Below are positions 1 to 64,000 of a DNA stretch of 64,000 bases, piece after piece. Origin of the DNA: Pirellulales bacterium (lineage in GTDB: Bacteria; Planctomycetota; Planctomycetia; Pirellulales; Lacipirellulaceae); the NCBI GenBank assembly GCA_019636345.1, contig JAHBXQ010000009.1, positions 1 through 64,000 of the forward strand, given 5' to 3'. The stretch's first letter is position 1. Each line of letters opens with the position of its first letter. Made by a program: the position numbers and the translations under genes. The notes beneath the pieces are model-generated. The model saw only the letters and a program-made list of their open reading frames with translations. It did no database searches and had not been told where the DNA came from.

Positions 1-1
1 A

Positions 2-1081
2 TTTACCCTGATTGAGTTGCTGGTAGTGATTGCGATTATCGGGGTGCTCGTCGCATTGCTGCTCCCGGCGATCCAAAGTGCGCGGGAAGCGGCGCGGCGA
101 ACCCACTGCAAGAACAATCTCAAGAACATCGGGCTCTCGATCCTCAATTACGAGAGCGCCACCAAAGAGTTTCCGACGGGCGGGGCGAGCTATGGAGATC
201 GTATTGAGTGCTATGCCGAAAACGGCAAGGCGTGGACGGGCAAGAAGCAGGGTATGAGTTGGGCTTATCAGATCTTGCCCTATTTGGAGCAAGGGGCGCT
301 GCGCGACATTGGCAATACCGATATCGTGCAAAGCACCTACGTTCCGCTCTACAACTGTCCGTCGCGACGCGGTCCCACGCTCCACGACACCCATTGGGGG
401 GCGAGCTATCTCATGGACTATGCCGGCGCCCAGCCCGCGACGTTGGGGGCGAGCAATTCAACGGCCATGTATATCGCCACCCGGGATTTCCAGACATGCG
501 TGCGTGTGGAGTTTTCCTTTTGGAGCCCCAACAGCACAGGATACGCCGTGGCCCAGGACAACGGCGTTTTTGACGGCGTGATTGTCCGTTCGCCATGGAG
601 ACGCAGCAACGTTGATCCTGCCACCTGCGGCCCCAATCCGGCGCCTGGGGCATTTGTCACGGGCGTGCCGAATCCTACCAGAATCGCCCAAATTTCCGAC
701 GGCACGTCCAACACGATGATGATCGGCGAGAAGTACGTCTATCAACAGCACTACGATGGACGCGGAAACGATCCGTCCGACGACCGCGGCTGGCTCGACG
801 GCTGGGACCCCGACACGATGCGATCCACGATGGCCCAGCCCCTCAGCGACGCGGTCTGGAGAACGCTTTGTGCGGCGGACAATACTGCAGACAGAAGCAG
901 GTTGTACAACCAGACGTACATGTTCGGTTCGGCCCATGCGGCGGGCTTCAACAGCGTGTTTGCCGACGGGTCAGTCCGCTCGATCAGTTACGACGTTCCG
1001 ATCGAGGTGCTGAACAGCATTGGCACCAAGGGCGGCGAGGCAGGTGCGCACGAGACGACAACCCTGGAAGGGATCAATTGA
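2..1081 (+). CDS. DUF1559 domain protein, pseudopilin-like (5' partial)
   Basis: The reading frame is open from the first bases of the window, so the true start lies upstream. The visible protein opens with FTLIELLVVIAIIGVLVALL, the prepilin-type cleavage/methylation motif (the glutamate is present) followed by the hydrophobic helix, then PAIQSAREAARR and a globular domain with an Asn-rich segment. This is the layout of the very large planctomycete family with an N-terminal prepilin helix and a DUF1559 (SBP_bac_10-like) domain; near the end FADGSVRSIS is the usual C-terminal family motif. These proteins are thought to be exported and possibly assembled as pseudopilins; their role is not known. 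The stop codon overlaps the ATG of the GH3 gene by one base (TGATG), so the two are probably co-translated. Confidence 0.93.
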   Translation, partial: FTLIELLVVIAIIGVLVALLLPAIQSAREAARRTHCKNNLKNIGLSILNYESATKEFPTGGASYGDRIECYAENGKAWTGKKQGMSWAYQILPYLEQGALRDIGNTDIVQSTYVPLYNCPSRRGPTLHDTHWGASYLMDYAGAQPATLGASNSTAMYIATRDFQTCVRVEFSFWSPNSTGYAVAQDNGVFDGVIVRSPWRRSNVDPATCGPNPAPGAFVTGVPNPTRIAQISDGTSNTMMIGEKYVYQQHYDGRGNDPSDDRGWLDGWDPDTMRSTMAQPLSDAVWRTLCAADNTADRSRLYNQTYMFGSAHAAGFNSVFADGSVRSISYDVPIEVLNSIGTKGGEAGAHETTTLEGIN

Positions 1082-3108
1082 TGGACGGGTTGGCGAAGTT
1101 TCGGCTCATTGGCCCGTTGTTCTTCGGGGCGCTGTCGTTCGCGGCGATCATGGCCGCCGTGGCGATGTTGGGTGCGCAGTCGGTCTGGGGCGAGAAGATC
1201 GCAACGCCCGCAGCGAAAGTGCGTCCTGCCGCGGCCGCGGACTCGCCGCTCGATCTCACCGTCTACGACGACGTCGTCGAGAAGCTGCTCGCTCGGATGA
1301 CGCTGGCCGAGAAGGTCGGCCAGATGACCCAGGCCGAGCTGACCTCGCTGGGCGATTTGAGCGCGATCGCCGATTTGTCGCTGGGGTCGGTCCTCTGCGG
1401 CGGCGGTTCCGATCCGCAGGCGGGCAACAGCGTTCGCGCCTGGGCCGACGCCTACGACGCCTGCCAGCGTCAGTCGCAGGCCTCACGGCTCAAGATCCCG
1501 CTGCTGTTCGGGGTCGACGCCATGCACGGCCATAGCAACGTGCTGGGAGCGGTGATCTTTCCGCACAATATTGGCTTGGGTTGCTCGCGCGACGAGGATC
1601 TCGTCGAGCGAATTGGCCGAGCGACCGCCCTGGAGATCCGCGCCACCGGCGTCAATTGGGCGTTTGCGCCGTGCGTGACCGTGCCGCGCGACGATCGCTG
1701 GGGTCGCACGTACGAAGGTTACTCCGAAACGCCGGACGTGGTCGGCCCGCTCGGCGCGGCCCTGATTCGCGGTCTGCAGGGCGCCCGGCTCGACGATCCG
1801 ACGGCGGTGCTGGCTTGCGCCAAGCACTTCGTCGCCGACGGCGGAACCGCCCCGACGGCGCCGCCGGCAGGCGAAGATTTCATCCGTACGATCGCCCTCG
1901 ACCAAGGGGATGCAGCCATCGACGAAGCCGAGCTGCGCAACGTCCATCTGGCGCCGTACCGCGACGCGATCGCCGCCGGGGTCGGATCGATCATGGTCTC
2001 CTACAGCAGCTGGAACGGCCTGAAGTGCACCGCCAACGAGTACCTGCTGACGGACGTCCTCAAGGGCGAGCTGGGCTTTCAGGGGCTGGTGATCACCGAC
2101 TACAACGCGATCAAGCAGCTTGACGACGACTTCCGCGCGGCGGTTCGCAAGGCCGTCCTCGCCGGCGTCGACATGGCGATGGAGCCGAACAATTATCGCC
2201 AGTTCATCGACACGCTCGTCTCGCTCGTCGACGAGGGCGAGCTTCCCGTTGCGCGGATCGACGACGCGGTCCGACGCATCCTGCGCGTGAAGGCGGCGAT
2301 GGGGTTGCTCGGGGACGACGCCGTCACGACCGCCGATCGTTCGCTGATCGAATCCACGTTCGGCGGACCCGCGCATCGCGCGTTGGCTCGCGAGGCGGTC
2401 CAGAAGTCGCTCGTACTGCTCAAGAACGAGGGAGACCTGCTGCCGCTGGTGCGATCCGGGTCGATTCTGGTCGCCGGCCGAGGCGCCGACGATCTCGGGA
2501 TGCAGTGCGGCGGGTGGACGATCGATTGGCAGGGCAAACTCGGCGAGGTCACCACCGGCGGCACGACGATCCTGGCGGCCGTGCGTCACGCGGCGGGTTC
2601 GGGGCTGACGGTCGTCCATTCCCCCGACGGTTCCCTCGCCGCCGGCCGGCCGAAGCCCGACGTCGCGCTGGTCGTCGTCGGCGAGCCGCCCTACGCCGAG
2701 GGGAACGGCGACACGGCCGACCTCTCGCTCGCCGCCGAGGATCTGACGGCGGTCGCCAACGCCCGGAATACCGGGGCGCCGGTCGTCCTGGTCGTCCTCT
2801 CGGGGCGCCCGTTGGAGTTGGGCCCGGCGCTCGCCTCTTGCGACGCGGTCGTCGCCGCTTGGCTGCCCGGCACCGAGGGAGCGGGCGTGGTCGACGTGCT
2901 GTTCGGCGACTCCTCGCCCAGCGGACAGCTGTCCTTCTCGTGGCCCCAGTCGAGCGAACAGCATCCGCTCAATGTGGGCGTCGAGCCCTACGATCCCCTC
3001 TTTCCCGTCGGCCACGGCCTGCGCTACGGCTCCTCCAGCCACGCAGCGACCGCTTCGCCCGAGTCGCGCGCGGTGGTGGAACCGGTCGGCGTCTTGCTGC
3101 CGCAATGA
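1081..3108 (+). CDS. Glycoside hydrolase family 3 beta-glucosidase, secreted
   Basis: A 675-residue GH3 protein that should hydrolyse terminal beta-linked glucose or xylose from oligosaccharides. The start is the ATG overlapping the preceding stop; it gives an N-terminal hydrophobic segment at about residues 10-35 that reads as a signal peptide or anchor. MTLAEKVGQMTQ, GVDAMHGH, FPHNIGLG, RWGRTYEGYSE and KHFVADGGT are typical GH3 N-terminal-domain motifs. The probable nucleophile is Asp340 in ITDYNAI (SDW in most relatives, so the preceding Ser is replaced by Thr). The second domain carries SLVLLKNEGDLLPL and ends in the family's GQLSFSWP and FPVGHGLRYG. It sits between a pseudopilin-like gene and another glycosidase, which suggests extracellular polysaccharide use. 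The exact substrate cannot be read from sequence. Confidence 0.95.
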   Translation: MDGLAKFRLIGPLFFGALSFAAIMAAVAMLGAQSVWGEKIATPAAKVRPAAAADSPLDLTVYDDVVEKLLARMTLAEKVGQMTQAELTSLGDLSAIADLSLGSVLCGGGSDPQAGNSVRAWADAYDACQRQSQASRLKIPLLFGVDAMHGHSNVLGAVIFPHNIGLGCSRDEDLVERIGRATALEIRATGVNWAFAPCVTVPRDDRWGRTYEGYSETPDVVGPLGAALIRGLQGARLDDPTAVLACAKHFVADGGTAPTAPPAGEDFIRTIALDQGDAAIDEAELRNVHLAPYRDAIAAGVGSIMVSYSSWNGLKCTANEYLLTDVLKGELGFQGLVITDYNAIKQLDDDFRAAVRKAVLAGVDMAMEPNNYRQFIDTLVSLVDEGELPVARIDDAVRRILRVKAAMGLLGDDAVTTADRSLIESTFGGPAHRALAREAVQKSLVLLKNEGDLLPLVRSGSILVAGRGADDLGMQCGGWTIDWQGKLGEVTTGGTTILAAVRHAAGSGLTVVHSPDGSLAAGRPKPDVALVVVGEPPYAEGNGDTADLSLAAEDLTAVANARNTGAPVVLVVLSGRPLELGPALASCDAVVAAWLPGTEGAGVVDVLFGDSSPSGQLSFSWPQSSEQHPLNVGVEPYDPLFPVGHGLRYGSSSHAATASPESRAVVEPVGVLLPQ

Positions 3109-3149
3109 CGTTGCGTCGTCGCGCCGCTTGATCTTTGATTTGGCTTGCC

Positions 3150-5129
3150 ATGTTTGCCATTGCGCCCCGTCGTCGACTCGATTCGCGGCTGCTGGTTCTC
3201 GTCCTTGCCGGCTGCGCGTGGTTTGCGTGCGCGACATGTTCGGTGCGGGCCCAGGTGAACGTCCAGGCGACGATCGACCCGCTCACCACGCGGGCGATTA
3301 TGCCGGAGGGGTTTCTGGGGATCCATACGTCGGTCTACAGCAACACGATAGATCATGCGCTGCTGCCGGGGCGGCTCGGCGAAGCGGGGGTGCAGACGCT
3401 GCGCTACCCTGGGGGCGGGTACGCGGACGTGTTTCACTGGTCGATCGCTCGGGCTTCGTGGCTTAACGGGATTACCGGCGGCGGCCTGTCGCCCTGGTGG
3501 GGCGAGGCGGGCAACTTCGGCTGGATGTCGTGGAGCTCCCATCTTCCGAACTTCCTCAATCTAGTCGACGCCACCCCCGGCGGACGAGCGACGATCACTG
3601 TGAACAACGGCTCGGCCCTCAAGCTGGTCAACGGGCAGATGGCCGTCCCCGATTTCGGCGGCCAACCGCAGGAAGCCGCCGCCTGGTTCGCCTACGTCAA
3701 CGCCGACCCCGCGATCTACGGCACCCCCGACGACGTCGTCTTGGGAATCGACCAGCAAGGAAACGACTGGCGCACGGCCGGACATTGGGCCCGACTGCGG
3801 GCCTCGACGCCGCAGCAGTACCAGGCCTGGGCCACCGCCGCCGGGACGTTCGATCCGCTCAACTCGTTCCTGGCGATCAACCGCACGGAGTCCTACGGCA
3901 TCGAGTACTGGGAGATCGGCAACGAAACTTTCGGCACGGGTTACTACGGCGGCGGCACGGGGTACTCAGTCAACTACGACGTTCCCTACTCCGGCAACAA
4001 CAGCCACCGCAACGGCCACCCCGATCTGTCGCCGACGGCGTACGGGCATGACGTCGTGAACTTCGCAACGCTGATGAAGGCGGTCGACCCGACGATCAAG
4101 ATCGGGGCCGTGCTGAACACCCCTCCCGACGACAACAGTTGGGGGCCGACCTGGAACAGCGACGTCCTGGCCGTCGCGGGAGAGTCGATCGATTTCGCCG
4201 CGATTCACTGGTATCCCTGGGCGCAAAACGATTCGGCGATGCTTGCCAAGGTGCGCAATGACTTGCCGCCGATGATCTCGCAACTGCGAAGCTCGATCGC
4301 CGCATCGCGCGCCGACGGGGGTGCGGAAGTCGAGATCTTCGTAACGGAGTTCGAGACCAACCCCGGGTACACGCCAAACAGCCCCGGGCTGAATCCCGTG
4401 TTCGCGGCAAACGCTTACGCGACTTGGCTGGGGCTGGGGGTGTCGAGCGTCCAGTGGTTGGAGTTGCATTCCTCGACCTTTTTGAACGACGCCCAAGATC
4501 GCTTGCCGGTGTTCCACGCCGTTTCGCTTGTCGACAAGTTCGCCAAGCCGGGAGACGAGATCGTCGCCGCCGCTTCCACCGTCGCCAACCTCAGCGTCCA
4601 TGCCAGCCGGCAAGCCGACGGCTCGTACGGGATCCTGCTGGTCAACTCGAGCACCGCGACCAACGGCGCCGCCAACGTCACGGTCAACCTGGGCGAGGGC
4701 CGGCACGGCGGCGCGGCTCAACAGTTCTTGTACGGGTTGACGCAGGTGAACGCTTCGACCGCGCCGGTCGAAACGACGCTGACCGATCTCGCCGATCAGT
4801 TCACGGTAACGGTCCCGCGGTTGTCGGTCATGACGTTGGTCCTCGCCCCGCCGAGCGCCGACGCCGACTTCAACGGCGACGAACTTGTCGACGGCGGCGA
4901 CTTTCTGATTTGGCAGCGGGGCTTCGGCGCGCAGGGGGCGATGTTGTCGCAAGGGGACGCGACCGGCGACTTCCAAGTCGACGCCGCCGACCTCGCGGCG
5001 TGGCTCCAGCAGTTCGGAATCGTCGTCCAAGCGAGCGCCCAAGGGCAACCGATTCCTGAACCGGCGACGTGGCTGCTCGCAACGGTCGCAGCCCTCTCGG
5101 CTGCCGCGCGGACGCGCGCCTCGCGCTGA
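3150..5129 (+). CDS. Arabinofuranosidase-like glycoside hydrolase with dockerin-like segment and PEP-CTERM anchor
   Basis: A 659-residue exported protein. ATG 3150 is preferred over an in-frame TTG at 3135 because it opens a clean signal peptide (Arg-rich start, LLVLVLAGCAWFACATC, cleavage near VRAQ). The catalytic region resembles clan GH-A arabinofuranosidases (GH51-like): IGNE with likely acid/base Glu259, HWYPW, and VTEFE with likely nucleophile Glu400, followed by a beta-sandwich. At about residues 570-625 DFNGDELVDGGDFLIW and a second copy of the pattern form a dockerin-I-like calcium loop pair, common in planctomycete extracellular proteins. The end IPEPATWLLATVAA followed by Arg residues is a PEP-CTERM sorting signal for exosortase. 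Family number and substrate are inferred; GH39- or GH30-like specificity is possible. Confidence 0.85.
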   Translation: MFAIAPRRRLDSRLLVLVLAGCAWFACATCSVRAQVNVQATIDPLTTRAIMPEGFLGIHTSVYSNTIDHALLPGRLGEAGVQTLRYPGGGYADVFHWSIARASWLNGITGGGLSPWWGEAGNFGWMSWSSHLPNFLNLVDATPGGRATITVNNGSALKLVNGQMAVPDFGGQPQEAAAWFAYVNADPAIYGTPDDVVLGIDQQGNDWRTAGHWARLRASTPQQYQAWATAAGTFDPLNSFLAINRTESYGIEYWEIGNETFGTGYYGGGTGYSVNYDVPYSGNNSHRNGHPDLSPTAYGHDVVNFATLMKAVDPTIKIGAVLNTPPDDNSWGPTWNSDVLAVAGESIDFAAIHWYPWAQNDSAMLAKVRNDLPPMISQLRSSIAASRADGGAEVEIFVTEFETNPGYTPNSPGLNPVFAANAYATWLGLGVSSVQWLELHSSTFLNDAQDRLPVFHAVSLVDKFAKPGDEIVAAASTVANLSVHASRQADGSYGILLVNSSTATNGAANVTVNLGEGRHGGAAQQFLYGLTQVNASTAPVETTLTDLADQFTVTVPRLSVMTLVLAPPSADADFNGDELVDGGDFLIWQRGFGAQGAMLSQGDATGDFQVDAADLAAWLQQFGIVVQASAQGQPIPEPATWLLATVAALSAAARTRASR

Positions 5130-5205
5130 GCACCGAGGGTGTCCGTGAATTTCGACCGCTCCGCTTGTCCGCGCGATCCCGCCGTCCCCTTGCGGCCGCC
5201 GCCGC

Positions 5206-5886
5206 TCAGAGCATGGTCCGCGCGGTGATCCAGGCGCCGACTGCCAGGACAGCCCAACCGGTGACGGTGCGAGCCCAGAATTCGATGTGACCCGCGGCGT
5301 TGAACGCCGCCCCCAGTTTCTGCGAACCCGCCGCGATGAGCGCCGCGAAGACGATCACCGGCAGCGCCGTCCCGATGCCGTACAACAGCGGCAGCGTCAC
5401 GCTTGAACCGGCCTTGAGCGAGGCCATGACGTTGCCGAAGAACAACGCCGCCGAAGTCGGGCAGAAGGCCAGCGCGAACGCGACTCCCAACAGCAACGCG
5501 CCGAAAATGCCCAGGGCGTCGACGCGCTTCTTGAGTTTCTCGGAGACGCCCCCGCCGCTCCCCAGATTGATCTCGATCAGTCCGACGAGAAACATCCCCA
5601 ATAAGATCAGCGCGGGGCCCAGCAGCAAGTTCATGTACTTCTGCAAGAACAGCGACGCCTGCGGCGCCGACAACGCGGTTTTCACCAGCACGAACGCCAA
5701 TGCCAAATACGCCGCCGTTCTCCCTAGCGTGTACAACAATCCCGCCAGCAGCACGTAACGCTTGTCGTTGACGCGCCGCCCGATGTAGCTGATCGCCGCG
5801 ATGTTTGTCGCCAGGGGGCACGGGCTAATCGACGTCAGGATCCCCAGCCACAGGGCCGACGCCGCGGCCAACGTGAATTCGGTCAT
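5206..5886 (-). CDS. arsG: ArsG-family aromatic arsenical efflux permease (CcdA/LysE-like)
   Basis: A 226-residue protein with about six hydrophobic helices. SPCPLATNIAAISYIGRRV near the N-terminus and ALAFCPTSAALFFG in the middle are the paired Cys-Pro motifs of the CcdA/DsbD-like membrane superfamily; the closest family I know is the ArsG type, linked to efflux of aromatic aminoarsenicals. The start overlaps the stop of the upstream arsF gene by four bases (ATGA), so translation is coupled and this is the last gene of the operon. A cytochrome c biogenesis CcdA function is the main alternative; the arsR/arsP/arsF context argues against it. Confidence 0.8.
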   Translation of the reverse strand: MTEFTLAAASALWLGILTSISPCPLATNIAAISYIGRRVNDKRYVLLAGLLYTLGRTAAYLALAFVLVKTALSAPQASLFLQKYMNLLLGPALILLGMFLVGLIEINLGSGGGVSEKLKKRVDALGIFGALLLGVAFALAFCPTSAALFFGNVMASLKAGSSVTLPLLYGIGTALPVIVFAALIAAGSQKLGAAFNAAGHIEFWARTVTGWAVLAVGAWITARTML

Positions 5887-6341
5887 TCCTTCGACTCCGC
5901 TTCTTCCTTGGTTTGCTTGAGATAGGCGGCGACGCTGCCGCGGACGTGGGCGGCCAACTCTTCGGGCTTGCCGACCAGCTGCCAAACCTTCGGCAACGGT
6001 TCCCAGCGGACGACTTTGCCGTCGAACACGTTGGCCGTGACTAACACCGGGCCGTCGACCTTGTACGACTTGACGAGCGCCGCGTTCTTTTTGTCTTGGA
6101 AGTCGACGAACTGGAACACGACGACGCGCGACTTGACTTCCTTGGGAAAGCCCTTCAGAACCGCCTCCTCCGCGAGCGCCCCGATCCGTTTGCAGGTCGG
6201 GCACCGCTGCGTGCGATGAAAGTAGACGGCGATCACCTGGTGCTCGGGCGCCTTCGCGACCGTCGCCGTGTCGCCCGGGGATTCCGCCGCCGTCGCCGCC
6301 GCTTGCAACAGCGCGATTGCCGCGACAATGCTGGTCCACAT
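5883..6341 (-). CDS. arsF: ArsF-family thioredoxin-fold protein, exported
   Basis: A 152-residue protein with a signal peptide (MWTSIVAAIALLQAAATAA) and then a thioredoxin-like domain: VIAVYFHRTQRCPTCKRI carries the redox CPTC pair, and DGPVLV supplies the cis-Pro strand. This is the pattern named 'nitrophenyl compound nitroreductase subunit ArsF'. The likely role is an envelope redox step on (nitro)aromatic arsenicals before export by ArsG; this follows from family naming and context only. An AAGGAG ribosome site lies 7 bases before the ATG. The upstream gene is a second copy of the same family. It is coupled to arsG by an ATGA overlap. Confidence 0.78.
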   Translation of the reverse strand: MWTSIVAAIALLQAAATAAESPGDTATVAKAPEHQVIAVYFHRTQRCPTCKRIGALAEEAVLKGFPKEVKSRVVVFQFVDFQDKKNAALVKSYKVDGPVLVTANVFDGKVVRWEPLPKVWQLVGKPEELAAHVRGSVAAYLKQTKEEAESKE

Positions 6342-6376
6342 GGTTCCGCTCCTTGATCGTGGATTGCGATGATCGT

Positions 6377-6850
6377 TCACTTGGCCGCGAGGAATTCTTT
6401 GGCCTCCGCGGCGACGTACTCGATGAAGGCCGGCTTGTCGCCCACCAGTTCCCACACTCGGCCGAGGTTTCTCCACTGGCCGTCCCGCCCCTCGTGCCGC
6501 TGCACGAGCACCACCGTCGGGGCGACGATTTCGTACTCGGATGCGAATCGGGCGTTGCTTGCCGTCTCGTAGTTCAGGATGCGCCATGCGACCTGCCCGC
6601 CGGCCAGCTCCGCGGCCAGATGCGAGTCGACCGCTTCCCGGGCGTATCTTTCAATCGTCTGGCAGGTCGGGCAGCGGACGTTGCCGTGAAAGTATGCGAC
6701 CACCAACCCCTCGTCCGGCAACGTCGCGGCCGCGTCGTCGCTGGCCGCGTCGGCGCCGTCGCTCGCGGCGTACTCGCGGCGAATCGTCACGGCGACCGCT
6801 GCGACGACAAACGCCAGCAGCGCCGTACGCAAGATCACTTTGGCATTCAT
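6377..6850 (-). CDS. Second ArsF-like thioredoxin-fold protein, membrane-anchored
   Basis: A 157-residue paralogue of the next gene. MNAKVILRTALLAFVVAAVAV is an uncleaved-looking anchor, followed by an Asp/Ala-rich linker (residues about 28-45) and the domain VVAYFHGNVRCPTCQTIERY with the CPTC redox pair and APTVVLV as the cis-Pro region. The shared segments HG/HR-x-RCPTC, VWELVG and the C-terminal Lys/Glu-rich helix match arsF, so the pair looks like a tandem duplication that has diverged strongly. Good ribosome site AAGGAA 7 bases upstream. Two ArsF-like proteins in one operon could form a heterodimer or act in series; that is inference. Confidence 0.75.
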   Translation of the reverse strand: MNAKVILRTALLAFVVAAVAVTIRREYAASDGADAASDDAAATLPDEGLVVAYFHGNVRCPTCQTIERYAREAVDSHLAAELAGGQVAWRILNYETASNARFASEYEIVAPTVVLVQRHEGRDGQWRNLGRVWELVGDKPAFIEYVAAEAKEFLAAK

Positions 6851-6897
6851 CAGTCAGTTCCTTCAGTTCCAGGCATTCGCTTCCAGGCCGCGGTCGT

Positions 6898-7677
6898 TCA
6901 CGATCGCAGGTTCGCCATCATCGCCGGCAGTCGGGTGCGATACGCGTCGAGGAACGCCGCCTCGCACTCGGCCAACGGGCGAACCGGCACAAGGTCGCCG
7001 ACCTCGCTCGGCGTCAGCCCCGACTCCGCGAGCGTTGCCGACGCCCCGGCGGCCATCCGACCGACCGCGTGCAGCGCGTCCGCCGGAGCAAGTCCGAACG
7101 ACTTCGCCTGCTCGACAAGCTCAGCCAACTGCGGCCACAGGTACGTCGGACCCATCGCCGTAATCACCGCGTAGATCTCCAGCGTGCGTTCCTCGACTTC
7201 CGGCGCGGCGCCAAGCGGTTCGAACAGACGCCGGAGGAGTCCTCGGTCCGCCGCCGACAACTCGTCGCCGAACGCCAGCGGATTGAACCCCTGGCCGACG
7301 AGCGACGGGGCGTTCGGAATCGCCCGCGCGAAGCGGTTGAACCCCCCGGCCAGTTCGGCGAGCTTCGTCAGCTTGACTTTCGGCGCCAACGACACGACGA
7401 CAGCGTTTTGTCGCAGCGATCCGGCAAGCGCCGGGAGCGCTTTGGCCATGGCCGGCGGGTGGACCGCGACGAACACGACATCCTGCTGAGCGGCGACGGA
7501 ATTGTCGCCCTGCAGGGTTTGCAGCCGCCCCCCGCATCGCGGCAGACGCTGAAGTGCCGCTCCGTCGACGTCGGCGGCGACGACCGCGGGAAACTCCAGC
7601 CCGGCCCGTTCCCACCCCCCCAACAGGATGCGGGCGATTCGTCCTGCTCCGACAAATCCAATGGTCTTCTCGAACAT
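6898..7677 (-). CDS. Pyrroline-5-carboxylate reductase-like NAD(P)-binding protein
   Basis: A 259-residue Rossmann protein of the ProC/F420-oxidoreductase fold. IGFVGAGRIARILLGGW is the dinucleotide-binding loop, and VFVAVHPPAM is the V-x-x-AVKP-like strand of ProC (Lys replaced by His in this copy). ARAIPNAPSLVGQG resembles the ProC motif RxMPNTP, with IPN for MPN, and the C-terminal SGLTPSEVGDLVPVRPL differs from the proline-synthesis enzymes, where a conserved substrate-binding stretch is expected here. It sits inside an arsenical operon rather than with proline genes. I therefore call the fold with confidence and the proline function with little. GGGGGA ribosome site 7-8 bases before the ATG. 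Confidence 0.7.
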   Translation of the reverse strand: MFEKTIGFVGAGRIARILLGGWERAGLEFPAVVAADVDGAALQRLPRCGGRLQTLQGDNSVAAQQDVVFVAVHPPAMAKALPALAGSLRQNAVVVSLAPKVKLTKLAELAGGFNRFARAIPNAPSLVGQGFNPLAFGDELSAADRGLLRRLFEPLGAAPEVEERTLEIYAVITAMGPTYLWPQLAELVEQAKSFGLAPADALHAVGRMAAGASATLAESGLTPSEVGDLVPVRPLAECEAAFLDAYRTRLPAMMANLRS

Positions 7678-7713
7678 GATTCGATCCCCCCGTGCGATGA
7701 CGGCGCCCCTGTC

Positions 7714-7791
7714 GAAAAGGGGACAGGCACGCTCGCGGATTGCTCTTGGCATGGGTGCGCCGGCATTGGTCCGCGAACCGGTCCCCTTCTC
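7714..7791. repeat. Imperfect palindrome of the GGGGACAGGC type inside the ars operon
   Basis: The outer arms GAAAAGGGGAC (7714-7724) and GTCCCCTTCTC (7781-7791) pair in 10 of 11 positions, and the inner arms TCGCGGA and TCCGCGA pair exactly. The left half (AAGGGGACAGGC, then CTCGCGGATTGC) recurs at 42869-42895. It looks like a small non-coding mobile or REP-type element that fell into the gap between the ProC-like gene and the thioredoxin gene. Confidence 0.7.
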
Positions 7792-7800
7792 AACGAACGC

Positions 7801-8037
7801 CTAGCGCGGCAGCAGTGCGACGATCTCCTGCGGAGTCGCGACCCTGCCGACCAGCTTGACCTGCCCGTCGACGACCAAGGCCGGCGTCGTCATGACGCCG
7901 AATTCGACGATTTTGTTGATGTCCTCGATCTTCTCGACCTCGGCCGAGAGCCCGAGTTCCTTGAGGGCAGTTTCCGTGTTCTCCTTCAGCGCGACGCATT
8001 TCTTACAGCCGGTTCCGAGAACTTGAATCTTGATCAT
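7801..8037 (-). CDS. Small thioredoxin-family redox protein
   Basis: A 78-residue protein, MIKIQVLGTGCKKCVAL with a CKKC redox pair at residues 11-14, MTTPALVV as the cis-Pro loop and a short C-terminal helix. It belongs to the 'redox-active disulfide protein 2' thioredoxin group that is nearly always next to an ArsP/DUF318 permease. Its start overlaps the arsP stop by four bases (ATGA), so it is translationally coupled to the permease. In arsEFG-type operons a protein of this kind is a candidate for ArsE, but I am not sure that name applies. Confidence 0.85.
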   Translation of the reverse strand: MIKIQVLGTGCKKCVALKENTETALKELGLSAEVEKIEDINKIVEFGVMTTPALVVDGQVKLVGRVATPQEIVALLPR

Positions 8038-9461
8038 CTTGAAAGTCCTTGCGTGTGGGGATTGGGGGCGGCCGCGGCGGTCGCCACGCCGGTCGACGGC
8101 CCGTGAATGAGCGGATTGTCGGGATACAAGGCCCCGTATCCCATGCCGGCGATCGACGACATGACGACCACGAGGGCGACAAACGCCGCGGTCTTCGTGT
8201 TGCCCACAACCGACCGAATGACCAGGATGCTCGGCAGCGACAGCGCCGGACCGGCCAACAGCAGCGCCAACGCCGGACCGCTCGCCATGCCGTTGCGCAT
8301 GAGCGCTTCCAGGATCGGCACTTCGGTCAAGGTCGCAAAATACATCAGGCTGCCCACGACCGAGGCGGTCACATTGCTCGCCAAGCTGTTGTCGCCCACG
8401 AGCGCCGCGACCTGCTTCTCGGGAACGAGCGCCCCCAGGAACCCGACGACGAACACCCCGCCAAACAGCAGGGGAATGAGCAGCTTCGAAAACTCCCAAG
8501 TGTTCCCCATCCACTCGGCGAAGTCCTGTTTGTTCAGCCACGACAGCGACATGAGCACGACGGCGACGCCCATCGCCCCGGCCAGATACCATCGCACATG
8601 GTGAATCCGCACGACCCAGGTGTCGACGTCGGCGATCGTTGCGATCTCGGTCTTGGCCAGTCGGACGACCTCGGCCGTCTCATGCCCCAATGCGGCGTGC
8701 TTCAGCCGCACGTCGTAGGCGCCTTCGGTTTCGTATTGCAGAGTCGCCTCGAACCGCGTGCCGTCGGTCAATTCGACGTGCTTGTCGCCGGGGTTGAACC
8801 AGTCGCTGAACACCAAGAACGCCAGCATCGACGCGAGCATCACGGCGTTCTGCCACAACGGTCGACGCGCGGACGGCGGGTCGGGCAGGGCGAGCGTCGC
8901 CTGCGAGCGCCGCTCTTCGCTACGGCGAAACAACAGGGCCATCAGCACGCCGATCGCCACCCCGAACGCCAGCGTGCCGACGACTCGGGCGACCCCTAGT
9001 TCGATCCCCAGCACGCGGGCCGTGAGGAAGATCGCCAGGACGTTGATTGCGGGCCCCGCGTACAGAAACGCGGCCGCCGGGCCCAGACCCGCCCCCACGC
9101 GATAAATCCCTGCGAACATCGGCAGCACGCTGCACGAGCAGACCGCCAGCACCGTCCCCGAAACCGACGCGACGGCGTACGCCTCGACCTTGTTCGCCTT
9201 GGGGCCCAAGTGCTTGAGGACGGATTCCTTCGACAGAAAGGTCGTGATCGCCCCCGCAATGAACAAGGCCGGCACGACGCACGCCAACGTGTGGTTGCGG
9301 ACGTACCACTGCAGCAGCACAAAGGCTTCGACGATCGCCCCGGTCGTCTTCGCCGCGGCCGGATCGGCGTCCGCGGCGAAGCGAGGGGTCGCCAGGGGGA
9401 GGAAGTAGGCGACCAGAAAGATCGCGACGAAGGATGCAAAGATCTTCCATTCTCGATTCAT
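8034..9461 (-). CDS. arsP: ArsP/DUF318-family permease
   Basis: A 475-residue membrane protein with about ten hydrophobic helices in two halves. The first half has GTVLAVCSCSVLPMFAGIYR, the CSCS motif of the ArsP_1 (PF03773) permeases, followed by GPAAAFLYAGPAINVLA; the second half repeats the fold with SLMYFATLTEVPILEALMRNG and LLAGPALSLPSILVI. Between the halves (residues about 205-275) lies a soluble insert with charged residues. Family members export trivalent organoarsenicals; the substrate here is inferred from the neighbours. AGGGA ribosome site 9 bases upstream, and an operator-like palindrome at 9485-9506 lies directly upstream. Confidence 0.88.
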   Translation of the reverse strand: MNREWKIFASFVAIFLVAYFLPLATPRFAADADPAAAKTTGAIVEAFVLLQWYVRNHTLACVVPALFIAGAITTFLSKESVLKHLGPKANKVEAYAVASVSGTVLAVCSCSVLPMFAGIYRVGAGLGPAAAFLYAGPAINVLAIFLTARVLGIELGVARVVGTLAFGVAIGVLMALLFRRSEERRSQATLALPDPPSARRPLWQNAVMLASMLAFLVFSDWFNPGDKHVELTDGTRFEATLQYETEGAYDVRLKHAALGHETAEVVRLAKTEIATIADVDTWVVRIHHVRWYLAGAMGVAVVLMSLSWLNKQDFAEWMGNTWEFSKLLIPLLFGGVFVVGFLGALVPEKQVAALVGDNSLASNVTASVVGSLMYFATLTEVPILEALMRNGMASGPALALLLAGPALSLPSILVIRSVVGNTKTAAFVALVVVMSSIAGMGYGALYPDNPLIHGPSTGVATAAAAPNPHTQGLSR

Positions 9462-9484
9462 CGGGGACGATCCCTAAAGTTGTG

Positions 9485-9506
9485 TATTTGCATGAACATG
9501 CAAATA
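9485..9506 (-). promoter_or_regulatory. ArsR operator-like palindrome upstream of arsP
   Basis: TATTTGCAT (9485-9493), GAAC, ATGCAAATA (9498-9506): perfect 9-bp arms in an AT-rich island. The site reduces to TATTTG-N10-CAAATA, and the same 22-bp frame occurs at 9887-9908 before arsR. Both sites sit just upstream of ars coding starts, as expected for ArsR-type repression. Confidence 0.8.
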
Positions 9507-9540
9507 TCTTGCCAAAAAAAGGGGGGAGCTGCCCCCTGAC

Positions 9541-9864
9541 TTATGAAAGCACCTTGAGTTGGTCGTCGACGTGGCACTTGACGACCGACTCGATGCAGCC
9601 GAACAAGCTCTTCAGGCACTTGACCCGCAACCGGTAAAAGACCATTTGCCCCCGCTTTTCGCTGTCGACGATCCCGGCGTTCTTGAGTTGAGAGAGGTGC
9701 CGCGACACGGTCGACATGTCGGTTCCGATCACCGAGGTGAGGTCGCAAACGCACACCTGATCGTGCTCGGCGAGCACATCGATCAGCTTCAACCGGGCCG
9801 GATGGGCCAGCGCCTTGAGGACCTTGGCCCGCGTCTCGTATTTGGCTTTTTCCGCTCGGTTCAT
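9541..9864 (-). CDS. arsR: ArsR-family metalloregulatory repressor
   Basis: A 107-residue winged-helix repressor. LKALAHPARLKLIDVLAEHD opens the fold, VCVCDL carries the CxC arsenite-binding pair in helix alpha-3, and SRHLSQLKNAGIVDSEKRGQMVFYRL is the recognition helix and wing. Additional cysteines near the end (CLKSLFGCIESVVKCH) might take part in metal binding. Family knowledge: As(III) binding releases the protein from DNA. It is the first gene of the arsenical operon and has one operator-like site upstream of its own start and another between it and arsP. Confidence 0.92.
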   Translation of the reverse strand: MNRAEKAKYETRAKVLKALAHPARLKLIDVLAEHDQVCVCDLTSVIGTDMSTVSRHLSQLKNAGIVDSEKRGQMVFYRLRVKCLKSLFGCIESVVKCHVDDQLKVLS

Positions 9865-9886
9865 AGAATTCTCATCGGCGATTGGT

Positions 9887-9908
9887 TATTTGCAAGTTTA
9901 GCCAAATA
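9887..9908 (-). promoter_or_regulatory. ArsR operator-like palindrome upstream of arsR
   Basis: TATTTG (9887-9892), ten bases, CAAATA (9903-9908), the same 22-bp frame as the site at 9485-9506, beginning 23 bases upstream of the arsR start. The internal ten bases are less symmetric than in the other copy. This predicts autoregulation of arsR. Confidence 0.72.
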
Positions 9909-10016
9909 CTGGGGCGGCGGCAAGAGCGCCGCCGATTGCTCCGCAGACGGGAGGAGCGATCGGGCTTGGCAGGGCGCCGCTGCCTGCCGGTGCAGGGCGG
10001 GGGCCGCCCTGCGCGT

Positions 10017-10739
10017 TCACGCCAGCGCCATCTTCAAGCCCGCGACCAGCAGGACGACCGCCAGCACGCGACGCAGCGCGGGGTTCGCCAATCGCTTGGA
10101 CCCCAATTCCGACCCGATTACGCCTCCGATTGCCGCCGCCGCGGCCCAGTACGGGAGCGCCGCGGGGAACGCCACGGCATGGGCGAACAGCCCCAGCAGC
10201 CCCGCCACGGAATTCACCACGATGAACGCCGCTGACACGCCCGAGGCGTGCTTCGGATCGGCCCAGCCGGCGATCACCAGCAGCGGGCTCAAGAAGATTC
10301 CCCCGCCCACGCCGGTCAGCCCCGACAAGAGCCCGATCCCGGCGCCGCAGAGGAGCCCCAGCCACAGCGGCAGCGATCTCGTCCGTTCGCCGCTCGGGTT
10401 CCAGGCCAGTCGTGCCGCCGCCATCAGCAACACGACTCCGACCGCAACCTTGTACGCCCCGCCGGGAACAGTGAGCCGTCCCCCGAGATAGGCCATCGGG
10501 ATCGACGCCGCCGCGAACGGCCAGAACAGGGACCACGAGAACCGCCCCCGCCGGCAGAAGCGGACCGTGGCGATCGACGCGACGAGGATGTTCAGCGCGA
10601 GCGCCGCCGGCCGCATCGACTCGGGCGCGACCCCCGCGAGCGCCATCGCCGCCAGGTATCCCGACGCTCCTCCGTGCCCGACCGACGAATACAACATCGC
10701 GGCCAGGAAGATGCCAAGCACTAACGCAAATTCGCCCAT
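10017..10739 (-). CDS. TauE/SafE-family sulfite/anion exporter
   Basis: A 240-residue protein with about seven to eight hydrophobic helices. The two half-repeats of the family are visible: SSVGHGGASGYLAAMAL near residues 18-34 and GLLSGLTGVGGGIFLSPLLV near residues 140-160. Family members move sulfite, sulfoacetate or other C2 sulfonates and some are unassigned. It is transcribed in the same direction as arsR but 150 bases upstream of it and with its own possible extended -10 (TGGTATCAT, ending at 10782 on this strand), so I treat it as a separate unit. Confidence 0.88.
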   Translation of the reverse strand: MGEFALVLGIFLAAMLYSSVGHGGASGYLAAMALAGVAPESMRPAALALNILVASIATVRFCRRGRFSWSLFWPFAAASIPMAYLGGRLTVPGGAYKVAVGVVLLMAAARLAWNPSGERTRSLPLWLGLLCGAGIGLLSGLTGVGGGIFLSPLLVIAGWADPKHASGVSAAFIVVNSVAGLLGLFAHAVAFPAALPYWAAAAAIGGVIGSELGSKRLANPALRRVLAVVLLVAGLKMALA

Positions 10740-10781
10740 GAGCGGCCGGGATCACGAGGACGGAGGTCGGGATACCGCTCG

Positions 10782-10790
10782 ATGATACCA
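10782..10790 (-). promoter_or_regulatory. Possible extended -10 element before the TauE-like gene
   Basis: On the minus strand the bases read TGGTATCAT, matching TGnTATAAT with one change, about 43 bases before the start codon. I see no convincing -35 hexamer, which is acceptable for an extended -10 promoter but keeps confidence low. Confidence 0.35.
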
Positions 10791-10846
10791 GCATTTGCGC
10801 CTGACGACATGATCGCGTGTCGGACTGCGCGCCGCCCGCCGATTCG

Positions 10847-11161
10847 CTACACCGAACTCTCGTACGTGATCCCCTCGACATGGTTCGACACGGACGCGGC
10901 GAATGCCGCTGCTTCCTTGTGGACAGGGTGCTCGATGTAGGCGTTGTAGTCTTCGATCGTGTCGAACTCGGCGAGCACGGCCATGTCGACCGCCCAGGGG
11001 GCCGGTTGCGAGGCGATCTGCTGGCCCGCCTCGACCCGCTTGTTCACCGGGATCTCGCGCCGCAGACGCTCCAGATTGCTGAGAATCTGCCGACGGTTGT
11101 CTTCCTTGGTCCGGCCGGCCGCTTCGTCTTTGAGATTGAATAGCGCGATGTGCTTGATCAT
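10847..11161 (-). CDS. Stress-responsive alpha/beta-barrel (Dabb) domain protein
   Basis: A 104-residue single-domain protein. MIKHIALFNLKDEA at the start, VDMAVLAEFDTIEDYNAYIEHPVHKEA in the middle, and a short C-terminal strand match the Dabb ferredoxin-like dimeric barrel fold. Members are small stress-induced proteins or cyclase-like enzymes; no activity can be assigned. An AAGGAG ribosome site lies 9 bases before the ATG. It is the last of nine co-directional genes that begin at 21853. Confidence 0.88.
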   Translation of the reverse strand: MIKHIALFNLKDEAAGRTKEDNRRQILSNLERLRREIPVNKRVEAGQQIASQPAPWAVDMAVLAEFDTIEDYNAYIEHPVHKEAAAFAASVSNHVEGITYESSV

Positions 11162-11239
11162 GGATCAGGTCTCCTTGTGGGAACGATGTGCGATCAACAG
11201 GCGAACGGGCCATTTGCTCGGCGGGCCGCTGATGCCGCG

Positions 11240-11848
11240 TCATGCGAGCGCCAAGTGCGCCTTCGCTTCCGTCGCGACCGGTTGATTGGCCAGAAGTTCG
11301 ACAATCTTCGCTGCAAACAGGTGGGCGTGGGCTCCTGTGCGTCCCGTCACGAGGTCGCCGTCGACGACGACGTCCTCGTTCGTGTAGACGGCGCCCATAT
11401 TCACTGCGTCGCCGTACAGATTGTTGTGGCAGGTGAGCTTGCGGCCGCGGACCAACTCCGGCGCCGAGGCGACCAGCCACAGCCCGTGGCAGATGATCCC
11501 CTTGAGAACCGACTCCTCGGCGAACGCCCGGTGTAGGAACTCGGTCGCGGGGGGCAGCACCCGCACGTCGTCGGTGTACCGCAACCGGTCGGAGACCATG
11601 CCCGACGGGACGATGATCGCGTCGTAGCTCCGCAGTTCCTCGTCGCTCATCCCCTCGAACGACTCGTGGCACTCGAATGGGGCGTGGTACTCGTGCCCCT
11701 TGAACTCGATCGACTTCTGTCCCCACATCCGCGACAGGAAATGGAGTTCGGCGCCCTCTTCGGGAAACCGATAGTGGTAGTACCAGATTTCGTGCTCATA
11801 GAAATCGCTTTCCAACAGCACGCCGATCTTCTTGCCTTTGAGTTTCAC
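11240..11848 (-). CDS. DJ-1/PfpI family protein (first copy)
   Basis: A 202-residue DJ-1/PfpI protein read from a GTG start, chosen because AGAGGA lies 7 bases upstream and the protein begins with the family's first strand (KKIGVLLESDFYEHE). The nucleophile elbow is IICHGLWLV, with Cys in CHG, and the conserved acidic residue is in the LESDFYEHE strand. Family members are glyoxalase III-like, deglycase-type or protease-like enzymes. A second, larger PfpI protein lies 4.7 kb upstream in the same run of genes, which suggests 2-oxoaldehyde or aldehyde stress as a shared theme. Confidence 0.9.
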   Translation of the reverse strand: MKLKGKKIGVLLESDFYEHEIWYYHYRFPEEGAELHFLSRMWGQKSIEFKGHEYHAPFECHESFEGMSDEELRSYDAIIVPSGMVSDRLRYTDDVRVLPPATEFLHRAFAEESVLKGIICHGLWLVASAPELVRGRKLTCHNNLYGDAVNMGAVYTNEDVVVDGDLVTGRTGAHAHLFAAKIVELLANQPVATEAKAHLALA

Positions 11849-11921
11849 GAAACGATCCTCTGATGGATGGGATGTCGTTTGCTGGGGGGCGGCGAGCCGA
11901 TGCTCGCACCGTCCTTGGCGC

Positions 11922-12377
11922 CTAAACCCCGGTCGCCTCGGCCGACAGGACTTGGGCTCCGGCCGGGTCGTCGAAGTATCCTTGGCTGACTTCGACGATC
12001 CGCCCGTCGGGGTCGGCGATCCAGGCGGTTCGCCATCCGGGTATGAAGTCGCCGAAGTCCAACGGCGGCTGCGTCACGACGGCGTCGTCGCCGATCTCCG
12101 CAAGCAGCGCGTCCACGTCGTCGACTTGGAACGCCAGGTGCCGCACCCCTGGGTACTCGGGCCCGGCGCCAGTCGCCGGCGGAGCGGGCGACTCTCCCTG
12201 GGCTTGAAACAGCTCGAGCATCGTCGGGCAGTATTCCATTTTCAAAAACACGACCTCGTCCGCTCCGTTGCCGACGACGCGGGCGCGGTGGAACCCGAAA
12301 TGCTTCGTGTAAAACTCCTCGGTCTGCTGCGGATCGCGGCAGCAGAGCCCGAGGTGCGAAAACAGCATCAGTCGCAT
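11922..12377 (-). CDS. VOC (glyoxalase/dioxygenase fold) family protein
   Basis: A 151-residue vicinal-oxygen-chelate protein. The start is ATG 12377, which has GGGAG 8 bases upstream; ATG 12392 is possible but without a better site. FSHLGLCCRDPQQTEEFYTKHFGF is the first betaalphabetabetabeta module (His in SHLG) and GVRHLAFQVDDVDALL the second (His in RHLAF), ending with IADPDGRIVEVSQG where Glu is the usual third metal ligand. The pattern is that of glyoxalase I-like enzymes. Its position between a DJ-1 and an alcohol dehydrogenase fits carbonyl detoxification, but dioxygenase activity cannot be excluded. Confidence 0.88.
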   Translation of the reverse strand: MRLMLFSHLGLCCRDPQQTEEFYTKHFGFHRARVVGNGADEVVFLKMEYCPTMLELFQAQGESPAPPATGAGPEYPGVRHLAFQVDDVDALLAEIGDDAVVTQPPLDFGDFIPGWRTAWIADPDGRIVEVSQGYFDDPAGAQVLSAEATGV

Positions 12378-12635
12378 GGAAATGACTCCCATCGTGATTT
12401 CCAGCCAAGGACGCGGGGCGTCGGCAAGGCGTGTGATTCGTGCATGCGTCGGTGCCGCGAAATTCGCGACCAGCGGGGCTGGACGACTCGCCTTCCGACT
12501 CGCGTCGGATTTTGGCGTCCCGGGCAACTTCGCTTGTTCTCTTGACCCGTCGTACCTGTTTCGTCGTCTTGCGTCGCTTTGCGCCGAATGCGGTTCCTCA
12601 GGCGCCGCCGGCCCCCGCAGCAACCGCAGCGTTCG

Positions 12636-13871
12636 TTACACCGCGGCGAGTTCGCCCGCCTCGACCGGGGCGCCGGCGACCGAGTGAAGAATCTCCAGCA
12701 CGTTCGCCTCGTTCAGCGGGCGATAGGCGCCGATTGGTCCGAACCGCACGGCTTGCCGGGCGGCGCGGGGGAGGACGTCGGCCTCCACCCCCGCCTCGGC
12801 GAGCGTTGCGGCGATTCCCATCGAGGACCAGAACTCCTGCGTGCGGTCGATGGCTTCGTGCCCGACCTCCAGATCGTTGCGGCCCGCGCGGCAGATTCCC
12901 CACACCCGCTCGCCGTACTGGGCGAACTTCTCGGGGCCGGCCTCGATGACGTGCCGCATCCACCCGGGGTACACGATCGCCATCCCCAGGCCGTGGTTCA
13001 CGTCGGTGGCGGCCGACAGTTCGTGCTCGATCAAGTGCGACGCCCAGTCGTTGACCACCCCGACCTGGGCGAGCTGGCTGCACGCCCAACTGGCGCAGTA
13101 CAGCAGATTGGCCCGGGCGGCATAGTTCGTCGGCTCCGCGATCGCGATCGGGCCGCACTCGATCATCGTCTTCAGCAACCCTTCCTTGATCCGGTCCTGC
13201 GCCGGCGAGTCGGATGTGTGCGAGAAGTATTGCTCGAAGACGTGCGTCATCATGTCCGCCGTGCCGTAGGCGGTCTGGTCGGCCGGCAACGTGAACGTCA
13301 ATTCCGGATCGCACACGGTGAACTTCGGAAACAGCGCCGGGGCGATCACCATCAGCTTCTCATGCGTGTCCCAGTTGCTCATCACGCTGGTGCAGTCGAA
13401 GTCGGATCCCGTGCCCGCCTTGGTCATCACGACGCCGAAGGGCAAGGCGTCGCGGACGACGCACCGCTTTTCGCTCTCCGGGATGCGCGTGTGAAAGTCC
13501 TCGTAGGCGCCCCAAATGGGGCCCTTGAGCTTCACCCCCGCGGCGACTGCTTTGGCCGTGTCGGACGTGCTCCCTCCGCCGACGCCCAGCACGAAATCGA
13601 GTTCCTGCTCGCGACACAGCGCAATGCCGTCGCGCACCAAGTTCACCCGCGGGTTCGAGTGGACTCCCGGCAGTTCCTCGAACCCAATCCCCGCGGCACG
13701 CAGCAGTCCGACGATCTGGTCGTAGACGCCGCTCGCCTTCAGGTGCCTCTCGCCGTAAGTCAACAGGATTCGCTTCGACGGGCTGAACTTGGCGATTTGC
13801 TCGGCGAGCGCGGCAAGCTGCCCGCGACCGAAGAACATCCGGCCCGGCTTTTCATATTCGAAATTGTCCAT
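12636..13871 (-). CDS. Iron-containing alcohol dehydrogenase (YqhD-like)
   Basis: A 411-residue group III alcohol dehydrogenase. MDNFEYEKPGRMFFGRGQ is the YqhD/BdhA-type N-terminus; VLGVGGGSTSDTAKAVAAGV is the NAD(P)-binding GGGS motif; TADMMTHVFEQYFSH and NHGLGMAIVYPGWMRHV carry the metal ligands (Asp, His, His, His). ATG 13871 is preferred over an upstream ATG because GGAGA lies 7 bases before it. The YqhD group reduces aldehydes, including methylglyoxal and lipid aldehydes, with NADPH. The neighbours (a TPP decarboxylase that would release an aldehyde, a DJ-1 and a VOC protein) fit an aldehyde reductase. Confidence 0.94.
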   Translation of the reverse strand: MDNFEYEKPGRMFFGRGQLAALAEQIAKFSPSKRILLTYGERHLKASGVYDQIVGLLRAAGIGFEELPGVHSNPRVNLVRDGIALCREQELDFVLGVGGGSTSDTAKAVAAGVKLKGPIWGAYEDFHTRIPESEKRCVVRDALPFGVVMTKAGTGSDFDCTSVMSNWDTHEKLMVIAPALFPKFTVCDPELTFTLPADQTAYGTADMMTHVFEQYFSHTSDSPAQDRIKEGLLKTMIECGPIAIAEPTNYAARANLLYCASWACSQLAQVGVVNDWASHLIEHELSAATDVNHGLGMAIVYPGWMRHVIEAGPEKFAQYGERVWGICRAGRNDLEVGHEAIDRTQEFWSSMGIAATLAEAGVEADVLPRAARQAVRFGPIGAYRPLNEANVLEILHSVAGAPVEAGELAAV

Positions 13872-13929
13872 GACAGATTCTCCAGGCAAGGCGAACTGCA
13901 GCGACAGCGGCGACGAAGCGGCGCCTCGC

Positions 13930-14622
13930 CTACGCGTTCTCCAGCGAGTTCACGTTGTACGACAGTACGACCGGCAGGTTGTCGGCTCCGGCCCGGCCGA
14001 GGGTCCACGTTTGATTCGCTCGCATGGCCAGCCGTTGGCCGTCGGACTTCTGCCGGGCTTTCCAGACGACTGTGACGAAGACCAGCATCCCCGCCTCGCT
14101 CGGCTGGGTCGCCAGCGATTCGAGCACGTGCTCCTGCTCGTCGAACCGCTCGCCGACTGACGCGTACCAAGCGGCGAACTCGGCATGATTCCGCAGCCGC
14201 GCGTCAGGAAAGCGAATATCGAGCCCGTTGTCGGCCGCCAGCGCCAGCAGTTGCTCGACCGGCGCCCGATTGCTCAGTTTGTCGAACCACTCCTGGGCGA
14301 AGCGCCGGACCATCGCGTCGGTCAGTCCCGCGCACAGGACCTCGCCGACCTGCTCGAGCTCCTCGGCCACCGGATCCGCGGCCAAGCAGGGGACGAACGC
14401 CTGCCACACGTCGACCCCTTTCGCCTTGTGAGCGGTCAGCGCCGCCTCCGAGGTCCACCGCTCGTGCATCGTGAACCGATTAGGATCCGACTTGTGCCGA
14501 AACCACGTGAACGACAGGCATCCCTCGTCCAGACGGGCGGCGCGCTGAATTGCGGCCAGAGTTGCCAGGGCTTGCCCCTGGCACTCGGGTTTCACTTGCA
14601 GATGGAACAGAAAACTGGGCAT
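13930..14622 (-). CDS. ABM-domain monooxygenase fused to an NTF2/SnoaL-like domain
   Basis: A 230-residue two-domain protein. Residues about 1-95 form an antibiotic-biosynthesis-monooxygenase (ABM) domain (SFLFHLQVKPECQGQALATL, GCLSFTWFRHKSDPNRFTMHERW), a cofactor-free heme- or quinol-oxygenase-like fold. Residues about 100-225 have the SnoaL/NTF2 look (RRFAQEWFDKLSNRAPVEQLLAL, FRNH-like and a final five-stranded region). The two domains usually occur as separate proteins, so the fusion is unusual. GAGGA ribosome site 9 bases upstream. It lies between the TPP enzyme and the alcohol dehydrogenase; a role on quinol- or aldehyde-type substrates is only a guess. Confidence 0.8.
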   Translation of the reverse strand: MPSFLFHLQVKPECQGQALATLAAIQRAARLDEGCLSFTWFRHKSDPNRFTMHERWTSEAALTAHKAKGVDVWQAFVPCLAADPVAEELEQVGEVLCAGLTDAMVRRFAQEWFDKLSNRAPVEQLLALAADNGLDIRFPDARLRNHAEFAAWYASVGERFDEQEHVLESLATQPSEAGMLVFVTVVWKARQKSDGQRLAMRANQTWTLGRAGADNLPVVLSYNVNSLENA

Positions 14623-14665
14623 AGTCTCGAGTCCTCAGTCACGCGAAACGGGGCAACGGCGGGGG

Positions 14666-16414
14666 CTACTGGCCGCACTTCACGCCCACGAGTTCGGGGT
14701 CGACGTCTCCCTCCAACTCGACCTCGAGCAGGAACGGGCCGGGGTGATCCAGCATCCGCCGGATCGACGGTTCAATCTCTTCGACGAGGCTCACGCGCGC
14801 CGAGGCGACGCCGTACGATGCGGCCATCGCTGCGAACTGTAACGGCGGATTCGACAGATCGAACGGCAAGGGTTGCTGCCGCGCGGCGATGCCGCGTTCC
14901 TCCCAGAACGCCGTCATGTTGAGCTGCAGCAGCCGATACGAACGGTTGTTGCAGATGATCGCTTTGACGTCGTATCCGTGGCGGGCCGCGGTCCACAACG
15001 CTTGGATCGTGTACATCGAACCCCCGTCCCCCGTGACGGCGACGACGGTCTTGTCGGGATGGGCCGCCTTGGCGCCGATGGCCCCGGGGATCCCCACCCC
15101 CAGCGACCCCCCCCGCGTGCAGAAATAATGCCGCGCAAGTCGCGGCGGCAGATACCGCGTCAGCGGCGGCGAATTCGTCAGCGCCTCGTCGAACACGATC
15201 GCGTCGTCTGGCAACGCTGCCGCCAAGGCCTGCGCCACCGGGGCGAACGTCAGGGGGCCGCCGCTCAGCACGCGGGCTTCGTCCTGATCGCGAGCCGTTT
15301 GCTCGGCCTCCGCCTTTCGCTTCGCCAGCAACTGCGTGCGTTCGTGCGCCGACTTCATCTGCGCGGGCGTGATGATTTGCTCGATCCGCTCGGCCAACGC
15401 CGCCAGGGCGAGCTTGGGATCGCAAACCGCCGCGAGATCGGCCGGATGGTTCTTGGCGATTTCGTACGCGTTCAGATCAAAGTGAATCGTCGTCGCCGCC
15501 GGGGCAAGGACGTCCCCCGTCTCGGGGAAGACTTCCGGCAGCAGATACGTGCCGACGATCAGGTTCGCGTCGCCGCGCGACAGGATAGGCTTGCTATGGG
15601 CGCCGAACATGTGCCCCGTGGCGCCCTGGTACAACGGATGATCGTACCGCAGATTCACGTCCCCGCCGTCGACGTCCCACGCCTCGGCGCCGAGCAGTTC
15701 CGCCACCCGCGCGAGTTCCCCTTGCGCCTCCGACGCAGCGACCCCGTTGCCGACGTAAATCATCGGCGTGGCTGACGCGACAAGCGCGCGAGCCGCCTCG
15801 TCCACAAGCGCCGGCTCGGGCGCCACGCGGGTCGAGGGAATGCTCGTCGGCCGGACGACCTCGGTCGTCGGCGCATCGAGCACGTCGAGCGGCAGGCAGA
15901 CGTAGACCGGCCCCTGCGGCGCTGTGGCGGCGATCTTGATCGCTCGCCGCAGCGTCCGCAACAACGACGAAGGATGCTGCACCATCGTCGCGTACTTCGT
16001 CACCGGTCGGGCCATCGCCACAAGGTCGCCGGCCATCTGGGCGTCGAGCCCCTGGTAGCGAATCCCCGCGTCCCCGCCGATGACCACCAGCGGCGAGTGG
16101 CCCCGATACGCCTGATAGAGCGCCCCGATCGCGTTGCCCAACCCCGGCGTGCTGTGAATCTGCACGAGCGCCGGCTTGCCGGTCGCTCGGGCGTAGCCGT
16201 CCGCCGCCAGTACGGCGACCGACTCCTGCAGCGTCAGCACGTACTTCATCTGCGGATACAGCCGCAGCGCATCAAGGAACCCTTCCTCGACCGTCCCGGG
16301 ATTGCCGAACATGTGATCGAACCCGTCGGCGAGCAACTGCTCGACGACCGCTTCGTGCCCGGTCTTCGCGCTCGCGGCGATCGTCGTCGTCGGCGTCGTA
16401 TCGCAAAGAGTCAT
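14666..16414 (-). CDS. Thiamine-pyrophosphate decarboxylase, benzoylformate-decarboxylase-like
   Basis: A 582-residue TPP enzyme of the POX/acetolactate-synthase superfamily. The N-terminal half has the activating glutamate in LTLQESVAVLAADGYAR and QIHSTPGLGNAIGALYQAYR; the C-terminal half has GDGGSMYTIQALWTAARHGY followed by ICNNRSY, the TPP/Mg motif GDG-x~25-NN. The architecture and the absence of an FAD motif fit benzoylformate or phenylpyruvate-type 2-oxoacid decarboxylases better than acetolactate synthase. The product would be an aldehyde, which the iron alcohol dehydrogenase two genes downstream could reduce. ATG chosen with GGAAAG 8 bases upstream. Confidence 0.88.
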   Translation of the reverse strand: MTLCDTTPTTTIAASAKTGHEAVVEQLLADGFDHMFGNPGTVEEGFLDALRLYPQMKYVLTLQESVAVLAADGYARATGKPALVQIHSTPGLGNAIGALYQAYRGHSPLVVIGGDAGIRYQGLDAQMAGDLVAMARPVTKYATMVQHPSSLLRTLRRAIKIAATAPQGPVYVCLPLDVLDAPTTEVVRPTSIPSTRVAPEPALVDEAARALVASATPMIYVGNGVAASEAQGELARVAELLGAEAWDVDGGDVNLRYDHPLYQGATGHMFGAHSKPILSRGDANLIVGTYLLPEVFPETGDVLAPAATTIHFDLNAYEIAKNHPADLAAVCDPKLALAALAERIEQIITPAQMKSAHERTQLLAKRKAEAEQTARDQDEARVLSGGPLTFAPVAQALAAALPDDAIVFDEALTNSPPLTRYLPPRLARHYFCTRGGSLGVGIPGAIGAKAAHPDKTVVAVTGDGGSMYTIQALWTAARHGYDVKAIICNNRSYRLLQLNMTAFWEERGIAARQQPLPFDLSNPPLQFAAMAASYGVASARVSLVEEIEPSIRRMLDHPGPFLLEVELEGDVDPELVGVKCGQ

Positions 16415-16515
16415 GTCCGCAACTTTCCAGCGTGAATTGGTTTCTAATCGCTTGTCCTCGCTAGCCGGACGGCCACGCCGCCCGGACTTCGGAGGCAAAC
16501 GCCCCTTGCGTCAGC

Positions 16516-17376
16516 TCACCACCCGTGTCGCCGCAGGCCTTTTTCCAGCACCTCGACCAGCATCCGTCCGCACTCGACGCTCGAGGCGGTCGACCGGCTG
16601 GTGATGAACGGGTAATCGACGACCACGGAGGTCTTGTGCCCGACGTTGCCGATGAATTGCCCTTCGGGCCCCACGGCGTCGCGCATGACGTACTCCAGCG
16701 GATAGAACGGCGGGCCGAAGTTGACGAACCCTTCGCCGAACCCGAGATTGCCGCCGTCGATGGCGTGCGGACCCTCGAACCCGGTGCCGTCGAGGTAGTC
16801 GTAGTCGATGGGATGCCCCGTGACGCGCTTCCCCGCGATGATGCTTCGCTTCTCCCGCAGATCGCGAGCGAACGCCAGGCACGCCACCCCGTAGCACTCC
16901 ACGGCGACCGGCTTGTCGAGCTTGACGAATCCCAGGATCACCTGGTGCAGTCGCGAGTTGTTCGCCAGGTCGACCATCGCTCCGCTGCCGCCGGCGATTA
17001 CCAAGGCGTCGTACTTGGCGAGCTCCTTGTCGACGATGCGGTCGATCTGCTCGTAGTACGCTTCCATGTCCCGCAAGTACGTCGGCGAACTGGGATACGC
17101 TCGCTGCGGAAACCACTCGGCCAAGCTCCGCGGATTGTCCAACCGCCCCGACGCGACGAGCGCGCGAGTCTTTTCGGCCATCTCGGGACTGGTGACCGAG
17201 CGACCCAGCGGCGGATCGACGTACTTGGGGTCCATGCTCACGCGCAGCGGCGTCGGCTTCCTTCCCGTGGGGGTCAGGAAGTCGACTTGGTAGCCGGCCA
17301 GGTCGCAGGCCTCAAGCGGGCCGACGACTTCTTCGCCCCAATAGCCCCATTCGGAGATGACAAACAGGATTCTCAT
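16516..17376 (-). CDS. DJ-1/PfpI family protein, large Hsp31-like type (second copy)
   Basis: A 286-residue class I glutamine-amidotransferase-like protein. MRILFVISEWGYWGEE is the opening strand with the conserved Glu; the nucleophile elbow is AVECYGVACLA with Cys after Glu; an Hsp31-type cap insertion follows the first strand (residues about 40-110). The long C-terminal part contains GHPIDYDYLDGTGFEGP and HKTSVVVDYPFITSRS, the residues that in Hsp31/YDR533C proteins surround the active site. Likely glyoxalase III or a protein-repair-type function. The gene lies between the epimerase-STAS fusion and the TPP decarboxylase with gaps of about 100-135 bases. Confidence 0.88.
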   Translation of the reverse strand: MRILFVISEWGYWGEEVVGPLEACDLAGYQVDFLTPTGRKPTPLRVSMDPKYVDPPLGRSVTSPEMAEKTRALVASGRLDNPRSLAEWFPQRAYPSSPTYLRDMEAYYEQIDRIVDKELAKYDALVIAGGSGAMVDLANNSRLHQVILGFVKLDKPVAVECYGVACLAFARDLREKRSIIAGKRVTGHPIDYDYLDGTGFEGPHAIDGGNLGFGEGFVNFGPPFYPLEYVMRDAVGPEGQFIGNVGHKTSVVVDYPFITSRSTASSVECGRMLVEVLEKGLRRHGW

Positions 17377-17512
17377 GTCGGGTCGTGCTCCTGTGTTCGC
17401 CCCGCGGCGAGGGATGGTCTCGGCCGATGCCGGCCCGGCAACGGCGGGCGCCGCACGGGGACCGGCGTCGGCGACGTGCGCCGACGCCCAGTTCCCCCCT
17501 GCGGTCATGTCG

Positions 17513-19639
17513 TTAGGCCAATGCGATCTCTTCGTTGAACTCGCTCGCCTCGATCGCTTGGCGAACGGCGTCGTTCGTTCCGACCAGCGACATCTGCACG
17601 TCCGATCCCAGACGTTGCTTGGTGAACACGAGGTAACGAATCGCTTCGCTCGAGATGGTCTTCAGATCGTTGGCGACGAAGACGAAGCTCGTGGCGTGCT
17701 GGGCCAGCGCCGCGTCGACTTGCTCCTCGACGATCCGCGTCACGCGGGGCTCAAATTCGCCGGCCAGCGCGATCTTGGCCACGCCGCCGTCGACTTCCAA
17801 CAGGTCCGCGTCCAACGCAACTTCGGCCGGCTCGAGCCGCACCCGGACCTTCATCTCGGCCGCGTCGGCGGGCAGCTTCACGGTCAACGCCTCCGCGTCG
17901 AAGTCGCGGTGCTCCTGTCCGTTGATCCACACGCTGCCGATCCGCACGCTCCCCGCCGGCAACAGGTCCGGAGCGACTCGCAGCACGTTGTCCGGGAAGC
18001 CCCCTTGCTTCGGCTTGAAGTACAGCTCCAGCGGCTCCTTGGTGATTAGCAGGTTCGTGTACGCCGCGGCCAGATAGCACAGCTCGAACGAGTGATAGCC
18101 GGCCATCGAGTGCGAACCCTTGCCGCGCTCGGTCCCCAGGGCGTACGGTTGGCCGTTGGCCAGCACGTTGAAGTACACGCCGCCGCACTCGGTGTCGAGG
18201 AACCATGCGTTGTAGAACGAGGCCGCCTCGCGAGCGTGCTTGCGGTACTTCTCGTCCTTAAGCGCCCCCGTGAGAATCAAGTAGGCGAGGATCGCCTGTT
18301 CCTGTTGCCACCACGCTTTGCGGTCGTGCCAGACGAACCGATGGAAGTTCTGCCCCGGTTCCAGCACGCGCTCGACGACGTCGTACCAGCCGCCCCGCTG
18401 CCGGTCGCTTCCCGCGGCGGGCATGACCTCGGCGATCTGTTTGGCGAGGTTCACGTATTCGTCCTTGCCCCGCAGGCTGTTCATGCGGGTCAGGTTCCAA
18501 GCGATCTTCAGGTTGTGACCCACGACCGCACGGTTCTGCTGCCAACCCCACGACTGGTCCTTCGACCAGTCGTCGAAGAACCGCTCCTGCACGAACGGGC
18601 TTGCTTGGTAGTCGGGGAAATGGGCCGAAATCGTGTCGAACGTCGTCTCCAGGAAGTCGGCGTACTCGGGATTTCCGGTCGCCAGGAACAGGTTGATCAG
18701 GTACGCCGGGGCATGATCTCCCACCGAGTTCCAGTTCTTCTTCGACCGATTCTTCCCCAACGACTCGGCGTGCGGGCTGAGCGTGATCGGGTCGATGTGC
18801 GAGTAGTATCCCCCCTTCGGCGACGCGTCCTTGAAGTGCCTGTTGAACAACCGGATCGTCGCTTTGGCGTCCTCCAGAATCGCGTTGTCGCCCGTGATGC
18901 GATACGTCTGCGTCGGACCGGCCAGAGCGTAGATTTGCTCATAGCAGGGGATCGCCTGGTAATCGTCGCCGAACTCGCTGGCGAACACCTTCTGCTCCGT
19001 CCCGTCCGCTTTTACGTCGATGGCGTGGTACCAGTAACAGGTCCCTTCGGACTTGTCGCTGAACCGCATATGCTCGCGGAGATACTCGGTTCCCTTCTCG
19101 GCCGCTTCCAGGTACCGGTCGTCGCCGGTCAGCATGTACGCCGAGGCGAACCCGTACACCAACCGCGAGATCGTGTCGGTCTCCTGCCGGCCCGACTTCT
19201 GCTTGTCGCCGGTGCTCGAGAGGTTCGTCCGGTAGTTGCGGTAATCGACCTCGTCTCCGGGGAACTCCGCGTCGAGATAGAAGTCGGCCAACTGCTTGAT
19301 CTGCTTGACCCACCAGTCCTGCGACTCGAATCGATATTCGTTCTCGGTCCGGCCGAGGAACACGATGTGCTTGGCCTCGAACGTCGTCTGCTGCTCGGGG
19401 TAAAACACGCCGTACACGTACAGGTACCGCCCGGGGACGAGCATGTCCCACGCCTGCCCGGTCGCGTCCTGATAGGCTTCGTTCAGGTTCCGCACCAACT
19501 CGGCGAACACGGTCGGCGTCATTCGCACCGTGAACTCGCGGTCGTCCGAAGTCTTCAGGACGAACTGGTTCTGGTCCCGGTCGGCCGATACGACGTAGCC
19601 GGCCACGAGGTCCGAAAAGGTGAAGTTCAGCTCATTCAT
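17513..19639 (-). CDS. AGE-family epimerase/isomerase with C-terminal STAS domain
   Basis: A 708-residue protein with an unusual domain combination. The N-terminal about 100 residues (NFTFSDLVAGYVVSADRDQNQF) read as a small OB-like beta domain. The middle is an (alpha/alpha)6 barrel of the N-acylglucosamine 2-epimerase type: GFASAYMLTGDDRYLEAA, WQQNRAVVGHNLKIAW with the barrel histidine, WWQQEQAILAYLILTG. From about residue 630 a STAS (SpoIIAA-like) fold follows: FVFVANDLKTISSEAIRYLV and VQMSLVGTNDAVRQAIEASEF; the Ser pair in TISSE sits where anti-sigma antagonists are phosphorylated. Its start lies 55 bases from the GlgX stop. A sugar isomerase tied to partner switching would be new to me. 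Confidence 0.85.
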   Translation of the reverse strand: MNELNFTFSDLVAGYVVSADRDQNQFVLKTSDDREFTVRMTPTVFAELVRNLNEAYQDATGQAWDMLVPGRYLYVYGVFYPEQQTTFEAKHIVFLGRTENEYRFESQDWWVKQIKQLADFYLDAEFPGDEVDYRNYRTNLSSTGDKQKSGRQETDTISRLVYGFASAYMLTGDDRYLEAAEKGTEYLREHMRFSDKSEGTCYWYHAIDVKADGTEQKVFASEFGDDYQAIPCYEQIYALAGPTQTYRITGDNAILEDAKATIRLFNRHFKDASPKGGYYSHIDPITLSPHAESLGKNRSKKNWNSVGDHAPAYLINLFLATGNPEYADFLETTFDTISAHFPDYQASPFVQERFFDDWSKDQSWGWQQNRAVVGHNLKIAWNLTRMNSLRGKDEYVNLAKQIAEVMPAAGSDRQRGGWYDVVERVLEPGQNFHRFVWHDRKAWWQQEQAILAYLILTGALKDEKYRKHAREAASFYNAWFLDTECGGVYFNVLANGQPYALGTERGKGSHSMAGYHSFELCYLAAAYTNLLITKEPLELYFKPKQGGFPDNVLRVAPDLLPAGSVRIGSVWINGQEHRDFDAEALTVKLPADAAEMKVRVRLEPAEVALDADLLEVDGGVAKIALAGEFEPRVTRIVEEQVDAALAQHATSFVFVANDLKTISSEAIRYLVFTKQRLGSDVQMSLVGTNDAVRQAIEASEFNEEIALA

Positions 19640-19693
19640 TTCACAGGTCCCTTGCAGGCGATTGAGTACGGGCAATGGCGCCCGAGACGCGGT

Positions 19694-21853
19694 TTACTTG
19701 GAGATCAGCACGACCACGCTGCGGCCGGCGACACGGTAGTTCGGTCCCTCGACGAGCGGCTCCTGGCCCGGGTCGACCGCGTCCTGCGGCGATTCCAGAA
19801 CGGTGTCGATCACGCGGTGCCAACGCCGGCCCGCGACCTCGGGAAGCGCAAACTCCAGCGGTTCCCAGTACATGTTCATCATCACGTGGACGTCGTCTTC
19901 GCCGTCGAAGCCCCCTAGGGTCATCGCCAGCGCGCGGGCGTTCGGGTCCTCCCAGCCCGGGGCGTCGAGCTCGACCCCGTGCCACGTCACGTCGGCCAGC
20001 CCGCGAGCGTTCGTTTCGCCGGTGAAGAACCGCGCCCGATGGATCACCGAGTGGTGTCTCCGAAACGCGATCAGACGCTGCCAGAACCGCAGCATCCCCG
20101 CGTGCCGATCTACGCTCGACCAGTCGAACCAACTGATCTCGTTGTCCTGACAGTAGGCGTTGTTGTTCCCCTGCTGCGTCCGTCGCACCTCGTCCCCCAT
20201 GACGAACATCGGCACGCCCTGCGACAGCATCAGGATCGTCGCAAAGTTGCGAATCTGTCGTTCCCGCAGGGCATCGACGGCCGGATCCGCCGCGGGCCCC
20301 TCGACTCCGCAGTTCCAACTGAGATTGTCGTCGATCCCGTCGCGGTTCCCTTCGCCGTTAGCGTCGTTGTGTTTGCCGTCGTAGGAGACCAAGTCGTTCA
20401 GCGTGAATCCGTCGTGGCAGTCGACGAAGTTGACGCTGTTGACCGGCAGGTGGCCGCGGCTCTGGTACAGGTCGGCGCTCCCCGCGATTCGCGACGCGAC
20501 CGCCCCCGCGAGTCCCGCATCTCCGCGGACGAACCGTCGCACGTCGTCGCGATACCGACCGTTCCACTCGCCCCAGCGATAGCCGGGGAAGTACCCGATC
20601 TGGTACAGCCCCGCGGCGTCCCACGCTTCGGCGAACAGCTTCGTGTCGGCCAGCGTCTCCGACAGTTCAGCCGCCCAGATCACCGGCGGATGAGCCAGCG
20701 GCGCCCCGTCTTCGCCCCGAGTCAGCACCGAGCCTTCGTCGAATCGGAAACCGTCGACGTGCATCTCGCGGACCCAGAACTCCAGGCAGTCGACGATCAG
20801 CTTCTCAGGAACGGGGTGGTTGCAGTTGAACGTGTTGCCGCATCCGGTGTAGTCGTAGTAATACTGCTTGTTCTCGCGCACCAGGTAGTAGTAAACGAGG
20901 TTGTCGAGCCCCTTGAAGCTGTACGTCGGGCCGCGATCGTTCCCCTCGTCGGTGTGGTTGAACACGACGTCGAGGATCACCTCGATCCCCGCCTTGTGAA
21001 GCGCCTTGACCATGTCGCGGAATTCGCGCACCTGCTGGCCGCAATGAGCGCTGGTGCAGTAGCCCGAGTGCGGGGCGAAGTACCCCATCGTGCTGTATCC
21101 CCAGTAATTTCGCAGCGGCTGGCCGTCGACCTCGCGCAACACCTCGGCGTCGTCGAAGTCGAACGCCGGCAGCAACTCGACCGCCGTCACGCCCAGCGAC
21201 GTCAGGTAGGGGATCTTCTCGGCCACGCCCAGAAACGTCCCCGGGTGCTCGGTCCCCGACGTCGCCGACCGCGTGAACCCGCCGACGTGCATCTCGTAAA
21301 TGATCGTTTCGCTTAAGGGGCGGTTAAGCGGCTGGTCTCCCTCCCAGTCGTATTCGACACCCGTCACCGACGCCCGCAGCGAGGTCGCCAGGTTGCTCCC
21401 GGAGCGGCACGCGTCGCCGCGACGCCAGAGGGTCTTGGTGATCCCCTTCGCGTACGGGTCCAACAACAACTTGGTCGGATCGAACCGATGCCCCGCGTCC
21501 AGATCTCGCGGGCCGTCGACCCGATACGCATAGTGCGTCCCCGGCTTCAATCCGCGGACGTAGCAGTGCCAAAAGTGGAATGTCCGATGCCGATCGGCGC
21601 TCAACTCGATGACGGCCGTCGGAATCGCGTCGTCGTGGTTGTCGAACAGCAGCAGCTCGATCCGCGTCGCGTGTTCCGAAAAGACCGCGAAGTTCACCCC
21701 GTCGGCGTCGGCCGTCGCTCCCAGCGGGTGGGCTCGACCGATCTCGACGACATACGGCGAGCCTTCATACGGCGAGCCTTCGGAGAGCAGCCCGACGCCG
21801 TCGTTGACAGGCGCCGTGCTGGTGCTGAGTGTTTCGGCGACGTCGATGCTCAT
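19694..21853 (-). CDS. glgX: Glycogen debranching enzyme GlgX (GH13)
   Basis: A 719-residue isoamylase-type debranching enzyme. HPLGATADADGVNFAVFSEHA is the N-terminal CBM48; IIYEMHVGGFTR, DVVFNHTDEGN, DGFRFDEGSVL (nucleophile Asp), LFAEAWDAAG (acid/base Glu) and FVDCHDGFTLND (transition-state Asp) are the GH13 regions I-IV, with the GlgX-type order. The length is typical. The N-terminus has a tandem 15-base duplication (EGSPY twice, about 21758-21787). It is the first of nine co-directional genes; being followed by a sugar epimerase-like protein suggests a glucan-linked role. Confidence 0.96.
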   Translation of the reverse strand: MSIDVAETLSTSTAPVNDGVGLLSEGSPYEGSPYVVEIGRAHPLGATADADGVNFAVFSEHATRIELLLFDNHDDAIPTAVIELSADRHRTFHFWHCYVRGLKPGTHYAYRVDGPRDLDAGHRFDPTKLLLDPYAKGITKTLWRRGDACRSGSNLATSLRASVTGVEYDWEGDQPLNRPLSETIIYEMHVGGFTRSATSGTEHPGTFLGVAEKIPYLTSLGVTAVELLPAFDFDDAEVLREVDGQPLRNYWGYSTMGYFAPHSGYCTSAHCGQQVREFRDMVKALHKAGIEVILDVVFNHTDEGNDRGPTYSFKGLDNLVYYYLVRENKQYYYDYTGCGNTFNCNHPVPEKLIVDCLEFWVREMHVDGFRFDEGSVLTRGEDGAPLAHPPVIWAAELSETLADTKLFAEAWDAAGLYQIGYFPGYRWGEWNGRYRDDVRRFVRGDAGLAGAVASRIAGSADLYQSRGHLPVNSVNFVDCHDGFTLNDLVSYDGKHNDANGEGNRDGIDDNLSWNCGVEGPAADPAVDALRERQIRNFATILMLSQGVPMFVMGDEVRRTQQGNNNAYCQDNEISWFDWSSVDRHAGMLRFWQRLIAFRRHHSVIHRARFFTGETNARGLADVTWHGVELDAPGWEDPNARALAMTLGGFDGEDDVHVMMNMYWEPLEFALPEVAGRRWHRVIDTVLESPQDAVDPGQEPLVEGPNYRVAGRSVVVLISK

Positions 21854-21976
21854 GATCGCTGTGCTCCGCGGTAACGGCGTAACGGCCCAAGGGACGGCGA
21901 ATCGTCGGTCGAGGGAGCTTCCCCGGAGCCGCCGGAGGCGACCAGCCCCTCCGAAGGCATGCCGACTCGCGCGTTC

Positions 21977-22555
21977 TCAGGCCCCGCTGGCAAGGAATTG
22001 AGCGACCCCGGCGAGCGTGAGGCTCACGCCCCCGCACGCGAACAAGGCGCTCGGGTAAAGCAAATTGCGTTTCTTCGTCAGGCTCACCGTCGCCGCCAGC
22101 CCGGTCGCCACTTGCAGCAGAGTGATCCCGACCGCCAGCACGTAGTGGGCGCGATTCTTTGTCGCCGCCTCGTACCGCAGCGACCGACTCTCTTGCTCAA
22201 AGCGGGCGAGCTTGTGCGCGGCTTCGGTGATCAGCGGCTTGACCGGCGCCGTCGCCTCTTTGCCGGTTAGGGCGGCCAGTTCTTGCTGAATCTGGCTGCA
22301 CCGCATCTCCACTCGCATGCCGTTGCTCTCGACCAGCTCGACCAACCCGCCGAGCATCTCGTCCATGCACTCGTCGGCCGCCAGCGCGGTCACCAACGCC
22401 GCGATCGCCACCACCAGCGAAATCGCCGTGATGTAATACGAGATATAGGTGTGAAAATGCCCGGTGCTCGTCGCCAACTCGGCGCCGGCGGCCTCTTCGA
22501 CCATCTCGCTGTCGACCAGCAAGGCCTCTTCGGCGGCGTTCTCGTACTCGGCCAT
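21977..22555 (-). CDS. DUF4337-like membrane protein
   Basis: A 192-residue protein with an acidic N-terminus, one hydrophobic helix at about residues 33-62 (YISYYITAISLVVAIAALVT), a central soluble helix rich in Glu, Arg and Ala, and two further hydrophobic segments near residues 135-190. This is the layout of the DUF4337 family, whose function is unknown. The start is ATG 22555, the first ATG after the frame opens; no clear ribosome site is seen. It lies on the opposite strand to the BBP2 porin and shares the 322-base divergent gap with it. Confidence 0.8.
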   Translation of the reverse strand: MAEYENAAEEALLVDSEMVEEAAGAELATSTGHFHTYISYYITAISLVVAIAALVTALAADECMDEMLGGLVELVESNGMRVEMRCSQIQQELAALTGKEATAPVKPLITEAAHKLARFEQESRSLRYEAATKNRAHYVLAVGITLLQVATGLAATVSLTKKRNLLYPSALFACGGVSLTLAGVAQFLASGA

Positions 22556-22877
22556 GGCAAACGCTCGGGCGTCGCAATCGTGCGGAAACCTGCGAACCCA
22601 CAACCCTAGGTTGCCATGCCGTCGGCACGGACGGCGCAAAGCGGCATTTTGCGGCGAGGCCGACCCTGCAGGCCGACTCAGTTTCCCAATCCGCGCAATC
22701 CGCCCCCCCCGGGATACGCCTCCTCACAGGCCGACGGAACGGCGTCAAGCCGCCAGGAAACGCGATCCGAACAAAGAGTTGCGTACGTCCCGACGGCCGC
22801 GTCGCCCTCGGGAGGGGTGGCCGAAAGGGAAGCCCTCGGATGTCATGGATGACTGTTTCACGCTAGGGAGAGCCTCG
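22556..22877. other. Divergent intergenic region between DUF4337 and BBP2 genes
   Basis: 322 bases without a supported gene. The open frames there have the composition of chance frames in high-GC DNA. It must contain promoters for both neighbours, but I cannot pick out a convincing -35/-10 pair. GGGAGA at 22866 is the ribosome site of the porin gene. Confidence 0.6.
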
Positions 22878-24182
22878 ATGACCTGCCGTCCGCGTGCGCT
22901 TCTCTTGGCGTTTGCCGCTCTGGCCGGCTCTGTGGCGCCAATCGCAGCCGCCGCCGGCCCAGGTTGCGGAGACGAGATCGCCTGCGGAGATCTCGTCGAT
23001 TGCGGCTCCGCCGCTGCCGCACCCGTCCCCTGGACCCTTGACGATTTCCTCGGCCTCGGCGACAGCGACTTCTTCATCGCCGGCCACGTGCAGCAGGGCC
23101 TCAACGTCAACAGCCGCAATCCCGGCAACCCCGCCGCCGGATTCGGCAACGCTCCAGCGGCTGGTCTCGTCTACCGCGCAAACGACTACCTGCTCAACCA
23201 GCTTTACGTCTCGATGGGCAACGTCGCCGATACCTCCCGCGACGCCTTCGACATCGGCTATCAGGTCGACCTCGTCTACGGCTCCGACTACGTCTTCCTG
23301 CGCTCGCTGGGGCTCGAACGTCATCGCGACGGCACGAATCGCTGGAACGGCGACGACGGCTCCGGCTATGGCGGAGTCCAACGCTACGGCCTCGCCATGC
23401 CCGAACTGGCCGCGACGTTCGCCTATGAAGAGACCCGCCTGACCGTCGGCCACTTCTACAACATCCTCGGGCACGAAGCGCTCATCCCCACCGAGAACTT
23501 CTACTACACCAGCAACTACGCCCTGTTCTTCAACGGCTACGGCGAGAGCGTCCCGATTACCGGCGCATTCCTGCAAACCCAGTTGGACGAACATTGGCTC
23601 GTCGGCGGGGGATTCCACCGCGGCCAGGGCAAGTGGGAGGATAACAACAACAAGCTCAACGGCGTCGGCATGATCGAGTGGGCCAACACGGCCAAGAACC
23701 TGTTCCTCACCTACACCTTCGACGTCGGCGCCGAGGACGACGCGGGCCAGAACGCCGTTTTCGCCCAGTGCGCCATCCTCGAATGGCAAATCTCCAAACG
23801 CTGGGGATACGTCCTCAACTCTTGCTACGGCTCGGAGGAGAACGTCGCAGCCGGCGGAGCCACGGGCCGCTGGTACGGAATCGCCAACTACCTCGCCCAC
23901 TCCGTCAGCGACAAGCTCGTCCTGGGGATCCGTTACGATTTCTTCGACGATGTCGACGGCACGCGCGTCTTCCCCCGCGCCGGCTTCCCGGCTCTCGCGC
24001 CGGGCGCGTACCACGGACTTACGCTCGGGGCAAACTACTTCATGATCCCCAACGCCACGCTCCGCCCGGAAGTCCGCTGGGATTGGTTCTCGCCCGACGG
24101 CGCGCTCCCCCCCGGTCCGTTCGACAACGGCGTCGCCCGCAGCCAATTCATGGCCGCCGTCGACTTGCTCGTCACCTTCTGA
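22878..24182 (+). CDS. BBP2/OmpL-like outer-membrane beta-barrel porin
   Basis: A 434-residue exported protein: signal peptide RPRALLLAFAALAGSVAPIAAAA, an Asp/Gly/Cys-rich linker (CGDEIACGDLVDCG), then alternating beta-strand sequence to the end. Repeated features are aromatic/Gly turns such as FYYTSNYALFFNGYGESVPITG and the final strand SQFMAAVDLLVTF ending in Phe. This is the planctomycete putative beta-barrel porin-2 (PF07642, OmpL-like). It presumably sits in the outer membrane and passes small solutes. The ATG is chosen with GGGAGA 6 bases upstream. It ends convergent with the fucokinase gene. Confidence 0.9.
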   Translation: MTCRPRALLLAFAALAGSVAPIAAAAGPGCGDEIACGDLVDCGSAAAAPVPWTLDDFLGLGDSDFFIAGHVQQGLNVNSRNPGNPAAGFGNAPAAGLVYRANDYLLNQLYVSMGNVADTSRDAFDIGYQVDLVYGSDYVFLRSLGLERHRDGTNRWNGDDGSGYGGVQRYGLAMPELAATFAYEETRLTVGHFYNILGHEALIPTENFYYTSNYALFFNGYGESVPITGAFLQTQLDEHWLVGGGFHRGQGKWEDNNNKLNGVGMIEWANTAKNLFLTYTFDVGAEDDAGQNAVFAQCAILEWQISKRWGYVLNSCYGSEENVAAGGATGRWYGIANYLAHSVSDKLVLGIRYDFFDDVDGTRVFPRAGFPALAPGAYHGLTLGANYFMIPNATLRPEVRWDWFSPDGALPPGPFDNGVARSQFMAAVDLLVTF

Positions 24183-24576
24183 TCCCGACGGCGTCGGCGG
24201 ATCGGGAACCGCAGGAGTCGCAAGTGGCCCAAAACTGGCTCTCGAAATCGGCCGCGCGATCCGCGATAATACGCTCGTTCGACGACGGACCTCGGCGTGA
24301 TCTTTCGCGGCGAGCCGGCGTCGGCGGCGATGCGAGATGGAATTCACTCGCCGGCGCGCGCGTCGGCGATCCCCGGGAATCTCGCCCGTCGTCCGGCTCC
24401 GGCGTTTGCAGACGCGGCGCGCCGAACCGTCGACCCCGAGCCGCCCGTGCTGACGTCACTTCCGCTCCCTGCGGCAATACGCTCCAGACGCGCCCCTCGG
24501 CCGAGCGTTGGGATCCCAACTGTTTTTCTATCGACCCCGCATCCCCCGCCAAGCGAGCCCCGGCCTCCCGGCCCGG
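24183..24576. other. Convergent intergenic region, nothing recognised
   Basis: About 390 bases between the porin stop and the fucokinase terminator. A weak hairpin (TCCCGA...TCGGGA, 24187-24210) follows the porin stop without a T-run, so it is at best a poor terminator. No gene or repeat is supported. Confidence 0.5.
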
Positions 24577-24579
24577 GCC

Positions 24580-24625
24580 AAAAACAATCGCCCTCAACTC
24601 CGCGTGACGCGGAAGCCTGAGGGCG
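24580..24625 (-). terminator. Intrinsic terminator overlapping the fucokinase stop codon
   Basis: Outer arms CGCCCTCA (24589-24596) and TGAGGGCG (24618-24625) pair perfectly, with inner arms CCGCG and CGCGG. The minus-strand transcript ends the stem with a five-T run (24584-24580). The stop codon of the fucokinase gene lies inside the stem, so ribosome passage and hairpin formation compete. Confidence 0.75.
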
Positions 24626-27500
24626 AAACGGTCATGTCGAAGAATCGCGCCCGCGAGTTCGGAGGATCTCCTTCGAGTTCGCGACGCAGCGTACGGGCCG
24701 CGTCAGCGGTGCGGCACAGGATGTACAAGAATCCCCCCCCGCCGGCGCCGGCCAGTTTCAGCGCCGCCGCGTGCGGGGCGATCCGCGCGACCAACTCGGC
24801 GACCGCCGGCGGGTTCGTCCCGTCGTCGAGCGCCTGGTTCAGTCGCCAACTCCGGTCGATCGACGCCCCGTACGCCGGCAAATCGCCCCGCTGCACCGCG
24901 TCGAAACAATCGCGGCTGTTGCGGCCGATCGCGTCGATCGTCGCCAGCCGATCCTGGTCGTTCAAGAACATCCCGCGGACGATCTCGCTCAGCACGTCGT
25001 GAGCCACGCGCGTGATCCCCGTGTAGTACAACAGGGCGCGCGACTGGTAGTCGGCCGTCGCAAAGAACTCCCCCGGCAGATGCCGCACCACGGTCCGTTG
25101 GCCGATTCCCGGCTGGCTTTCGACCAGCTTGGCCCCCGCGACCAACCCGCCGAATTGATCCTGCCATCCGCCCCCGCTGCCGAGCATCTGCTCGATGGCG
25201 CTCACCCGCGCTGCGATCTCCTGCACGTCCCAGCCGTGACCGCACAAATCGCCGAGCGTCCCCAGAACCGTGGCCGAGAGAATGCTGCTCGCCCCCAGTC
25301 CCGACCCCTTGGGGACCGCCGACAACATCGACAGGTCGATCCCCCCGCCGAACCGCTCGAGCTGTTCGGCGAGCGAGCCGTACCGCCCCCCGTTGAACTG
25401 GGGGTGAAAACCGCAGATCGCAAACGCCGCCTTGGCCACGGCGAACCCGCTGCCGATGCCTCCGTAACTGCCGACGTCGTCGTACGTGGTCAGCGTCTCG
25501 CTCAACCCCAGATCGATCGAACGAATCGTCAACGTCCGCTCGCTGCACCGTCGGGCGAACGCCTGGATCGGCGCCTGGCCGTTCAGCTCGACCGCCGCGT
25601 TCACCACGCTCCCCCCGTGTTGCAGGCAGTACGGCGGCGTGTCGGTCCAACCCCCGGCCAAGTCGATCCGCACCGGGCTGCGGCCCCACACGATCTGGTC
25701 GTCGGCCAGCCGAAATTCCGGCTGCACCGGCCGCTGCCGATACGGTTCGACGATCGCCTCGCGCAGCAACGCAAACGCCCGCGATTCGTCGTCGCGCCAC
25801 GCCTCGTCGCCGCGCAGTCGCCGTACTTCCGCGTGAAACATCCGATGGCCAATCGCCTGCATCAAGTCGCCGTCGCCGACCGAGTCCGTCGGCAGCGGGG
25901 TCGACGAGTCTGCCATCGTTCGGGCCGTATGAGCCAGATCAAGCTTGTAGAACACGCTCTTGGCGCCATGCCGGATCATCGTCGGCAGCACCCGCCGGCG
26001 CAGTTCCAGTCGCTGGGAGTACAGTCGCTCGAGATTGGCGTTCTGGGCCAGCTCCCGCGCCGACGCCCGCGGCGCCGCGAGCCATGCGGCTCGAGCCTTC
26101 GTGTCCTTGCGCGGCTCCTCCGCAATCGTCCACGCGACGAACTCCGCCGTCAGCTGCTCGCGCGTCGCCACAGGGAACAGCGGCGCCAACTGAAAATCGT
26201 GCGTCGGCTCGATCCCCGCCTCGGGCAGCGAGATCCCGCGCCGCTGGAACCACTCGGCCGCGGGCCGCTCGAACCACATCGTCGCCGGATCGCCGACCGC
26301 CCCGCGAAACGCGTCGGCGTACCCGTAGCAACGCAGCCCCCACCGGTCCTCGCCCAGCGGCACGAAGTCCAGACACGCCCCCGCCGGCAACTCCAACCGC
26401 CAGTCGTTTCGCGGGACGCCCGTAATCACATGCCGCGACGCCAACGTCCAACTCGCCGGCAGGTAGCTGTTTTCCACCCACAGCGAGTGATTGTGTTCCA
26501 ACCGCACGGGCGAGCCGAATTCCGAGTCCTGAATGAACTGTCGCGGCTGGGCCAGCGACGACACGGCCCCCAGCGACGTCTGGTCGCGCACGACGTTCTG
26601 CAATTGGTAGGCCGACTCGACGAGATCGGCCGTCGTGCCGAAGTGATAGAACTGGCCGTCGCGCACCGGCACGACTGCGACCGACAGGGCCGCAATCTCG
26701 GCGTCCGCGTCGGCCGGCTTCTCCCCCAAGCTGAGAGCCCATTGGCCGTACAGGTCGTAGGACGCGGGAACCTCGCCGGCGAACGCCTCGCGCCGCGCAT
26801 CCCACCCGCACTTGGCCAGCAGACACGTCACGGCCCGCTCGCTGAGCAGCCACGCCCCGACGTCGATCAGAAACGCCGCGTCGCGCGACCGTTCGCGGAT
26901 CTCGTCCGGCGAGGGTTTCTGCAAAAAGGTGACCAACCGCTGCGGCTCGCGCGGATCGACGAACAGCACGCCGTAGCGCTGCGCCTCCTCCGGCGACGCC
27001 CACATCCCCAGGATCACCACGTCGGCCTCCGGCAGCCGCGGCAGCGACGACTCGCACCGCAGCAGCACGTCGCCGCTGGCCACAAGCACCCGCGCACGCG
27101 GCCCGCACTGTTCGAGGGCTTGCCGCAGAAACGGTTCGTTGAGCTCGAGCAGCGTTTGCCCCAGCCGCTGTCCCCGCGCCCACCGCAGCGCGGGCATCGG
27201 CAGAAACAACTTTCCCGCCGGCGCATACGCGGGCAGCCGCCGACTCTCCCCGCCGCCGTGAATCACCAGCCGCCGCTTTGCTTCCAGCCACTCCCGAAAC
27301 GAACCGATCCCGCTTCGCCGCCACGCCTCGTGCAGGGCGAACGCCGTCCCGCCCCCCGACCCCAACTGCGAGTCCGGCGGATCAAACACCGCGACGGCTC
27401 GCTGCGCAACCCCCGGTTCGCAAGCCGCCAGCGACACGCACATGTGGGGCGGGACGGACAAAATCAAATCAGGATCGGACGAATCGAGTCGGAGAGTCAT
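24594..27500 (-). CDS. fkp: Bifunctional fucokinase / fucose-1-phosphate guanylyltransferase
   Basis: A 968-residue enzyme, close to the 949 residues of Bacteroides Fkp. The N-terminal part, to about residue 590, is a GDP-fucose pyrophosphorylase-like nucleotidyltransferase: GSGGGTAFALHEAWRR, HGGGESRRLPAYAPAGKLF (glycine-rich loop) and a left-handed beta-helix-like stretch (residues about 330-400). The C-terminal kinase opens at about residue 600 with VWGRSPVRIDLAGGWTDTPPY, continues with PKGSGLGASSILSATVLG (ATP loop of GHMP kinases) and AGAGGGGFLYILC. It would convert free L-fucose to GDP-L-fucose for fucosylation of surface polysaccharides. ATG 27500 is chosen as the start of the conserved region. 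D-glycero-D-manno-heptose kinase/guanylyltransferase is the main alternative. Confidence 0.86.
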   Translation of the reverse strand: MTLRLDSSDPDLILSVPPHMCVSLAACEPGVAQRAVAVFDPPDSQLGSGGGTAFALHEAWRRSGIGSFREWLEAKRRLVIHGGGESRRLPAYAPAGKLFLPMPALRWARGQRLGQTLLELNEPFLRQALEQCGPRARVLVASGDVLLRCESSLPRLPEADVVILGMWASPEEAQRYGVLFVDPREPQRLVTFLQKPSPDEIRERSRDAAFLIDVGAWLLSERAVTCLLAKCGWDARREAFAGEVPASYDLYGQWALSLGEKPADADAEIAALSVAVVPVRDGQFYHFGTTADLVESAYQLQNVVRDQTSLGAVSSLAQPRQFIQDSEFGSPVRLEHNHSLWVENSYLPASWTLASRHVITGVPRNDWRLELPAGACLDFVPLGEDRWGLRCYGYADAFRGAVGDPATMWFERPAAEWFQRRGISLPEAGIEPTHDFQLAPLFPVATREQLTAEFVAWTIAEEPRKDTKARAAWLAAPRASARELAQNANLERLYSQRLELRRRVLPTMIRHGAKSVFYKLDLAHTARTMADSSTPLPTDSVGDGDLMQAIGHRMFHAEVRRLRGDEAWRDDESRAFALLREAIVEPYRQRPVQPEFRLADDQIVWGRSPVRIDLAGGWTDTPPYCLQHGGSVVNAAVELNGQAPIQAFARRCSERTLTIRSIDLGLSETLTTYDDVGSYGGIGSGFAVAKAAFAICGFHPQFNGGRYGSLAEQLERFGGGIDLSMLSAVPKGSGLGASSILSATVLGTLGDLCGHGWDVQEIAARVSAIEQMLGSGGGWQDQFGGLVAGAKLVESQPGIGQRTVVRHLPGEFFATADYQSRALLYYTGITRVAHDVLSEIVRGMFLNDQDRLATIDAIGRNSRDCFDAVQRGDLPAYGASIDRSWRLNQALDDGTNPPAVAELVARIAPHAAALKLAGAGGGGFLYILCRTADAARTLRRELEGDPPNSRARFFDMTVSPSGFRVTRS

Positions 27501-27746
27501 TGAGCGTTGGAGAGTACGAAGAAAGGAAGCGTGCGCGTCCGCTCGAACCAACGAAACGGGAACGACCGTGAGTCGCCATCTTAAACGGCGTGAAGCGGTC
27601 CGCCATCACTCGGCTGTCCGAATGCCGTGGGCGATCGCAATTTTCTGGAACCTGCATTCAACGAACAAGTTGCGAAATTCGAATCCAGCCAACCCTTTGA
27701 CCGGCTCCTGAGCCCCGAGCCACCCAATGCTCAGTCAGAGGTCTCC

Positions 27747-28325
27747 TCAAAGCGAATCAGGATGCATAATTGACGCCAAGACCGACTTCAGCACTTCCTC
27801 GGAAAGGTCCGCGTCATCGACCGCGCGCGCCAGGACCATCGCACCGACCATGCTGGCGTAGATCGTAAGTGCGCGCTCGCGTTTCTTCGGAAGGGAGACT
27901 CCTGGCAGAAGCTGCACCAGTGCGTCGACCACTGAGCGGACGCCATGAGTGAAGATGCTGCGAACTGGCGAGTCAAGGCGCGCCGCTTCCGCGCCCAGCG
28001 CTGCAAGCATGCATCCGTCGGCCGGCTGGTCACGGTGCGTGGCAGACAGATAAGCACTCGCGACGGTAGATAAGGCGTTCTCACCCCCGTGCTCAGCCGC
28101 ATGATGGAAAGCGTCGAGCGACCGTTTCAGCGCGTGCTCGCATGCCTGCGCCATCAAATCCTCTTTCGACGAGAAGTGGCCGTAGAAGCCGCCGTGGGTG
28201 AGTCCGACGACTTTCATCAGTTTCGCCACTCCGATGCCGTCGAAGCCGCGCTCGCGAAACAGCCGCGCCGCAGTTTCGATGATCCGTTCTCGGTTCTTTT
28301 CTGCCTCCGCTCTGGTAACTCTCAT
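27747..28325 (-). CDS. TetR/AcrR-family repressor
   Basis: A 192-residue regulator. RIIETAARLFRERGFDGIGVAKLMKVVGLTHGGFYGHFSSKEDLM is the TetR N-terminal DNA-binding domain, with the recognition helix at LTHGGFYGHF; the C-terminal domain (AYLSATHRDQPADGCMLAALGAEAAR) matches the group of regulators controlling SDR and oxidoreductase genes. ATG 28325 is preferred over an upstream TTG because AGGAGG lies 6 bases before it. It faces away from the SDR gene across a promoter region with two matching half-sites, so it very likely represses the SDR and quinone-oxidoreductase genes. GC is clearly lower than in the flanking genes. Confidence 0.93.
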   Translation of the reverse strand: MRVTRAEAEKNRERIIETAARLFRERGFDGIGVAKLMKVVGLTHGGFYGHFSSKEDLMAQACEHALKRSLDAFHHAAEHGGENALSTVASAYLSATHRDQPADGCMLAALGAEAARLDSPVRSIFTHGVRSVVDALVQLLPGVSLPKKRERALTIYASMVGAMVLARAVDDADLSEEVLKSVLASIMHPDSL

Positions 28326-28447
28326 CTTCAACCTCCTGGGGCCGCCGTAAACTTGGACTAGTCCGAAATCGAGGACGCGTAAGTCGTGTTAACAACAAGG
28401 TTTGTGGTGAGTGCGTCAGCGATCGTCAATTCCAAGGACGTTCCCTC

Positions 28448-28475
28448 TTGACATTATAGATGACGTTCATAATAT
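28448..28475 (+). promoter_or_regulatory. Sigma-70-type promoter for the SDR/QOR operon
   Basis: TTGACA at 28448-28453 and TAATAT at 28470-28475, 16 bases apart, about 75 bases before the SDR start. It lies in an AT-rich stretch that stands out from the surrounding DNA and overlaps the first TetR half-site. Confidence 0.78.
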
Positions 28476-28502
28476 ATCAAATAGATGACACGCGTCATGT
28501 AT
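28456..28502 (+). promoter_or_regulatory. TetR operator pair
   Basis: The half-site ATAGATGAC occurs twice, at 28456-28464 and 28481-28489, 25 bases apart. The second is part of a near-perfect palindrome (ATGAC-ACGC-GTCAT, extending to ATA...TAT, 28481-28502); the first has a degenerate right half. The first lies between the -35 and -10 elements and the second just downstream of the -10, where bound repressor would block transcription. Confidence 0.7.
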
Positions 28503-28547
28503 AGGCTTCCGTTTCGGCGTTCAACTCAACTTCGCTGGAGATCGAAT

Positions 28548-29393
28548 ATGAACAAGCACTGCGAACGCGGAATGGCCAAGGTCGCCCTAGTGACAGGCGC
28601 CTCGTCAGGCATCGGCCGCGCGACGGCAGAAACGATCGTGGCGGCGGGCTACAAGGTCTACGGCACCAGCCGGCGGGTTGTCTCGGCAGACGAGAGGCCG
28701 TTCGAGATGCTGACGCTTGATGTTACGAGCGATGAATCGGTTGCAGCAGCCGTCAGTGAGGTGCTACGTCGTGAGGGTCGCATCGACTTGCTGGTAAACA
28801 ACGCTGGATTCAGTCTCGCTCCGGCTGGAGCAGAAGAAAGTTCGATCGAGCAGGCTCAATCGATCTTCGACACAAACTTCTTCGGAATCCTCCGCATGAC
28901 CCGAGCCGTCCTGCCGCAAATGCGAAGCCAGCGAAGTGGCCGCATCGTCAATATCGGGTCCATCCTGGGTTTCTTGCCAGCACCGTACATGGCGCTCTAT
29001 GCCGCAACCAAGCACGCGGTCGAAGGTTATTCCGAGTCGCTTGATCACGAACTCCGCACATGGGGCATCCGCGTGTCGGTGTTGGAGCCTGCCAGCACGA
29101 GCACGCAGATCGACGCGAATGCGCCGGAGGCCGACGCAAAGCTCGATGAGTATCGCGAAGCGCGTACGGCCGTGGGCCAGAGACTGACGCAGATGATCGA
29201 GAACGGCGACGGCCCAGGAGTCGTCGCTGCTGTTGTGCTGAAAGCTGCCAGCGCGGCCCGGCCAAAGCTTCGATACACGGTCGGGGCCGCAGCAGGCCGC
29301 TTGCGATGGATTCGCAGCTTTGCGCCCGCCGGCATGGTGGATTCGGCGATTCGGAAAGAATTGCGACTCCACACACTAACGCCGGCACATTAG
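28548..29393 (+). CDS. Short-chain dehydrogenase/reductase
   Basis: A 281-residue classical SDR. VALVTGASSGIGRATAETI is the dinucleotide-binding TGxxxGIG loop, DLLVNNAGFS is the NNAG motif, and the catalytic residues are Ser in VNIGSILG and the YAATK tetrad (Tyr, Lys). ATG 28548 has TGGAG 7 bases upstream. The C-terminal part (residues about 190-281) is that of oxidoreductases acting on hydrophobic substrates. It is the first gene after the TetR-controlled promoter, with the quinone oxidoreductase gene 71 bases downstream. Confidence 0.95.
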   Translation: MNKHCERGMAKVALVTGASSGIGRATAETIVAAGYKVYGTSRRVVSADERPFEMLTLDVTSDESVAAAVSEVLRREGRIDLLVNNAGFSLAPAGAEESSIEQAQSIFDTNFFGILRMTRAVLPQMRSQRSGRIVNIGSILGFLPAPYMALYAATKHAVEGYSESLDHELRTWGIRVSVLEPASTSTQIDANAPEADAKLDEYREARTAVGQRLTQMIENGDGPGVVAAVVLKAASAARPKLRYTVGAAAGRLRWIRSFAPAGMVDSAIRKELRLHTLTPAH

Positions 29394-29464
29394 CGACCCG
29401 AGGGACGTCATGAACTGGACAATGAGCATGAGTCGACAATAATCCGACATGCGGGAACGAGAAA

Positions 29465-30469
29465 ATGATGAAAGCACAAATCATCAATCGGTATGGAAAT
29501 CACGTCGCACTACACATGGCCGAATTGCCGACCCCGGCCATGCGCGAAGATGATGTCTTGGTCCAGGTTCACGCTGCCGGGGTCAATCCACTGGATGCGA
29601 AAATCAAGTCCGGCGAGTTCAAACTCATCCTGCCGTATGGACTGCCACTCATTTTGGGAAATGATGTCGCTGGGATTGTAGTGGGCGTTGGATCTCGCGT
29701 GAAACGGTTCAAGCTCGGCGATGAAGTCTATGCGCGGCCTAATAAGGATCGGATTGGCGCCTTCGCCGAATTCATTGCGATGCATGAAAATGACGTGGCC
29801 TTGAAGCCGAGAACGCTCAGCATGCAGGATGCCGCTTCACTTCCACTGGTGGGTCTGACTGCCTGGCAAGCCCTGGTCGAAACGGCAAATCTCAAGAAGG
29901 GGCAGAAGGTATTCATTCAGGCGGGGTCCGGTGGCGTCGGCACGTTCGCGATTCAGTTGGCGAAGCATTTGGGCGCTATGGTCGCCACAACAACTAGCGC
30001 AGCAAATGTCGCTCTGGTCAAAACGCTGGGGGCCGACGTCGTGGTCGACTACAGGCAGGAGGACTTTGAAGGCGTCCTGAAGGACTACGATGTGGTCCTC
30101 CACAGCCAGGACGCAAAGATCCTCGAAAAGTCGCTGCGAGTGCTTCGCTCAGGCGGGAAGCTCATTTCGATCACAGGTCCGCCCGACGCCGAGTTTGGCG
30201 AGGAAATCGGCGCGGGCTGGTTCCTAAGAACCGTGATGCGATTTCTAAGCAGGGGAGTGAAGAGGAGAGCAAAGCGGCTTAACGTCGACTACTCGTTTCT
30301 CTTCATGCGGGCCAATGGGCGTCAATTGAGCGAGCTTACATCTCTCGTCGACTCTGGCGTGATCCGTCCTGTCGTGGATCGTGTCTTTCCGTTTTCGGAA
30401 ACCAATGATGCTTTGGCGTATGTGGAGACAGGCAGAGCCAAGGGCAAGGTCGTGGTCAAAGTCATTTGA
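29465..30469 (+). CDS. NAD(P)-dependent zinc-free alcohol dehydrogenase / quinone oxidoreductase
   Basis: A 334-residue medium-chain reductase of the QOR type. GHALHMAELPTP-like N-terminus, VHAAGVNPLDAKIKSG, VGVGSRVKRFKLGDEVY, and the cofactor loop QAGSGGVGTFAIQLAKHLG are present; the zinc-ligand cysteines of true alcohol dehydrogenases are absent. Typical activity is NADPH-dependent reduction of quinones or enones. It follows the SDR in the TetR-controlled unit. The start has ATGATG with no strong ribosome site, and the first ATG is used. Confidence 0.94.
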   Translation: MMKAQIINRYGNHVALHMAELPTPAMREDDVLVQVHAAGVNPLDAKIKSGEFKLILPYGLPLILGNDVAGIVVGVGSRVKRFKLGDEVYARPNKDRIGAFAEFIAMHENDVALKPRTLSMQDAASLPLVGLTAWQALVETANLKKGQKVFIQAGSGGVGTFAIQLAKHLGAMVATTTSAANVALVKTLGADVVVDYRQEDFEGVLKDYDVVLHSQDAKILEKSLRVLRSGGKLISITGPPDAEFGEEIGAGWFLRTVMRFLSRGVKRRAKRLNVDYSFLFMRANGRQLSELTSLVDSGVIRPVVDRVFPFSETNDALAYVETGRAKGKVVVKVI

Positions 30470-30880
<411 letters not shown>

Positions 30881-31120
30881 AGATTCGACTTGGCCGACGC
30901 CCTGGCAAGGGCGAAGGCCATGTTCGAAGTCTTCCAATTTACATCCCGCCGCCGGCGCCGGCAAGTGGAGCCGCGGGGCCCGATGGGGGGCGAAAATGAG
31001 GGTCGTGTGGGACGAATCGTTGCGACGGGCACAGGCGTGCGCAGAGGAGGCGCTGTGCTCGAAGCGAGCGTTCCTCGCCGGCGGTTGCGGGACGCGGAGC
31101 AGGGAGCGAGTCGGGGGCGG

Positions 31121-31300
31121 TCAGCTTCCCAGGACCCCTTCCAACTCGGTTGCGGAGCTTTGGAAACTCGAGGCGGTCCCTTGGGCCAAGCTGTTCACCG
31201 ACGCCAGACAAGCGGCCGTGATCAGCGCCAGCAGGACGGCGTACTCGACCGCCGTCGGCCCGTCTTCGTTGGCAAGAAACTCGCGGATGCGCGTAATCAT
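31121..31300 (-). CDS. Flp/Fap-type IVb pilin
   Basis: A 59-residue pilin, MITRIREFLANEDGPTAVEYAVLLALITAA. The G-P-T-A-V-E-Y segment is the class IVb cleavage motif (Gly, then Glu at +5 and Tyr at +6) before the hydrophobic helix. ATG 31300 has GAGG 9 bases upstream; ATG 31309 would add three residues. Flp pilins build the tight-adherence pilus and need tad genes and a TadV protease, none of which is in this window. The gene stands alone, 300 bases from its neighbours. Confidence 0.88.
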   Translation of the reverse strand: MITRIREFLANEDGPTAVEYAVLLALITAACLASVNSLAQGTASSFQSSATELEGVLGS

Positions 31301-31612
31301 GGTTTCCATCCTCATAGAACGCATCGAAGCGACTCGGTCGGAGCTCGCTTCCGTTCGGCGATAGCGCCCTCGCCACCGTCATTGAAAGCCTATCTTACCG
31401 CGACCGTCGAGGCGGGCGGTCGCGGGACGAATCGGGCTCGGGACGGCGAGTTCCTGACGCGAAGGGGTCGCGTTGTGCCGATTGCAGGGACGACGCCGGC
31501 GCTCGCAACGTTCGCGCCTCGGCGCCGGCGCACGAACAAGGCCGCCCGCGAACATAGTCGGGGCGGCCTGGAATTGTCGTCGGTCGATGCGGCGTCGGAC
31601 GCCGGCGCTCGG
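31301..31612. other. Intergenic region between Flp pilin and IscA genes
   Basis: 312 bases, no gene supported. TAAGAT on the minus strand near 31395 could be a -10 for the pilin, but no -35 is evident. The remainder is featureless high-GC sequence. Confidence 0.45.
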
Positions 31613-31945
31613 TTACGCCTGAAACGAACTGCCGCAGCCGCAGCTCTTGACCGCGTTGGGGTTGTCGAACGTGAACCCGCGGCGGTCGATCCCCTCGTAG
31701 AAGTCGACCGTCGTGCCGTCGAGGTAGAGGGCGCTCTTCTTGTCGACGACGACCGGGACGCCGTGGAACTCGTATTTCGAGTCGGCCTTTTCGTCGAACG
31801 CCTTGTCGAAGCCGAGCGAGTAGCTGAACCCGCTGCAACCGCCGCCGGCGACGCCCACCCGCAACACGGTCCCTTCTTCCAGCTTCTGATCGGCCATGAT
31901 TCGCTTGACTTCGCTGGCGGCCTTTTCGGTCAGAACGACGCTCAT
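31613..31945 (-). CDS. HesB/IscA-family A-type iron-sulfur carrier
   Basis: A 110-residue A-type carrier. [18 protein letters not shown] and the C-terminal KSCGCGSSF supply the three conserved cysteines (one plus a CxC) that hold the transient cluster. It should accept Fe-S clusters from a scaffold and pass them to target proteins. ATG 31945 has GAGGA about 7 bases upstream and gives the family length; upstream codons are not conserved. An extended -10 (TGGTATAAT) lies at 32070-32078. It lies downstream of the cysteine desulfurase gene on the same strand; the scaffold IscU is not in the window. Confidence 0.94.
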
Positions 31946-32069
31946 GGAAACTATCCTCACGGTATGGCTGAAGTGAACTCGCGCGGCGATCGCGGAGCGG
32001 GGGAATTCGCTGCAAGCGTGCGGCGGCTGCGTCGGGCCGATGCGGCAGGTCGACGGCGGCTCCTTTCAG

Positions 32070-32078
32070 ATTATACCA
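32070..32078 (-). promoter_or_regulatory. Extended -10 promoter before the IscA-like gene
   Basis: The minus strand reads TGGTATAAT, a perfect TGn-TATAAT extended -10, about 125 bases before the start codon. The region 17 bases upstream (GTTTTC) is a poor -35, as is usual for extended -10 promoters. Confidence 0.6.
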
Positions 32079-32121
32079 CTTTGCCGGGCAAGAAAACCCG
32101 AGCTGGTTCCCCGGAAGGGGG

Positions 32122-33324
32122 CTACCGCAGGCCGCGCAGGCGGTCCACAGCCGCGACGACCATGGCCGCGGCCCGGTCGATTTCGTCCGCGGTGGTGAAG
32201 CGGCCGAGGCCGAACCGCAGGGTACTACGAGCCCGATCCTCCGACAGGCCCAGGGCGGTCAGGACGTGGCTGGGCGCCGGTTCGGCTGAGGAGCAGGCGG
32301 CTCCGGTGCTCACCGCAAGCTCCGGCATCGCCAAGAGCAAGGCCTCGCCGTCGACGTCGCCGAACGCCACGTCGAGGTTCCCGGGCAGGCGCAGCGGTCG
32401 TCCGGCCGCGTCGAGGGCGTCGAGCGCCGGACCGCACAACTCGATCCCGTCTAGTCGCGCGCGAAGCGCATCCCACAATCGCTGCCGGAGTCCGCTCAGC
32501 CGGGACATTTCCGCGGCGAGGTCGGCCGCGGCCAGCGCGAGCGCTTTGGCCAGGCCGACGATCCCGGGGACGTTGAGCGTGCCGCTGCGGAGGCCGAGCT
32601 CTTGCCCGCCGCCGGTGATTTGCGGTTCGAGCCGCACCCCGGGGCGCGACCGGCGCACGTACAGCGCGCCGACCCCCTTGGGACCGTGGAGCTTGTGCGC
32701 GGTGAAGCTCAACAGGTCGACCCCTAGGCGCCGTAGGTCGACGGGGATCTTGCCGACGGCCTGGGTTGCGTCGCAATGGAACGGCACGCCGCGCTCCCGG
32801 CAGGCCGCCGCGAGCTCGTCGATCGGCTGGACGACGCCGATTTCGTTGTTGGCCAGCATCGCGGTTGCGAGCGCCGTGTCATCGCGAAGCGCGGCGGCGA
32901 ACTCGGCGACGGCGATGCGCCCGGCGTCGGGGCGACCGTGGGGCGCGACTCCCAGCAGTCGGACCTCGTAACCGCGGCGCGCCAGACGCGCCAGCGGGTC
33001 GAGCACCGCGCGGTGTTCGGTGGCGGCGCTCAGCAAGCGGTCGCCGCGCCGCCGCGCCCTTTCGGCGACGCCGCGGATCGCCAGGTTGTTGCTCTCGGTG
33101 GCGCCGCTGGTGAAGACGATCTCCTCGGGCTCGGCATGGAGCAGTTCGGCGATCGCGTCGCGGGCCGCGTCGACGGCGCCGCGGGCCCGCTGGCCGAAGC
33201 GATGGACGGCGCTTCCCGCGTTGCCGTACTCGACGCCGAAGTACGGCAACATCGCCTCGACGACCCGCGGGTCGACCCGCGTCGTGGCGTGATTGTCGAG
33301 ATAGATCGGCTCGCCGGCGCTCAT
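32122..33324 (-). CDS. Cysteine desulfurase, NifS/IscS family
   Basis: A 400-residue PLP enzyme. YLDNHATTRVDPRVVEAML is the N-terminus, VFTSGATESNNLAIRG the cofactor-binding loop, TEHRAVLDPL the conserved His, SFTAHKLHGPKGVGALYVRR the PLP lysine and STGAACSSAEPAPSHVLTALG the active-site loop with the persulfide Cys. This is the class I (IscS/NifS) type with the longer loop. It supplies sulfur for Fe-S clusters and thiolated tRNA. The IscA-type gene lies downstream on the same strand. Confidence 0.95.
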   Translation of the reverse strand: MSAGEPIYLDNHATTRVDPRVVEAMLPYFGVEYGNAGSAVHRFGQRARGAVDAARDAIAELLHAEPEEIVFTSGATESNNLAIRGVAERARRRGDRLLSAATEHRAVLDPLARLARRGYEVRLLGVAPHGRPDAGRIAVAEFAAALRDDTALATAMLANNEIGVVQPIDELAAACRERGVPFHCDATQAVGKIPVDLRRLGVDLLSFTAHKLHGPKGVGALYVRRSRPGVRLEPQITGGGQELGLRSGTLNVPGIVGLAKALALAAADLAAEMSRLSGLRQRLWDALRARLDGIELCGPALDALDAAGRPLRLPGNLDVAFGDVDGEALLLAMPELAVSTGAACSSAEPAPSHVLTALGLSEDRARSTLRFGLGRFTTADEIDRAAAMVVAAVDRLRGLR

Positions 33325-33415
33325 GCCATCATGCTACGCGGCGAGCGGCGCGAGTTCCATCCGATCGGCGAAGAGCCGACGGACCGCCCCGACAATTCTC
33401 GCGGCACAAGAACAT

Positions 33416-33512
33416 TTCGCGCGATGGCGCGAAGATGAGGCCGCGTAGACGCCAAACCCTCCGTGGGCCGGGGCGTCTCGCTTTGCGTCTTCGCGCGGTT
33501 GCGCGAGTTCCC
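33416..33512. repeat. Degenerate CGCGAAGACGC-type intergenic repeat
   Basis: On the minus strand the bases GCGCGAAGACGCAAAGCGAG are followed, after a spacer, by TCATCTTCGCGCCATCGCGC, so the two ends form an imperfect inverted repeat with CGCGAAGA/TCTTCGCG cores. Sequences of this look are widespread in planctomycete intergenic DNA. No second copy is seen in this window. Confidence 0.4.
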
Positions 33513-33530
33513 GACAACGTACCGGGCGTT

Positions 33531-34163
33531 TCACGCGTTGCTGCCGAACAGCGCCCGGACGACGATCTGAGACCAGGACTCGAACCGGTCGAGTTCGGCG
33601 AGAATGTCGCTCACGGGGCGGAAGCCGGTTTCTTGGATGTCGGCCTCCCGCGGGCGAACCTCGGGGGCCTCCAGGTCGAAGACGTGGACCACGCCCAAGT
33701 GGACCTGGCCGACGGGCGTTTCGTCGTCATTGATGAGCCCGACGCACTGCGCAGCGTAGGGTGCGTCGATCGCGACCTCCTCGGCGAGTTCGCGCTGCAT
33801 GCCTTCGCGGTAGACGTCGTGGTGGTTGTCGGCCAACTCGGCGTCGACCGTCGAGATATGTCCCCCGACGCCGACGCTGCGTTTGGCCCGCAGCCGCGCT
33901 TCGCCCTGTCCGCCGCCGCGGGTGTATTGGAAGAGCTGCACGACGCCGTCGGAGCCGACGTAGCGAAACAGCACGTAGGGGATGAGCTGTTTGAAACTCG
34001 GGTCCTGTTCCATCTCGCCGCGGGGGCGGTAGCTCAGGTCGTCCCCTTCGAGCAGCGCGGGCAGATATCGCTCGACCTCGGGCGAGAAGCCCTGGAAGTG
34101 ACCCAAGGCATGAAACCGCGCGGTCGGCACGACCAACACTCGTTCCTCGGCGACGGTCGACAT
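33531..34163 (-). CDS. NUDIX-fold protein, probable phosphoesterase-type hydrolase
   Basis: A 210-residue protein. [17 protein letters not shown] is a Nudix box in which the REL-x-EE core is intact, and the upstream glycine sits in GGHIS with a spacing that is longer than the standard GX5E. The protein has a well-defined N-terminal beta region and [22 protein letters not shown] hydrolases cleave nucleoside diphosphates linked to another moiety; substrate unknown. ATG 34163 has AAGGA 8 bases upstream. It lies downstream of dnaA on the same strand, separated by the 123-bp hairpin repeat. Confidence 0.82.
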
Positions 34164-34249
34164 CAAGGGCGTCCTTTGCTGTGCGGGGCGGGGCGAGCCG
34201 GGAGTATAAGGGATCGCTCGACGATCGGCTATGAGTTCGGCCGGCTAGG

Positions 34250-34372
34250 TCGTGATCCCATTTGCGGCCTTGGGTGGCTGGGGTCGCAGCGCAGCGGAGC
34301 CCCCAGAGGATCTGCTGGGGGCTCACTTCGTTCGACCCCAGCCACCCATCAATTTGGCAAAAGGCATCACGA
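34250..34372. repeat. Nested hairpin repeat, copy 1 (downstream of dnaA)
   Basis: The 76-base core (34272-34347) has perfect 15-base end arms GGGTGGCTGGGGTCG and CGACCCCAGCCACCC, and inner arms GAGCCCCCAG and CTGGGGGCTC. It is flanked by TCGTGAT...ATCACGA (34250 and 34366) and by ATTTGC and GCAAAAGG segments that also pair. The same element recurs at 39876-39998. It could serve as a terminator for dnaA, but its size and repetition point to a small mobile element. Confidence 0.85.
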
Positions 34373-34385
34373 CCCGTCGGGGGGC

Positions 34386-35813
34386 CTACGCCGTGCGCAG
34401 CGCGTTCTCGACGCGACGAATCGCTTCTTCGACCGAGCAAGCCGCGTCGCCGACGGTGATCTCTCCCTCGCGGCGAATCAGTTCGTCGAATCGCTTGTGG
34501 GCCGCGACGACCGTGCTGTGGCTGCGGCGGCCGAAGAAGTCGCCGATCTCGCTCAGCGCGGCGCGGGTGTACTTGCGGGCCAGCCACATCGCCAGCGTGC
34601 GCGGCTCGGAGACCGAGCGGGAGCGGTTGTCGCTCTTGAGCCGCTTCGCCTCGACGCCGAACACTTCGCACACGGCTCGTTGGATGTCGGCCAGCCGAAC
34701 TTGCGGGACGTGTTGCCGGCAGAACTCGCCGAGCGCCTCGGTCGCCAGGTCGACGGTGATCGGCGTCGAGCGGGCCATGCTGGTCGCCACGAGTCGATTG
34801 ATCGCACCGCCCAGTGAACGGGCGCTGCCGACGACCTGTTGGGCGACCAGCTCGAGCACTTCGTCGGCGAGCTCGAGCTTGAGCCGCAGCGAAATGCCGC
34901 GGACGATCGCCAGCCGGGTGGCGTAATCGGGCAAGTCGATCTGCACGGCGAGCCCCGCGGAGATTCTTGCCGCGAGATCGGCGCTGATCGATTGCATTTC
35001 GGCCGGCGACCGGTCGCCGGCGAGAACGATCTGCCCGTCGCGGCGCTGGATGGCGTCGACGGTGTGGAGGAACTCGTCGATCGTGGCTCGCTTGCCGGCG
35101 AAGAACTGCACGTCGTCGACCAGCAGCATTCCCAAGCGGCGATACTTCTCGCGGAAGCTGGGGAGGAGTCGGCGATCGAGGGCCTCCAAGAACTGAGCGG
35201 TGAACTGCTCGGCGGTGACCAGCACGACCCCGCGTCGGCCGTCGTGGCGCAGCGCGTCGTGGGCGGTCGCTTCGAGCAGATGCGACTTGCCGGTTCCCGC
35301 GGCGCCGAACAGGACCAGCGGGGAGTAACGCCCGGGCAGCCGAGCGGCTTCGGCCGCCATGTGCCGCGCCAAGCGATTGCCCGGCCCCTCGACGAACGTC
35401 GCGAAGGTCCAGCGGTCGCTGCGCGGCTTGGGCGCGGGACGTTCCGGCAGGCGGCGCGGCTCGCGCCGCGGGAGGCGCGGTCCGGGGCGCTCGAGCGGCA
35501 ACAGTTCCTGCGTCTCGGCCCCGTCCTGCGCAGCGCCCGCTGCCGCTGCGACCGGCGTCGCGGCGTGCTGCACATGGAGAACGACCGCCGCCTCGGTGCG
35601 GAGGAACTCGCTGCAGCGGGCGACCAACTCGGGCAGCATGCGGCGCTTGATCCACTGCAACTCGGCTCGCGAGACGCACCAGACGTGCAGCGCGGTTTCC
35701 TCGAGCCGCAGCTCGCAGGGGGCGCCGAGCCAGAGGTCGAAGCGTTCGGCGCCCAGGCGCGAGCGAAGGAACTCGCGCATGGCGGACAGCCTGTCCCGAT
35801 CGTCCTTGAACAC
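34386..35813 (-). CDS. dnaA: Chromosomal replication initiator DnaA
   Basis: A DnaA of about 475 residues. Domain I covers residues about 1-85 (FDLWLGAPCEL); domain II is a Pro/Arg-rich linker; the AAA+ domain has Walker A GAAGTGKSHLLEA, Walker B MLLVDDVQFF and sensor-type residues in DLAARISAGLAVQIDLP; domain IV ends with EPRTLAMWLARKYTRAALSEIGDFFGRRSHSTVVAAHK, the DnaA-box-binding signature. It opens replication origins in an ATP-dependent way. The start is uncertain: GTG 35813 keeps a full domain I; ATG 35780 removes 11 residues; no strong ribosome site is visible. The open frame runs far upstream but that part is Arg-rich and unlike DnaA. Confidence 0.93.
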   Translation of the reverse strand: MFKDDRDRLSAMREFLRSRLGAERFDLWLGAPCELRLEETALHVWCVSRAELQWIKRRMLPELVARCSEFLRTEAAVVLHVQHAATPVAAAAGAAQDGAETQELLPLERPGPRLPRREPRRLPERPAPKPRSDRWTFATFVEGPGNRLARHMAAEAARLPGRYSPLVLFGAAGTGKSHLLEATAHDALRHDGRRGVVLVTAEQFTAQFLEALDRRLLPSFREKYRRLGMLLVDDVQFFAGKRATIDEFLHTVDAIQRRDGQIVLAGDRSPAEMQSISADLAARISAGLAVQIDLPDYATRLAIVRGISLRLKLELADEVLELVAQQVVGSARSLGGAINRLVATSMARSTPITVDLATEALGEFCRQHVPQVRLADIQRAVCEVFGVEAKRLKSDNRSRSVSEPRTLAMWLARKYTRAALSEIGDFFGRRSHSTVVAAHKRFDELIRREGEITVGDAACSVEEAIRRVENALRTA

Positions 35814-36295
35814 GTCCTGCTCGCGTGCCAGGCGCTTCGCCGAACGCCCTGCCGCGGCGCCCCGGCGATTCCTGCCGGTGCGAGCGGTGCGTCTCTCGGC
35901 GATGCGCGACCCGATGAAATCGAAAAAGAAGGCGTCGCAATCGCGGCCGGCGTCATCGCCGTCCTCGGTTGCGTCGTCAGCGGCCCCCGTCGTCGCTGAC
36001 TGTCGTCTGTGACGAGCGGCGATTCTAGTGGTGCTAGCACGCCCCGCCCAGCCCTTGACGAACCCCGGCGACGCGTCCCGCGCCGGCGCCCGGTGAGTTG
36101 CTCGGAAAATCGACCGCCGCGCGACGACGGTCGGCGAAAAAAATCTTCGCCGAATCTTCACGGCCAGGTGGATAACGTGTCGGGGCGCTTCGTCGCGCCG
36201 ATTTTCGCGCTTCGTCGGTGCGGAGACGCCTGTTCTGCGGGTCGGGCGCGGGCGACACAGCAACGCGCGACGACGCTGAGATTGTCGCCGAGACG
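35814..36295. other. Upstream region of dnaA
   Basis: 482 bases between the dnaA start and the acetyltransferase stop. It holds one near-consensus DnaA box on the minus strand (TTATCCACC, 36167-36175) and an 8-base hairpin TCGGCGAA/TTCGCCGA (36131-36153) around an A-rich loop. No gene is supported. One box is not enough to call an origin. Confidence 0.55.
36167..36175 (-). promoter_or_regulatory. Single DnaA-box-like site upstream of dnaA
   Basis: The minus strand reads TTATCCACC, one mismatch from TTATCCACA. It lies about 350 bases upstream of the dnaA start, in keeping with DnaA autoregulation. Confidence 0.5.
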
Positions 36296-37228
36296 CTAAC
36301 TCTCGCCCCTGTCGCCGGTTGAGCGCGGCGTGTCTAGACGGGCGTACACGCGCCGACGTTCCCATTCCTGGAACCCGCACGCGCCGTACATGCGCAGCGC
36401 CGGGGCGTTCGCGGCGTCGACCGCAAGCACGACCCGCTCGGCTCCGCCCCGCGCCGCGCAGGACAGCGCGTGCCTGACGATCTGTTCGCCGAGGCCCAAC
36501 CCGCGGAATTCCGGGACGACGCCCATGTAGACGAGTTCCCAGTTGCCGCTTTCGGGGTGCGCGGCCAATAGCAGCACGCCGGCGTCGACCCCGGCGCGGG
36601 TCACGCGAAACCAATGCTCCGGCTCGGGAGTTCCCTGGGCCGCGTAGGACGCCAGCGTGTCGCCCACAGGCCGCGCGCCGTCGAGCGCCGGGCAATCGAG
36701 CGAGCCTTCGTAAGTTCGCTGCAGCAGAGCGGCCAGCCGCTCAGGATCGCGGCCCGCGCCGCCGTGAAACGTCAACGGCGAAGCGTCGCTCGAAACAGGT
36801 TCGGCCCCCTCGATCGCCGGGGCGAAGAGATACGCAAGTTCCGCAAGCAGGGGAAACCCTGCCGGGGGGAGCAATCGGGCAAGCCGCGCATCGCTGAGGC
36901 TTCGCAGCGTCTGCGCGAGCGCGAACCCGCGCCGGTCGACGAAGTGCGCCGCGGCGGCGAGCAGGGCTGCGGCGTGCGGGTCGTCCTCGCCGGGGCCCCA
37001 CACGACCGCCCCGTTGCCGGCTTGCGGCTGAACCCAAACGGCGCCGACGACCAGCGGCCCTTCGTAGGCGACAAGGAGCCCCTCGAGCTGCTCCGCCGCA
37101 GCCCCGCGGAGCGTCTCGACAAGCCCGTCGCGTTCAACCAGCGGCAGAGCGTCGTACAGCACGCGGAGGGCCGCTTCGCGATCGGCCTGGGAGCAGGAGC
37201 GAACGGTTGGCAAAGGGGCGGTGTCCAT
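36296..37228 (-). CDS. GNAT-family N-acetyltransferase
   Basis: A 310-residue protein. The C-terminal GNAT domain is clear: ELVYMGVVPEFRGLGLGEQIVRHAL holds the acetyl-CoA loop (R-G-x-G-x-G), and LAVDAANAPALRMYGACGFQEW is motif B with the usual Ala-Tyr/Asn pattern. The N-terminal half is a second, degenerate GNAT-like region (HFVDRRGFALAQTL), as in tandem acetyltransferases. Substrate unknown. It precedes dnaA in the same direction. Confidence 0.85.
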   Translation of the reverse strand: MDTAPLPTVRSCSQADREAALRVLYDALPLVERDGLVETLRGAAAEQLEGLLVAYEGPLVVGAVWVQPQAGNGAVVWGPGEDDPHAAALLAAAAHFVDRRGFALAQTLRSLSDARLARLLPPAGFPLLAELAYLFAPAIEGAEPVSSDASPLTFHGGAGRDPERLAALLQRTYEGSLDCPALDGARPVGDTLASYAAQGTPEPEHWFRVTRAGVDAGVLLLAAHPESGNWELVYMGVVPEFRGLGLGEQIVRHALSCAARGGAERVVLAVDAANAPALRMYGACGFQEWERRRVYARLDTPRSTGDRGES

Positions 37229-37354
37229 GCCGGCAGGATACTCGAAACCGGCCGAACAGGAACGGGCGGTCGATCAACGGCCGGCGCGGCCGTGCCGGGC
37301 CCGGATCGCCAGACTCCTGCCGGCCGAGGCGAGGTTCGTCCCCAGTCGGCTTGG

Positions 37355-38281
37355 CTACCACAACTGCCGCGGCATGTTGAGGTCGTCGAGTTGATTCTTG
37401 GGGACCCGGCTGCGGGGGAAGAAGGCTCGCCACCCTTGGCTCTTCTCGTCCGATTTCTGGTCGGCGAGGCTCGCCTCGGCTGGCTTGGACGGCGCTTCGG
37501 CTGCGGCCTGAGCCGGCGCCGCGGGGGGGGCGGGGCTTGCCTTCGCCGTCAGCGGAGGGAGCTGCGCCACGATCGGCTTGCCGGTGTCGATCTGCTGCAG
37601 ATCGAGTTCCACCGAGAAACTGTCGTGCGGCGAGCTTTCCCACAATACGGGCGCCGGGCGAGTCCGTAGTTCGCAGATCACGTCCTTGTCGCGGTGGTAC
37701 TGAAACAGTTGCTCGGCCGGGGTGAGCGACGGCTGCCGAGTGAGTCCAAACCGTTGCGTCGCCACCGTGACGATCTGCGTCGTGTCGCCGGTGCGGCCGC
37801 GAAACGTGATCCGCTCGACCCGCCCGGTGGGGCCGAAGTAGTAGGTGAGGGCCCCGGCCAGATCGTGCAACTGGGGGCCGGTGACCAACGGGACGCGGAC
37901 CCCGTACAGGTCGAGCGTGCCGAGGGAGGTCGACTTCCGCGGCCAGCGCTGGTAGACCCACTCCTTGGTGACGTCCATGCGAAAGACGTCGTTGGCCGAG
38001 TAGGTCGGATACCCTTCCAGCGGCGTGCTGACGGGGATAATCTCGGACCCCGGCGCCTTGGGAGGTTCCAAGGTCGGCAAGGGGCGAAGCGGGGGGGCTT
38101 GCGAGAAGGCCCCGCCGGGGCCGGCCAGCGGGAGCAACTCCGGCGTCGCCGGAGCGGCCGAGGAACTGGCGAACGACGGCAGTTTCACGTCGCGGGCCCA
38201 CTCGGGGGCGTTTGACGCAACGTACGGAACCGCCACCGAGGCGGCCAGCAGCGTCGGCATCCGCAAAGCACGCGGGACCAT
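37355..38281 (-). CDS. Planctomycete membrane/secreted protein, DUF6690-like
   Basis: A 308-residue protein of a type I know only from planctomycetes, probably DUF6690. ALRMPTLLAASVAVPYVASNAPEW is one N-terminal hydrophobic anchor, followed by a Pro/Ala-rich stretch (residues about 40-80), a globular region (VFRMDVTKEWVYQRWPRKS, GLTRQPSLTPAEQLFQYHRDKD) and a Pro/Ala-rich C-terminal linker. The start is uncertain: ATG 38281, 38260 and 38359 are all possible and none has a good ribosome site. I do not assign a function. Confidence 0.6.
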   Translation of the reverse strand: MVPRALRMPTLLAASVAVPYVASNAPEWARDVKLPSFASSSAAPATPELLPLAGPGGAFSQAPPLRPLPTLEPPKAPGSEIIPVSTPLEGYPTYSANDVFRMDVTKEWVYQRWPRKSTSLGTLDLYGVRVPLVTGPQLHDLAGALTYYFGPTGRVERITFRGRTGDTTQIVTVATQRFGLTRQPSLTPAEQLFQYHRDKDVICELRTRPAPVLWESSPHDSFSVELDLQQIDTGKPIVAQLPPLTAKASPAPPAAPAQAAAEAPSKPAEASLADQKSDEKSQGWRAFFPRSRVPKNQLDDLNMPRQLW

Positions 38282-38587
38282 GGCAACAGTTCGGCGTCGG
38301 GAGACGGGCGAGCGACAATCAGCAGCGGGGGGCGACGGAGCAACCCCTGAATCGGTCATCGTCCCGCGGGACGTTGGCGACGCAACTGGTTCGACGCGGA
38401 CCGAACCCCTTGCCCGACGCCGGCAACGGGCATTTTCGCATCAGTCGGCAACACCGGATTAAACTCACAGCGATGGATCGAACCGCACGCAGCAACCGCA
38501 GACAAGCGTCGAGGAAGGCGGATTCTGCCAGCTTGCCCTGGCGTCGAGTCCGAGCGTCCACGAATCGCGGGAGAGGTTGATCGCCCC
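38282..38587. other. Divergent intergenic region
   Basis: 306 bases between the DUF6690-like gene and the methyltransferase gene. Apart from GGGAGAGG at 38570, which may serve the methyltransferase, nothing is recognised. Confidence 0.45.
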
Positions 38588-39826
38588 GTGGCTGAGTTCT
38601 CCGATTATTCCTGGTTGACCGGCGCCGAAGCGGCGCGCGTGCTCGCCGACGCGGTCCGGGACGGCCGGCCGCTCCACCAGCGGTTGGCGTCGCTGCGCGG
38701 CGTGATCGGGCCGGTTCGCGCGGGGTTGGTCGTGGAACTCGTCGAGCAACGAGCTCGCGGAGCCGAGAAGTTCGGCCCGCTGGCCGAGCGGCTGTTCGGC
38801 ACGCGGACCCAGTGGGAGCAGGCGACCGACGCCTGGATCGCCCGGTACAAGGCGGCGCGCTTCGCCACGGCAGGGAGCGGGCCGGTCGAGGACTTCTGCA
38901 CCGGCATGGGGGGCGATCTTGTCGCGCTCGCTGAGCGGCGGGCGACAACGGGCTGGGACTTGAGCGAGGCAGCCGTTGCGTTCGCTGAAGCGAATCTCGC
39001 CGCGGTCGGCGCCGAGCGGGGCGCGGTGCGACAGGGGGACGTCGAGGATTGCACGCCGGACGTGTACGGCGCCTGGCACGTCGACCCTGATCGGCGCGTC
39101 GATGGGCGGCGTTCGACGACTCCGGAACTTCACTCGCCGACGCCGGCGACGATCGACCGCTGGCTGGCTGCTTGTCCGCACGGGGCCGTGAAACTCGCCC
39201 CGGCGACGCGACCGCTGGTCGAGTGGATCGAGCGTGCAGAGTGGGAATGGATCAGCCGCGGCCGTGAGTGCCGACAGTTGGTCGCCTGGTTCGGCGATCT
39301 GCGAACCAGCGCCGGGGGAGGGGAGGGGGCTGCCCGGCGCGCGACTCGGGTCGTGCCTCGCGCCGGAGTTGACAGCGCGCTCGCATCCTATGATCACGAA
39401 CTCGCGAGCTTCGCCGCTTCGCCGCAGTCAGCCGAGAATGTCGTCGATGCGCCGCGGCAGTTTGTGTTCGAGCCCGACCCGGCGCTGATCGCCGCGGAAC
39501 TCGTCGGCGCCATGGCGAACGAGCGGGGGTTGGCGACGCTCGGCCCGGGGAGCGTCTATCTCACGGGCGACAAGGCGATCGCATCGCCGCTGTTGGCCGC
39601 GTTCGAGGTCGAGGAGGAGGTCCCGCTGCGAACCGCGGCGGTCGCGAGCCGACTGGCCGAGCGTCGGGTCGGCGTCGTCGAGGTGAAAGTCCGGGGCGTT
39701 GCGCACTCTCCCGAGCAGTTCCGTCGCGCCCTGAAATTGCGCGGCGAGAACACGGCGACGGTGTTCCTGACCCGCATCGGCCGCCGCGAGACGGCGCTTC
39801 TCGCCCGCCGCGTGCCGAGCGACTGA
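38588..39826 (+). CDS. Class I SAM-dependent methyltransferase with THUMP-like C-terminus
   Basis: A 412-residue protein. DFCTGMGGDLVALAERR with WDLSEAAVAFAEANL is SAM motif I and II near residues 100-135. The N-terminal 90 residues are helical, and the C-terminal about 130 residues (from about 280, FEPDPALIAAELVGAMANERGLATLG) look like the THUMP-like domain found in this group. Members are putative RNA or small-molecule methyltransferases. The start is GTG 38588 with GAGAGG about 10 bases upstream, which is longer than usual. On the opposite strand from the previous gene; a repeat element follows the stop. Confidence 0.8.
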   Translation: MAEFSDYSWLTGAEAARVLADAVRDGRPLHQRLASLRGVIGPVRAGLVVELVEQRARGAEKFGPLAERLFGTRTQWEQATDAWIARYKAARFATAGSGPVEDFCTGMGGDLVALAERRATTGWDLSEAAVAFAEANLAAVGAERGAVRQGDVEDCTPDVYGAWHVDPDRRVDGRRSTTPELHSPTPATIDRWLAACPHGAVKLAPATRPLVEWIERAEWEWISRGRECRQLVAWFGDLRTSAGGGEGAARRATRVVPRAGVDSALASYDHELASFAASPQSAENVVDAPRQFVFEPDPALIAAELVGAMANERGLATLGPGSVYLTGDKAIASPLLAAFEVEEEVPLRTAAVASRLAERRVGVVEVKVRGVAHSPEQFRRALKLRGENTATVFLTRIGRRETALLARRVPSD

Positions 39827-39875
39827 TCGCGGCTCTGGGTGAGAAGCACCTCGCGCAAATGGCTGCATCAGGACC

Positions 39876-39998
39876 GTAATACCTTTTGCCAAATTGATGG
39901 GTGGCTGGGGTCGCAGTGCAGCGGAGCCCCCAGGGGATCCCCTGGGGGCTCACCTCGTTCGACCCCAGGCACCCTTCCAAGTGCGCAAATGGTATCAC
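39876..39998. repeat. Nested hairpin repeat, copy 2 (upstream of the first TIM-barrel gene)
   Basis: The 76-base core (39899-39974) is the same length as copy 1 and matches it base for base except for a few changes, in the same orientation. The left flank (GTAATACCTTTTGCCAAATTGAT) matches the reverse complement of copy 1's right flank in 21 of 23 bases, and the right flank (GCAAATGGTATCAC) likewise resembles the reverse complement of copy 1's left flank. The flanks are therefore inverted relative to the core. Confidence 0.85.
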
Positions 39999-40092
39999 TA
40001 CCTGCATCCGTTGCGCCAAGACGCCCGGGCGGCGATTGGCTACAATGCGGCATTCTCGACCAGCCGAGCGCCGTTCGCGGCGAGCACCTGCC

Positions 40093-40962
40093 ATGCGTCT
40101 TGCTTTCAGTTCCAACGCTTACCTGAGCTTCTCGATCGAGGAGACGATCCGCCGGATCGCGGCGATCGGTTATCAGGGGATCGAGCTTCTGGCCGACGTC
40201 CCCCATGCGTGGCCGGCGGGATTGTTGCCCGAGCGGGTCGAATCGATTCGCAGCGCGCTGGACGATGCGCAGCTGACGATTTCGAACGTGAACGCGTTCA
40301 TGATGAACGCGGTCGCCGATCCGCGGCAGCCCTACTGGCACCCCGGGTGGACCGACCCCGATCCCCACTACCGAGCGATTCGCCGCGAGCACACGAAGCG
40401 TTCGCTGCGGTTGGCCGCGGACCTGGGCGCTCCGCACGTGACGACCGAGCCGGGGGGCTTGCTCGCGCCGGGACAAACGCGGGCCGAGGCGACCGCCATT
40501 TTCTACGAGGAACTGATGCCGTGCGTCGAAGTCGCCGAAGCGACGGGCGCGGGGCTGTTGATCGAGCCGGAGCCGGAACTGTTCATCGAGCGGTTCGACG
40601 AGTACCTGGAGTTCGTCGCCCGCGTCGACTCGCCGCGGGTGGGGCTGAACTTTGACGTCGGCCACGCCTACTGCGTCGGCGAGGATCCGCAGGACTGGGT
40701 CGCGCGGATGGCGCCCCACTCGGTTCATTATCACCTGGAGGACATCGCGGCCACCCGGGTCCACCAGCACCTGATCCCGGGGCATGGCGCGATCGACTTC
40801 GCGGCGACGCTGGCCGCGATCGCCGCGACCGGGTATCGCGGGTGGTTGACCGTTGAGTTGTACCCTTACGGCGCCGATCCCGACGGGGCGGCGCGCGAGG
40901 CGAAGCAGTATCTGGACGAAAAGCTCGCCGCGGTTGCGACTTCCCCCCGCATCGTATCGTGA
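40093..40962 (+). CDS. TIM-barrel sugar phosphate isomerase/epimerase (ebo-associated)
   Basis: A 289-residue xylose-isomerase-like TIM barrel. RLAFSSNAYLSFSIEETIRRIAAIGYQGIELLAD is the first barrel unit, LLIEPEPELFIERFDEY and VGLNFDVGHAYCVG hold metal ligands (Glu, Asp, His), and GWLTVELYPYG is the last strand with a Glu. The function of such proteins is isomerisation or epimerisation of a sugar-like substrate. Its stop codon overlaps the start of the UbiA-type gene by four bases, so the two are co-translated. A second barrel protein of the same kind lies two genes downstream. Confidence 0.88.
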   Translation: MRLAFSSNAYLSFSIEETIRRIAAIGYQGIELLADVPHAWPAGLLPERVESIRSALDDAQLTISNVNAFMMNAVADPRQPYWHPGWTDPDPHYRAIRREHTKRSLRLAADLGAPHVTTEPGGLLAPGQTRAEATAIFYEELMPCVEVAEATGAGLLIEPEPELFIERFDEYLEFVARVDSPRVGLNFDVGHAYCVGEDPQDWVARMAPHSVHYHLEDIAATRVHQHLIPGHGAIDFAATLAAIAATGYRGWLTVELYPYGADPDGAAREAKQYLDEKLAAVATSPRIVS

Positions 40963-41945
40963 GTGGTGCGATGAATCGTCGCGAGGCTCACGCCGACGCC
41001 GAAGACCGAGCACTGCGGGCGTCGTCCTCGGCATCGACGGGTCTTGCGGCGACGATGCTCGCGTGGCGTCAACTGCTGCGGCTGGGGAACGTGTTCACGG
41101 CGGCGTCGAACGTGCTGGCGGGGTTCCTGCTGGTGCAACGCGGGTGGTCGCCGGGGGGCGTTCTCGCGGGACTCGTCTTCGCGTCGACGACATTGTACGC
41201 GGCGGGGATGGCGCTCAACGATGCGTACGACGCCGAGGTCGACGCCCGCGAGCGGTCGGAGCGGCCCGTGCCGTCGGGAAGGGTCAGTCGCCATGCGGCG
41301 TTCGCGGTCGGCTGGACGCTGTTGGCCGTCGGCGTCGGGGCGGCGATCGTCGCGTCGCTGGTCTCGGGACTGGTCGCCCCGGCGATTGTCGGCGGATGCT
41401 TGGCGGCGATGATCGTCATGTACGACGCGGGGTTGAAGCGCACCTGGGCCGGGCCCGTAGCGATGGGGTGGTGCCGATTTCTCAACGTGCTGTTGGGGGC
41501 GAGCGTCGCGGCGGACCTGACTGCCGAGCCGGCCGCGTGGAAGTACGCCGCCGCCATCGGGATGTACACGCTCGGGCTGAGCTGCCTCGCCCGCGGCGAG
41601 GCGACCGACCAACGCGACGCGTGGCCGCTGGCGTGGGGCGCCGCGGCGCTGGTCGGCGCCGCGGGAGCGATGCTGGCGATCGCCGACGGATTTGCGTTGG
41701 TCGTGCCGCGGTACGCATGGGGGGCGCTGGTGCTGCTGGCGTTCGCCGGCGTCGGATTGGCTTGGGCGCATGCTGCGCGGGGCGGGATGCAGCGGCGCAT
41801 TCAAGCGGTCGTGGCGCTGCTGCGAGGGTTCGTCGCGCTCGACGCCCTGGCCGCCCTGGCTGCCGCCGGATGGGGCGCCGCGGCGATCGTCTTGGCGCTG
41901 CTTGCGCCGACGATGATCGCTTCCCGCCGGGCGCCGATGACATAA
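40959..41945 (+). CDS. eboC: EboC-like UbiA prenyltransferase
   Basis: A 328-residue UbiA-superfamily membrane protein with about eight to nine hydrophobic helices. LNDAYDAEVDARERSERPVPSGRVSR is the first aspartate-rich motif (N-D-x-x-D-x-x-x-D) and YDAGLKRTWAGPVAMGWCRFLN lies at the second, where the usual D-x-x-x-D is reduced. EboC-type proteins share this shape. The start may be GTG 40959 (overlap with the preceding stop) or ATG 40971. Together with the neighbouring barrel proteins and phosphodiesterase it supports an ebo-type assignment. Confidence 0.82.
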   Translation: MSGAMNRREAHADAEDRALRASSSASTGLAATMLAWRQLLRLGNVFTAASNVLAGFLLVQRGWSPGGVLAGLVFASTTLYAAGMALNDAYDAEVDARERSERPVPSGRVSRHAAFAVGWTLLAVGVGAAIVASLVSGLVAPAIVGGCLAAMIVMYDAGLKRTWAGPVAMGWCRFLNVLLGASVAADLTAEPAAWKYAAAIGMYTLGLSCLARGEATDQRDAWPLAWGAAALVGAAGAMLAIADGFALVVPRYAWGALVLLAFAGVGLAWAHAARGGMQRRIQAVVALLRGFVALDALAALAAAGWGAAAIVLALLAPTMIASRRAPMT

Positions 41946-42035
41946 TCGATCGAGCAAGCGACGCAACCGCTCGGCGGAACCTCGAACTCCCGCCGCTTCC
42001 CGTCAACAATCAAACATCGAACATCAACCATTCCC

Positions 42036-42866
42036 GTGTTGCTCGGCTACAACACCAACGGACTTGCGCATCACAGCCTGCCGGCGGCGCTGGAGTTGCT
42101 TGCTGGGCACGGCTATGAAAGCGTCGCGATCACGCTCGACTGTCACTGTCTCAATCCGTTTGCGGCTGATCATGCGGCGGAGCTTTCGCGGGTCGCCGAG
42201 TTGCTCGCGCAGCACAAGCTGCAGTCGGTCATCGAGACGGGCGCCCGGTTCCTGCTCGACCCGCGGCGCAAGCACCATCCGACGCTGCTGGCGGCGCGCG
42301 CGGGAGATCGGCGGCGGCGGGTCGAGTTCCTGTGCCGGGCGATTGACGTCGCGGCGTCGCTGGGGAGCGGGTGCGTCTCGCTCTGGTCGGGGGCGCCCGA
42401 CGACGATCCGGAGGAGCAGGTCGCTTGGAACCGGTTGTGCGAGGGGCTGGGGTCGGTCTTGGAGTACGCCGAGCAAGTCGGCGTCGACGTCGGCTTCGAA
42501 CCGGAGCCGGGAATGTTCGTCGACCGCATGGACCGCTACGCCGAGCTGCTTGCGCGCCTCGACTCGCCGCGACTCCAACTGACGCTCGACGTCGGCCACT
42601 TGCATTGTCAGGGAGAGACGCCGATCGCCGCGGCGATTCGGCAGTGGAGCGATCGGCTCGTCAACGTCCACATCGAGGACATGCGCGCGGGCGTGCATGA
42701 ACATCTGCGCTTCGGCGAGGGGGAGATGGAGTTCCCGCCGATCATCGCCGCGTTGGCCGAGGTCGGGTACACTGGTCCCCTGCATGTGGAATTGAGTCGT
42801 CACAGTCACGAAGCCCCCGCGGCGGTCGCCCACGCGGTTGCGTTTCTGCGACCGCTCGTCAGTTGA
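42036..42866 (+). CDS. Second TIM-barrel sugar phosphate isomerase/epimerase (EboE-like)
   Basis: A 276-residue xylose-isomerase-like TIM barrel from a GTG start. GYNTNGLAHHSLPAALELLAGHGY is strand one; GFEPEPGMFVDRMDRYAEL and LQLTLDVGHLHCQGETP hold the metal-binding Glu, Asp and His; VHIEDMRAGVHEHLRFGEGEM and PLHVELSRHSHEAP complete the barrel. It is clearly homologous to the first barrel gene but distant, so this is not a recent duplication. EboE of the ebo cluster is a TIM barrel, and this is my best candidate, though it is shorter than the cyanobacterial protein as I remember it. Confidence 0.8.
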   Translation: MLLGYNTNGLAHHSLPAALELLAGHGYESVAITLDCHCLNPFAADHAAELSRVAELLAQHKLQSVIETGARFLLDPRRKHHPTLLAARAGDRRRRVEFLCRAIDVAASLGSGCVSLWSGAPDDDPEEQVAWNRLCEGLGSVLEYAEQVGVDVGFEPEPGMFVDRMDRYAELLARLDSPRLQLTLDVGHLHCQGETPIAAAIRQWSDRLVNVHIEDMRAGVHEHLRFGEGEMEFPPIIAALAEVGYTGPLHVELSRHSHEAPAAVAHAVAFLRPLVS

Positions 42867-42868
42867 AC

Positions 42869-42895
42869 AAGGGGACAGGCGCCCTCGCGGATTGC
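42869..42895. repeat. Half copy of the GGGGACAGGC repeat
   Basis: AAGGGGACAGGC followed by CTCGCGGATTGC, matching the left half of the palindrome at 7714-7791 in 25 of 27 bases. The matching right half is missing, so this copy is truncated or has lost its partner arm. Confidence 0.6.
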
Positions 42896-42978
42896 CGCTT
42901 GCAGTGGGTCGCTTGCCTATTGCGGTTGCAGGTCGCCGTCACAGTCGAAGCGCTCGTTTTTGGATTGAGATTCGCACC

Positions 42979-44304
42979 ATGGCCGATCATGTCGTCTTGC
43001 TTACGATTCCTGGGTTGCGGTTGCGCGACCTGGGGTCTATGCCGCGGTTGAGCGCGCTTGCGGCCAGGGGGGACGCGGCGGAGTTGGTTCCCAGCTTTCC
43101 TGCGGTGACATGCTCGGTGCAGGCGAACATGACGACCGGGACGCCGCCGTCGGAGCACGGGGTCGTCGCCAACGGTTTCTTTTGGCGCGAGCGGGGCGAG
43201 GTCGAGATGTGGACCTCGCCGGCCGATTGCATCTTGCGTCCGCAGCTTTGGGACTTGCTCCGCCGGCATGATCGCCGACTCGTCTCGGCCGTGTGGTTTC
43301 CGCTCCACAGCAAGCAGTGCGGCGCCGATTACGTCTGCACGCCGGCGCCGATTCACAACCCCGACGGCAGCGAGAGCCTGTGGTGCTACACGCGACCCGA
43401 GTCGTTGTACGGCGAGTTGGTCGACCGGTTGGGGCACTTTCCGCTGCACCATTTCTGGGGGCCGCTTGCCAACGTGAAGGGGACCGAGTGGATCGTTTCG
43501 TCGGCGATCATCGCCGCCGAGCGGTGGCGGCCCCATCTGTTCGATCTCTATTTGCCGCACCTTGACTACGCGGCGCAAAAGTCGGGGCCCGACAGCCCTG
43601 CGGCGATTGCGGCGCTTGGGGAACTGGACGAGCAGATCGGTCGGCTCGTCGACGGATTTGCCGCCGCGTACGGGGAGCCGGCGCCGCTGTGGCTCGTGGC
43701 AGGGGAGTATGCGATCACGCCGGTCGACCATGTGAGCTATCCCAATCGCGCGCTCCGCGAAGCGGGGCTGCTGACGCTGCGCGACACGGCCGACGGGCGG
43801 GTGATTGATTACGCGGGCAGCCCGGCGTGGGCGCTCGTCGATCACCAGTTCAGCCACGTGTTCGTCCGCGATCGCGACGCGGCGACGATCCGCCGGGCCG
43901 GCGAGGTGCTGCGCGCCATGCCGGGGATTGCCGACGTCTTCGCCCCCGGGGACGCTCCGCAGTACGACCTGCAGCATCCGCGCAGCGGCGAACTGATCGC
44001 GGTGAGCGAGCCGACGAGTTGGCAGGCCTACTACTGGTGGGAGTCGGACGCCGAGGCCCCGGCCTTTGCCCGTACGGTCGACATCCACAAGAAGCCCGGC
44101 TACGACCCGGCCGAGATGCACGTCGACATGTCGACGCGCGGCATCTCGCTTGACGCGACGCTGGTGAAGGGGAGCCACGGCGCCCCGGCCCTCGATCCCT
44201 CCCAGCGGACCGTGCTGTTGTCGTCCGAGCGCGGGGTGTTCGTCGAGCGGCCGATGGCCGACTGCGACGTGGCCGACGTCGTGCTGCGACAGTTCGGGAT
44301 TTGA
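42979..44304 (+). CDS. EboF-like alkaline-phosphatase-superfamily nucleotide pyrophosphatase/phosphodiesterase
   Basis: A 441-residue protein. FPAVTCSVQANMTTGTPPSEHGVVANGFFW holds the catalytic Thr of the nucleotide pyrophosphatase/phosphodiesterase family (PAVTC), and YLPHLDYAAQKSGPDS carries the next metal ligand (Asp). VAGEYAITPVDH, where relatives have SDHG, is altered, and HGAPA near residue 420 holds the last His. The changed SDHG motif means metal binding may be reduced. ebo clusters contain a protein of this superfamily (EboF). The ATG is chosen where the first strand begins; the upstream open frame is not conserved-looking. Confidence 0.82.
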   Translation: MADHVVLLTIPGLRLRDLGSMPRLSALAARGDAAELVPSFPAVTCSVQANMTTGTPPSEHGVVANGFFWRERGEVEMWTSPADCILRPQLWDLLRRHDRRLVSAVWFPLHSKQCGADYVCTPAPIHNPDGSESLWCYTRPESLYGELVDRLGHFPLHHFWGPLANVKGTEWIVSSAIIAAERWRPHLFDLYLPHLDYAAQKSGPDSPAAIAALGELDEQIGRLVDGFAAAYGEPAPLWLVAGEYAITPVDHVSYPNRALREAGLLTLRDTADGRVIDYAGSPAWALVDHQFSHVFVRDRDAATIRRAGEVLRAMPGIADVFAPGDAPQYDLQHPRSGELIAVSEPTSWQAYYWWESDAEAPAFARTVDIHKKPGYDPAEMHVDMSTRGISLDATLVKGSHGAPALDPSQRTVLLSSERGVFVERPMADCDVADVVLRQFGI

Positions 44305-44366
44305 TCCCGACGGCCGCGGATTGAACCACGACGGCCCGGCGAGCACGGGCTGGGTTCGGCGGCGTC

Positions 44367-45080
44367 TCATGCTCTCGCCGCGGGCGTTTCCGGGACGGCG
44401 CGTTTCGGGCGGAGGAGGCGTTCGAGCATCCAGCACGCCAAGGCCCAGGCTGCGCCGGCGGTGCAACCGGCGAGGACGTCGGTGGGCCAGTGAACGCCGA
44501 GGTACACGCGGCTGGCGCCGACGGCCACGGTGGCGAGCGTCGCCGTGGAAAGCAGGAACGCCTTGATCACGCCGCGAGTGGTGAACCGGGCCAGAGTCGC
44601 CGCGATCGTCAGATAGACGCACGCGGCCATCATCGCGTGGCCGCTGGGGAAGCTGGCGGTGTAGACATGCGACCCGTGGGGAACCAACTCGGGCCGCGGA
44701 CGATCGAACGCGTTCTTCAAGGCGAGGCTGAACCCGATCGCCCCCAAGATCGCCAGCGCGACGAACGCCGCCTCCCAGCGGCGCTTGACGAGCCACAAGA
44801 ACGTCACGGCGACGACCGACACGAGCGCTACGACGGCGATGCCTCCCAGCGCGGTGAAGTCGCGCATCATCTCCTCGACCCACGCCGGACCGAGCGGGTC
44901 TGCCGGATCGCCGGGAGTGCGCAGGGCGAGGACGACGCGGCGGTCAAACTCGCCCGCGGCGCCCGAGCGCATCGTCTCGGCCGTGCGGAAGAACCCCCAC
45001 GACAGCGCCGAGCTGAGCATGATCAGCGTCAGCAGAACCGGTTCGCTGGCAAGTCGTTTCGGTCGGAGGGTCAAGGGCAT
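44367..45080 (-). CDS. PAP2-family membrane phosphatase
   Basis: A 237-residue protein with about six hydrophobic helices. KNAFDRPRPELVP, FPSGHAMMAACVYL and SRVYLGVHWPTDVLAG are the three PAP2 signature motifs with the catalytic His residues and Arg. It would dephosphorylate lipid phosphates or undecaprenyl pyrophosphate at the membrane. It is transcribed opposite to the ebo-like genes, tail to tail with the phosphodiesterase. Confidence 0.95.
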   Translation of the reverse strand: MPLTLRPKRLASEPVLLTLIMLSSALSWGFFRTAETMRSGAAGEFDRRVVLALRTPGDPADPLGPAWVEEMMRDFTALGGIAVVALVSVVAVTFLWLVKRRWEAAFVALAILGAIGFSLALKNAFDRPRPELVPHGSHVYTASFPSGHAMMAACVYLTIAATLARFTTRGVIKAFLLSTATLATVAVGASRVYLGVHWPTDVLAGCTAGAAWALACWMLERLLRPKRAVPETPAARA

Positions 45081-45152
45081 TGCAGCGTGTTGAAACAGGG
45101 GCGGGCACGTTCACGACATGCCGGAACGACGCGCCGCGCTCGATCCTGCGGT

Positions 45153-45959
45153 TCAGCGGGGCGCGGCGAACCCGCGGCTTTGGCTGAAAAACGTGCGCGG
45201 GTTGTCGTACACGATGCGGCGGATGAGCGCGTCGTCATGGCCCCGCTTGCGCATCTCGAGAATGAAGTCCGGCACGGCGGTCGGCTTCGAGGGTCCCCAG
45301 TCCCCCGCGGAGTTGACCAGCACCCGCTCGGGGCCGTACAGCTCGACCATGTCGGCGGCCCGGGCCGGGGTGCACTTGGACACGGGGTAGAGAGTCATCC
45401 CGGCCCAGAAGCCGGAATCCAGCACGGGGCGAATCGTGTGTTCCTCGACGTGATCGATCAACACGCGGCCGCGGTCGATCCGAGCGTCGCCGACGAGCAT
45501 GTCGAGGATCATGCGAGTCCCCTGGTGCTTGTCTTCCAGATGGGGAGTATGGATGAGGATCTGTTCGCCGGTCTTGAGCGCGAGTTCGATATGTTCCAGG
45601 AAGACGGTCGCTTCGTTGCGCGTGTTCTTGTTGAGCCCGATCTCGCCGATCCCCAGGACGCCGGGCCGGCCGAGGAACTCGGGGATCATCGCGATCACCT
45701 CGCGGGCCAGGGAGACGTTTTCCGCCTCCTTGGCGTTGATGCAGAGCCACGAGTAGTGCCGCACGCCGTACCAACCGGCGCGCTTCGGTTCGAACGTCGT
45801 GAGCTGCTCGAAGTAGTCGCGAAAGCCTTCGACGCTGCCGCGATCGTACCCGGCCCAGAACGCCGGCTCGCTGACGGCGACGCAGCCCATTTTGGCGAGC
45901 GTCTCGTAGTCGTCAGTGGTCCGCGAGACCATGTGAATATGCGGGTCGATATAGTCCAT
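45153..45959 (-). CDS. eboB: EboB-like TatD-family metal-dependent hydrolase
   Basis: A 268-residue amidohydrolase-fold protein. [19 protein letters not shown] holds the HxH metal pair, [18 protein letters not shown] a conserved Glu and Asn, [14 protein letters not shown] two further metal-binding His, and VNSAGDWG the final Asp. The ebo cluster family EboB is of this type. Start ATG 45959. It forms a pair with the small protein upstream on the same strand, 49 bases away, and lies about 5 kb from the other ebo-like genes in the opposite direction. Confidence 0.82.
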
Positions 45960-46008
45960 GGTGAAGCGGTGCGGAGCAGTGAGCGGAATTCCAAAGGGCG
46001 TCTCGGCG

Positions 46009-46281
46009 CTACAGGCCGAACGCGGCGCGCCACGATGCGTCGTACTCGCGGCTGAACAAGAGCTGCAGCCGCTCGGCTCGGTCGGGGCCCGGGCACGCCA
46101 AGATCGCGAGGGCGCGGTCGAGCCGGTCGCAACGGGGGTCGTCGGAGGGGAGTTCCCCCACGGCTCGGTCGAGCCGATCGAGCGCCGCGGCGGTCTCGAG
46201 GAGCCGCGCCCGGATCAGCAGGAAATCCTGATCGAGGACATGCTGTTTTGTCGGCGCAGCGAGGGCGGGACGGGGAGGCAT
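46009..46281 (-). CDS. Small planctomycete protein upstream of eboB
   Basis: A 90-residue protein, mostly helical: [27 protein letters not shown], then [27 protein letters not shown] and [15 protein letters not shown] recall similar unnamed proteins beside planctomycete TatD genes but know no function. The ATG at 46281 begins the ordered part; the open frame reaches 46494, but that extension is Arg/Pro-rich and not protein-like. No good ribosome site. Confidence 0.55.
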
Positions 46282-46622
46282 GGCGGGGACGAGGGGGCAA
46301 AGTCGGGACAGCGCGGTCCGAAACGCCGCACTCGCTCGATTCTCGCCCCGCGGAGACGCCCTGGCAACCGACTCGGGGGGCGAGCGGGGCGAATCTGCCG
46401 ATTCTGCGGGGCGAACAACCGGCACGGGCGGTGCGGAACGGGAGGAAGCGTCCTCGGGACCTTCATTCGCCCGCGGTTTTCCGCGGTGCGCCATCCGTAA
46501 TCTACCTTTGCAGTAGCCTGAACCCGGCGACGGCGCGGGCTCCCCGCATTGACGTCGTCGCAGTCGCCGGCGGTTGTGCGTCGTCGTCGATCGAATCCCA
46601 GATCTGCAGCAGGTTCCCCGTC
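46282..46622. other. Divergent intergenic region
   Basis: 341 bases between the small eboB-linked gene and the HEAT-repeat gene. Nothing recognised; the open frames there are likely chance frames. Confidence 0.45.
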
Positions 46623-48344
46623 GTGCCCGCTCCGCTCGAGCTTACCTTCCAGACGCTTGCCAACAGCCGCAACGAAGCGGCCACGGGGGTGCTGTTGGCT
46701 GCGCTCGACTCGCCTGTTCCGGCGATCGTCAACGGGGCGCTCCATGCCCTGATGATGCGCCGGAGCAAGGCGGGACACTTGGGCGTGCTGCGACGATGGC
46801 ATAGGTTGTCGTCCCACCAGCTTGACGTGTTGCGAGCGGGGCGAGGACGGATCGGCGCCGCGCTGCGCGATGCGCTGGTCAGCGACGATCCGCAGCTTGT
46901 GAAGAACGCCTGCGAGTTCTCGCTGGCGTTCAGCGAATACGACGTGTTGCCGACTCTGGTGACGATCGCCGAGGGGAGCGACTCGCGTCGCGCCGAACCG
47001 GCGCTGGTCCTGGTCGAGCAACTTGTCTCGCAATTGAGCCGGCTGTTGTGCGGAGGCCGCGACGCGCACGAGCGCCGCGATCCCGAGATTATCCGCCGCA
47101 ACGTCCTCGAGAGTCTGGAACGATCGCTCGAGCGCTATCGCCGGCATCGGCGCGATGCGCTGGTCGAGGCGTTCGTGACGCTCGCGGGGGTGAACAGTCC
47201 GTTGCTGTTGTTGATGATCGACTCGCCGCACCATCCGTGTTACGACTCGGTGACGCACGCCCTGCTCCACAGCGAAAACCCGGGGGTGCTGCATTTGCTG
47301 CTTGAGCTGCTCGAAACGACCGAGGCGCCGGCGACGATCCTGGGGACCGTAAGCCGCCGGACCGACGCGCCGTTCGTACGAGCGATGTCGTCGTTGCCGC
47401 TAGAAGGGGCGGGGGCGACGCTCAAGAAGAATCTGGGCCGCATTGCGGCGCTGGCGTTCCTGGAACCGCCGCAGCACATCGATCAACTCCCCGAGGCTCA
47501 GCAGGCCGCGGCGATGCGGCTGATGATGTTCACCGCGATCAACACGGGCGAGAAGCTGCTGGCCGCCGAGCAGTTGCTCAAATCCGGCTCCCCCGCAGGC
47601 CGGTTGGCCGCGTGCGAAGCGGCGGCCGCGGCGACGGGCGATCAGGCCAACCGGTTGATTCTCATGGCGGCCGAGGACGCGGACCCGGCGGTCCAGGCGG
47701 CCGCGGCACGGCGGCTGCATGAGCGCCGCATTCCCGGAGCGATGCAGAAGTTGCTGGAGATGATCGACAGCGCCGATCCGTTGGTCGCCGCCGCGGCGCG
47801 CGAGGGGCTCGCCGAACTGAACTTCGAGAACTACCTCGCCCGGTACGACAACATGGACGAAGAGAGCCGGCGCTCTTGCGGCGAGATCGCGCTGAAGGTC
47901 GATCTGGCCAGCGTCGCGCGGTTGCGGGTCGAGTTGGATTCCCCCTCGCGGCACGTGCGGCTACGGGCGGTCGAGATCATCGAACTTCTCGAGCTGGCGC
48001 CGCAGATTTCCGACGCGCTCGTCGAACGGCTCGACGACTCGGAACACCTCGTCCGCACCGCCGCGGCAGAGGCGTTGCGGCGCTGCACGGGGGTCGACGT
48101 TCGCAACGCCCTGATCGCGTCGCTCAGCGACCGCAGCGGAGCGGTGCAACGCGCGGCGCTGGCAAGCCTGGAGTCGCTGGGGGTCGAGGCCGATCTGCCG
48201 GCGGTCGAGCAGGAACAGCCGGCAGGGGCGGTCTCGGCGTGCCAGCACGAGTCCGCCGTGGAAGCCGTGCAAAGCGCGCCGACGGCGCCGATCGCGCCCT
48301 CGTTGGCGGCAATTCTTGCGACGCCTCAGGAGGAACCGGCATGA
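46623..48344 (+). CDS. HEAT-repeat protein
   Basis: A 573-residue all-helical protein from a GTG start at 46623 (VPAPLELTFQTLANSRNEAA); upstream codons are low-complexity, and AGG lies about 9-10 bases before the GTG. Repeated helix pairs of the HEAT type run through the protein, most clearly at residues about 350-540: AAEDADPAVQAAAARRLHER, IDSADPLVAAAAREGLAEL, LDSPSRHVRLRAVEIIELL, LDDSEHLVRTAAAEALRRC and LSDRSGAVQRAALASLESLG. The end is Ala/Pro/Glu-rich. It is a probable scaffold or protein-binding protein. Its stop overlaps the next gene by four bases. Confidence 0.8.
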   Translation: MPAPLELTFQTLANSRNEAATGVLLAALDSPVPAIVNGALHALMMRRSKAGHLGVLRRWHRLSSHQLDVLRAGRGRIGAALRDALVSDDPQLVKNACEFSLAFSEYDVLPTLVTIAEGSDSRRAEPALVLVEQLVSQLSRLLCGGRDAHERRDPEIIRRNVLESLERSLERYRRHRRDALVEAFVTLAGVNSPLLLLMIDSPHHPCYDSVTHALLHSENPGVLHLLLELLETTEAPATILGTVSRRTDAPFVRAMSSLPLEGAGATLKKNLGRIAALAFLEPPQHIDQLPEAQQAAAMRLMMFTAINTGEKLLAAEQLLKSGSPAGRLAACEAAAAATGDQANRLILMAAEDADPAVQAAAARRLHERRIPGAMQKLLEMIDSADPLVAAAAREGLAELNFENYLARYDNMDEESRRSCGEIALKVDLASVARLRVELDSPSRHVRLRAVEIIELLELAPQISDALVERLDDSEHLVRTAAAEALRRCTGVDVRNALIASLSDRSGAVQRAALASLESLGVEADLPAVEQEQPAGAVSACQHESAVEAVQSAPTAPIAPSLAAILATPQEEPA

Positions 48345-48745
48345 GCGCCGTGAATCACGCGACGCTGCTCGTGGCGCAGATCGATCGCTTCATGCGATTG
48401 GGGGACGGCGTACGCAGCAATCAGTACAAGGACAGCAGTGCGCTCGTCTGGTTCGTCGTCATTGCAGCGGCCGTCGGGTTGGGCGCCATGCTCTTTCTTC
48501 AGATTCGCAACCGCAACGACATGTCGATGCGGTGCGACGATCCCGAGAAGCTGTTTCGCGAATTGTCGCTCGTGCATCGGCTCGCCAGCCGCCCGCAGCG
48601 GACGTTGCGGCATGTTGCGGAGACGAGCTCGCTGCCGAACGTCGCACAGGCCTTTCTGACGCCGGGGGCGTTCGACGTCGCCGCCGCGCGGGCCGATGGG
48701 CAGACCGAGGCGGAGATCAACGAGCTTCGTGCGCGGTTGTTTTAG
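48341..48745 (+). CDS. Small single-pass membrane protein coupled to the HEAT protein
   Basis: A 134-residue protein with one hydrophobic segment at about residues 35-55 (ALVWFVVIAAAVGLGAMLFLQI), a short N-terminal region and a soluble C-terminal part with HRLASRPQRTLRHVAETSSLPNVAQAFLTPG. Not recognised as a family. ATG overlaps the HEAT-gene stop (ATGA), and AGGAGG lies upstream, so it is co-translated with it and probably acts with it, perhaps as its membrane anchor. Confidence 0.78.
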   Translation: MSAVNHATLLVAQIDRFMRLGDGVRSNQYKDSSALVWFVVIAAAVGLGAMLFLQIRNRNDMSMRCDDPEKLFRELSLVHRLASRPQRTLRHVAETSSLPNVAQAFLTPGAFDVAAARADGQTEAEINELRARLF

Positions 48746-48830
48746 CAGTTTGACGCAGACTCGATTTCCGGTTGGCGACGACGCGACGGAGAACGTCGCT
48801 CTGCCGTGACGATTCTGAGCAGACGGCGTA

Positions 48831-51800
48831 TTACGCGGCGAGTTCGGCGCGGCGAGGGGGGAGCGCCGCGGCGGCCATGATCGCCAGTTGGCTGACGGCG
48901 AACGCCCCCAGGGCCAAGGCGATCCCGGAGGTGGCGCCGTAGCTGTGCAACCCGATGTTGAGTTGGTTGACGCCGAACCAGCTCCAGGCGGTCACGACGT
49001 TGCCGAACACGGCAAGGACCGCCAAGCCCCGCGGCCTGACAAGTTTGCCCCAGCGGGCGTGGAGCACCAGGGCGTTCCACAATACGATCATCAGCGCGCC
49101 GTTTTCCTTGGGATCCCAGCCCCAGAAGCGGCCCCATGAGTCGTCGGCCCACAATCCCCCCAGCACTGTGCCGACGAAGCTGAAGAAGATGGCGAAGCAG
49201 AGCGTGCCGTAGATCATCCGCGTCACCTGCGCTTGCATCCCTTCGTCGAAGACCCGCCCGACGCGTCCCAGCACGATCCAAAAGACGCCCAAAAAGCCGG
49301 CGAGGAACGTCGCCGTGTAACCCAGCGAGATGCACACGACGTGCGTCGCCAGCCAGAATTGCGTGTCGAGCACGGCCTGCATGACGGTAAAGGTGTCGCC
49401 GTCGGCCAGCCGGCTGGCGATCACCAATGACGGGAACCCGACGGCGGCCGCCAGCAGGTTGCCGATCCCCAGGCGATAGACCGTCTCGAACAAGAGCGAA
49501 AACAGCACAGCCGACCAGCCGATGAACACGGCCGAAGAGTAAAGGTTGGTCACCGGGGGGCGTCCGGAGATGTAGATGCGGGCTACGAGGGCGAGGGTGT
49601 GGACGACGAACGTCGCCCACAGCAGCCAGTTGGCGGCGCGATGGAACCCTTCGCTCCAACCGAGCCACGCCGCGGCGGCGAGAACGAACGCGACGATGTA
49701 GAACGCCTTGCAGGCGTCGAACAGCCCCAAGCGGTTGTAGACCGCCTCGCGCGCGATCCGCTCGGGCTGGAGACGTTCGACGAACTTGCGCGTCCCCCGC
49801 GAGCCGGCGGCGGCAAGGCTCGCTTCGTGCTCCGCCTCCGCGGCGGCGCGCTCGGCGACAAACTGTCGGTAGTCGGCAAGCCGCTCGTTGAACAACCCCG
49901 CGTTCCCCTTGGCGTAGGCGGCCAGCACGGCCTCGAAGGGGTCGTACGCCGGATTGGTCGGCTGCGGCTTGGCGCCGATTTGCTTGGCCATTGCCGCGGC
50001 GAGCTGGTCGAAGCTCGCCGCGCGCGGCATCTGCCACTGTCCCGCGGGAGCGGCGGGGGGGAGCGCTCGCGGGGCGGCCGCGTTGAGTCGTTCGATCTTG
50101 TCTTGCTCGGCGGCCAGACTGGCGAGCACCTCCTGCTGCGTCTCCCCCTCGACGGCATGCGGAGCGAACGCCTCAAGCAGCATCGTCACCCGGGCCACCT
50201 TGTCGGCCAGTTCCAGGAACTTGGCCTGGGTCAGTTCAAGTTGGTCGCGAGATTCGCTCTTGGCGAGCGCGGCCGTGGCCTGTTCCACCTGCTTCTGGTA
50301 GGCGGCCTGGCTCTTCATCAACTCGTCGAGCCCGTAGCGGAATCCGCTGCGTTGGGGCAAACCGAGCGTTTGCAGCACGTCGAGGTTCTCGATCCGCAGC
50401 ACGCGGTGCTTCTGCCAGCCGGGGGCCCGAGAGGCGAGCTCCGCAAACCAGCGGATCGCGGGTTCCTTCTTGTCGGTGTTCGCGTCGTCGTACGCGTCGC
50501 GACCGCTGATGAACATCAGGGTGTTGCGGGCCAGCGTGTCGAGCGGCAACAGCCGGCCGTTGCTCGCTGCGGGCAGTGCGCCGAACTCGCTCAGGCGGAA
50601 CTGCGTCGCCGACTCGCGGGGAGGCCGAGCCCGGCCGGCCAGCCAGCCGGAGAGCGTCAGCACCACGAGCAGCGGGACCCACACCTGCGGCATTCGCCAG
50701 TCGCGCAGCAGGGAGCGCCGCGGCCAGACGCCCGGCGCGGCGGAGGGCGATTGTCCGTTTTCGGGCGCGGCGAGCTCTCGTTGCGCCTCGTCCTCGCGCC
50801 GGCGGACGAACCGGGCCATCACTCCGGCGAAATGCGCGAACATTCCGACGCCGACGATTACGCACGCCAGGTAGGGAACGAGCCAGCCGCTGTTGGTCAT
50901 GACTTGCAGGATCGTTCGCGCGCGGCCCGTCATGTCGAAGCCCGACTGATAGAGCGTGTCCCCCGCGTAACGCAGCGGGTTGTTCATCCAAATCGGCACG
51001 GTCCGGTCGACGTCGCGGCTGGCGTCGGTCAGCCGGACGAGCGACTCGTAATGCTTGGCCGTCTGGCTGCCGACGTAGTTCTCGGCCTTGAACTGCAGGA
51101 GCGTAACTTGGTAGGGCTTCTCGATGCGGCGGAAACGGAGGCTCGCTTCGTAGGACTTGCCGCCTGTGGTCGCCACGACCTGCGGCGTCAGGTAGGGGTG
51201 CAGCAAGTAGGTTCCCAGCGATGCGTTCGAGTCGCGGTCGAGCAGTTCGACGAACGCCGCCGGTTCGTCGAACCGTTGTTCGGTGTCCGTGCCGACGCTC
51301 GAAGGGGCGGGATCGGCGGTTCGCAACAGGCCCGTTCCGGCGGTCGCGGGGGACGACTCGCCCGGCTGCAACCAGCGGATCGAGGAGTTGGCCAACACCT
51401 GCACGGGGCGCACGAGCACTGGCAGGCGCTTGTCGTCGAGCACCGTTCGCGCCGCGTCGGCGCCGGCGGCGGCTTGCTGCAACAGCGAGAGCGGGACCCG
51501 CACCACGCGATCGGTTCGAGGATCGGACTTGTCGATGATCGCCAGTTCCGAGGCGCGCATGTCCTCGGCGTAGGCGACCGTCTCGCCCTCGGCGACGACC
51601 ATTTGCGATTCCACGGCGGTGAGGCCGGTGTGGAGCTCGCTCCCCATCAGCAGCATCACTCCGGCATGCAACAGGACGATGCCGCCCCGTTGGCCGAACA
51701 CCAGCCAGCAGCCCGCCAGCAGCACGACGCTGGCGCCGAGCCCTTTGATCAACTGCCACATGATCCGCAGGCCGGAGGGATCGAGTCGCCACTCGGGCTT

Positions 51801-52478
51801 GAGGAACAACGCGACGGTCAGCGCCAGCAAGAGCGCCGCGACGACTCCTCCCAACGCCCACAACCACCGGCCGCTCGTGCCGCGGACTTGCGGCCAGGCG
51901 ACCGCGACGGCCCAAGCCAAGGCCAAGGCGCCGCCGCCGAGCGCGGCTCGCAGGGCGTGCCATAGCCCGTTGGCCAGGCGTGGCGAGAGTTCGCTGAGCA
52001 GCGTGTCGTCCAATCCGCTGCGGATGACGGCGATCGTCGCGACGAGCCCGGCGAAGAGGATCGCCAGCCCGAGGGCCAGCCGCGCGCCGCGCGCGGTCGC
52101 CTTGAATCGCAAGGCATGCGCCGCCAGGAGATTGACCCCCAGGAACCCGCCGATGAGCCAGCCGCCGGGGAACGGAAAGCCGACGCTCGGCGACGGTTCG
52201 TACCAAGCGACGGGCAGGAAGTATCGCAGCTCGACCCATGCCACGAACGAGCGGAACATCGACCCCACCGGTTCCCAGACGTCGTAGAATCGCTGGGCTA
52301 GCGTTCCGGCGAGCACGAGGAAGATCGACAGCGCGAACAGCGCGACGGTCAAACGAAGCGACGCCAACGGCATCAACAGGGCCCGCGTCCGACGACCTAA
52401 CAACGGCGGCGCCGCGGTCCGTACGGGGCGAGTCGCCGGAGAAAGGGGCTCAGCGAGCGGTGCTTCGACGGTCGCCAT
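48831..52478 (-). CDS. ResB-CcsA fusion, cytochrome c maturation protein
   Basis: A 1215-residue membrane protein joining the two halves of the System II cytochrome c synthase. The N-terminal part (to about residue 560) is ResB-like: several hydrophobic helices, a long extracytoplasmic stretch with PAFVELLDRDSN-like and IWMNNPLRYAGDTLYQSGFD, the ResB motif. The C-terminal part from about residue 950 is CcsA-like: WGRFWGWDPKENGALMIVL is the heme-handling WWD motif, with ATHVVCISLGY, VLHARWG and LHSYGA supplying histidines. Between them lies an additional soluble region (about residues 600-950) with long charged helices. Six bases separate it from the upstream lipoprotein gene. Confidence 0.92.
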   Translation of the reverse strand: MATVEAPLAEPLSPATRPVRTAAPPLLGRRTRALLMPLASLRLTVALFALSIFLVLAGTLAQRFYDVWEPVGSMFRSFVAWVELRYFLPVAWYEPSPSVGFPFPGGWLIGGFLGVNLLAAHALRFKATARGARLALGLAILFAGLVATIAVIRSGLDDTLLSELSPRLANGLWHALRAALGGGALALAWAVAVAWPQVRGTSGRWLWALGGVVAALLLALTVALFLKPEWRLDPSGLRIMWQLIKGLGASVVLLAGCWLVFGQRGGIVLLHAGVMLLMGSELHTGLTAVESQMVVAEGETVAYAEDMRASELAIIDKSDPRTDRVVRVPLSLLQQAAAGADAARTVLDDKRLPVLVRPVQVLANSSIRWLQPGESSPATAGTGLLRTADPAPSSVGTDTEQRFDEPAAFVELLDRDSNASLGTYLLHPYLTPQVVATTGGKSYEASLRFRRIEKPYQVTLLQFKAENYVGSQTAKHYESLVRLTDASRDVDRTVPIWMNNPLRYAGDTLYQSGFDMTGRARTILQVMTNSGWLVPYLACVIVGVGMFAHFAGVMARFVRRREDEAQRELAAPENGQSPSAAPGVWPRRSLLRDWRMPQVWVPLLVVLTLSGWLAGRARPPRESATQFRLSEFGALPAASNGRLLPLDTLARNTLMFISGRDAYDDANTDKKEPAIRWFAELASRAPGWQKHRVLRIENLDVLQTLGLPQRSGFRYGLDELMKSQAAYQKQVEQATAALAKSESRDQLELTQAKFLELADKVARVTMLLEAFAPHAVEGETQQEVLASLAAEQDKIERLNAAAPRALPPAAPAGQWQMPRAASFDQLAAAMAKQIGAKPQPTNPAYDPFEAVLAAYAKGNAGLFNERLADYRQFVAERAAAEAEHEASLAAAGSRGTRKFVERLQPERIAREAVYNRLGLFDACKAFYIVAFVLAAAAWLGWSEGFHRAANWLLWATFVVHTLALVARIYISGRPPVTNLYSSAVFIGWSAVLFSLLFETVYRLGIGNLLAAAVGFPSLVIASRLADGDTFTVMQAVLDTQFWLATHVVCISLGYTATFLAGFLGVFWIVLGRVGRVFDEGMQAQVTRMIYGTLCFAIFFSFVGTVLGGLWADDSWGRFWGWDPKENGALMIVLWNALVLHARWGKLVRPRGLAVLAVFGNVVTAWSWFGVNQLNIGLHSYGATSGIALALGAFAVSQLAIMAAAALPPRRAELAA

Positions 52479-52484
52479 AGTCGC

Positions 52485-53627
52485 TTACTCGAACCGCACC
52501 GAGTCGAGGAACGCGCCGAACGCCTCGCGCTGGGCCTCGACCAACTTGCGGTCTCCTTTGAACTTGAAGAACCAGATCATGCCGTCGCGCGGCAGCATCA
52601 CGGCCAGCGTCGCTTGGGATTGGGGATCGTCGGCCGGGCCGAGCAATTCCGCGTACGTGCCGGGGAGTCCGCCGACGTTCTTTTGGCGGGCGTCGGCGGT
52701 CAGTTCGTCGGCCGATTTGCCGCGGAGCCCCACTTCGCCGGCCCAGCGGACAAGATTCGAGCCGACCTCGCCCATGCCCGACCCCGCGACGCCAGGAAAG
52801 CTGGTCACGGTCATTTCCGCGCTCTGGCCGTCCGCTTCGACGACGAATGCCGCCCGCCGCATGGCGTTCATGCGCCCCGGTTTCCAACCGTCGGGCGCCG
52901 CAAACTTCAACGCGCCGTCCGGGCGCGGAGGCGCCGGCGGGCCGGGCGATTGCGACGGGGGGCCGTCGTTGCCGGGCCCGGCGATCGGCGGATGGCCCGC
53001 GGGCATGCCCGTCCCTGGTCCCGTCGCCGCGGCCATGCGGCCGACGAGTGCCAGCACGGTCGCTTCGCCCGCTGGGCTGGAAACTTGGCGAGCCAGCTTG
53101 GCGATCCGCTCCGGCTTGAGCGGTTGCTCCTGCAACTGCCTCGCCCAGCGGTCGACGTTGGCCGTGAGGAAGGCGTCCCACTGGCCGTCGTAGGGCAACT
53201 GCGATACGGCGAGTTCGTAAGATGCGCCGCCGCCGGGGACCTCGATCGTGGCAAACCGGTTGGCGTCTCCCGGTTGAGCGGTCCAGCCGGCCGGCAGCGT
53301 CCAGGCGGGTTCGGCGGCCGGCGGTTCCAGTCGCAACGACTGCAGAAACTCATCGAGCGGTTCGCGGAGCGCTTGGGCGTCGCTCGCCTTGACGACCAGC
53401 TTGAAGAACCAGGCGCGATCGGCGTCGGGTTGCGGCAGGATCGCCGCATACATGCAGTCGAGCGACGCCCGCTCGGCCTCGACGTCGAGCGGAGCGCGCG
53501 GCGATTCGGTGCGCGGCGTCTCGTACGCCTCAATTCCCGGTCCTTCGCCGCAACCTGCCGCGGCGGCCAGGGCCATCGCGGCAATGGCCGCGAGCCGCGG
53601 GCCGGAACGCCCTGAAGTGAAAACCAT
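52485..53627 (-). CDS. Lipoprotein of unknown function, linked to ResB-CcsA
   Basis: A 380-residue protein with a lipoprotein signal (LAAIAAMALAAAAGC, lipobox Ala-Ala-Gly-Cys at about residue 26). Two related halves are visible: the first has LPQPDADRAWFFKLVVKASD and the second LPRDGMIWFFKFKGDRKLVEAQREAFGAFLDSVRF; each looks like an alpha/beta unit, joined by a Pro/Gly-rich linker at about residues 200-230. It is therefore a probable internal duplication. The gene is immediately upstream of the ResB-CcsA fusion (6-base gap), so a role in cytochrome c maturation is plausible but inferred. Confidence 0.78.
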   Translation of the reverse strand: MVFTSGRSGPRLAAIAAMALAAAAGCGEGPGIEAYETPRTESPRAPLDVEAERASLDCMYAAILPQPDADRAWFFKLVVKASDAQALREPLDEFLQSLRLEPPAAEPAWTLPAGWTAQPGDANRFATIEVPGGGASYELAVSQLPYDGQWDAFLTANVDRWARQLQEQPLKPERIAKLARQVSSPAGEATVLALVGRMAAATGPGTGMPAGHPPIAGPGNDGPPSQSPGPPAPPRPDGALKFAAPDGWKPGRMNAMRRAAFVVEADGQSAEMTVTSFPGVAGSGMGEVGSNLVRWAGEVGLRGKSADELTADARQKNVGGLPGTYAELLGPADDPQSQATLAVMLPRDGMIWFFKFKGDRKLVEAQREAFGAFLDSVRFE

Positions 53628-53778
53628 CGAACCATCGGAGAGGGGAGAACAATCGCCGCTGCCGCCAACCCTGTCGGCGCGCGATCGCAGATTCGCTCGT
53701 CCGGAATTCTACCCGAGAGCGTCATGGAGTCGCAGGGCCGATGGCGGCAAAAATGCGCGTTCCCGCGGCGGGCTTGCG

Positions 53779-55353
53779 CTACTGGCTTCGCATTCCGAAG
53801 ATGCCCAGGATGCCGTCGAGCATGGAACTGGTCAGGGAGAGATTCTCCTGCCAGCCCCAGATATTGCGCACCATGTCGGTGAGAAGAATCGTGCTTATCA
53901 GCAGCAAGAATCCGGTGCCCCCGAGGGCCAGGATCTGAAAGACGCTGTATTCCGACTCGCGGCGGGGCGCCACCGCCGTTCCGGCGTAGGCGGAAACGCC
54001 GAGCCCCTCCTCGCCGTACTCGCCTTCCATCTCGGCGCCCGGCTCAACTTCTTCGAAGCCGAACGCGGCGCCCTCGGCTTCCTCGCCGAAGCCTTCCATC
54101 TCGGCATCGAGAGCGATGACCTGCGAACTGCTGTCGCCGTCGTCTTCGAGGTCGGCCATGGGGGTCAGGTTGAAGTCGTCTTCGGCTTGCAGTTCGCCGA
54201 GCGGCTCCTCTTGCTTGGCTTGGACCTTGCCCTTGACCGGGGTTGCGGGGCCGCTGCCCCCGAGCGAGAAATCGTCCTCGCCCAGGTCGAGCGACAGGGA
54301 ACTGAGGATCGCCGAACCGCCGACGTCGAGCGGGATGTCGTCAAGCGCGAGCCCGCTGTCGGAGGGGGAGACCAGATTGATGCCGCTGTCGCCGCTGTCG
54401 AGCGTGATATCGCTGCCGCCCGCCTCGGCGAGAACGAAGTCGTCGTCGCTTGCCAGGTCGATGTCCGAGTCGCCGACCGACTTGGCGGGTTCCTTCTTCT
54501 CGGCCTCCGCGGGAACGGGGTCGGTCCCTTCGTCGTCGTCGAGCGTGAGGTCCTCGATCTGCAGATCGCTGTCGGCCGCTTGTTTCGCGGGAGGGGGCGT
54601 CGCGGGACGCCCTGCGCCCTTCGCGTCCTTGAGGTCGTCGGCCGACAACACGCGGCTCGATTCGGCGGCCAAGTCGAGTTCCAACTCCTCCAGATCGGCG
54701 AACGCGCTGGTATGGCCCGATTCTTTTTCAAGCTCGTCAAGCACGCCCGAACCGGCGATGCCCGAGGAGAGAACGTGCGATTCGCCCGTGCCGCTCGAGG
54801 GGGCGAGCTTCACGTCGCTGCCGTCCTCGTCGAGAGCGAGGTCGAGGTCCGCGCCCTCGAGTTCCTCGCGACCGATGATCGTACTGGGGGGCGCCGTCAC
54901 CGATTCGCCGAGTTCCTCCTCGCTGAGCAGGATCGAATCGCTGGGGGAGGGTCCGGAGGTCGTGACGGTGTCCTCGTCTTCGGCCGAGAGATCGAGTTCG
55001 CTGGCGTCAGGCCCCTCGTCGTCGAGCGACATGCCGCTGCCGGCCAGATCGAGATCGTCGCCGAGCGAGAGATCGGCCAGTTTCAACTCGTCCGGGTCGG
55101 CGGCCAACTCTTCCAGATCAGGGAGGGCGTCGGCCTCCATGAGCTCGTCGTCGGCCACAAGACTGATGTCGCTGGGGGGCGCATCGTCGGGGAGGCCTTC
55201 GGTCGCGAAGCGTTCGATCTCGTCGCGGCGGAATTTCCAACTGGTCCCGTCGCGGTAGGCTCGCAGCTCGCCGTCCTCGCGCAGCTTGTTCAGCCGATCG
55301 GAGGAGATGCCGAGTTTCTCGATCGCTTCGTCGAAGCTGACGAACTTGTCCAT
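53779..55353 (-). CDS. Membrane-anchored helix-turn-helix protein with long acidic linker
   Basis: A 524-residue planctomycete protein. Residues about 1-52 (SFDEAIEKLGISSDRLNKLREDGELRAYRDGTSWKFRRDEIERF) read as an excisionase/MerR-like winged helix-turn-helix domain that binds DNA. A very acidic, Asp/Ser/Leu-rich stretch of about 400 residues follows, with repeated blocks of the type DLDLALD, LSLDLGED, SDIDLAS. Near residues 473-495 is one hydrophobic helix (YSVFQILALGGTGFLLLISTILL), and a short tail follows. The N-terminal domain would face the cytoplasm, so a tethered regulator or chromosome-anchoring protein is possible. GAGG ribosome site upstream. Confidence 0.82.
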   Translation of the reverse strand: MDKFVSFDEAIEKLGISSDRLNKLREDGELRAYRDGTSWKFRRDEIERFATEGLPDDAPPSDISLVADDELMEADALPDLEELAADPDELKLADLSLGDDLDLAGSGMSLDDEGPDASELDLSAEDEDTVTTSGPSPSDSILLSEEELGESVTAPPSTIIGREELEGADLDLALDEDGSDVKLAPSSGTGESHVLSSGIAGSGVLDELEKESGHTSAFADLEELELDLAAESSRVLSADDLKDAKGAGRPATPPPAKQAADSDLQIEDLTLDDDEGTDPVPAEAEKKEPAKSVGDSDIDLASDDDFVLAEAGGSDITLDSGDSGINLVSPSDSGLALDDIPLDVGGSAILSSLSLDLGEDDFSLGGSGPATPVKGKVQAKQEEPLGELQAEDDFNLTPMADLEDDGDSSSQVIALDAEMEGFGEEAEGAAFGFEEVEPGAEMEGEYGEEGLGVSAYAGTAVAPRRESEYSVFQILALGGTGFLLLISTILLTDMVRNIWGWQENLSLTSSMLDGILGIFGMRSQ

Positions 55354-55411
55354 GTGTGCCTCGAATGCCTCTGCTCCCGCTTGCCGTCGCTGGCAAACGT
55401 GCGCTGCGCCG

Positions 55412-55738
55412 TTAAGGCGTGCGCCGAATCATGTTGAGTATTTCTTTTGGAAGGGGGGGGACGCCGTTGAACTCTTCGAGTTGCAAGTCGCCCTGGATGT
55501 TGCGGACGCTCTTCAGGTGGATTTCGCCCGAGTCGCGCGTGATGTGGTAGACGGCCAGCACGCGGCGCGCAGGATCGATCAGGGTGAGTTGCGTCGGCTG
55601 CCCCTCCACAGGCAAAAGGTGGGTGATCAGTTCTGTTCCGCTGCCTGCGGCCGCCGAGCCAGGGCTCTGGGCGCCGGCAGGCCAAGTCGCCGCCGCGACG
55701 ACAAACGCAAGCGCAAGGATTCCCCAAATTGGTTTCAT
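55412..55738 (-). CDS. Small secreted protein of unknown function
   Basis: A 108-residue protein with a signal peptide (KPIWGILALAFVVAAATWPAGAQ) and a beta-rich domain (THLLPVEGQPTQLTLIDPARRVLAVYHITRDSGEIHLKSVRNI). ATG 55738 has GGAGGA 7 bases upstream. A TTGCAG-N16-TAGAAT promoter lies 70-100 bases upstream. It belongs to a planctomycete set that I cannot name, and lies directly before the helix-turn-helix gene on the same strand. Confidence 0.78.
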   Translation of the reverse strand: MKPIWGILALAFVVAAATWPAGAQSPGSAAAGSGTELITHLLPVEGQPTQLTLIDPARRVLAVYHITRDSGEIHLKSVRNIQGDLQLEEFNGVPPLPKEILNMIRRTP

Positions 55739-56161
55739 CGCGTCGTCCTCCGTAACGATCGTGGGCAAGAAATCCGCGTTCCGCCGACGGCAAGCCGGCT
55801 ACTTGCATTCTAAATGCGGCCCGGCTCGCTGCAAGGAAAACTCTCCCCATCCTGTTGCAGCAGCGTCACTTACCGACGCAGTGCAACCGGCACGACCGGC
55901 CCCGGGCCAGACACGGGAGAGGGTTGACGCTGACGCGGGGGGCGGAGTTGTCGCTCATGAAAGTCCCCGGGAATTTTGCCGCGGGATCGCTTTGCTCGAC
56001 TCCAGCCACGCTTGGACAGGCCGTTTCGGGGCGGTCAGACTCGGCTGACGGTCGTGGCGGTCCGATGGGAAAGTCCCTAAACTGAGACCGTGGCGGCGGG
56101 CCATTCGGCCCGCGGGCCTTGCGGCTACTCGATCGTCGAACCTGTTGTGGTTTCAAGGGTT
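55739..56161. other. Divergent intergenic region
   Basis: 423 bases between the secreted-protein gene and the histidinol-phosphatase-like gene. It holds the minus-strand promoter listed separately. I recognise no other element and no gene. Confidence 0.5.
55807..55834 (-). promoter_or_regulatory. Sigma-70-type promoter for the small secreted protein
   Basis: On the minus strand TTGCAG (55834-55829) and TAGAAT (55812-55807) are 16 bases apart, about 70 bases before the start codon at 55738. Confidence 0.6.
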
Positions 56162-56971
56162 ATGTCAGACGAAGTCTCCCCAGAAATCGCCTCGCGACTC
56201 AATGCGGCCGTCCGGTTCGCCCGAGAGACGGGCGAGCTCACGCTGCGATGGTTTCGGCAGTCGTCCTTGGCCGTAGAACGCAAAGGGGACGGCAGCCCGG
56301 TGACTGCTGCCGACCGGGCCGCCGAGACGCTGCTGCGGGAGCAAATCGCCGCAGACTTCCCTGGGGACGGGGTTCTGGGGGAGGAGTTCGGCGAGACTCC
56401 CGGGACGAGCGATTTCCGCTGGATTCTCGACCCGATCGACGGCACCAAGTCGTTTATCGCCGGGGCGCCGCTGTACACGACCCTGGTGGCGATCATGCGC
56501 GGCGAGGAGCCGCAGGCCGGGGTGATTTACGCGCCGGCGACTCGGGAGATCGTCTACGCGGCCAGCGGGGGACCGGCTTGGCAGAGCGTCGACGGGGACG
56601 AACCGACCCCGGCACGGGTCTCGAAGGTCGACAATTTGGCCGCGGCGACGTTTCTGACGACCGACGTACGGAGCTACGGCCCGGCCGGGCAGGGGGGGCG
56701 ACGGGCCGTCTACGAGCGGCTGGAGTCGGCGGCACGTCTGACCCGGACCTGGGGAGACGCCTACGGCTATCTGCTGGTCGCGACGGGTCGGGCCGAGGTG
56801 ATGATCGACCCGGAAATGAACCTGTGGGACGCTGCGGCCCTGCAGCCGATCATCGAGGGAGCCGGAGGCCGATTCAGCGACTGGCAGGGGCGACCGACGG
56901 TCCACTCGGGGAACTCGGTGGCCACGAACGCCCTGCTGGCCGAGGCGGTCGTCGCGATCACACGGCAATAG
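56162..56971 (+). CDS. hisN: Inositol-monophosphatase-family phosphatase, probably histidinol-phosphatase
   Basis: A 269-residue Mg-dependent phosphatase. GEEFGETPGTSDFRWILDPIDGTKSFIAG is the metal-binding motif (Glu, Asp-Pro-Ile-Asp-Gly-Thr), KGDGSPVTAADRAAE the N-terminal ligand region, and NLWDAAALQPIIEGAGG the C-terminal motif, with W-D-x-A-A. The family splits into histidinol-phosphate, inositol-phosphate and PAP phosphatases; FIAGAPLYTTLVAIMRGEEPQAGVIYAP is of the HisN type. No other his gene is in the window. ATG 56162 is the first in the conserved frame. Confidence 0.88.
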   Translation: MSDEVSPEIASRLNAAVRFARETGELTLRWFRQSSLAVERKGDGSPVTAADRAAETLLREQIAADFPGDGVLGEEFGETPGTSDFRWILDPIDGTKSFIAGAPLYTTLVAIMRGEEPQAGVIYAPATREIVYAASGGPAWQSVDGDEPTPARVSKVDNLAAATFLTTDVRSYGPAGQGGRRAVYERLESAARLTRTWGDAYGYLLVATGRAEVMIDPEMNLWDAAALQPIIEGAGGRFSDWQGRPTVHSGNSVATNALLAEAVVAITRQ

Positions 56972-57041
56972 GGCCGACGGGGCGGACGAGTCGGGGCTCT
57001 TCCGAGGCAAAGTTCGTGCGGCAAAACGGCGGGGACTCCGG

Positions 57042-57069
57042 TTGCATGGCGGTCGCGGACCCGTATACT
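57042..57069 (+). promoter_or_regulatory. Sigma-70-type promoter for rpmB
   Basis: TTGCAT at 57042-57047 and TATACT at 57064-57069, with a 16-base spacer, about 125 bases before the L28 start. Confidence 0.65.
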
Positions 57070-57194
57070 AAGCCGTTTGCCCGTGGCGAGATACGACGAA
57101 TCCCTCCGCCCCGGCGCCCGCCTGAATCACCTCCCGGCAGTGCGACACGAGGTCGCCCCGATCAACTCAAACTTTCGCGAAGGCAGTTTCGACG

Positions 57195-57464
57195 ATGGCA
57201 CGAGCATGCGAAGTCTGCGGCAAGGGTCCGCAGTTGGGCAATCAGGTCACGATCCGCGGCAAGAAGAAGTACCTGGGCGGCGTCGGTACGAAGATCACCG
57301 GCATCAGCCGTCGGCAGTTCAAGCCGAATTTGCAACGGGTCCACGTAACGACCCCCAACGGCAACAAGTCGAAGCTGGTCTGCACGCAGTGCATCCGCTC
57401 GGGCGCGGTTCGCAAGGTGGTGCGTCTCAAGCCGTTCGTCGTGCCGCAGGGCGAGAAGGCGTAG
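57195..57464 (+). CDS. rpmB: 50S ribosomal protein L28
   Basis: An 89-residue L28. ARACEVCGKGPQLGNQVT and the later LVCTQCIRSG carry four cysteines in two CxxC pairs, so this is the zinc-binding (C+) form. The core GVGTKITGISRRQFKPNLQRV is typical. It lies between the phosphatase and gatC on the same strand, with a promoter of its own. Confidence 0.98.
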   Translation: MARACEVCGKGPQLGNQVTIRGKKKYLGGVGTKITGISRRQFKPNLQRVHVTTPNGNKSKLVCTQCIRSGAVRKVVRLKPFVVPQGEKA

Positions 57465-57525
57465 CGGCGCGCGGTTTTTCAATCGCGTAATGGATTCGTT
57501 TCTTGTTTGCGCTGGCGCCGCGCCC

Positions 57526-57816
57526 ATGTCTTTGTCGCGTCAAGACGTCGAGAAGGTCGCCCTGCTGGCCCGGCTGCAGTTGAGCGAGGCGGAGTTGGCG
57601 GTGATGACCGGCCAGCTTGCCGAAATCGTCGCCTACGTCGATCAATTGGCCGAGGTCGACACCGAGGGGGTCGAGCCGATGGCCCACGCCGTCGAGATGG
57701 CGAACGTGTTCGCCGCCGACGAAGTTCGCCCGAGCTTGCCGCGCGAGGCGGCGCTGGCGAACGCCCCGCGCACGAGCGGCCAAGGCTATCTGGTCCCCGC
57801 CGTGTTGGGAGATTGA
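57526..57816 (+). CDS. gatC: Asp-tRNA(Asn)/Glu-tRNA(Gln) amidotransferase subunit C
   Basis: A 96-residue GatC. SLSRQDVEKVALLARLQLSEAEL is the N-terminal helix motif, followed by the QL-AEIVAYVDQLAEVDTEGVEPM segment and a C-terminal tail NAPRTSGQGYLVPAVL. It stabilises GatA in the GatCAB complex. ATG 57526 is chosen because the family begins here; an upstream ATG adds 12 unlike residues. gatA follows 84 bases downstream. Confidence 0.97.
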   Translation: MSLSRQDVEKVALLARLQLSEAELAVMTGQLAEIVAYVDQLAEVDTEGVEPMAHAVEMANVFAADEVRPSLPREAALANAPRTSGQGYLVPAVLGD

Positions 57817-57900
57817 GCCGGCGCCGGGCGCCGGAGCGCGACTTGGCGTGCAGCTCGACTGCCGGGCGCCGCGGACCAGCCGGACTCGAGTGCATTGACC

Positions 57901-59463
57901 ATGTCGCTTGCCGATCTCACCGCCAGTGACCTGCTCGCCGCGATGTCGCGCGGCGAGGCGTCGGCCGTCGACGTGACGCAGGCTCATCTCGATCGGATTG
58001 CCGAGCGCGACGGAGCGGTCGGCGCCTTTCTGGCCGTCGACGCCGAGCGGGCTTTAGCTCAAGCGGCCGAGGTCGATCGCAAGCGCGCCGCCGGCGCGAA
58101 ACTCGGCCCGCTCGCCGGACTGCCGATCGCCGTGAAGGACGTCTTGTGCGATCGCGACGGCCGGACGACCTGCGCCTCGCGGATGCTCGAGAACTTTCGC
58201 CCGCCGTACGACGCGACGGTCGTGGCGCGGCTCAAGCAGGCCGACGCGGTGTTGCTGGGTCGGGTGAACATGGACGAGTTCGCCATGGGAGGCTCGACCG
58301 AGAACTCGGCGTTCCTAGCGACGCGCAATCCGTGGGACCTGGAGCGGACCCCGGGCGGTTCCAGCGGCGGCTCGGCGGCGTGCGTCGCCGCAAGGATGGC
58401 GCCGCTGGCAATCGGCACCGACACCGGCGGTTCGATTCGCCAACCGGCCGGCAACTGCGGCATTGTCGGGCTCAAGCCCACGTACGGTCGGGTGAGCCGC
58501 TTCGGGCTCGTGGCGTTCGCCAGCAGCCTGGATCAAGTCGGCCCGATGGCCCGCTCGGTTCGCGATGCGGCGCTGCTGTTGGAAACGATTTCGGGGCACG
58601 ACCCGAGCGACGCGACCTCGATCGACGTTCCCGTGCCGTCGTATACAAAGACGCTCGACGAACCGCTCAAGGGATTGCGCATCGGCGTCGCCAAGGAGCA
58701 TTTTGCGGAGGGGCTCGACGCGGAGGTCGAGGCGGCGGTCCGCGGGGCGATCGCCGAGTACCAGTCGCAGGGAGCCGAGATCCGCGAGATCTCGCTGCCG
58801 CACAGCAAGTACGCGGTGGCGACCTACTACGTGATCGCCCCCAGCGAGGCGTCGAGCAATTTGGCTCGGTACGACGGGGTCCACTACGGCTACCGCACCG
58901 ATCAGGCGACGATGCTCGCCGAGCTGACCGCCGAGCGAAAGGCGCTGAGCGAGGCCGGCGACGCCGCAGGACTGGCGCAGCTCGACGCCGCCCTGGTGCG
59001 AATGTACCGCCGCACCCGAGCCGAGGGGTTCGGTCCCGAGGTGAAGCGACGGATCATGCTCGGCACGTATGCGCTGAGCGCCGGGTATTACGACGCGTAT
59101 TACCTGAAGGCGCTCCGCGTGCGGCGGCTGATTCGGCAGGACTACGACCAAGCGTTCGAGGGGGTCGACCTGATCGCCGGCCCTGTGACGGCCGCGCCGG
59201 CGTTCAAGCTAGGCGAGATGGTCGACGACCCGCTCGCCATGTACCTGATCGACCTGTACACGGTCGGCGCGAACCTGGCGGGACTGCCGGGGATCAGCCT
59301 GCCGTGCGGCTTCACGTCCGCGGGTCTGCCGATCGGCCTGCAACTGACCGCCCCCCCGCTCGCCGAGGACCGCCTCCTCCGCGGCGCCCAGATGTACCGA
59401 CAAGCGACCGACTGGCACAATCGGCGACCGACGTTGGCGAGGCAATCAGGAATCGGCAAGTAA
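57901..59463 (+). CDS. gatA: Asp-tRNA(Asn)/Glu-tRNA(Gln) amidotransferase subunit A
   Basis: A 520-residue amidase. The triad is visible: Lys in [10 protein letters not shown], the cis-Ser in [18 protein letters not shown] and the nucleophile Ser in [16 protein letters not shown], followed by [15 protein letters not shown]. It releases ammonia from glutamine for GatB. ATG 57901 begins the conserved [14 protein letters not shown]. The gene follows gatC and precedes gatB by 204 bases. Confidence 0.98.
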
Positions 59464-59667
59464 CGAAAGTCCTTCGCAAAGGGAGGGGAGTCATCGTCGA
59501 CTTTGGTGCGACGTAGGCGTTGCCGTCCGATCGCTGTGCTCAAACGACGACGTTCTGCGGCCGCCCCGGCTTGAATTCGAGCGACCAGTATCTCCGACTC
59601 CGGTTGATCGCTTCACCGCGACAGTTCATGCGATTCGCGCTTCCGAGCGTTATTGCGGTTTCAGACT

Positions 59668-61137
59668 ATGACCCAACCTTACGTCACCGTCGTCGGCCTT
59701 GAGGTTCACGTGCAGTTGGCCACGCAGAGCAAGTTGTTCTGCCGGTGCAGCACGCGATTCGGGGCCGAGCCGAATACGCAGACTTGCCCCGTGTGCATTG
59801 GCATGCCGGGGACGTTGCCGGTGATGAATCGCGAGGCGTACTTGTTGGCCCTGCGGACGGCGGTGGCGCTGAACTGCGACGTTCCTGAATTCACGAAGTG
59901 GGACCGCAAGCAGTACTACTACCCCGACCTGCCCAAGGGGTACCAAATCAGCCAGTACGACTTGCCGATGTCGGACGACGGGTATCTGGAAATTTGCGAT
60001 CTGAAGGACCGCTTCGAGCCGAAGAAGGTCCGCATCATTCGAGCGCATCTCGAGGAGGACGCGGGCAAAAGCGTCCATGACGAGCTGGCCGGCAAAGGGG
60101 ACAGCGAGATCGATCTCAATCGCACGGGGACGCCGCTGTTGGAGATCGTGTCGCAGCCCGACATGCGGGGCGCTGCCGAGGCACGAGCCTATCTGAGCGA
60201 ACTGAAGCTGCTGCTGACGTACATCGGCGTCTCGGACTGCAATATGCAGGAAGGGAGCCTGCGGTGCGACGCGAACGTCAACCTGCACATCGATCACGAC
60301 GGCGAGCATGTCGCGACGCCGATCGTCGAAATCAAGAATCTCAACAGCTTTCGCGCCGTCGAACGAGCGATCGAGTACGAGGCGCAGCGACAGTATCGCG
60401 AGTGGCAGGAGACGGGACGTCGGATCGGGCAGGTTCCTAAGCAAACCCGCGGCTGGGACGACGCCGCGGGGGCGACTCGGCCGCAGCGCGAGAAGGAAGA
60501 ATCGAGCGACTACCGCTACTTCCCCGATCCGGATCTCGTGCCGGTCGTCACGTCGGCCGAGGAGGTCGACGCGGTCCGTGCGGGGCTGTGCGAATTGCCG
60601 GCTGCGCTGCGGACGCGACTGGGGGATCAGTACGGCCTGAGCCCCTACGACGCCGACGTGCTGGTGAACCAGGGGCGCGCGCTGGTCGAGTACTTCGCCG
60701 TCGCGGCGGACGCGTCGGGGGACCCGAAGGCGACCTGCAACTGGATCTCGCAGGACGTGCTGCGGGTGCTCAAGGAGCGGGAGGCGTCGATCGACCAGTT
60801 CGAGCTGTCGGCCGAGGGGCTGGCGGAGCTTGTCAAAGCGATCGACGACGGTCGGTTGCCGAGTCCCCGGGCTCGCGAGGCGTTCGACGCGATGCTGGCC
60901 GAGGGACTCGACGTCGCGGCGGCGATTGAGCGATTGGGAATCGAGCAGGTCGATGAATCGGCGCTCGTGAACTTGTGCCGCGAATTGCTGGCCGCGAATC
61001 CGCGGATTGTCGCGGACGTGCAAGGGGGGAAGCAGCAGGCCGTCGGGGCGCTGATCGGGCAGGCGAAGAAGAAGAATCCCAACGTCGACCCCGGGCGGTT
61101 GCGGGAGATTTGCTTGGAGTTGATCGCGGGAATGTAA
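59668..61137 (+). CDS. gatB: Asp-tRNA(Asn)/Glu-tRNA(Gln) amidotransferase subunit B
   Basis: A 489-residue GatB. VVGLEVHVQLATQSKLFC and CPVCIGMPGTLPVMN are the N-terminal motifs (with zinc-type Cys), and LNRTGTPLLEIVSQPDMR the kinase-site motif; the C-terminal Yqey-like tail domain is present. It phosphorylates and amidates misacylated Glu-tRNA(Gln) or Asp-tRNA(Asn). ATG 59668 is chosen where the conserved region begins. With gatC and gatA it makes a complete GatCAB set, so the organism probably lacks at least one of the direct glutaminyl/asparaginyl-tRNA synthetases. Confidence 0.98.
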   Translation: MTQPYVTVVGLEVHVQLATQSKLFCRCSTRFGAEPNTQTCPVCIGMPGTLPVMNREAYLLALRTAVALNCDVPEFTKWDRKQYYYPDLPKGYQISQYDLPMSDDGYLEICDLKDRFEPKKVRIIRAHLEEDAGKSVHDELAGKGDSEIDLNRTGTPLLEIVSQPDMRGAAEARAYLSELKLLLTYIGVSDCNMQEGSLRCDANVNLHIDHDGEHVATPIVEIKNLNSFRAVERAIEYEAQRQYREWQETGRRIGQVPKQTRGWDDAAGATRPQREKEESSDYRYFPDPDLVPVVTSAEEVDAVRAGLCELPAALRTRLGDQYGLSPYDADVLVNQGRALVEYFAVAADASGDPKATCNWISQDVLRVLKEREASIDQFELSAEGLAELVKAIDDGRLPSPRAREAFDAMLAEGLDVAAAIERLGIEQVDESALVNLCRELLAANPRIVADVQGGKQQAVGALIGQAKKKNPNVDPGRLREICLELIAGM

Positions 61138-61209
61138 GCTGCGAACGCCGCCCGATGCCGAGTCGGCGGAACTTTGATCGCCGACTTCGACGGGCGCCCG
61201 TGCGTTACA

Positions 61210-62007
61210 ATGAGCGGCATGACGTCTCCGATCATCACGCTCGCCACCGACTTCGGCGTCGGCAGCCCCTATGTCGCGGCGATGAAGGGGGTGATCCTGT
61301 CGCTGTGCCCAGCGGCGCGGATCGTCGACTTGTCGCACGCCATTCCGCCGCAAGACGTGCGACAGGGGGCGATCGTGCTGGCCGAGACGACGCCCCTGTT
61401 TCCCGCGGGGACGATTCACGTGGCGGTCGTCGATCCGGGGGTGGGAACCGAGCGGGCGATCGTCTACGCGGAAATCGGCGAGCAGCGGTACGTTTGCCCC
61501 GACAACGGACTGTTGTCGCGGTTGGCGAGTCGGGAAAAGCCCCGTAAGATACGTTCCATCGTCGACCCGCGGTGGATGCGCCAGCCGGTATCGGCCACGT
61601 TTCACGGTCGCGACGTGATGGCCCCCGCGGCGGCGCGGCTGGCGGCGGGTCTCGATCCCGACGAACTGGGGCCGCCCCTTGCGGAATTGACTCGTCTGGC
61701 CCTCCCCGGAGCGAAGAACGTGGCGAATTCGATCTCCGGCGAAGTTGTTTCGATCGACTCGTTCGGCAACCTCGTCACCAACATTGGGCGCGACATGCTC
61801 GCCGCGGTTCCGACGGACGAGACGGTCAGCGTGACCTGCGACGATCACGAAACGCGGGGGATTTTTCGCACCTACGCCGACCAGCCCGAGATGACGCTCA
61901 TCGCACTGATCGGCTCGAACGACGCCCTGGAACTGGCGATCGTCGGGGACAGTGCGGCGATCATGCTGGGGGTCAAGGTCGGGACCCCCGTGGTCGTGGC
62001 GTGGTAG
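61210..62007 (+). CDS. SAM hydroxide adenosyltransferase (DUF62 family)
   Basis: A 265-residue protein. ITLATDFGVGSPYVAAMKGV is the N-terminal Thr/Asp motif, VVDPGVGTERAIVY the second, and the C-terminal GEVVSIDSFGNLVTNI holds the SIDSFGNLVTN family signature. Members hydrolyse S-adenosylmethionine to adenosine and methionine using a water molecule activated by the Asp/Arg/His side chains; chlorinases and fluorinases are relatives that carry a different halide-site loop. Start may be ATG 61210 or 61219. It lies 72 bases after gatB and 91 bases before bioA. Confidence 0.9.
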   Translation: MSGMTSPIITLATDFGVGSPYVAAMKGVILSLCPAARIVDLSHAIPPQDVRQGAIVLAETTPLFPAGTIHVAVVDPGVGTERAIVYAEIGEQRYVCPDNGLLSRLASREKPRKIRSIVDPRWMRQPVSATFHGRDVMAPAAARLAAGLDPDELGPPLAELTRLALPGAKNVANSISGEVVSIDSFGNLVTNIGRDMLAAVPTDETVSVTCDDHETRGIFRTYADQPEMTLIALIGSNDALELAIVGDSAAIMLGVKVGTPVVVAW

Positions 62008-62098
62008 GGTTGTGACGCGGGGATAATTGATGTTTGATGTCGGAATGTCGGTTTCGGACCGACGCCCTTCATCGAACGCCTCGCCTCGCAGATTCGTC

Positions 62099-63439
62099 AT
62101 GGCTTCTTCCGCAGATTTGGCCGCCTGGGACGTGCGGCACGTTTGGCACGGCTTTACCCAGATGGCCGAATACGAGCCGCTGGTCGTCGAGCGGGCCGAG
62201 GGGTGCTGGCTCGAGACGGCCGACGGCCGGCGATTGTTCGACGGGGTGAGCAGTTTGTGGTGCAATTTGCACGGCCATCGCCGGCCGGAGATCGACCGGG
62301 CCGTGCGGGAGCAACTCGACCGGGTCGCTCACGTAACGACCCTGGGCATGGTCGCGGCGCCGACCGTCGAGTTGTCGAAGCGACTCGCCGAGGCCGCCCC
62401 AGGCGACCTGAGCCATGTGTTCTACTCGAGCGACGGCGCCGCGGCGGTCGAGGCGGCGCTCAAGATGGCGTTTCAGTACTGGCGCCAGTGCGACTCCCCC
62501 CGCCCGGCGAAAACGAAGTACCTCGCCTACGGCGGCGCCTACCACGGCGACACGCTGGGCAGCACGGCGGTCGGCGGCGTGCCGGCGTTTCATGCGATGT
62601 TCGCCCCGCTGTTATGCGAGGTGATCCGCGTCGAAGCGCCTGATCGGCGCGTTCCCGCCGGCGCTTCGCCCGCAGAGTCGACCGCTTATCACCTGCAGCG
62701 CTTGGAAGCGATGCTGGCCGATCGGCACGAGGAGATCGCCGCCGTGGTGATCGAGCCGTTGGTGCAGGGGGCCGCGGGGATGGTGCTGCAACCCCCAGGG
62801 TACCTGCGCGGGGTGCGCAAGCTGACCGAGCGCTACGAGGCGCTCTTGATCGCCGACGAGATCGTCACCGGCTTCGGCCGCACGGGGGCGATGTTCGCAT
62901 GCGAGCACGAGGGGGTGACGCCCGACCTGTTGTGTGTGGGCAAGAGCCTGACGGCGGGCTACCTGCCGATGGCCGCGACGCTGGCCTCGGAGCGGGTGTT
63001 CGGCGCGTTTTTGGGGACGCACGCCGAATCGCGTACGTTCTTTCACGGACACACCTACAGCGGAAATCCGTTGGCCGCGGCGGCGGCGCTGGCTTCGCTC
63101 GACTTGCTGCAGAGGGAGCGGATGGTCGAGGAGCTCGTGCCGCGGCGAGCGGCGGAGTTGGCCGAGGCCCTGGCGCCGTTGGCGGAGAGCCCGAGCGTCC
63201 GCGAGATCCGGCAGTTGGGGCTGCTCGCCGGGGTGGAGCTTTGCGACAAATCGACGGGCGCAGCGCTGCCGGCCGAGCGCCGCGCCGGATACCGCGTGTG
63301 CCGCGAGGCGACCCGCCGCGGCGTGTGGCTGCGGCCGCTGGGAGACGTGGTCGTCGTCATGCCGCCGCTGGCCGCGAGCAAAGAAGACGTGGCGCTCGTC
63401 GGCCGCGTGCTGGGCGAGAGCATAGCCGCGGCGCTTTAG
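62099..63439 (+). CDS. bioA: Adenosylmethionine-8-amino-7-oxononanoate aminotransferase
   Basis: A 446-residue class III aminotransferase. WHGFTQMAEYEPLVVERAEGCWL and DGVSSLWCNLHGHRRPEIDRA are BioA-type N-terminal motifs, YGGAYHGDTLGSTAVGG holds the cofactor loop, LLIADEIVTGFGRTGAMFACE the Asp to PLP and VGKSLTAGYLPMAATLAS the Schiff-base Lys. BioA transfers an amino group from SAM to make 7,8-diaminopelargonate in biotin synthesis. ATG 62099 starts the conserved part. The stop overlaps the convergent gene on the other strand by four bases. Confidence 0.95.
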   Translation: MASSADLAAWDVRHVWHGFTQMAEYEPLVVERAEGCWLETADGRRLFDGVSSLWCNLHGHRRPEIDRAVREQLDRVAHVTTLGMVAAPTVELSKRLAEAAPGDLSHVFYSSDGAAAVEAALKMAFQYWRQCDSPRPAKTKYLAYGGAYHGDTLGSTAVGGVPAFHAMFAPLLCEVIRVEAPDRRVPAGASPAESTAYHLQRLEAMLADRHEEIAAVVIEPLVQGAAGMVLQPPGYLRGVRKLTERYEALLIADEIVTGFGRTGAMFACEHEGVTPDLLCVGKSLTAGYLPMAATLASERVFGAFLGTHAESRTFFHGHTYSGNPLAAAAALASLDLLQRERMVEELVPRRAAELAEALAPLAESPSVREIRQLGLLAGVELCDKSTGAALPAERRAGYRVCREATRRGVWLRPLGDVVVVMPPLAASKEDVALVGRVLGESIAAAL

Positions 63440-64000
63440 TAGCTGACCTTCGGCAGGCGCTTCTTGAAAACGCCGGCGGGCTGGCCGGTCTTTCGCGGGA
63501 GCTCTTGCGTGTGGGGCTGGGCGGCGAAGTCGTCGGGATTGGCGTCGATCCCCAACGGCACGACCTGGGCGTCGTTCTTCCAACCCATCAGCGTGAGGAA
63601 TTCCTGCAAGGGCACCGTCTCGATGCCGAGCTGGTTCGCCTCGTTGCTGATCTCGGTCCACGACTTGACCCACGCGGAGCGGTACGCGTCCTCGGGGCGC
63701 GTACCCAGGATCAGGAAGCGAGTCTCGACCTGGGCTTGGCCTTCCTTCTCGCCCTTGTTGTTCGGGGCGACGTCGACCTTGCCGCCGCTGGCCGTGATGA
63801 TTCGTTTGAGTTGCTCGAGGTCGCTCTTGCCGTCGCCGTCGATGTCGATGAAGCCGGCGATCGCGAAGCCGACGGTACGGCCCGGTTCCCACACGGGGCT
63901 GTAGATCTTGTCCCCCGGCATGAGCGGATTCTTGTTGTCGTCGCCGGTGACCTTGGCCTCGGCCATGTGATCGTCGAGGATCCGGACGACCTCGATGCTC
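63436..64000 (-). CDS. Planctomycete hypothetical protein (N-terminus beyond window)
   Basis: The frame continues to the right edge (it reads SIEVVRILDDHMAEAKVTGD before the first ATG at 63966), so the gene is truncated at its 5' end here. The visible part of about 188 codons has NPLMPGDKIYSPVWEPGRT, FIDIDGDGKSDLEQLKRIITASGG (a calcium-loop-like Asp-rich motif) and LILGTRPEDAYRSAWVKSW. It resembles a conserved Pirellulales protein of unknown function whose N-terminus is usually a long coiled coil. Stop codon overlaps bioA. Confidence 0.7.
   Translation of the reverse strand, partial: SIEVVRILDDHMAEAKVTGDDNKNPLMPGDKIYSPVWEPGRTVGFAIAGFIDIDGDGKSDLEQLKRIITASGGKVDVAPNNKGEKEGQAQVETRFLILGTRPEDAYRSAWVKSWTEISNEANQLGIETVPLQEFLTLMGWKNDAQVVPLGIDANPDDFAAQPHTQELPRKTGQPAGVFKKRLPKVSY

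Follow-up and report, generated by a model that had tools for sequence, protein, structure and literature searches.

The question raised by this locus is whether nine neighbouring genes of a Pirellulales bacterium, which the original prediction had read as a possible carbonyl/sugar stress pathway, form one unit, and how such a unit is related to known systems. The window, that is, the whole stretch of 64,000 nucleotides that was analysed, carried the co-directional run where it had been placed. All nine genes were open frames on the minus strand, and the families assigned to them agreed with the profile matches. The features were as follows.

21977..22639, minus strand: DUF4337 protein, possible tenth gene (profile match; 123 bases before GlgX)
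19694..21853, minus strand: GlgX, glycogen debranching enzyme (TIGR02100, 734 bits, cutoff 641)
17513..19639, minus strand: AGE-superfamily epimerase/isomerase with C-terminal STAS fusion, 708 aa with the refined start (PF07221)
17513..17821, minus strand: fused STAS domain of the AGE protein (PF01740, 22.4 bits, just below the 22.6 cutoff, backed by homologues; motif ISSEAIR)
16516..17376, minus strand: large DJ-1/ThiJ-like protein, DJ-1L (PF17124, PF01965)
14666..16414, minus strand: benzoylformate-decarboxylase-like TPP enzyme (no named cutoff reached among the 25 of 57 families listed)
13930..14622, minus strand: ABM and SnoaL/NTF2 fusion (family profile matches)
12636..13871, minus strand: iron-type alcohol dehydrogenase, Fe-ADH (family profiles; nearest solved structure 7w9x, then 1vlj, 6l1k and YqhD)
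11922..12392, minus strand: VOC/glyoxalase-fold protein (start 12392 or 12377; family profiles)
11240..11848, minus strand: small DJ-1/PfpI protein, DJ-1s (family profiles)
10847..11161, minus strand: Dabb protein (family profile)

The gaps between the nine genes, given earlier as 43-258 bases, were 43 to about 258 bases with refined starts, the upper value hinging on the VOC start (243 or 258). No minus-strand terminators were found inside these gaps by a simple scan, which is weak evidence. The GC content of the run (0.64-0.67) was like that of the near flanks and did not mark a foreign origin. The DUF4337 gene may be a tenth member, because such a gene directly follows GlgX in a Chitinibacter cluster too; the two DUF4337 proteins were barely alike (30% over 54 residues), and a profile built from both matched no other ORF of the 83 clustered sequences.

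We compared 82 loci carrying AGE, 53 of which were at least 18 kb long (the long loci). The genome scan, based on two peptide patterns, retained 80 of 87 loci, so that the spread seen is a minimum and is biased; partner, kinase and phosphatase genes were sought at the loci with single tblastn queries, which miss distant copies. The core of GlgX, AGE and STAS was present in twelve named phyla. The expectation that the nine genes form one unit was borne out: GlgX, AGE, DJ-1, TPP and VOC recurred jointly across phyla and on plasmids, and in the betaproteobacterium Chitinibacter homologues of all nine genes were co-directional, one of them without its ABM half. GlgX lay on the strand of AGE in 49 of the 53 long loci. 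After GlgX, the small DJ-1 was the most constant enzyme partner (47 of 53; a same-strand homologue in 61 of all 82 loci). TPP was found in 21 of the long loci, DJ-1L in 19 (all with TPP), VOC in 17 and SnoaL in 14. The carbonyl module is optional, as most of the long loci had neither TPP nor DJ-1L. In loci other than the window's, the second half of the ABM-SnoaL fusion was matched by a stand-alone SnoaL protein, and no same-strand homologue of the ABM half was found in the 82 loci. Local additions may account for Fe-ADH, Dabb and DUF4337, as each turned up in just one or two other loci; a gene 50% identical to the window's Dabb lay inside one cluster (L068).

Conservation in near relatives, which had been proposed as a check, failed. 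Full-length AGE-STAS was found in none of 23 other genomes of the family and in 2 of 38 relatives overall. The unit is therefore patchy, and its linkage was seen only in distant genomes and on plasmids. In three genomes (G010, G018, G037) AGE gave small tblastn matches, with 28-32% identity over about 120 residues, which we attributed to other AGE proteins and dropped.

TPP and DJ-1L were in turn used as queries against plasmids and 392 genomes of one phylum. Among 72,556 plasmid records, DJ-1L occurred in 14 and TPP in 12, always in records that also had an AGE homologue, of which there were 17, and 13 of the 14 plasmid DJ-1L genes lay at most 15 kb from AGE. In the phylum, DJ-1L and TPP were found in the same 3 of 392 genomes, counting the window's own, and each of these is one of the 4 that carry AGE; in one genome (G309) AGE with GlgX and DJ-1L with TPP lay on separate short contigs, and this genome is therefore no evidence of linkage. 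Some plasmid copies stood beside glucan genes, namely a maltotransferase-domain protein with GlgB, a glycogen synthase, or MalQ with a glucosidase. The nine-gene run is thus a real, widely shared and horizontally mobile operon. That it is a chance run of unrelated stress genes is very improbable: all of the families are common and co-direction alone is weak evidence, but linkage spans twelve named phyla and plasmid co-occurrence is 14 of 14.

The loci fell into two architectures. In the free type, that of the icfG cluster of Synechocystis, separate STAS proteins are accompanied by an RsbW-like kinase and in most cases by a SpoIIE phosphatase, whereas in the window's fused type STAS is joined to AGE and neither an RsbW-like kinase nor SpoIIE was found beside it. 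The free type is defined by 19 loci, and tblastn detected SpoIIE in 14 of them. In the other 63 loci, 38 of which reach at least 18 kb, it detected neither SpoIIE nor an RsbW-like kinase. In the window itself AGE and GlgX are neighbours on one strand, the sole STAS match is the AGE tail instead of two free STAS proteins, and neither the RsbW-like kinase query nor the SpoIIE/PP2C query matched. Some fused loci do have kinase genes nearby: in Nostocales, AGE is often followed by a response-regulator-reductase gene and by a histidine-kinase gene of a different kind. In an unrooted tree fused and free AGE lay on two sides of one branch, except L086, cut by a contig end. The notion that AGE is as alike between types as within them was rejected: the core alone was 66.6% identical within and 61.8% between, the STAS part having lowered the within-type identity in the full-length comparison. 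The window's GlgX belongs to another subfamily than the icfG type (62% identity among fused-type GlgX proteins, 46% across the two types). AGE and GlgX distances were correlated over 47 loci outside the free type (r 0.88; 0 of 2000 permutations as high; species relatedness uncorrected). The window's genome encodes another GlgX outside this locus, with 50% identity.

Our preferred reading, at a probability of about 0.55, is that the run is a mobile, fused-STAS variant of the icfG-type cluster, in which glucan is mobilised, sugar is isomerised, carbonyls are processed and STAS is tethered. We infer its substrates, direction, role under stress and STAS partner as follows. GlgX would debranch stored glucan, AGE would isomerise or epimerise the sugar set free, or else a maltodextrin at its reducing end, and DJ-1, TPP and VOC, with Fe-ADH in the window's genome, would process the resulting carbonyl compounds. 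In the icfG arrangement an RsbW-like kinase and a SpoIIE-like phosphatase switch separate STAS proteins. The fused variant carries as its epimerase tail the domain most like the icfG-type STAS after GlgX, its operon lacks the kinase and phosphatase genes, and the tethered STAS would work as a docking or assembly module.

The AGE domain of the fusion is probably an active enzyme. Its predicted structure (mean pLDDT 81.7) showed the barrel fold of the AGE superfamily, and the nearest solved structures were D-mannose isomerase 5x32 (Z 39.7, 379 residues aligned, rmsd 2.7) and cellobiose 2-epimerases; these matches rest mostly on residues 110-571 of the model. GH387 and YH528 (720-aa numbering) aligned with the GH and YH of 5zig, and H387 and H528, which we take to be the two catalytic histidines of the superfamily, were invariant in 39 of 39 homologues.

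For the TPP enzyme, benzoylformate decarboxylases were the nearest solved structures. We take the active site of that enzyme to be Ser26, His70 and His281; in the alignment the window protein has T, H and V, and so is without the second active-site histidine (H281 to V; S26 to T). It scored 289 bits against the PRK07092 cutoff of 493, and Fe-ADH 260.9 bits against the 645 of PRK15138, which stands for YqhD. Both DJ-1 proteins were below every NCBIfam cutoff among those listed, which supports membership of the superfamily but no assignment as glyoxalase III or DJ-1 deglycase. The proposed aldehyde-to-alcohol route is weak, because Fe-ADH and Dabb were rare near AGE (2 and 1 of 82 loci) and the TPP enzyme lacks that histidine. 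Alternatively, the operon might make or degrade one small molecule, either a glucan-derived solute or an aromatic or polyketide-like compound, with DJ-1, VOC, SnoaL, ABM and GMC as pathway enzymes and not detoxifiers. SnoaL, EthD and GMC oxidoreductase genes do recur in the clusters, and the TPP enzyme reaches no equivalog cutoff among those listed. However, the GlgX-AGE core stands without SnoaL-, EthD- or GMC-type genes in many loci, and the partner kept most constantly after GlgX is the small DJ-1, so that we regard this alternative as possible at best. One Louvain group (c6) was rejected as a count, because it mixed EthD and CMD with a protein that had no Pfam match.

The STAS domain had also been taken as a hint of partner switching. 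This was right in that its closest counterparts sit in a partner-switching operon, but the fused type was found without a nearby RsbW-like kinase or SpoIIE and has often lost the phospho-site. With the phospho-acceptor column presumed from SpoIIAA/RsbV, serine occupied it in 39 of 39 free STAS proteins (22/22 and 17/17) against 23 of 56 fused ones. Four of the fused proteins had threonine, which could still be phosphorylated, and among planctomycetes L010 and L036 had P and L012 and L016 had E. On the AGE tree, at least 10 changes between serine and non-serine occurred among the fused rows. The fused STAS might nevertheless remain a partner switch, an RsbW-like kinase and SpoIIE encoded elsewhere coupling the epimerase to a sigma factor. 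The window's ISSEAIR motif keeps the serine, and its genome holds a STAS and HATPase pair on contig C2 (one HATPase_c_2 above cutoff beside a STAS gene) and two SpoIIE proteins, with PF13581 and PF07228 matches on contigs other than C9; these might act in trans. We nevertheless consider such a switch unlikely, given that serine is missing from 33 of 56 fused proteins, including the four planctomycetes, that neither switch gene was found in the 63 other loci, and that the kinase on C2 is already paired with an adjacent STAS gene. We read the fused variant as STAS-tethered and largely phosphorylation-independent, the domain being most likely a docking or assembly module and not a phospho-switch.

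The core, which is often accompanied by a TPP/DJ-1/VOC module, occurs in twelve named phyla, both on plasmids and on chromosomes, and so amounts to a portable metabolic system. The fused variant is a natural experiment in which the enzymes are kept and the phospho-switch genes are absent, and comparing the types may reveal what the switch controls. A bolder version, which we advance tentatively and think rather doubtful, is a plasmid-borne, pan-bacterial glucan-carbonyl island whose kinase-freed STAS tail serves to assemble the epimerase or to target it, perhaps together with GlgX, so that glycogen is turned into a product in times of stress; if true, an enzyme would have captured a partner-switching output domain.

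Among known systems, the stressosome protein RsbR likewise has a separate N-terminal domain and a C-terminal STAS, whereas the N-terminus of the window protein is a putative active enzyme. A Streptomyces plasmid cluster (NZ_CP109557.1, L115), for which we know of no published name, resembles the window in its co-directional DJ-1L, TPP, DJ-1s, AGE and GlgX, but has free STAS genes, an anti-sigma kinase and SpoIIE, with MinD/ParA, a maltotransferase-domain protein and GlgB alongside. The original prediction knew of no named system with this content. That was partly right: a literature search on the family combinations, with subscription journals mostly outside it, found no description of a fused or multi-phylum cluster, but the GlgX-AGE-STAS core is homologous to the icfG cluster (slr1852-1862) of Synechocystis PCC 6803. 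Shared with the window are AGE (Slr1855), STAS (Slr1856, Slr1859) and GlgX (Slr1857), and we take slr1854 to be DJ-1-like. In Synechocystis salina (L051), DJ-1, AGE, STAS, GlgX, STAS, SpoIIE and RsbW stand in a row. According to PMC12329169, the kinase Slr1861 acts on Slr1856 and Slr1859, and IcfG dephosphorylates Slr1856. The cluster has been read as a cyanobacterial carbon regulator, with its epimerase and DJ-1-like genes given no role in the text consulted, and its operon is salt-repressed, which speaks against a plain osmotic role. What sets the window apart is the AGE-STAS fusion, the lack of any match to the kinase and phosphatase queries, and the added DJ-1L, TPP, ABM-SnoaL, Fe-ADH, VOC and Dabb.

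We found that the nine-gene run from GlgX to the Dabb protein is a unit and not a chance arrangement, and that it has related clusters elsewhere and occurs on plasmids. The reading best supported by our results is a mobile operon for glucan use and carbonyl handling, with STAS as a tether in this variant. Such an operon would use stored glucan, its enzymes would deal with the carbonyl compounds formed from that use, and the STAS tail would act as a tether where it is fused to the C-terminus of the AGE sugar epimerase/isomerase. The reading frames of the window placed all nine genes on the minus strand where originally predicted, domain and profile matches gave the same families, and the gaps were 43 to about 258 bases with refined starts. 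Two features flank the run.

21977-22639, same strand as the run: DUF4337 gene, directly upstream of GlgX
8034-9864, same strand: ArsR regulator and ArsP-type permease

The DUF4337 gene may be a further member of the run; GlgX has a DUF4337 neighbour in Chitinibacter too (L068:14253-14831). Downstream of Dabb, a TauE/SafE protein, the ArsR regulator and the ArsP-type permease lie on the same strand, and by eye a small thioredoxin-like frame seems to come next after the ArsR/ArsP pair. Elsewhere in the window, a 985-aa protein (24594-27551) has fucose pyrophosphorylase and GHMP kinase domains, which make it look like a bifunctional fucokinase/GDP-fucose pyrophosphorylase.

Conservation among near relatives, proposed as a check in the original prediction, did not hold. 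Full-length AGE-STAS occurred in none of the 23 other genomes of the family (one from the window's genus) and in 2 of 38 relatives in all. In the phylum sample, AGE (E <= 1e-50) was found in 3 of 391 other genomes. Two of these encode it with the STAS tail; in the third, G047, AGE and STAS are separate genes. The large DJ-1 protein (E <= 1e-40) and the TPP enzyme (E <= 1e-120) occurred together in 3 of 392 genomes (counting the window's own), and each of these 3 also has AGE. These genes lie together in G409. Genome G309 carries AGE and GlgX on one short contig and the large DJ-1 and TPP genes on another, so linkage was not seen there. Homologues of all nine genes, co-directional, were found in Chitinibacter sp. 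GC72 (L068), in the order large DJ-1, TPP, SnoaL, Dabb, Fe-ADH, VOC, small DJ-1, AGE, GlgX and then DUF4337. Its SnoaL protein has no ABM half, a 259-aa frame without Pfam match lies between small DJ-1 and AGE, and its AGE forms a long branch apart from that of the window.

A pattern scan, in which each species was represented by a single genome, detected 87 loci, of which 80 were kept. The tally of 82 loci comprised 79 of these plus L007, L106 and L107; L010 was replaced by the longer L007, apparently of the same species, and L008 was omitted because it shares a contig with L012. The named loci covered twelve phyla, and five loci were unplaced. Fifty-three loci span 18 kb or more; in these, the homologues on the strand of AGE were GlgX (49), small DJ-1 (47), TPP (21), large DJ-1 (19, all with TPP), VOC (17), SnoaL (14), Fe-ADH (2) and Dabb (1). 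Small DJ-1 identity to that of the window was 61-77% in 21 loci and only 29-36% in 26. Two loci below 18 kb (L018 and L031) had the large DJ-1 without this TPP enzyme. Thus, the core is GlgX, AGE, STAS and usually small DJ-1, and the large DJ-1 with TPP, SnoaL and VOC is an optional carbonyl module. In part of the loci, several kinds of membrane protein, ion-channel-like or small, recur beside AGE or GlgX: bestrophin-like (L040, L042, L044, L045), TMEM175 (L012, L054, L078), small without Pfam match (L060-L064) and DUF4337.

Separate searches of 72,556 plasmid records found AGE in 17 (limit 1e-60), the large DJ-1 in 14 (1e-40) and TPP in 12 (1e-140), all of the latter two within the 17 AGE records; the large DJ-1 lay at most 15 kb from AGE in 13 of 14. 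Several of the Streptomyces records score equally and seem to be near-copies; about ten independent cases were therefore counted. One of the 17, a conjugative Nostoc plasmid (L120:11992-25962), carries a divergent AGE (37% identity) with DJ-1 genes, TPP, EthD, two GMC oxidoreductases, two hydrolases and an alpha-amylase-family protein; GlgX was not annotated within this stretch.

The closest structures to the AGE model (mean pLDDT 81.7) were D-mannose isomerase and the cellobiose and glucose 2-epimerases, and both histidines were invariant in 39 of 39 homologues; we therefore expect it to be active in isomerising or epimerising a sugar. The TPP enzyme is similar to benzoylformate decarboxylase but differs at two of the three active-site residues of that decarboxylase; it scored below every cutoff among the matches listed (25 of 57 families). 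Both DJ-1 proteins were below the named subfamily cutoffs.

Besides the fused type, we found an icfG type, defined by free STAS and an RsbW-like kinase (19 loci), with the order AGE, STAS, GlgX, STAS, kinase and often SpoIIE. The kinase and SpoIIE queries had no match in any of the other 63 loci (38 of at least 18 kb), including four free-STAS loci (L046, L071, L075, L079) whose contigs are too short to show a kinase. In Nostocales fused-type loci, AGE is often followed by a response-regulator-reductase and a cNMP-binding histidine kinase, so signalling of another kind may have taken over. One branch of a quick AGE tree (79 rows; SH-aLRT 93) separates the two types, with L086, cut at a contig end, as the sole exception. 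Mean identity within the fused type versus between types was 66.6% and 61.8% for the AGE core, and 61.7% and 45.8% for GlgX. The difference between types is thus far larger for GlgX than for AGE, as would be expected if GlgX had been exchanged and one type had acquired a GlgX of another subfamily. In the icfG-type clusters of a Streptomyces plasmid (L115:20449-21216) and a Deinococcus plasmid (L117:21706-22464), a MinD/ParA-family gene directly follows SpoIIE; in the former, a maltotransferase-domain protein and GlgB come after it.

STAS proteins were aligned on the SSAG motif, with a phospho-acceptor column presumed from SpoIIAA/RsbV. Serine occupied this column in every free STAS protein, whether first (22 of 22) or second (17 of 17), and in 23 of 56 fused ones (58 rows before removal of L007 and L008); the other fused residues were P (8), E (7), A (7), D (5), T (4), N (1) and K (1). 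At least 10 changes between serine and non-serine are needed among the fused rows on the AGE tree. The window's own STAS retains serine, and other contigs of its genome encode two SpoIIE proteins and one STAS-HATPase pair, in which a free STAS gene (motif SSAA) adjoins a HATPase_c_2 kinase gene (L110:5555-6474, contig C2). The window's fused STAS might therefore be regulated in trans.

In literature on combinations of these families, we found no description of the fused variant or of the multi-phylum distribution. The known relative is the icfG operon of Synechocystis PCC 6803, compared here via Synechocystis salina (L051) as a stand-in. PMC12329169 describes an operon that encodes the kinase Slr1861, the STAS proteins Slr1856 and Slr1859, the phosphatase IcfG and the isoamylase Slr1857, and connects this operon with the metabolism of inorganic carbon and glucose. 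Phosphorylation of both STAS proteins is reported to be higher in the dark (PMC7466104). An ethanol study lists ratios of 1.6-2.7 for slr1853 and slr1854 (PMC3564720), and induction of slr1854 by butanol is reported elsewhere (PMC3726282). According to PMC8670252, slr1852-1862, in which Slr1855 is the epimerase, form an operon repressed by salt; this counts against a simple role in osmotic stress.
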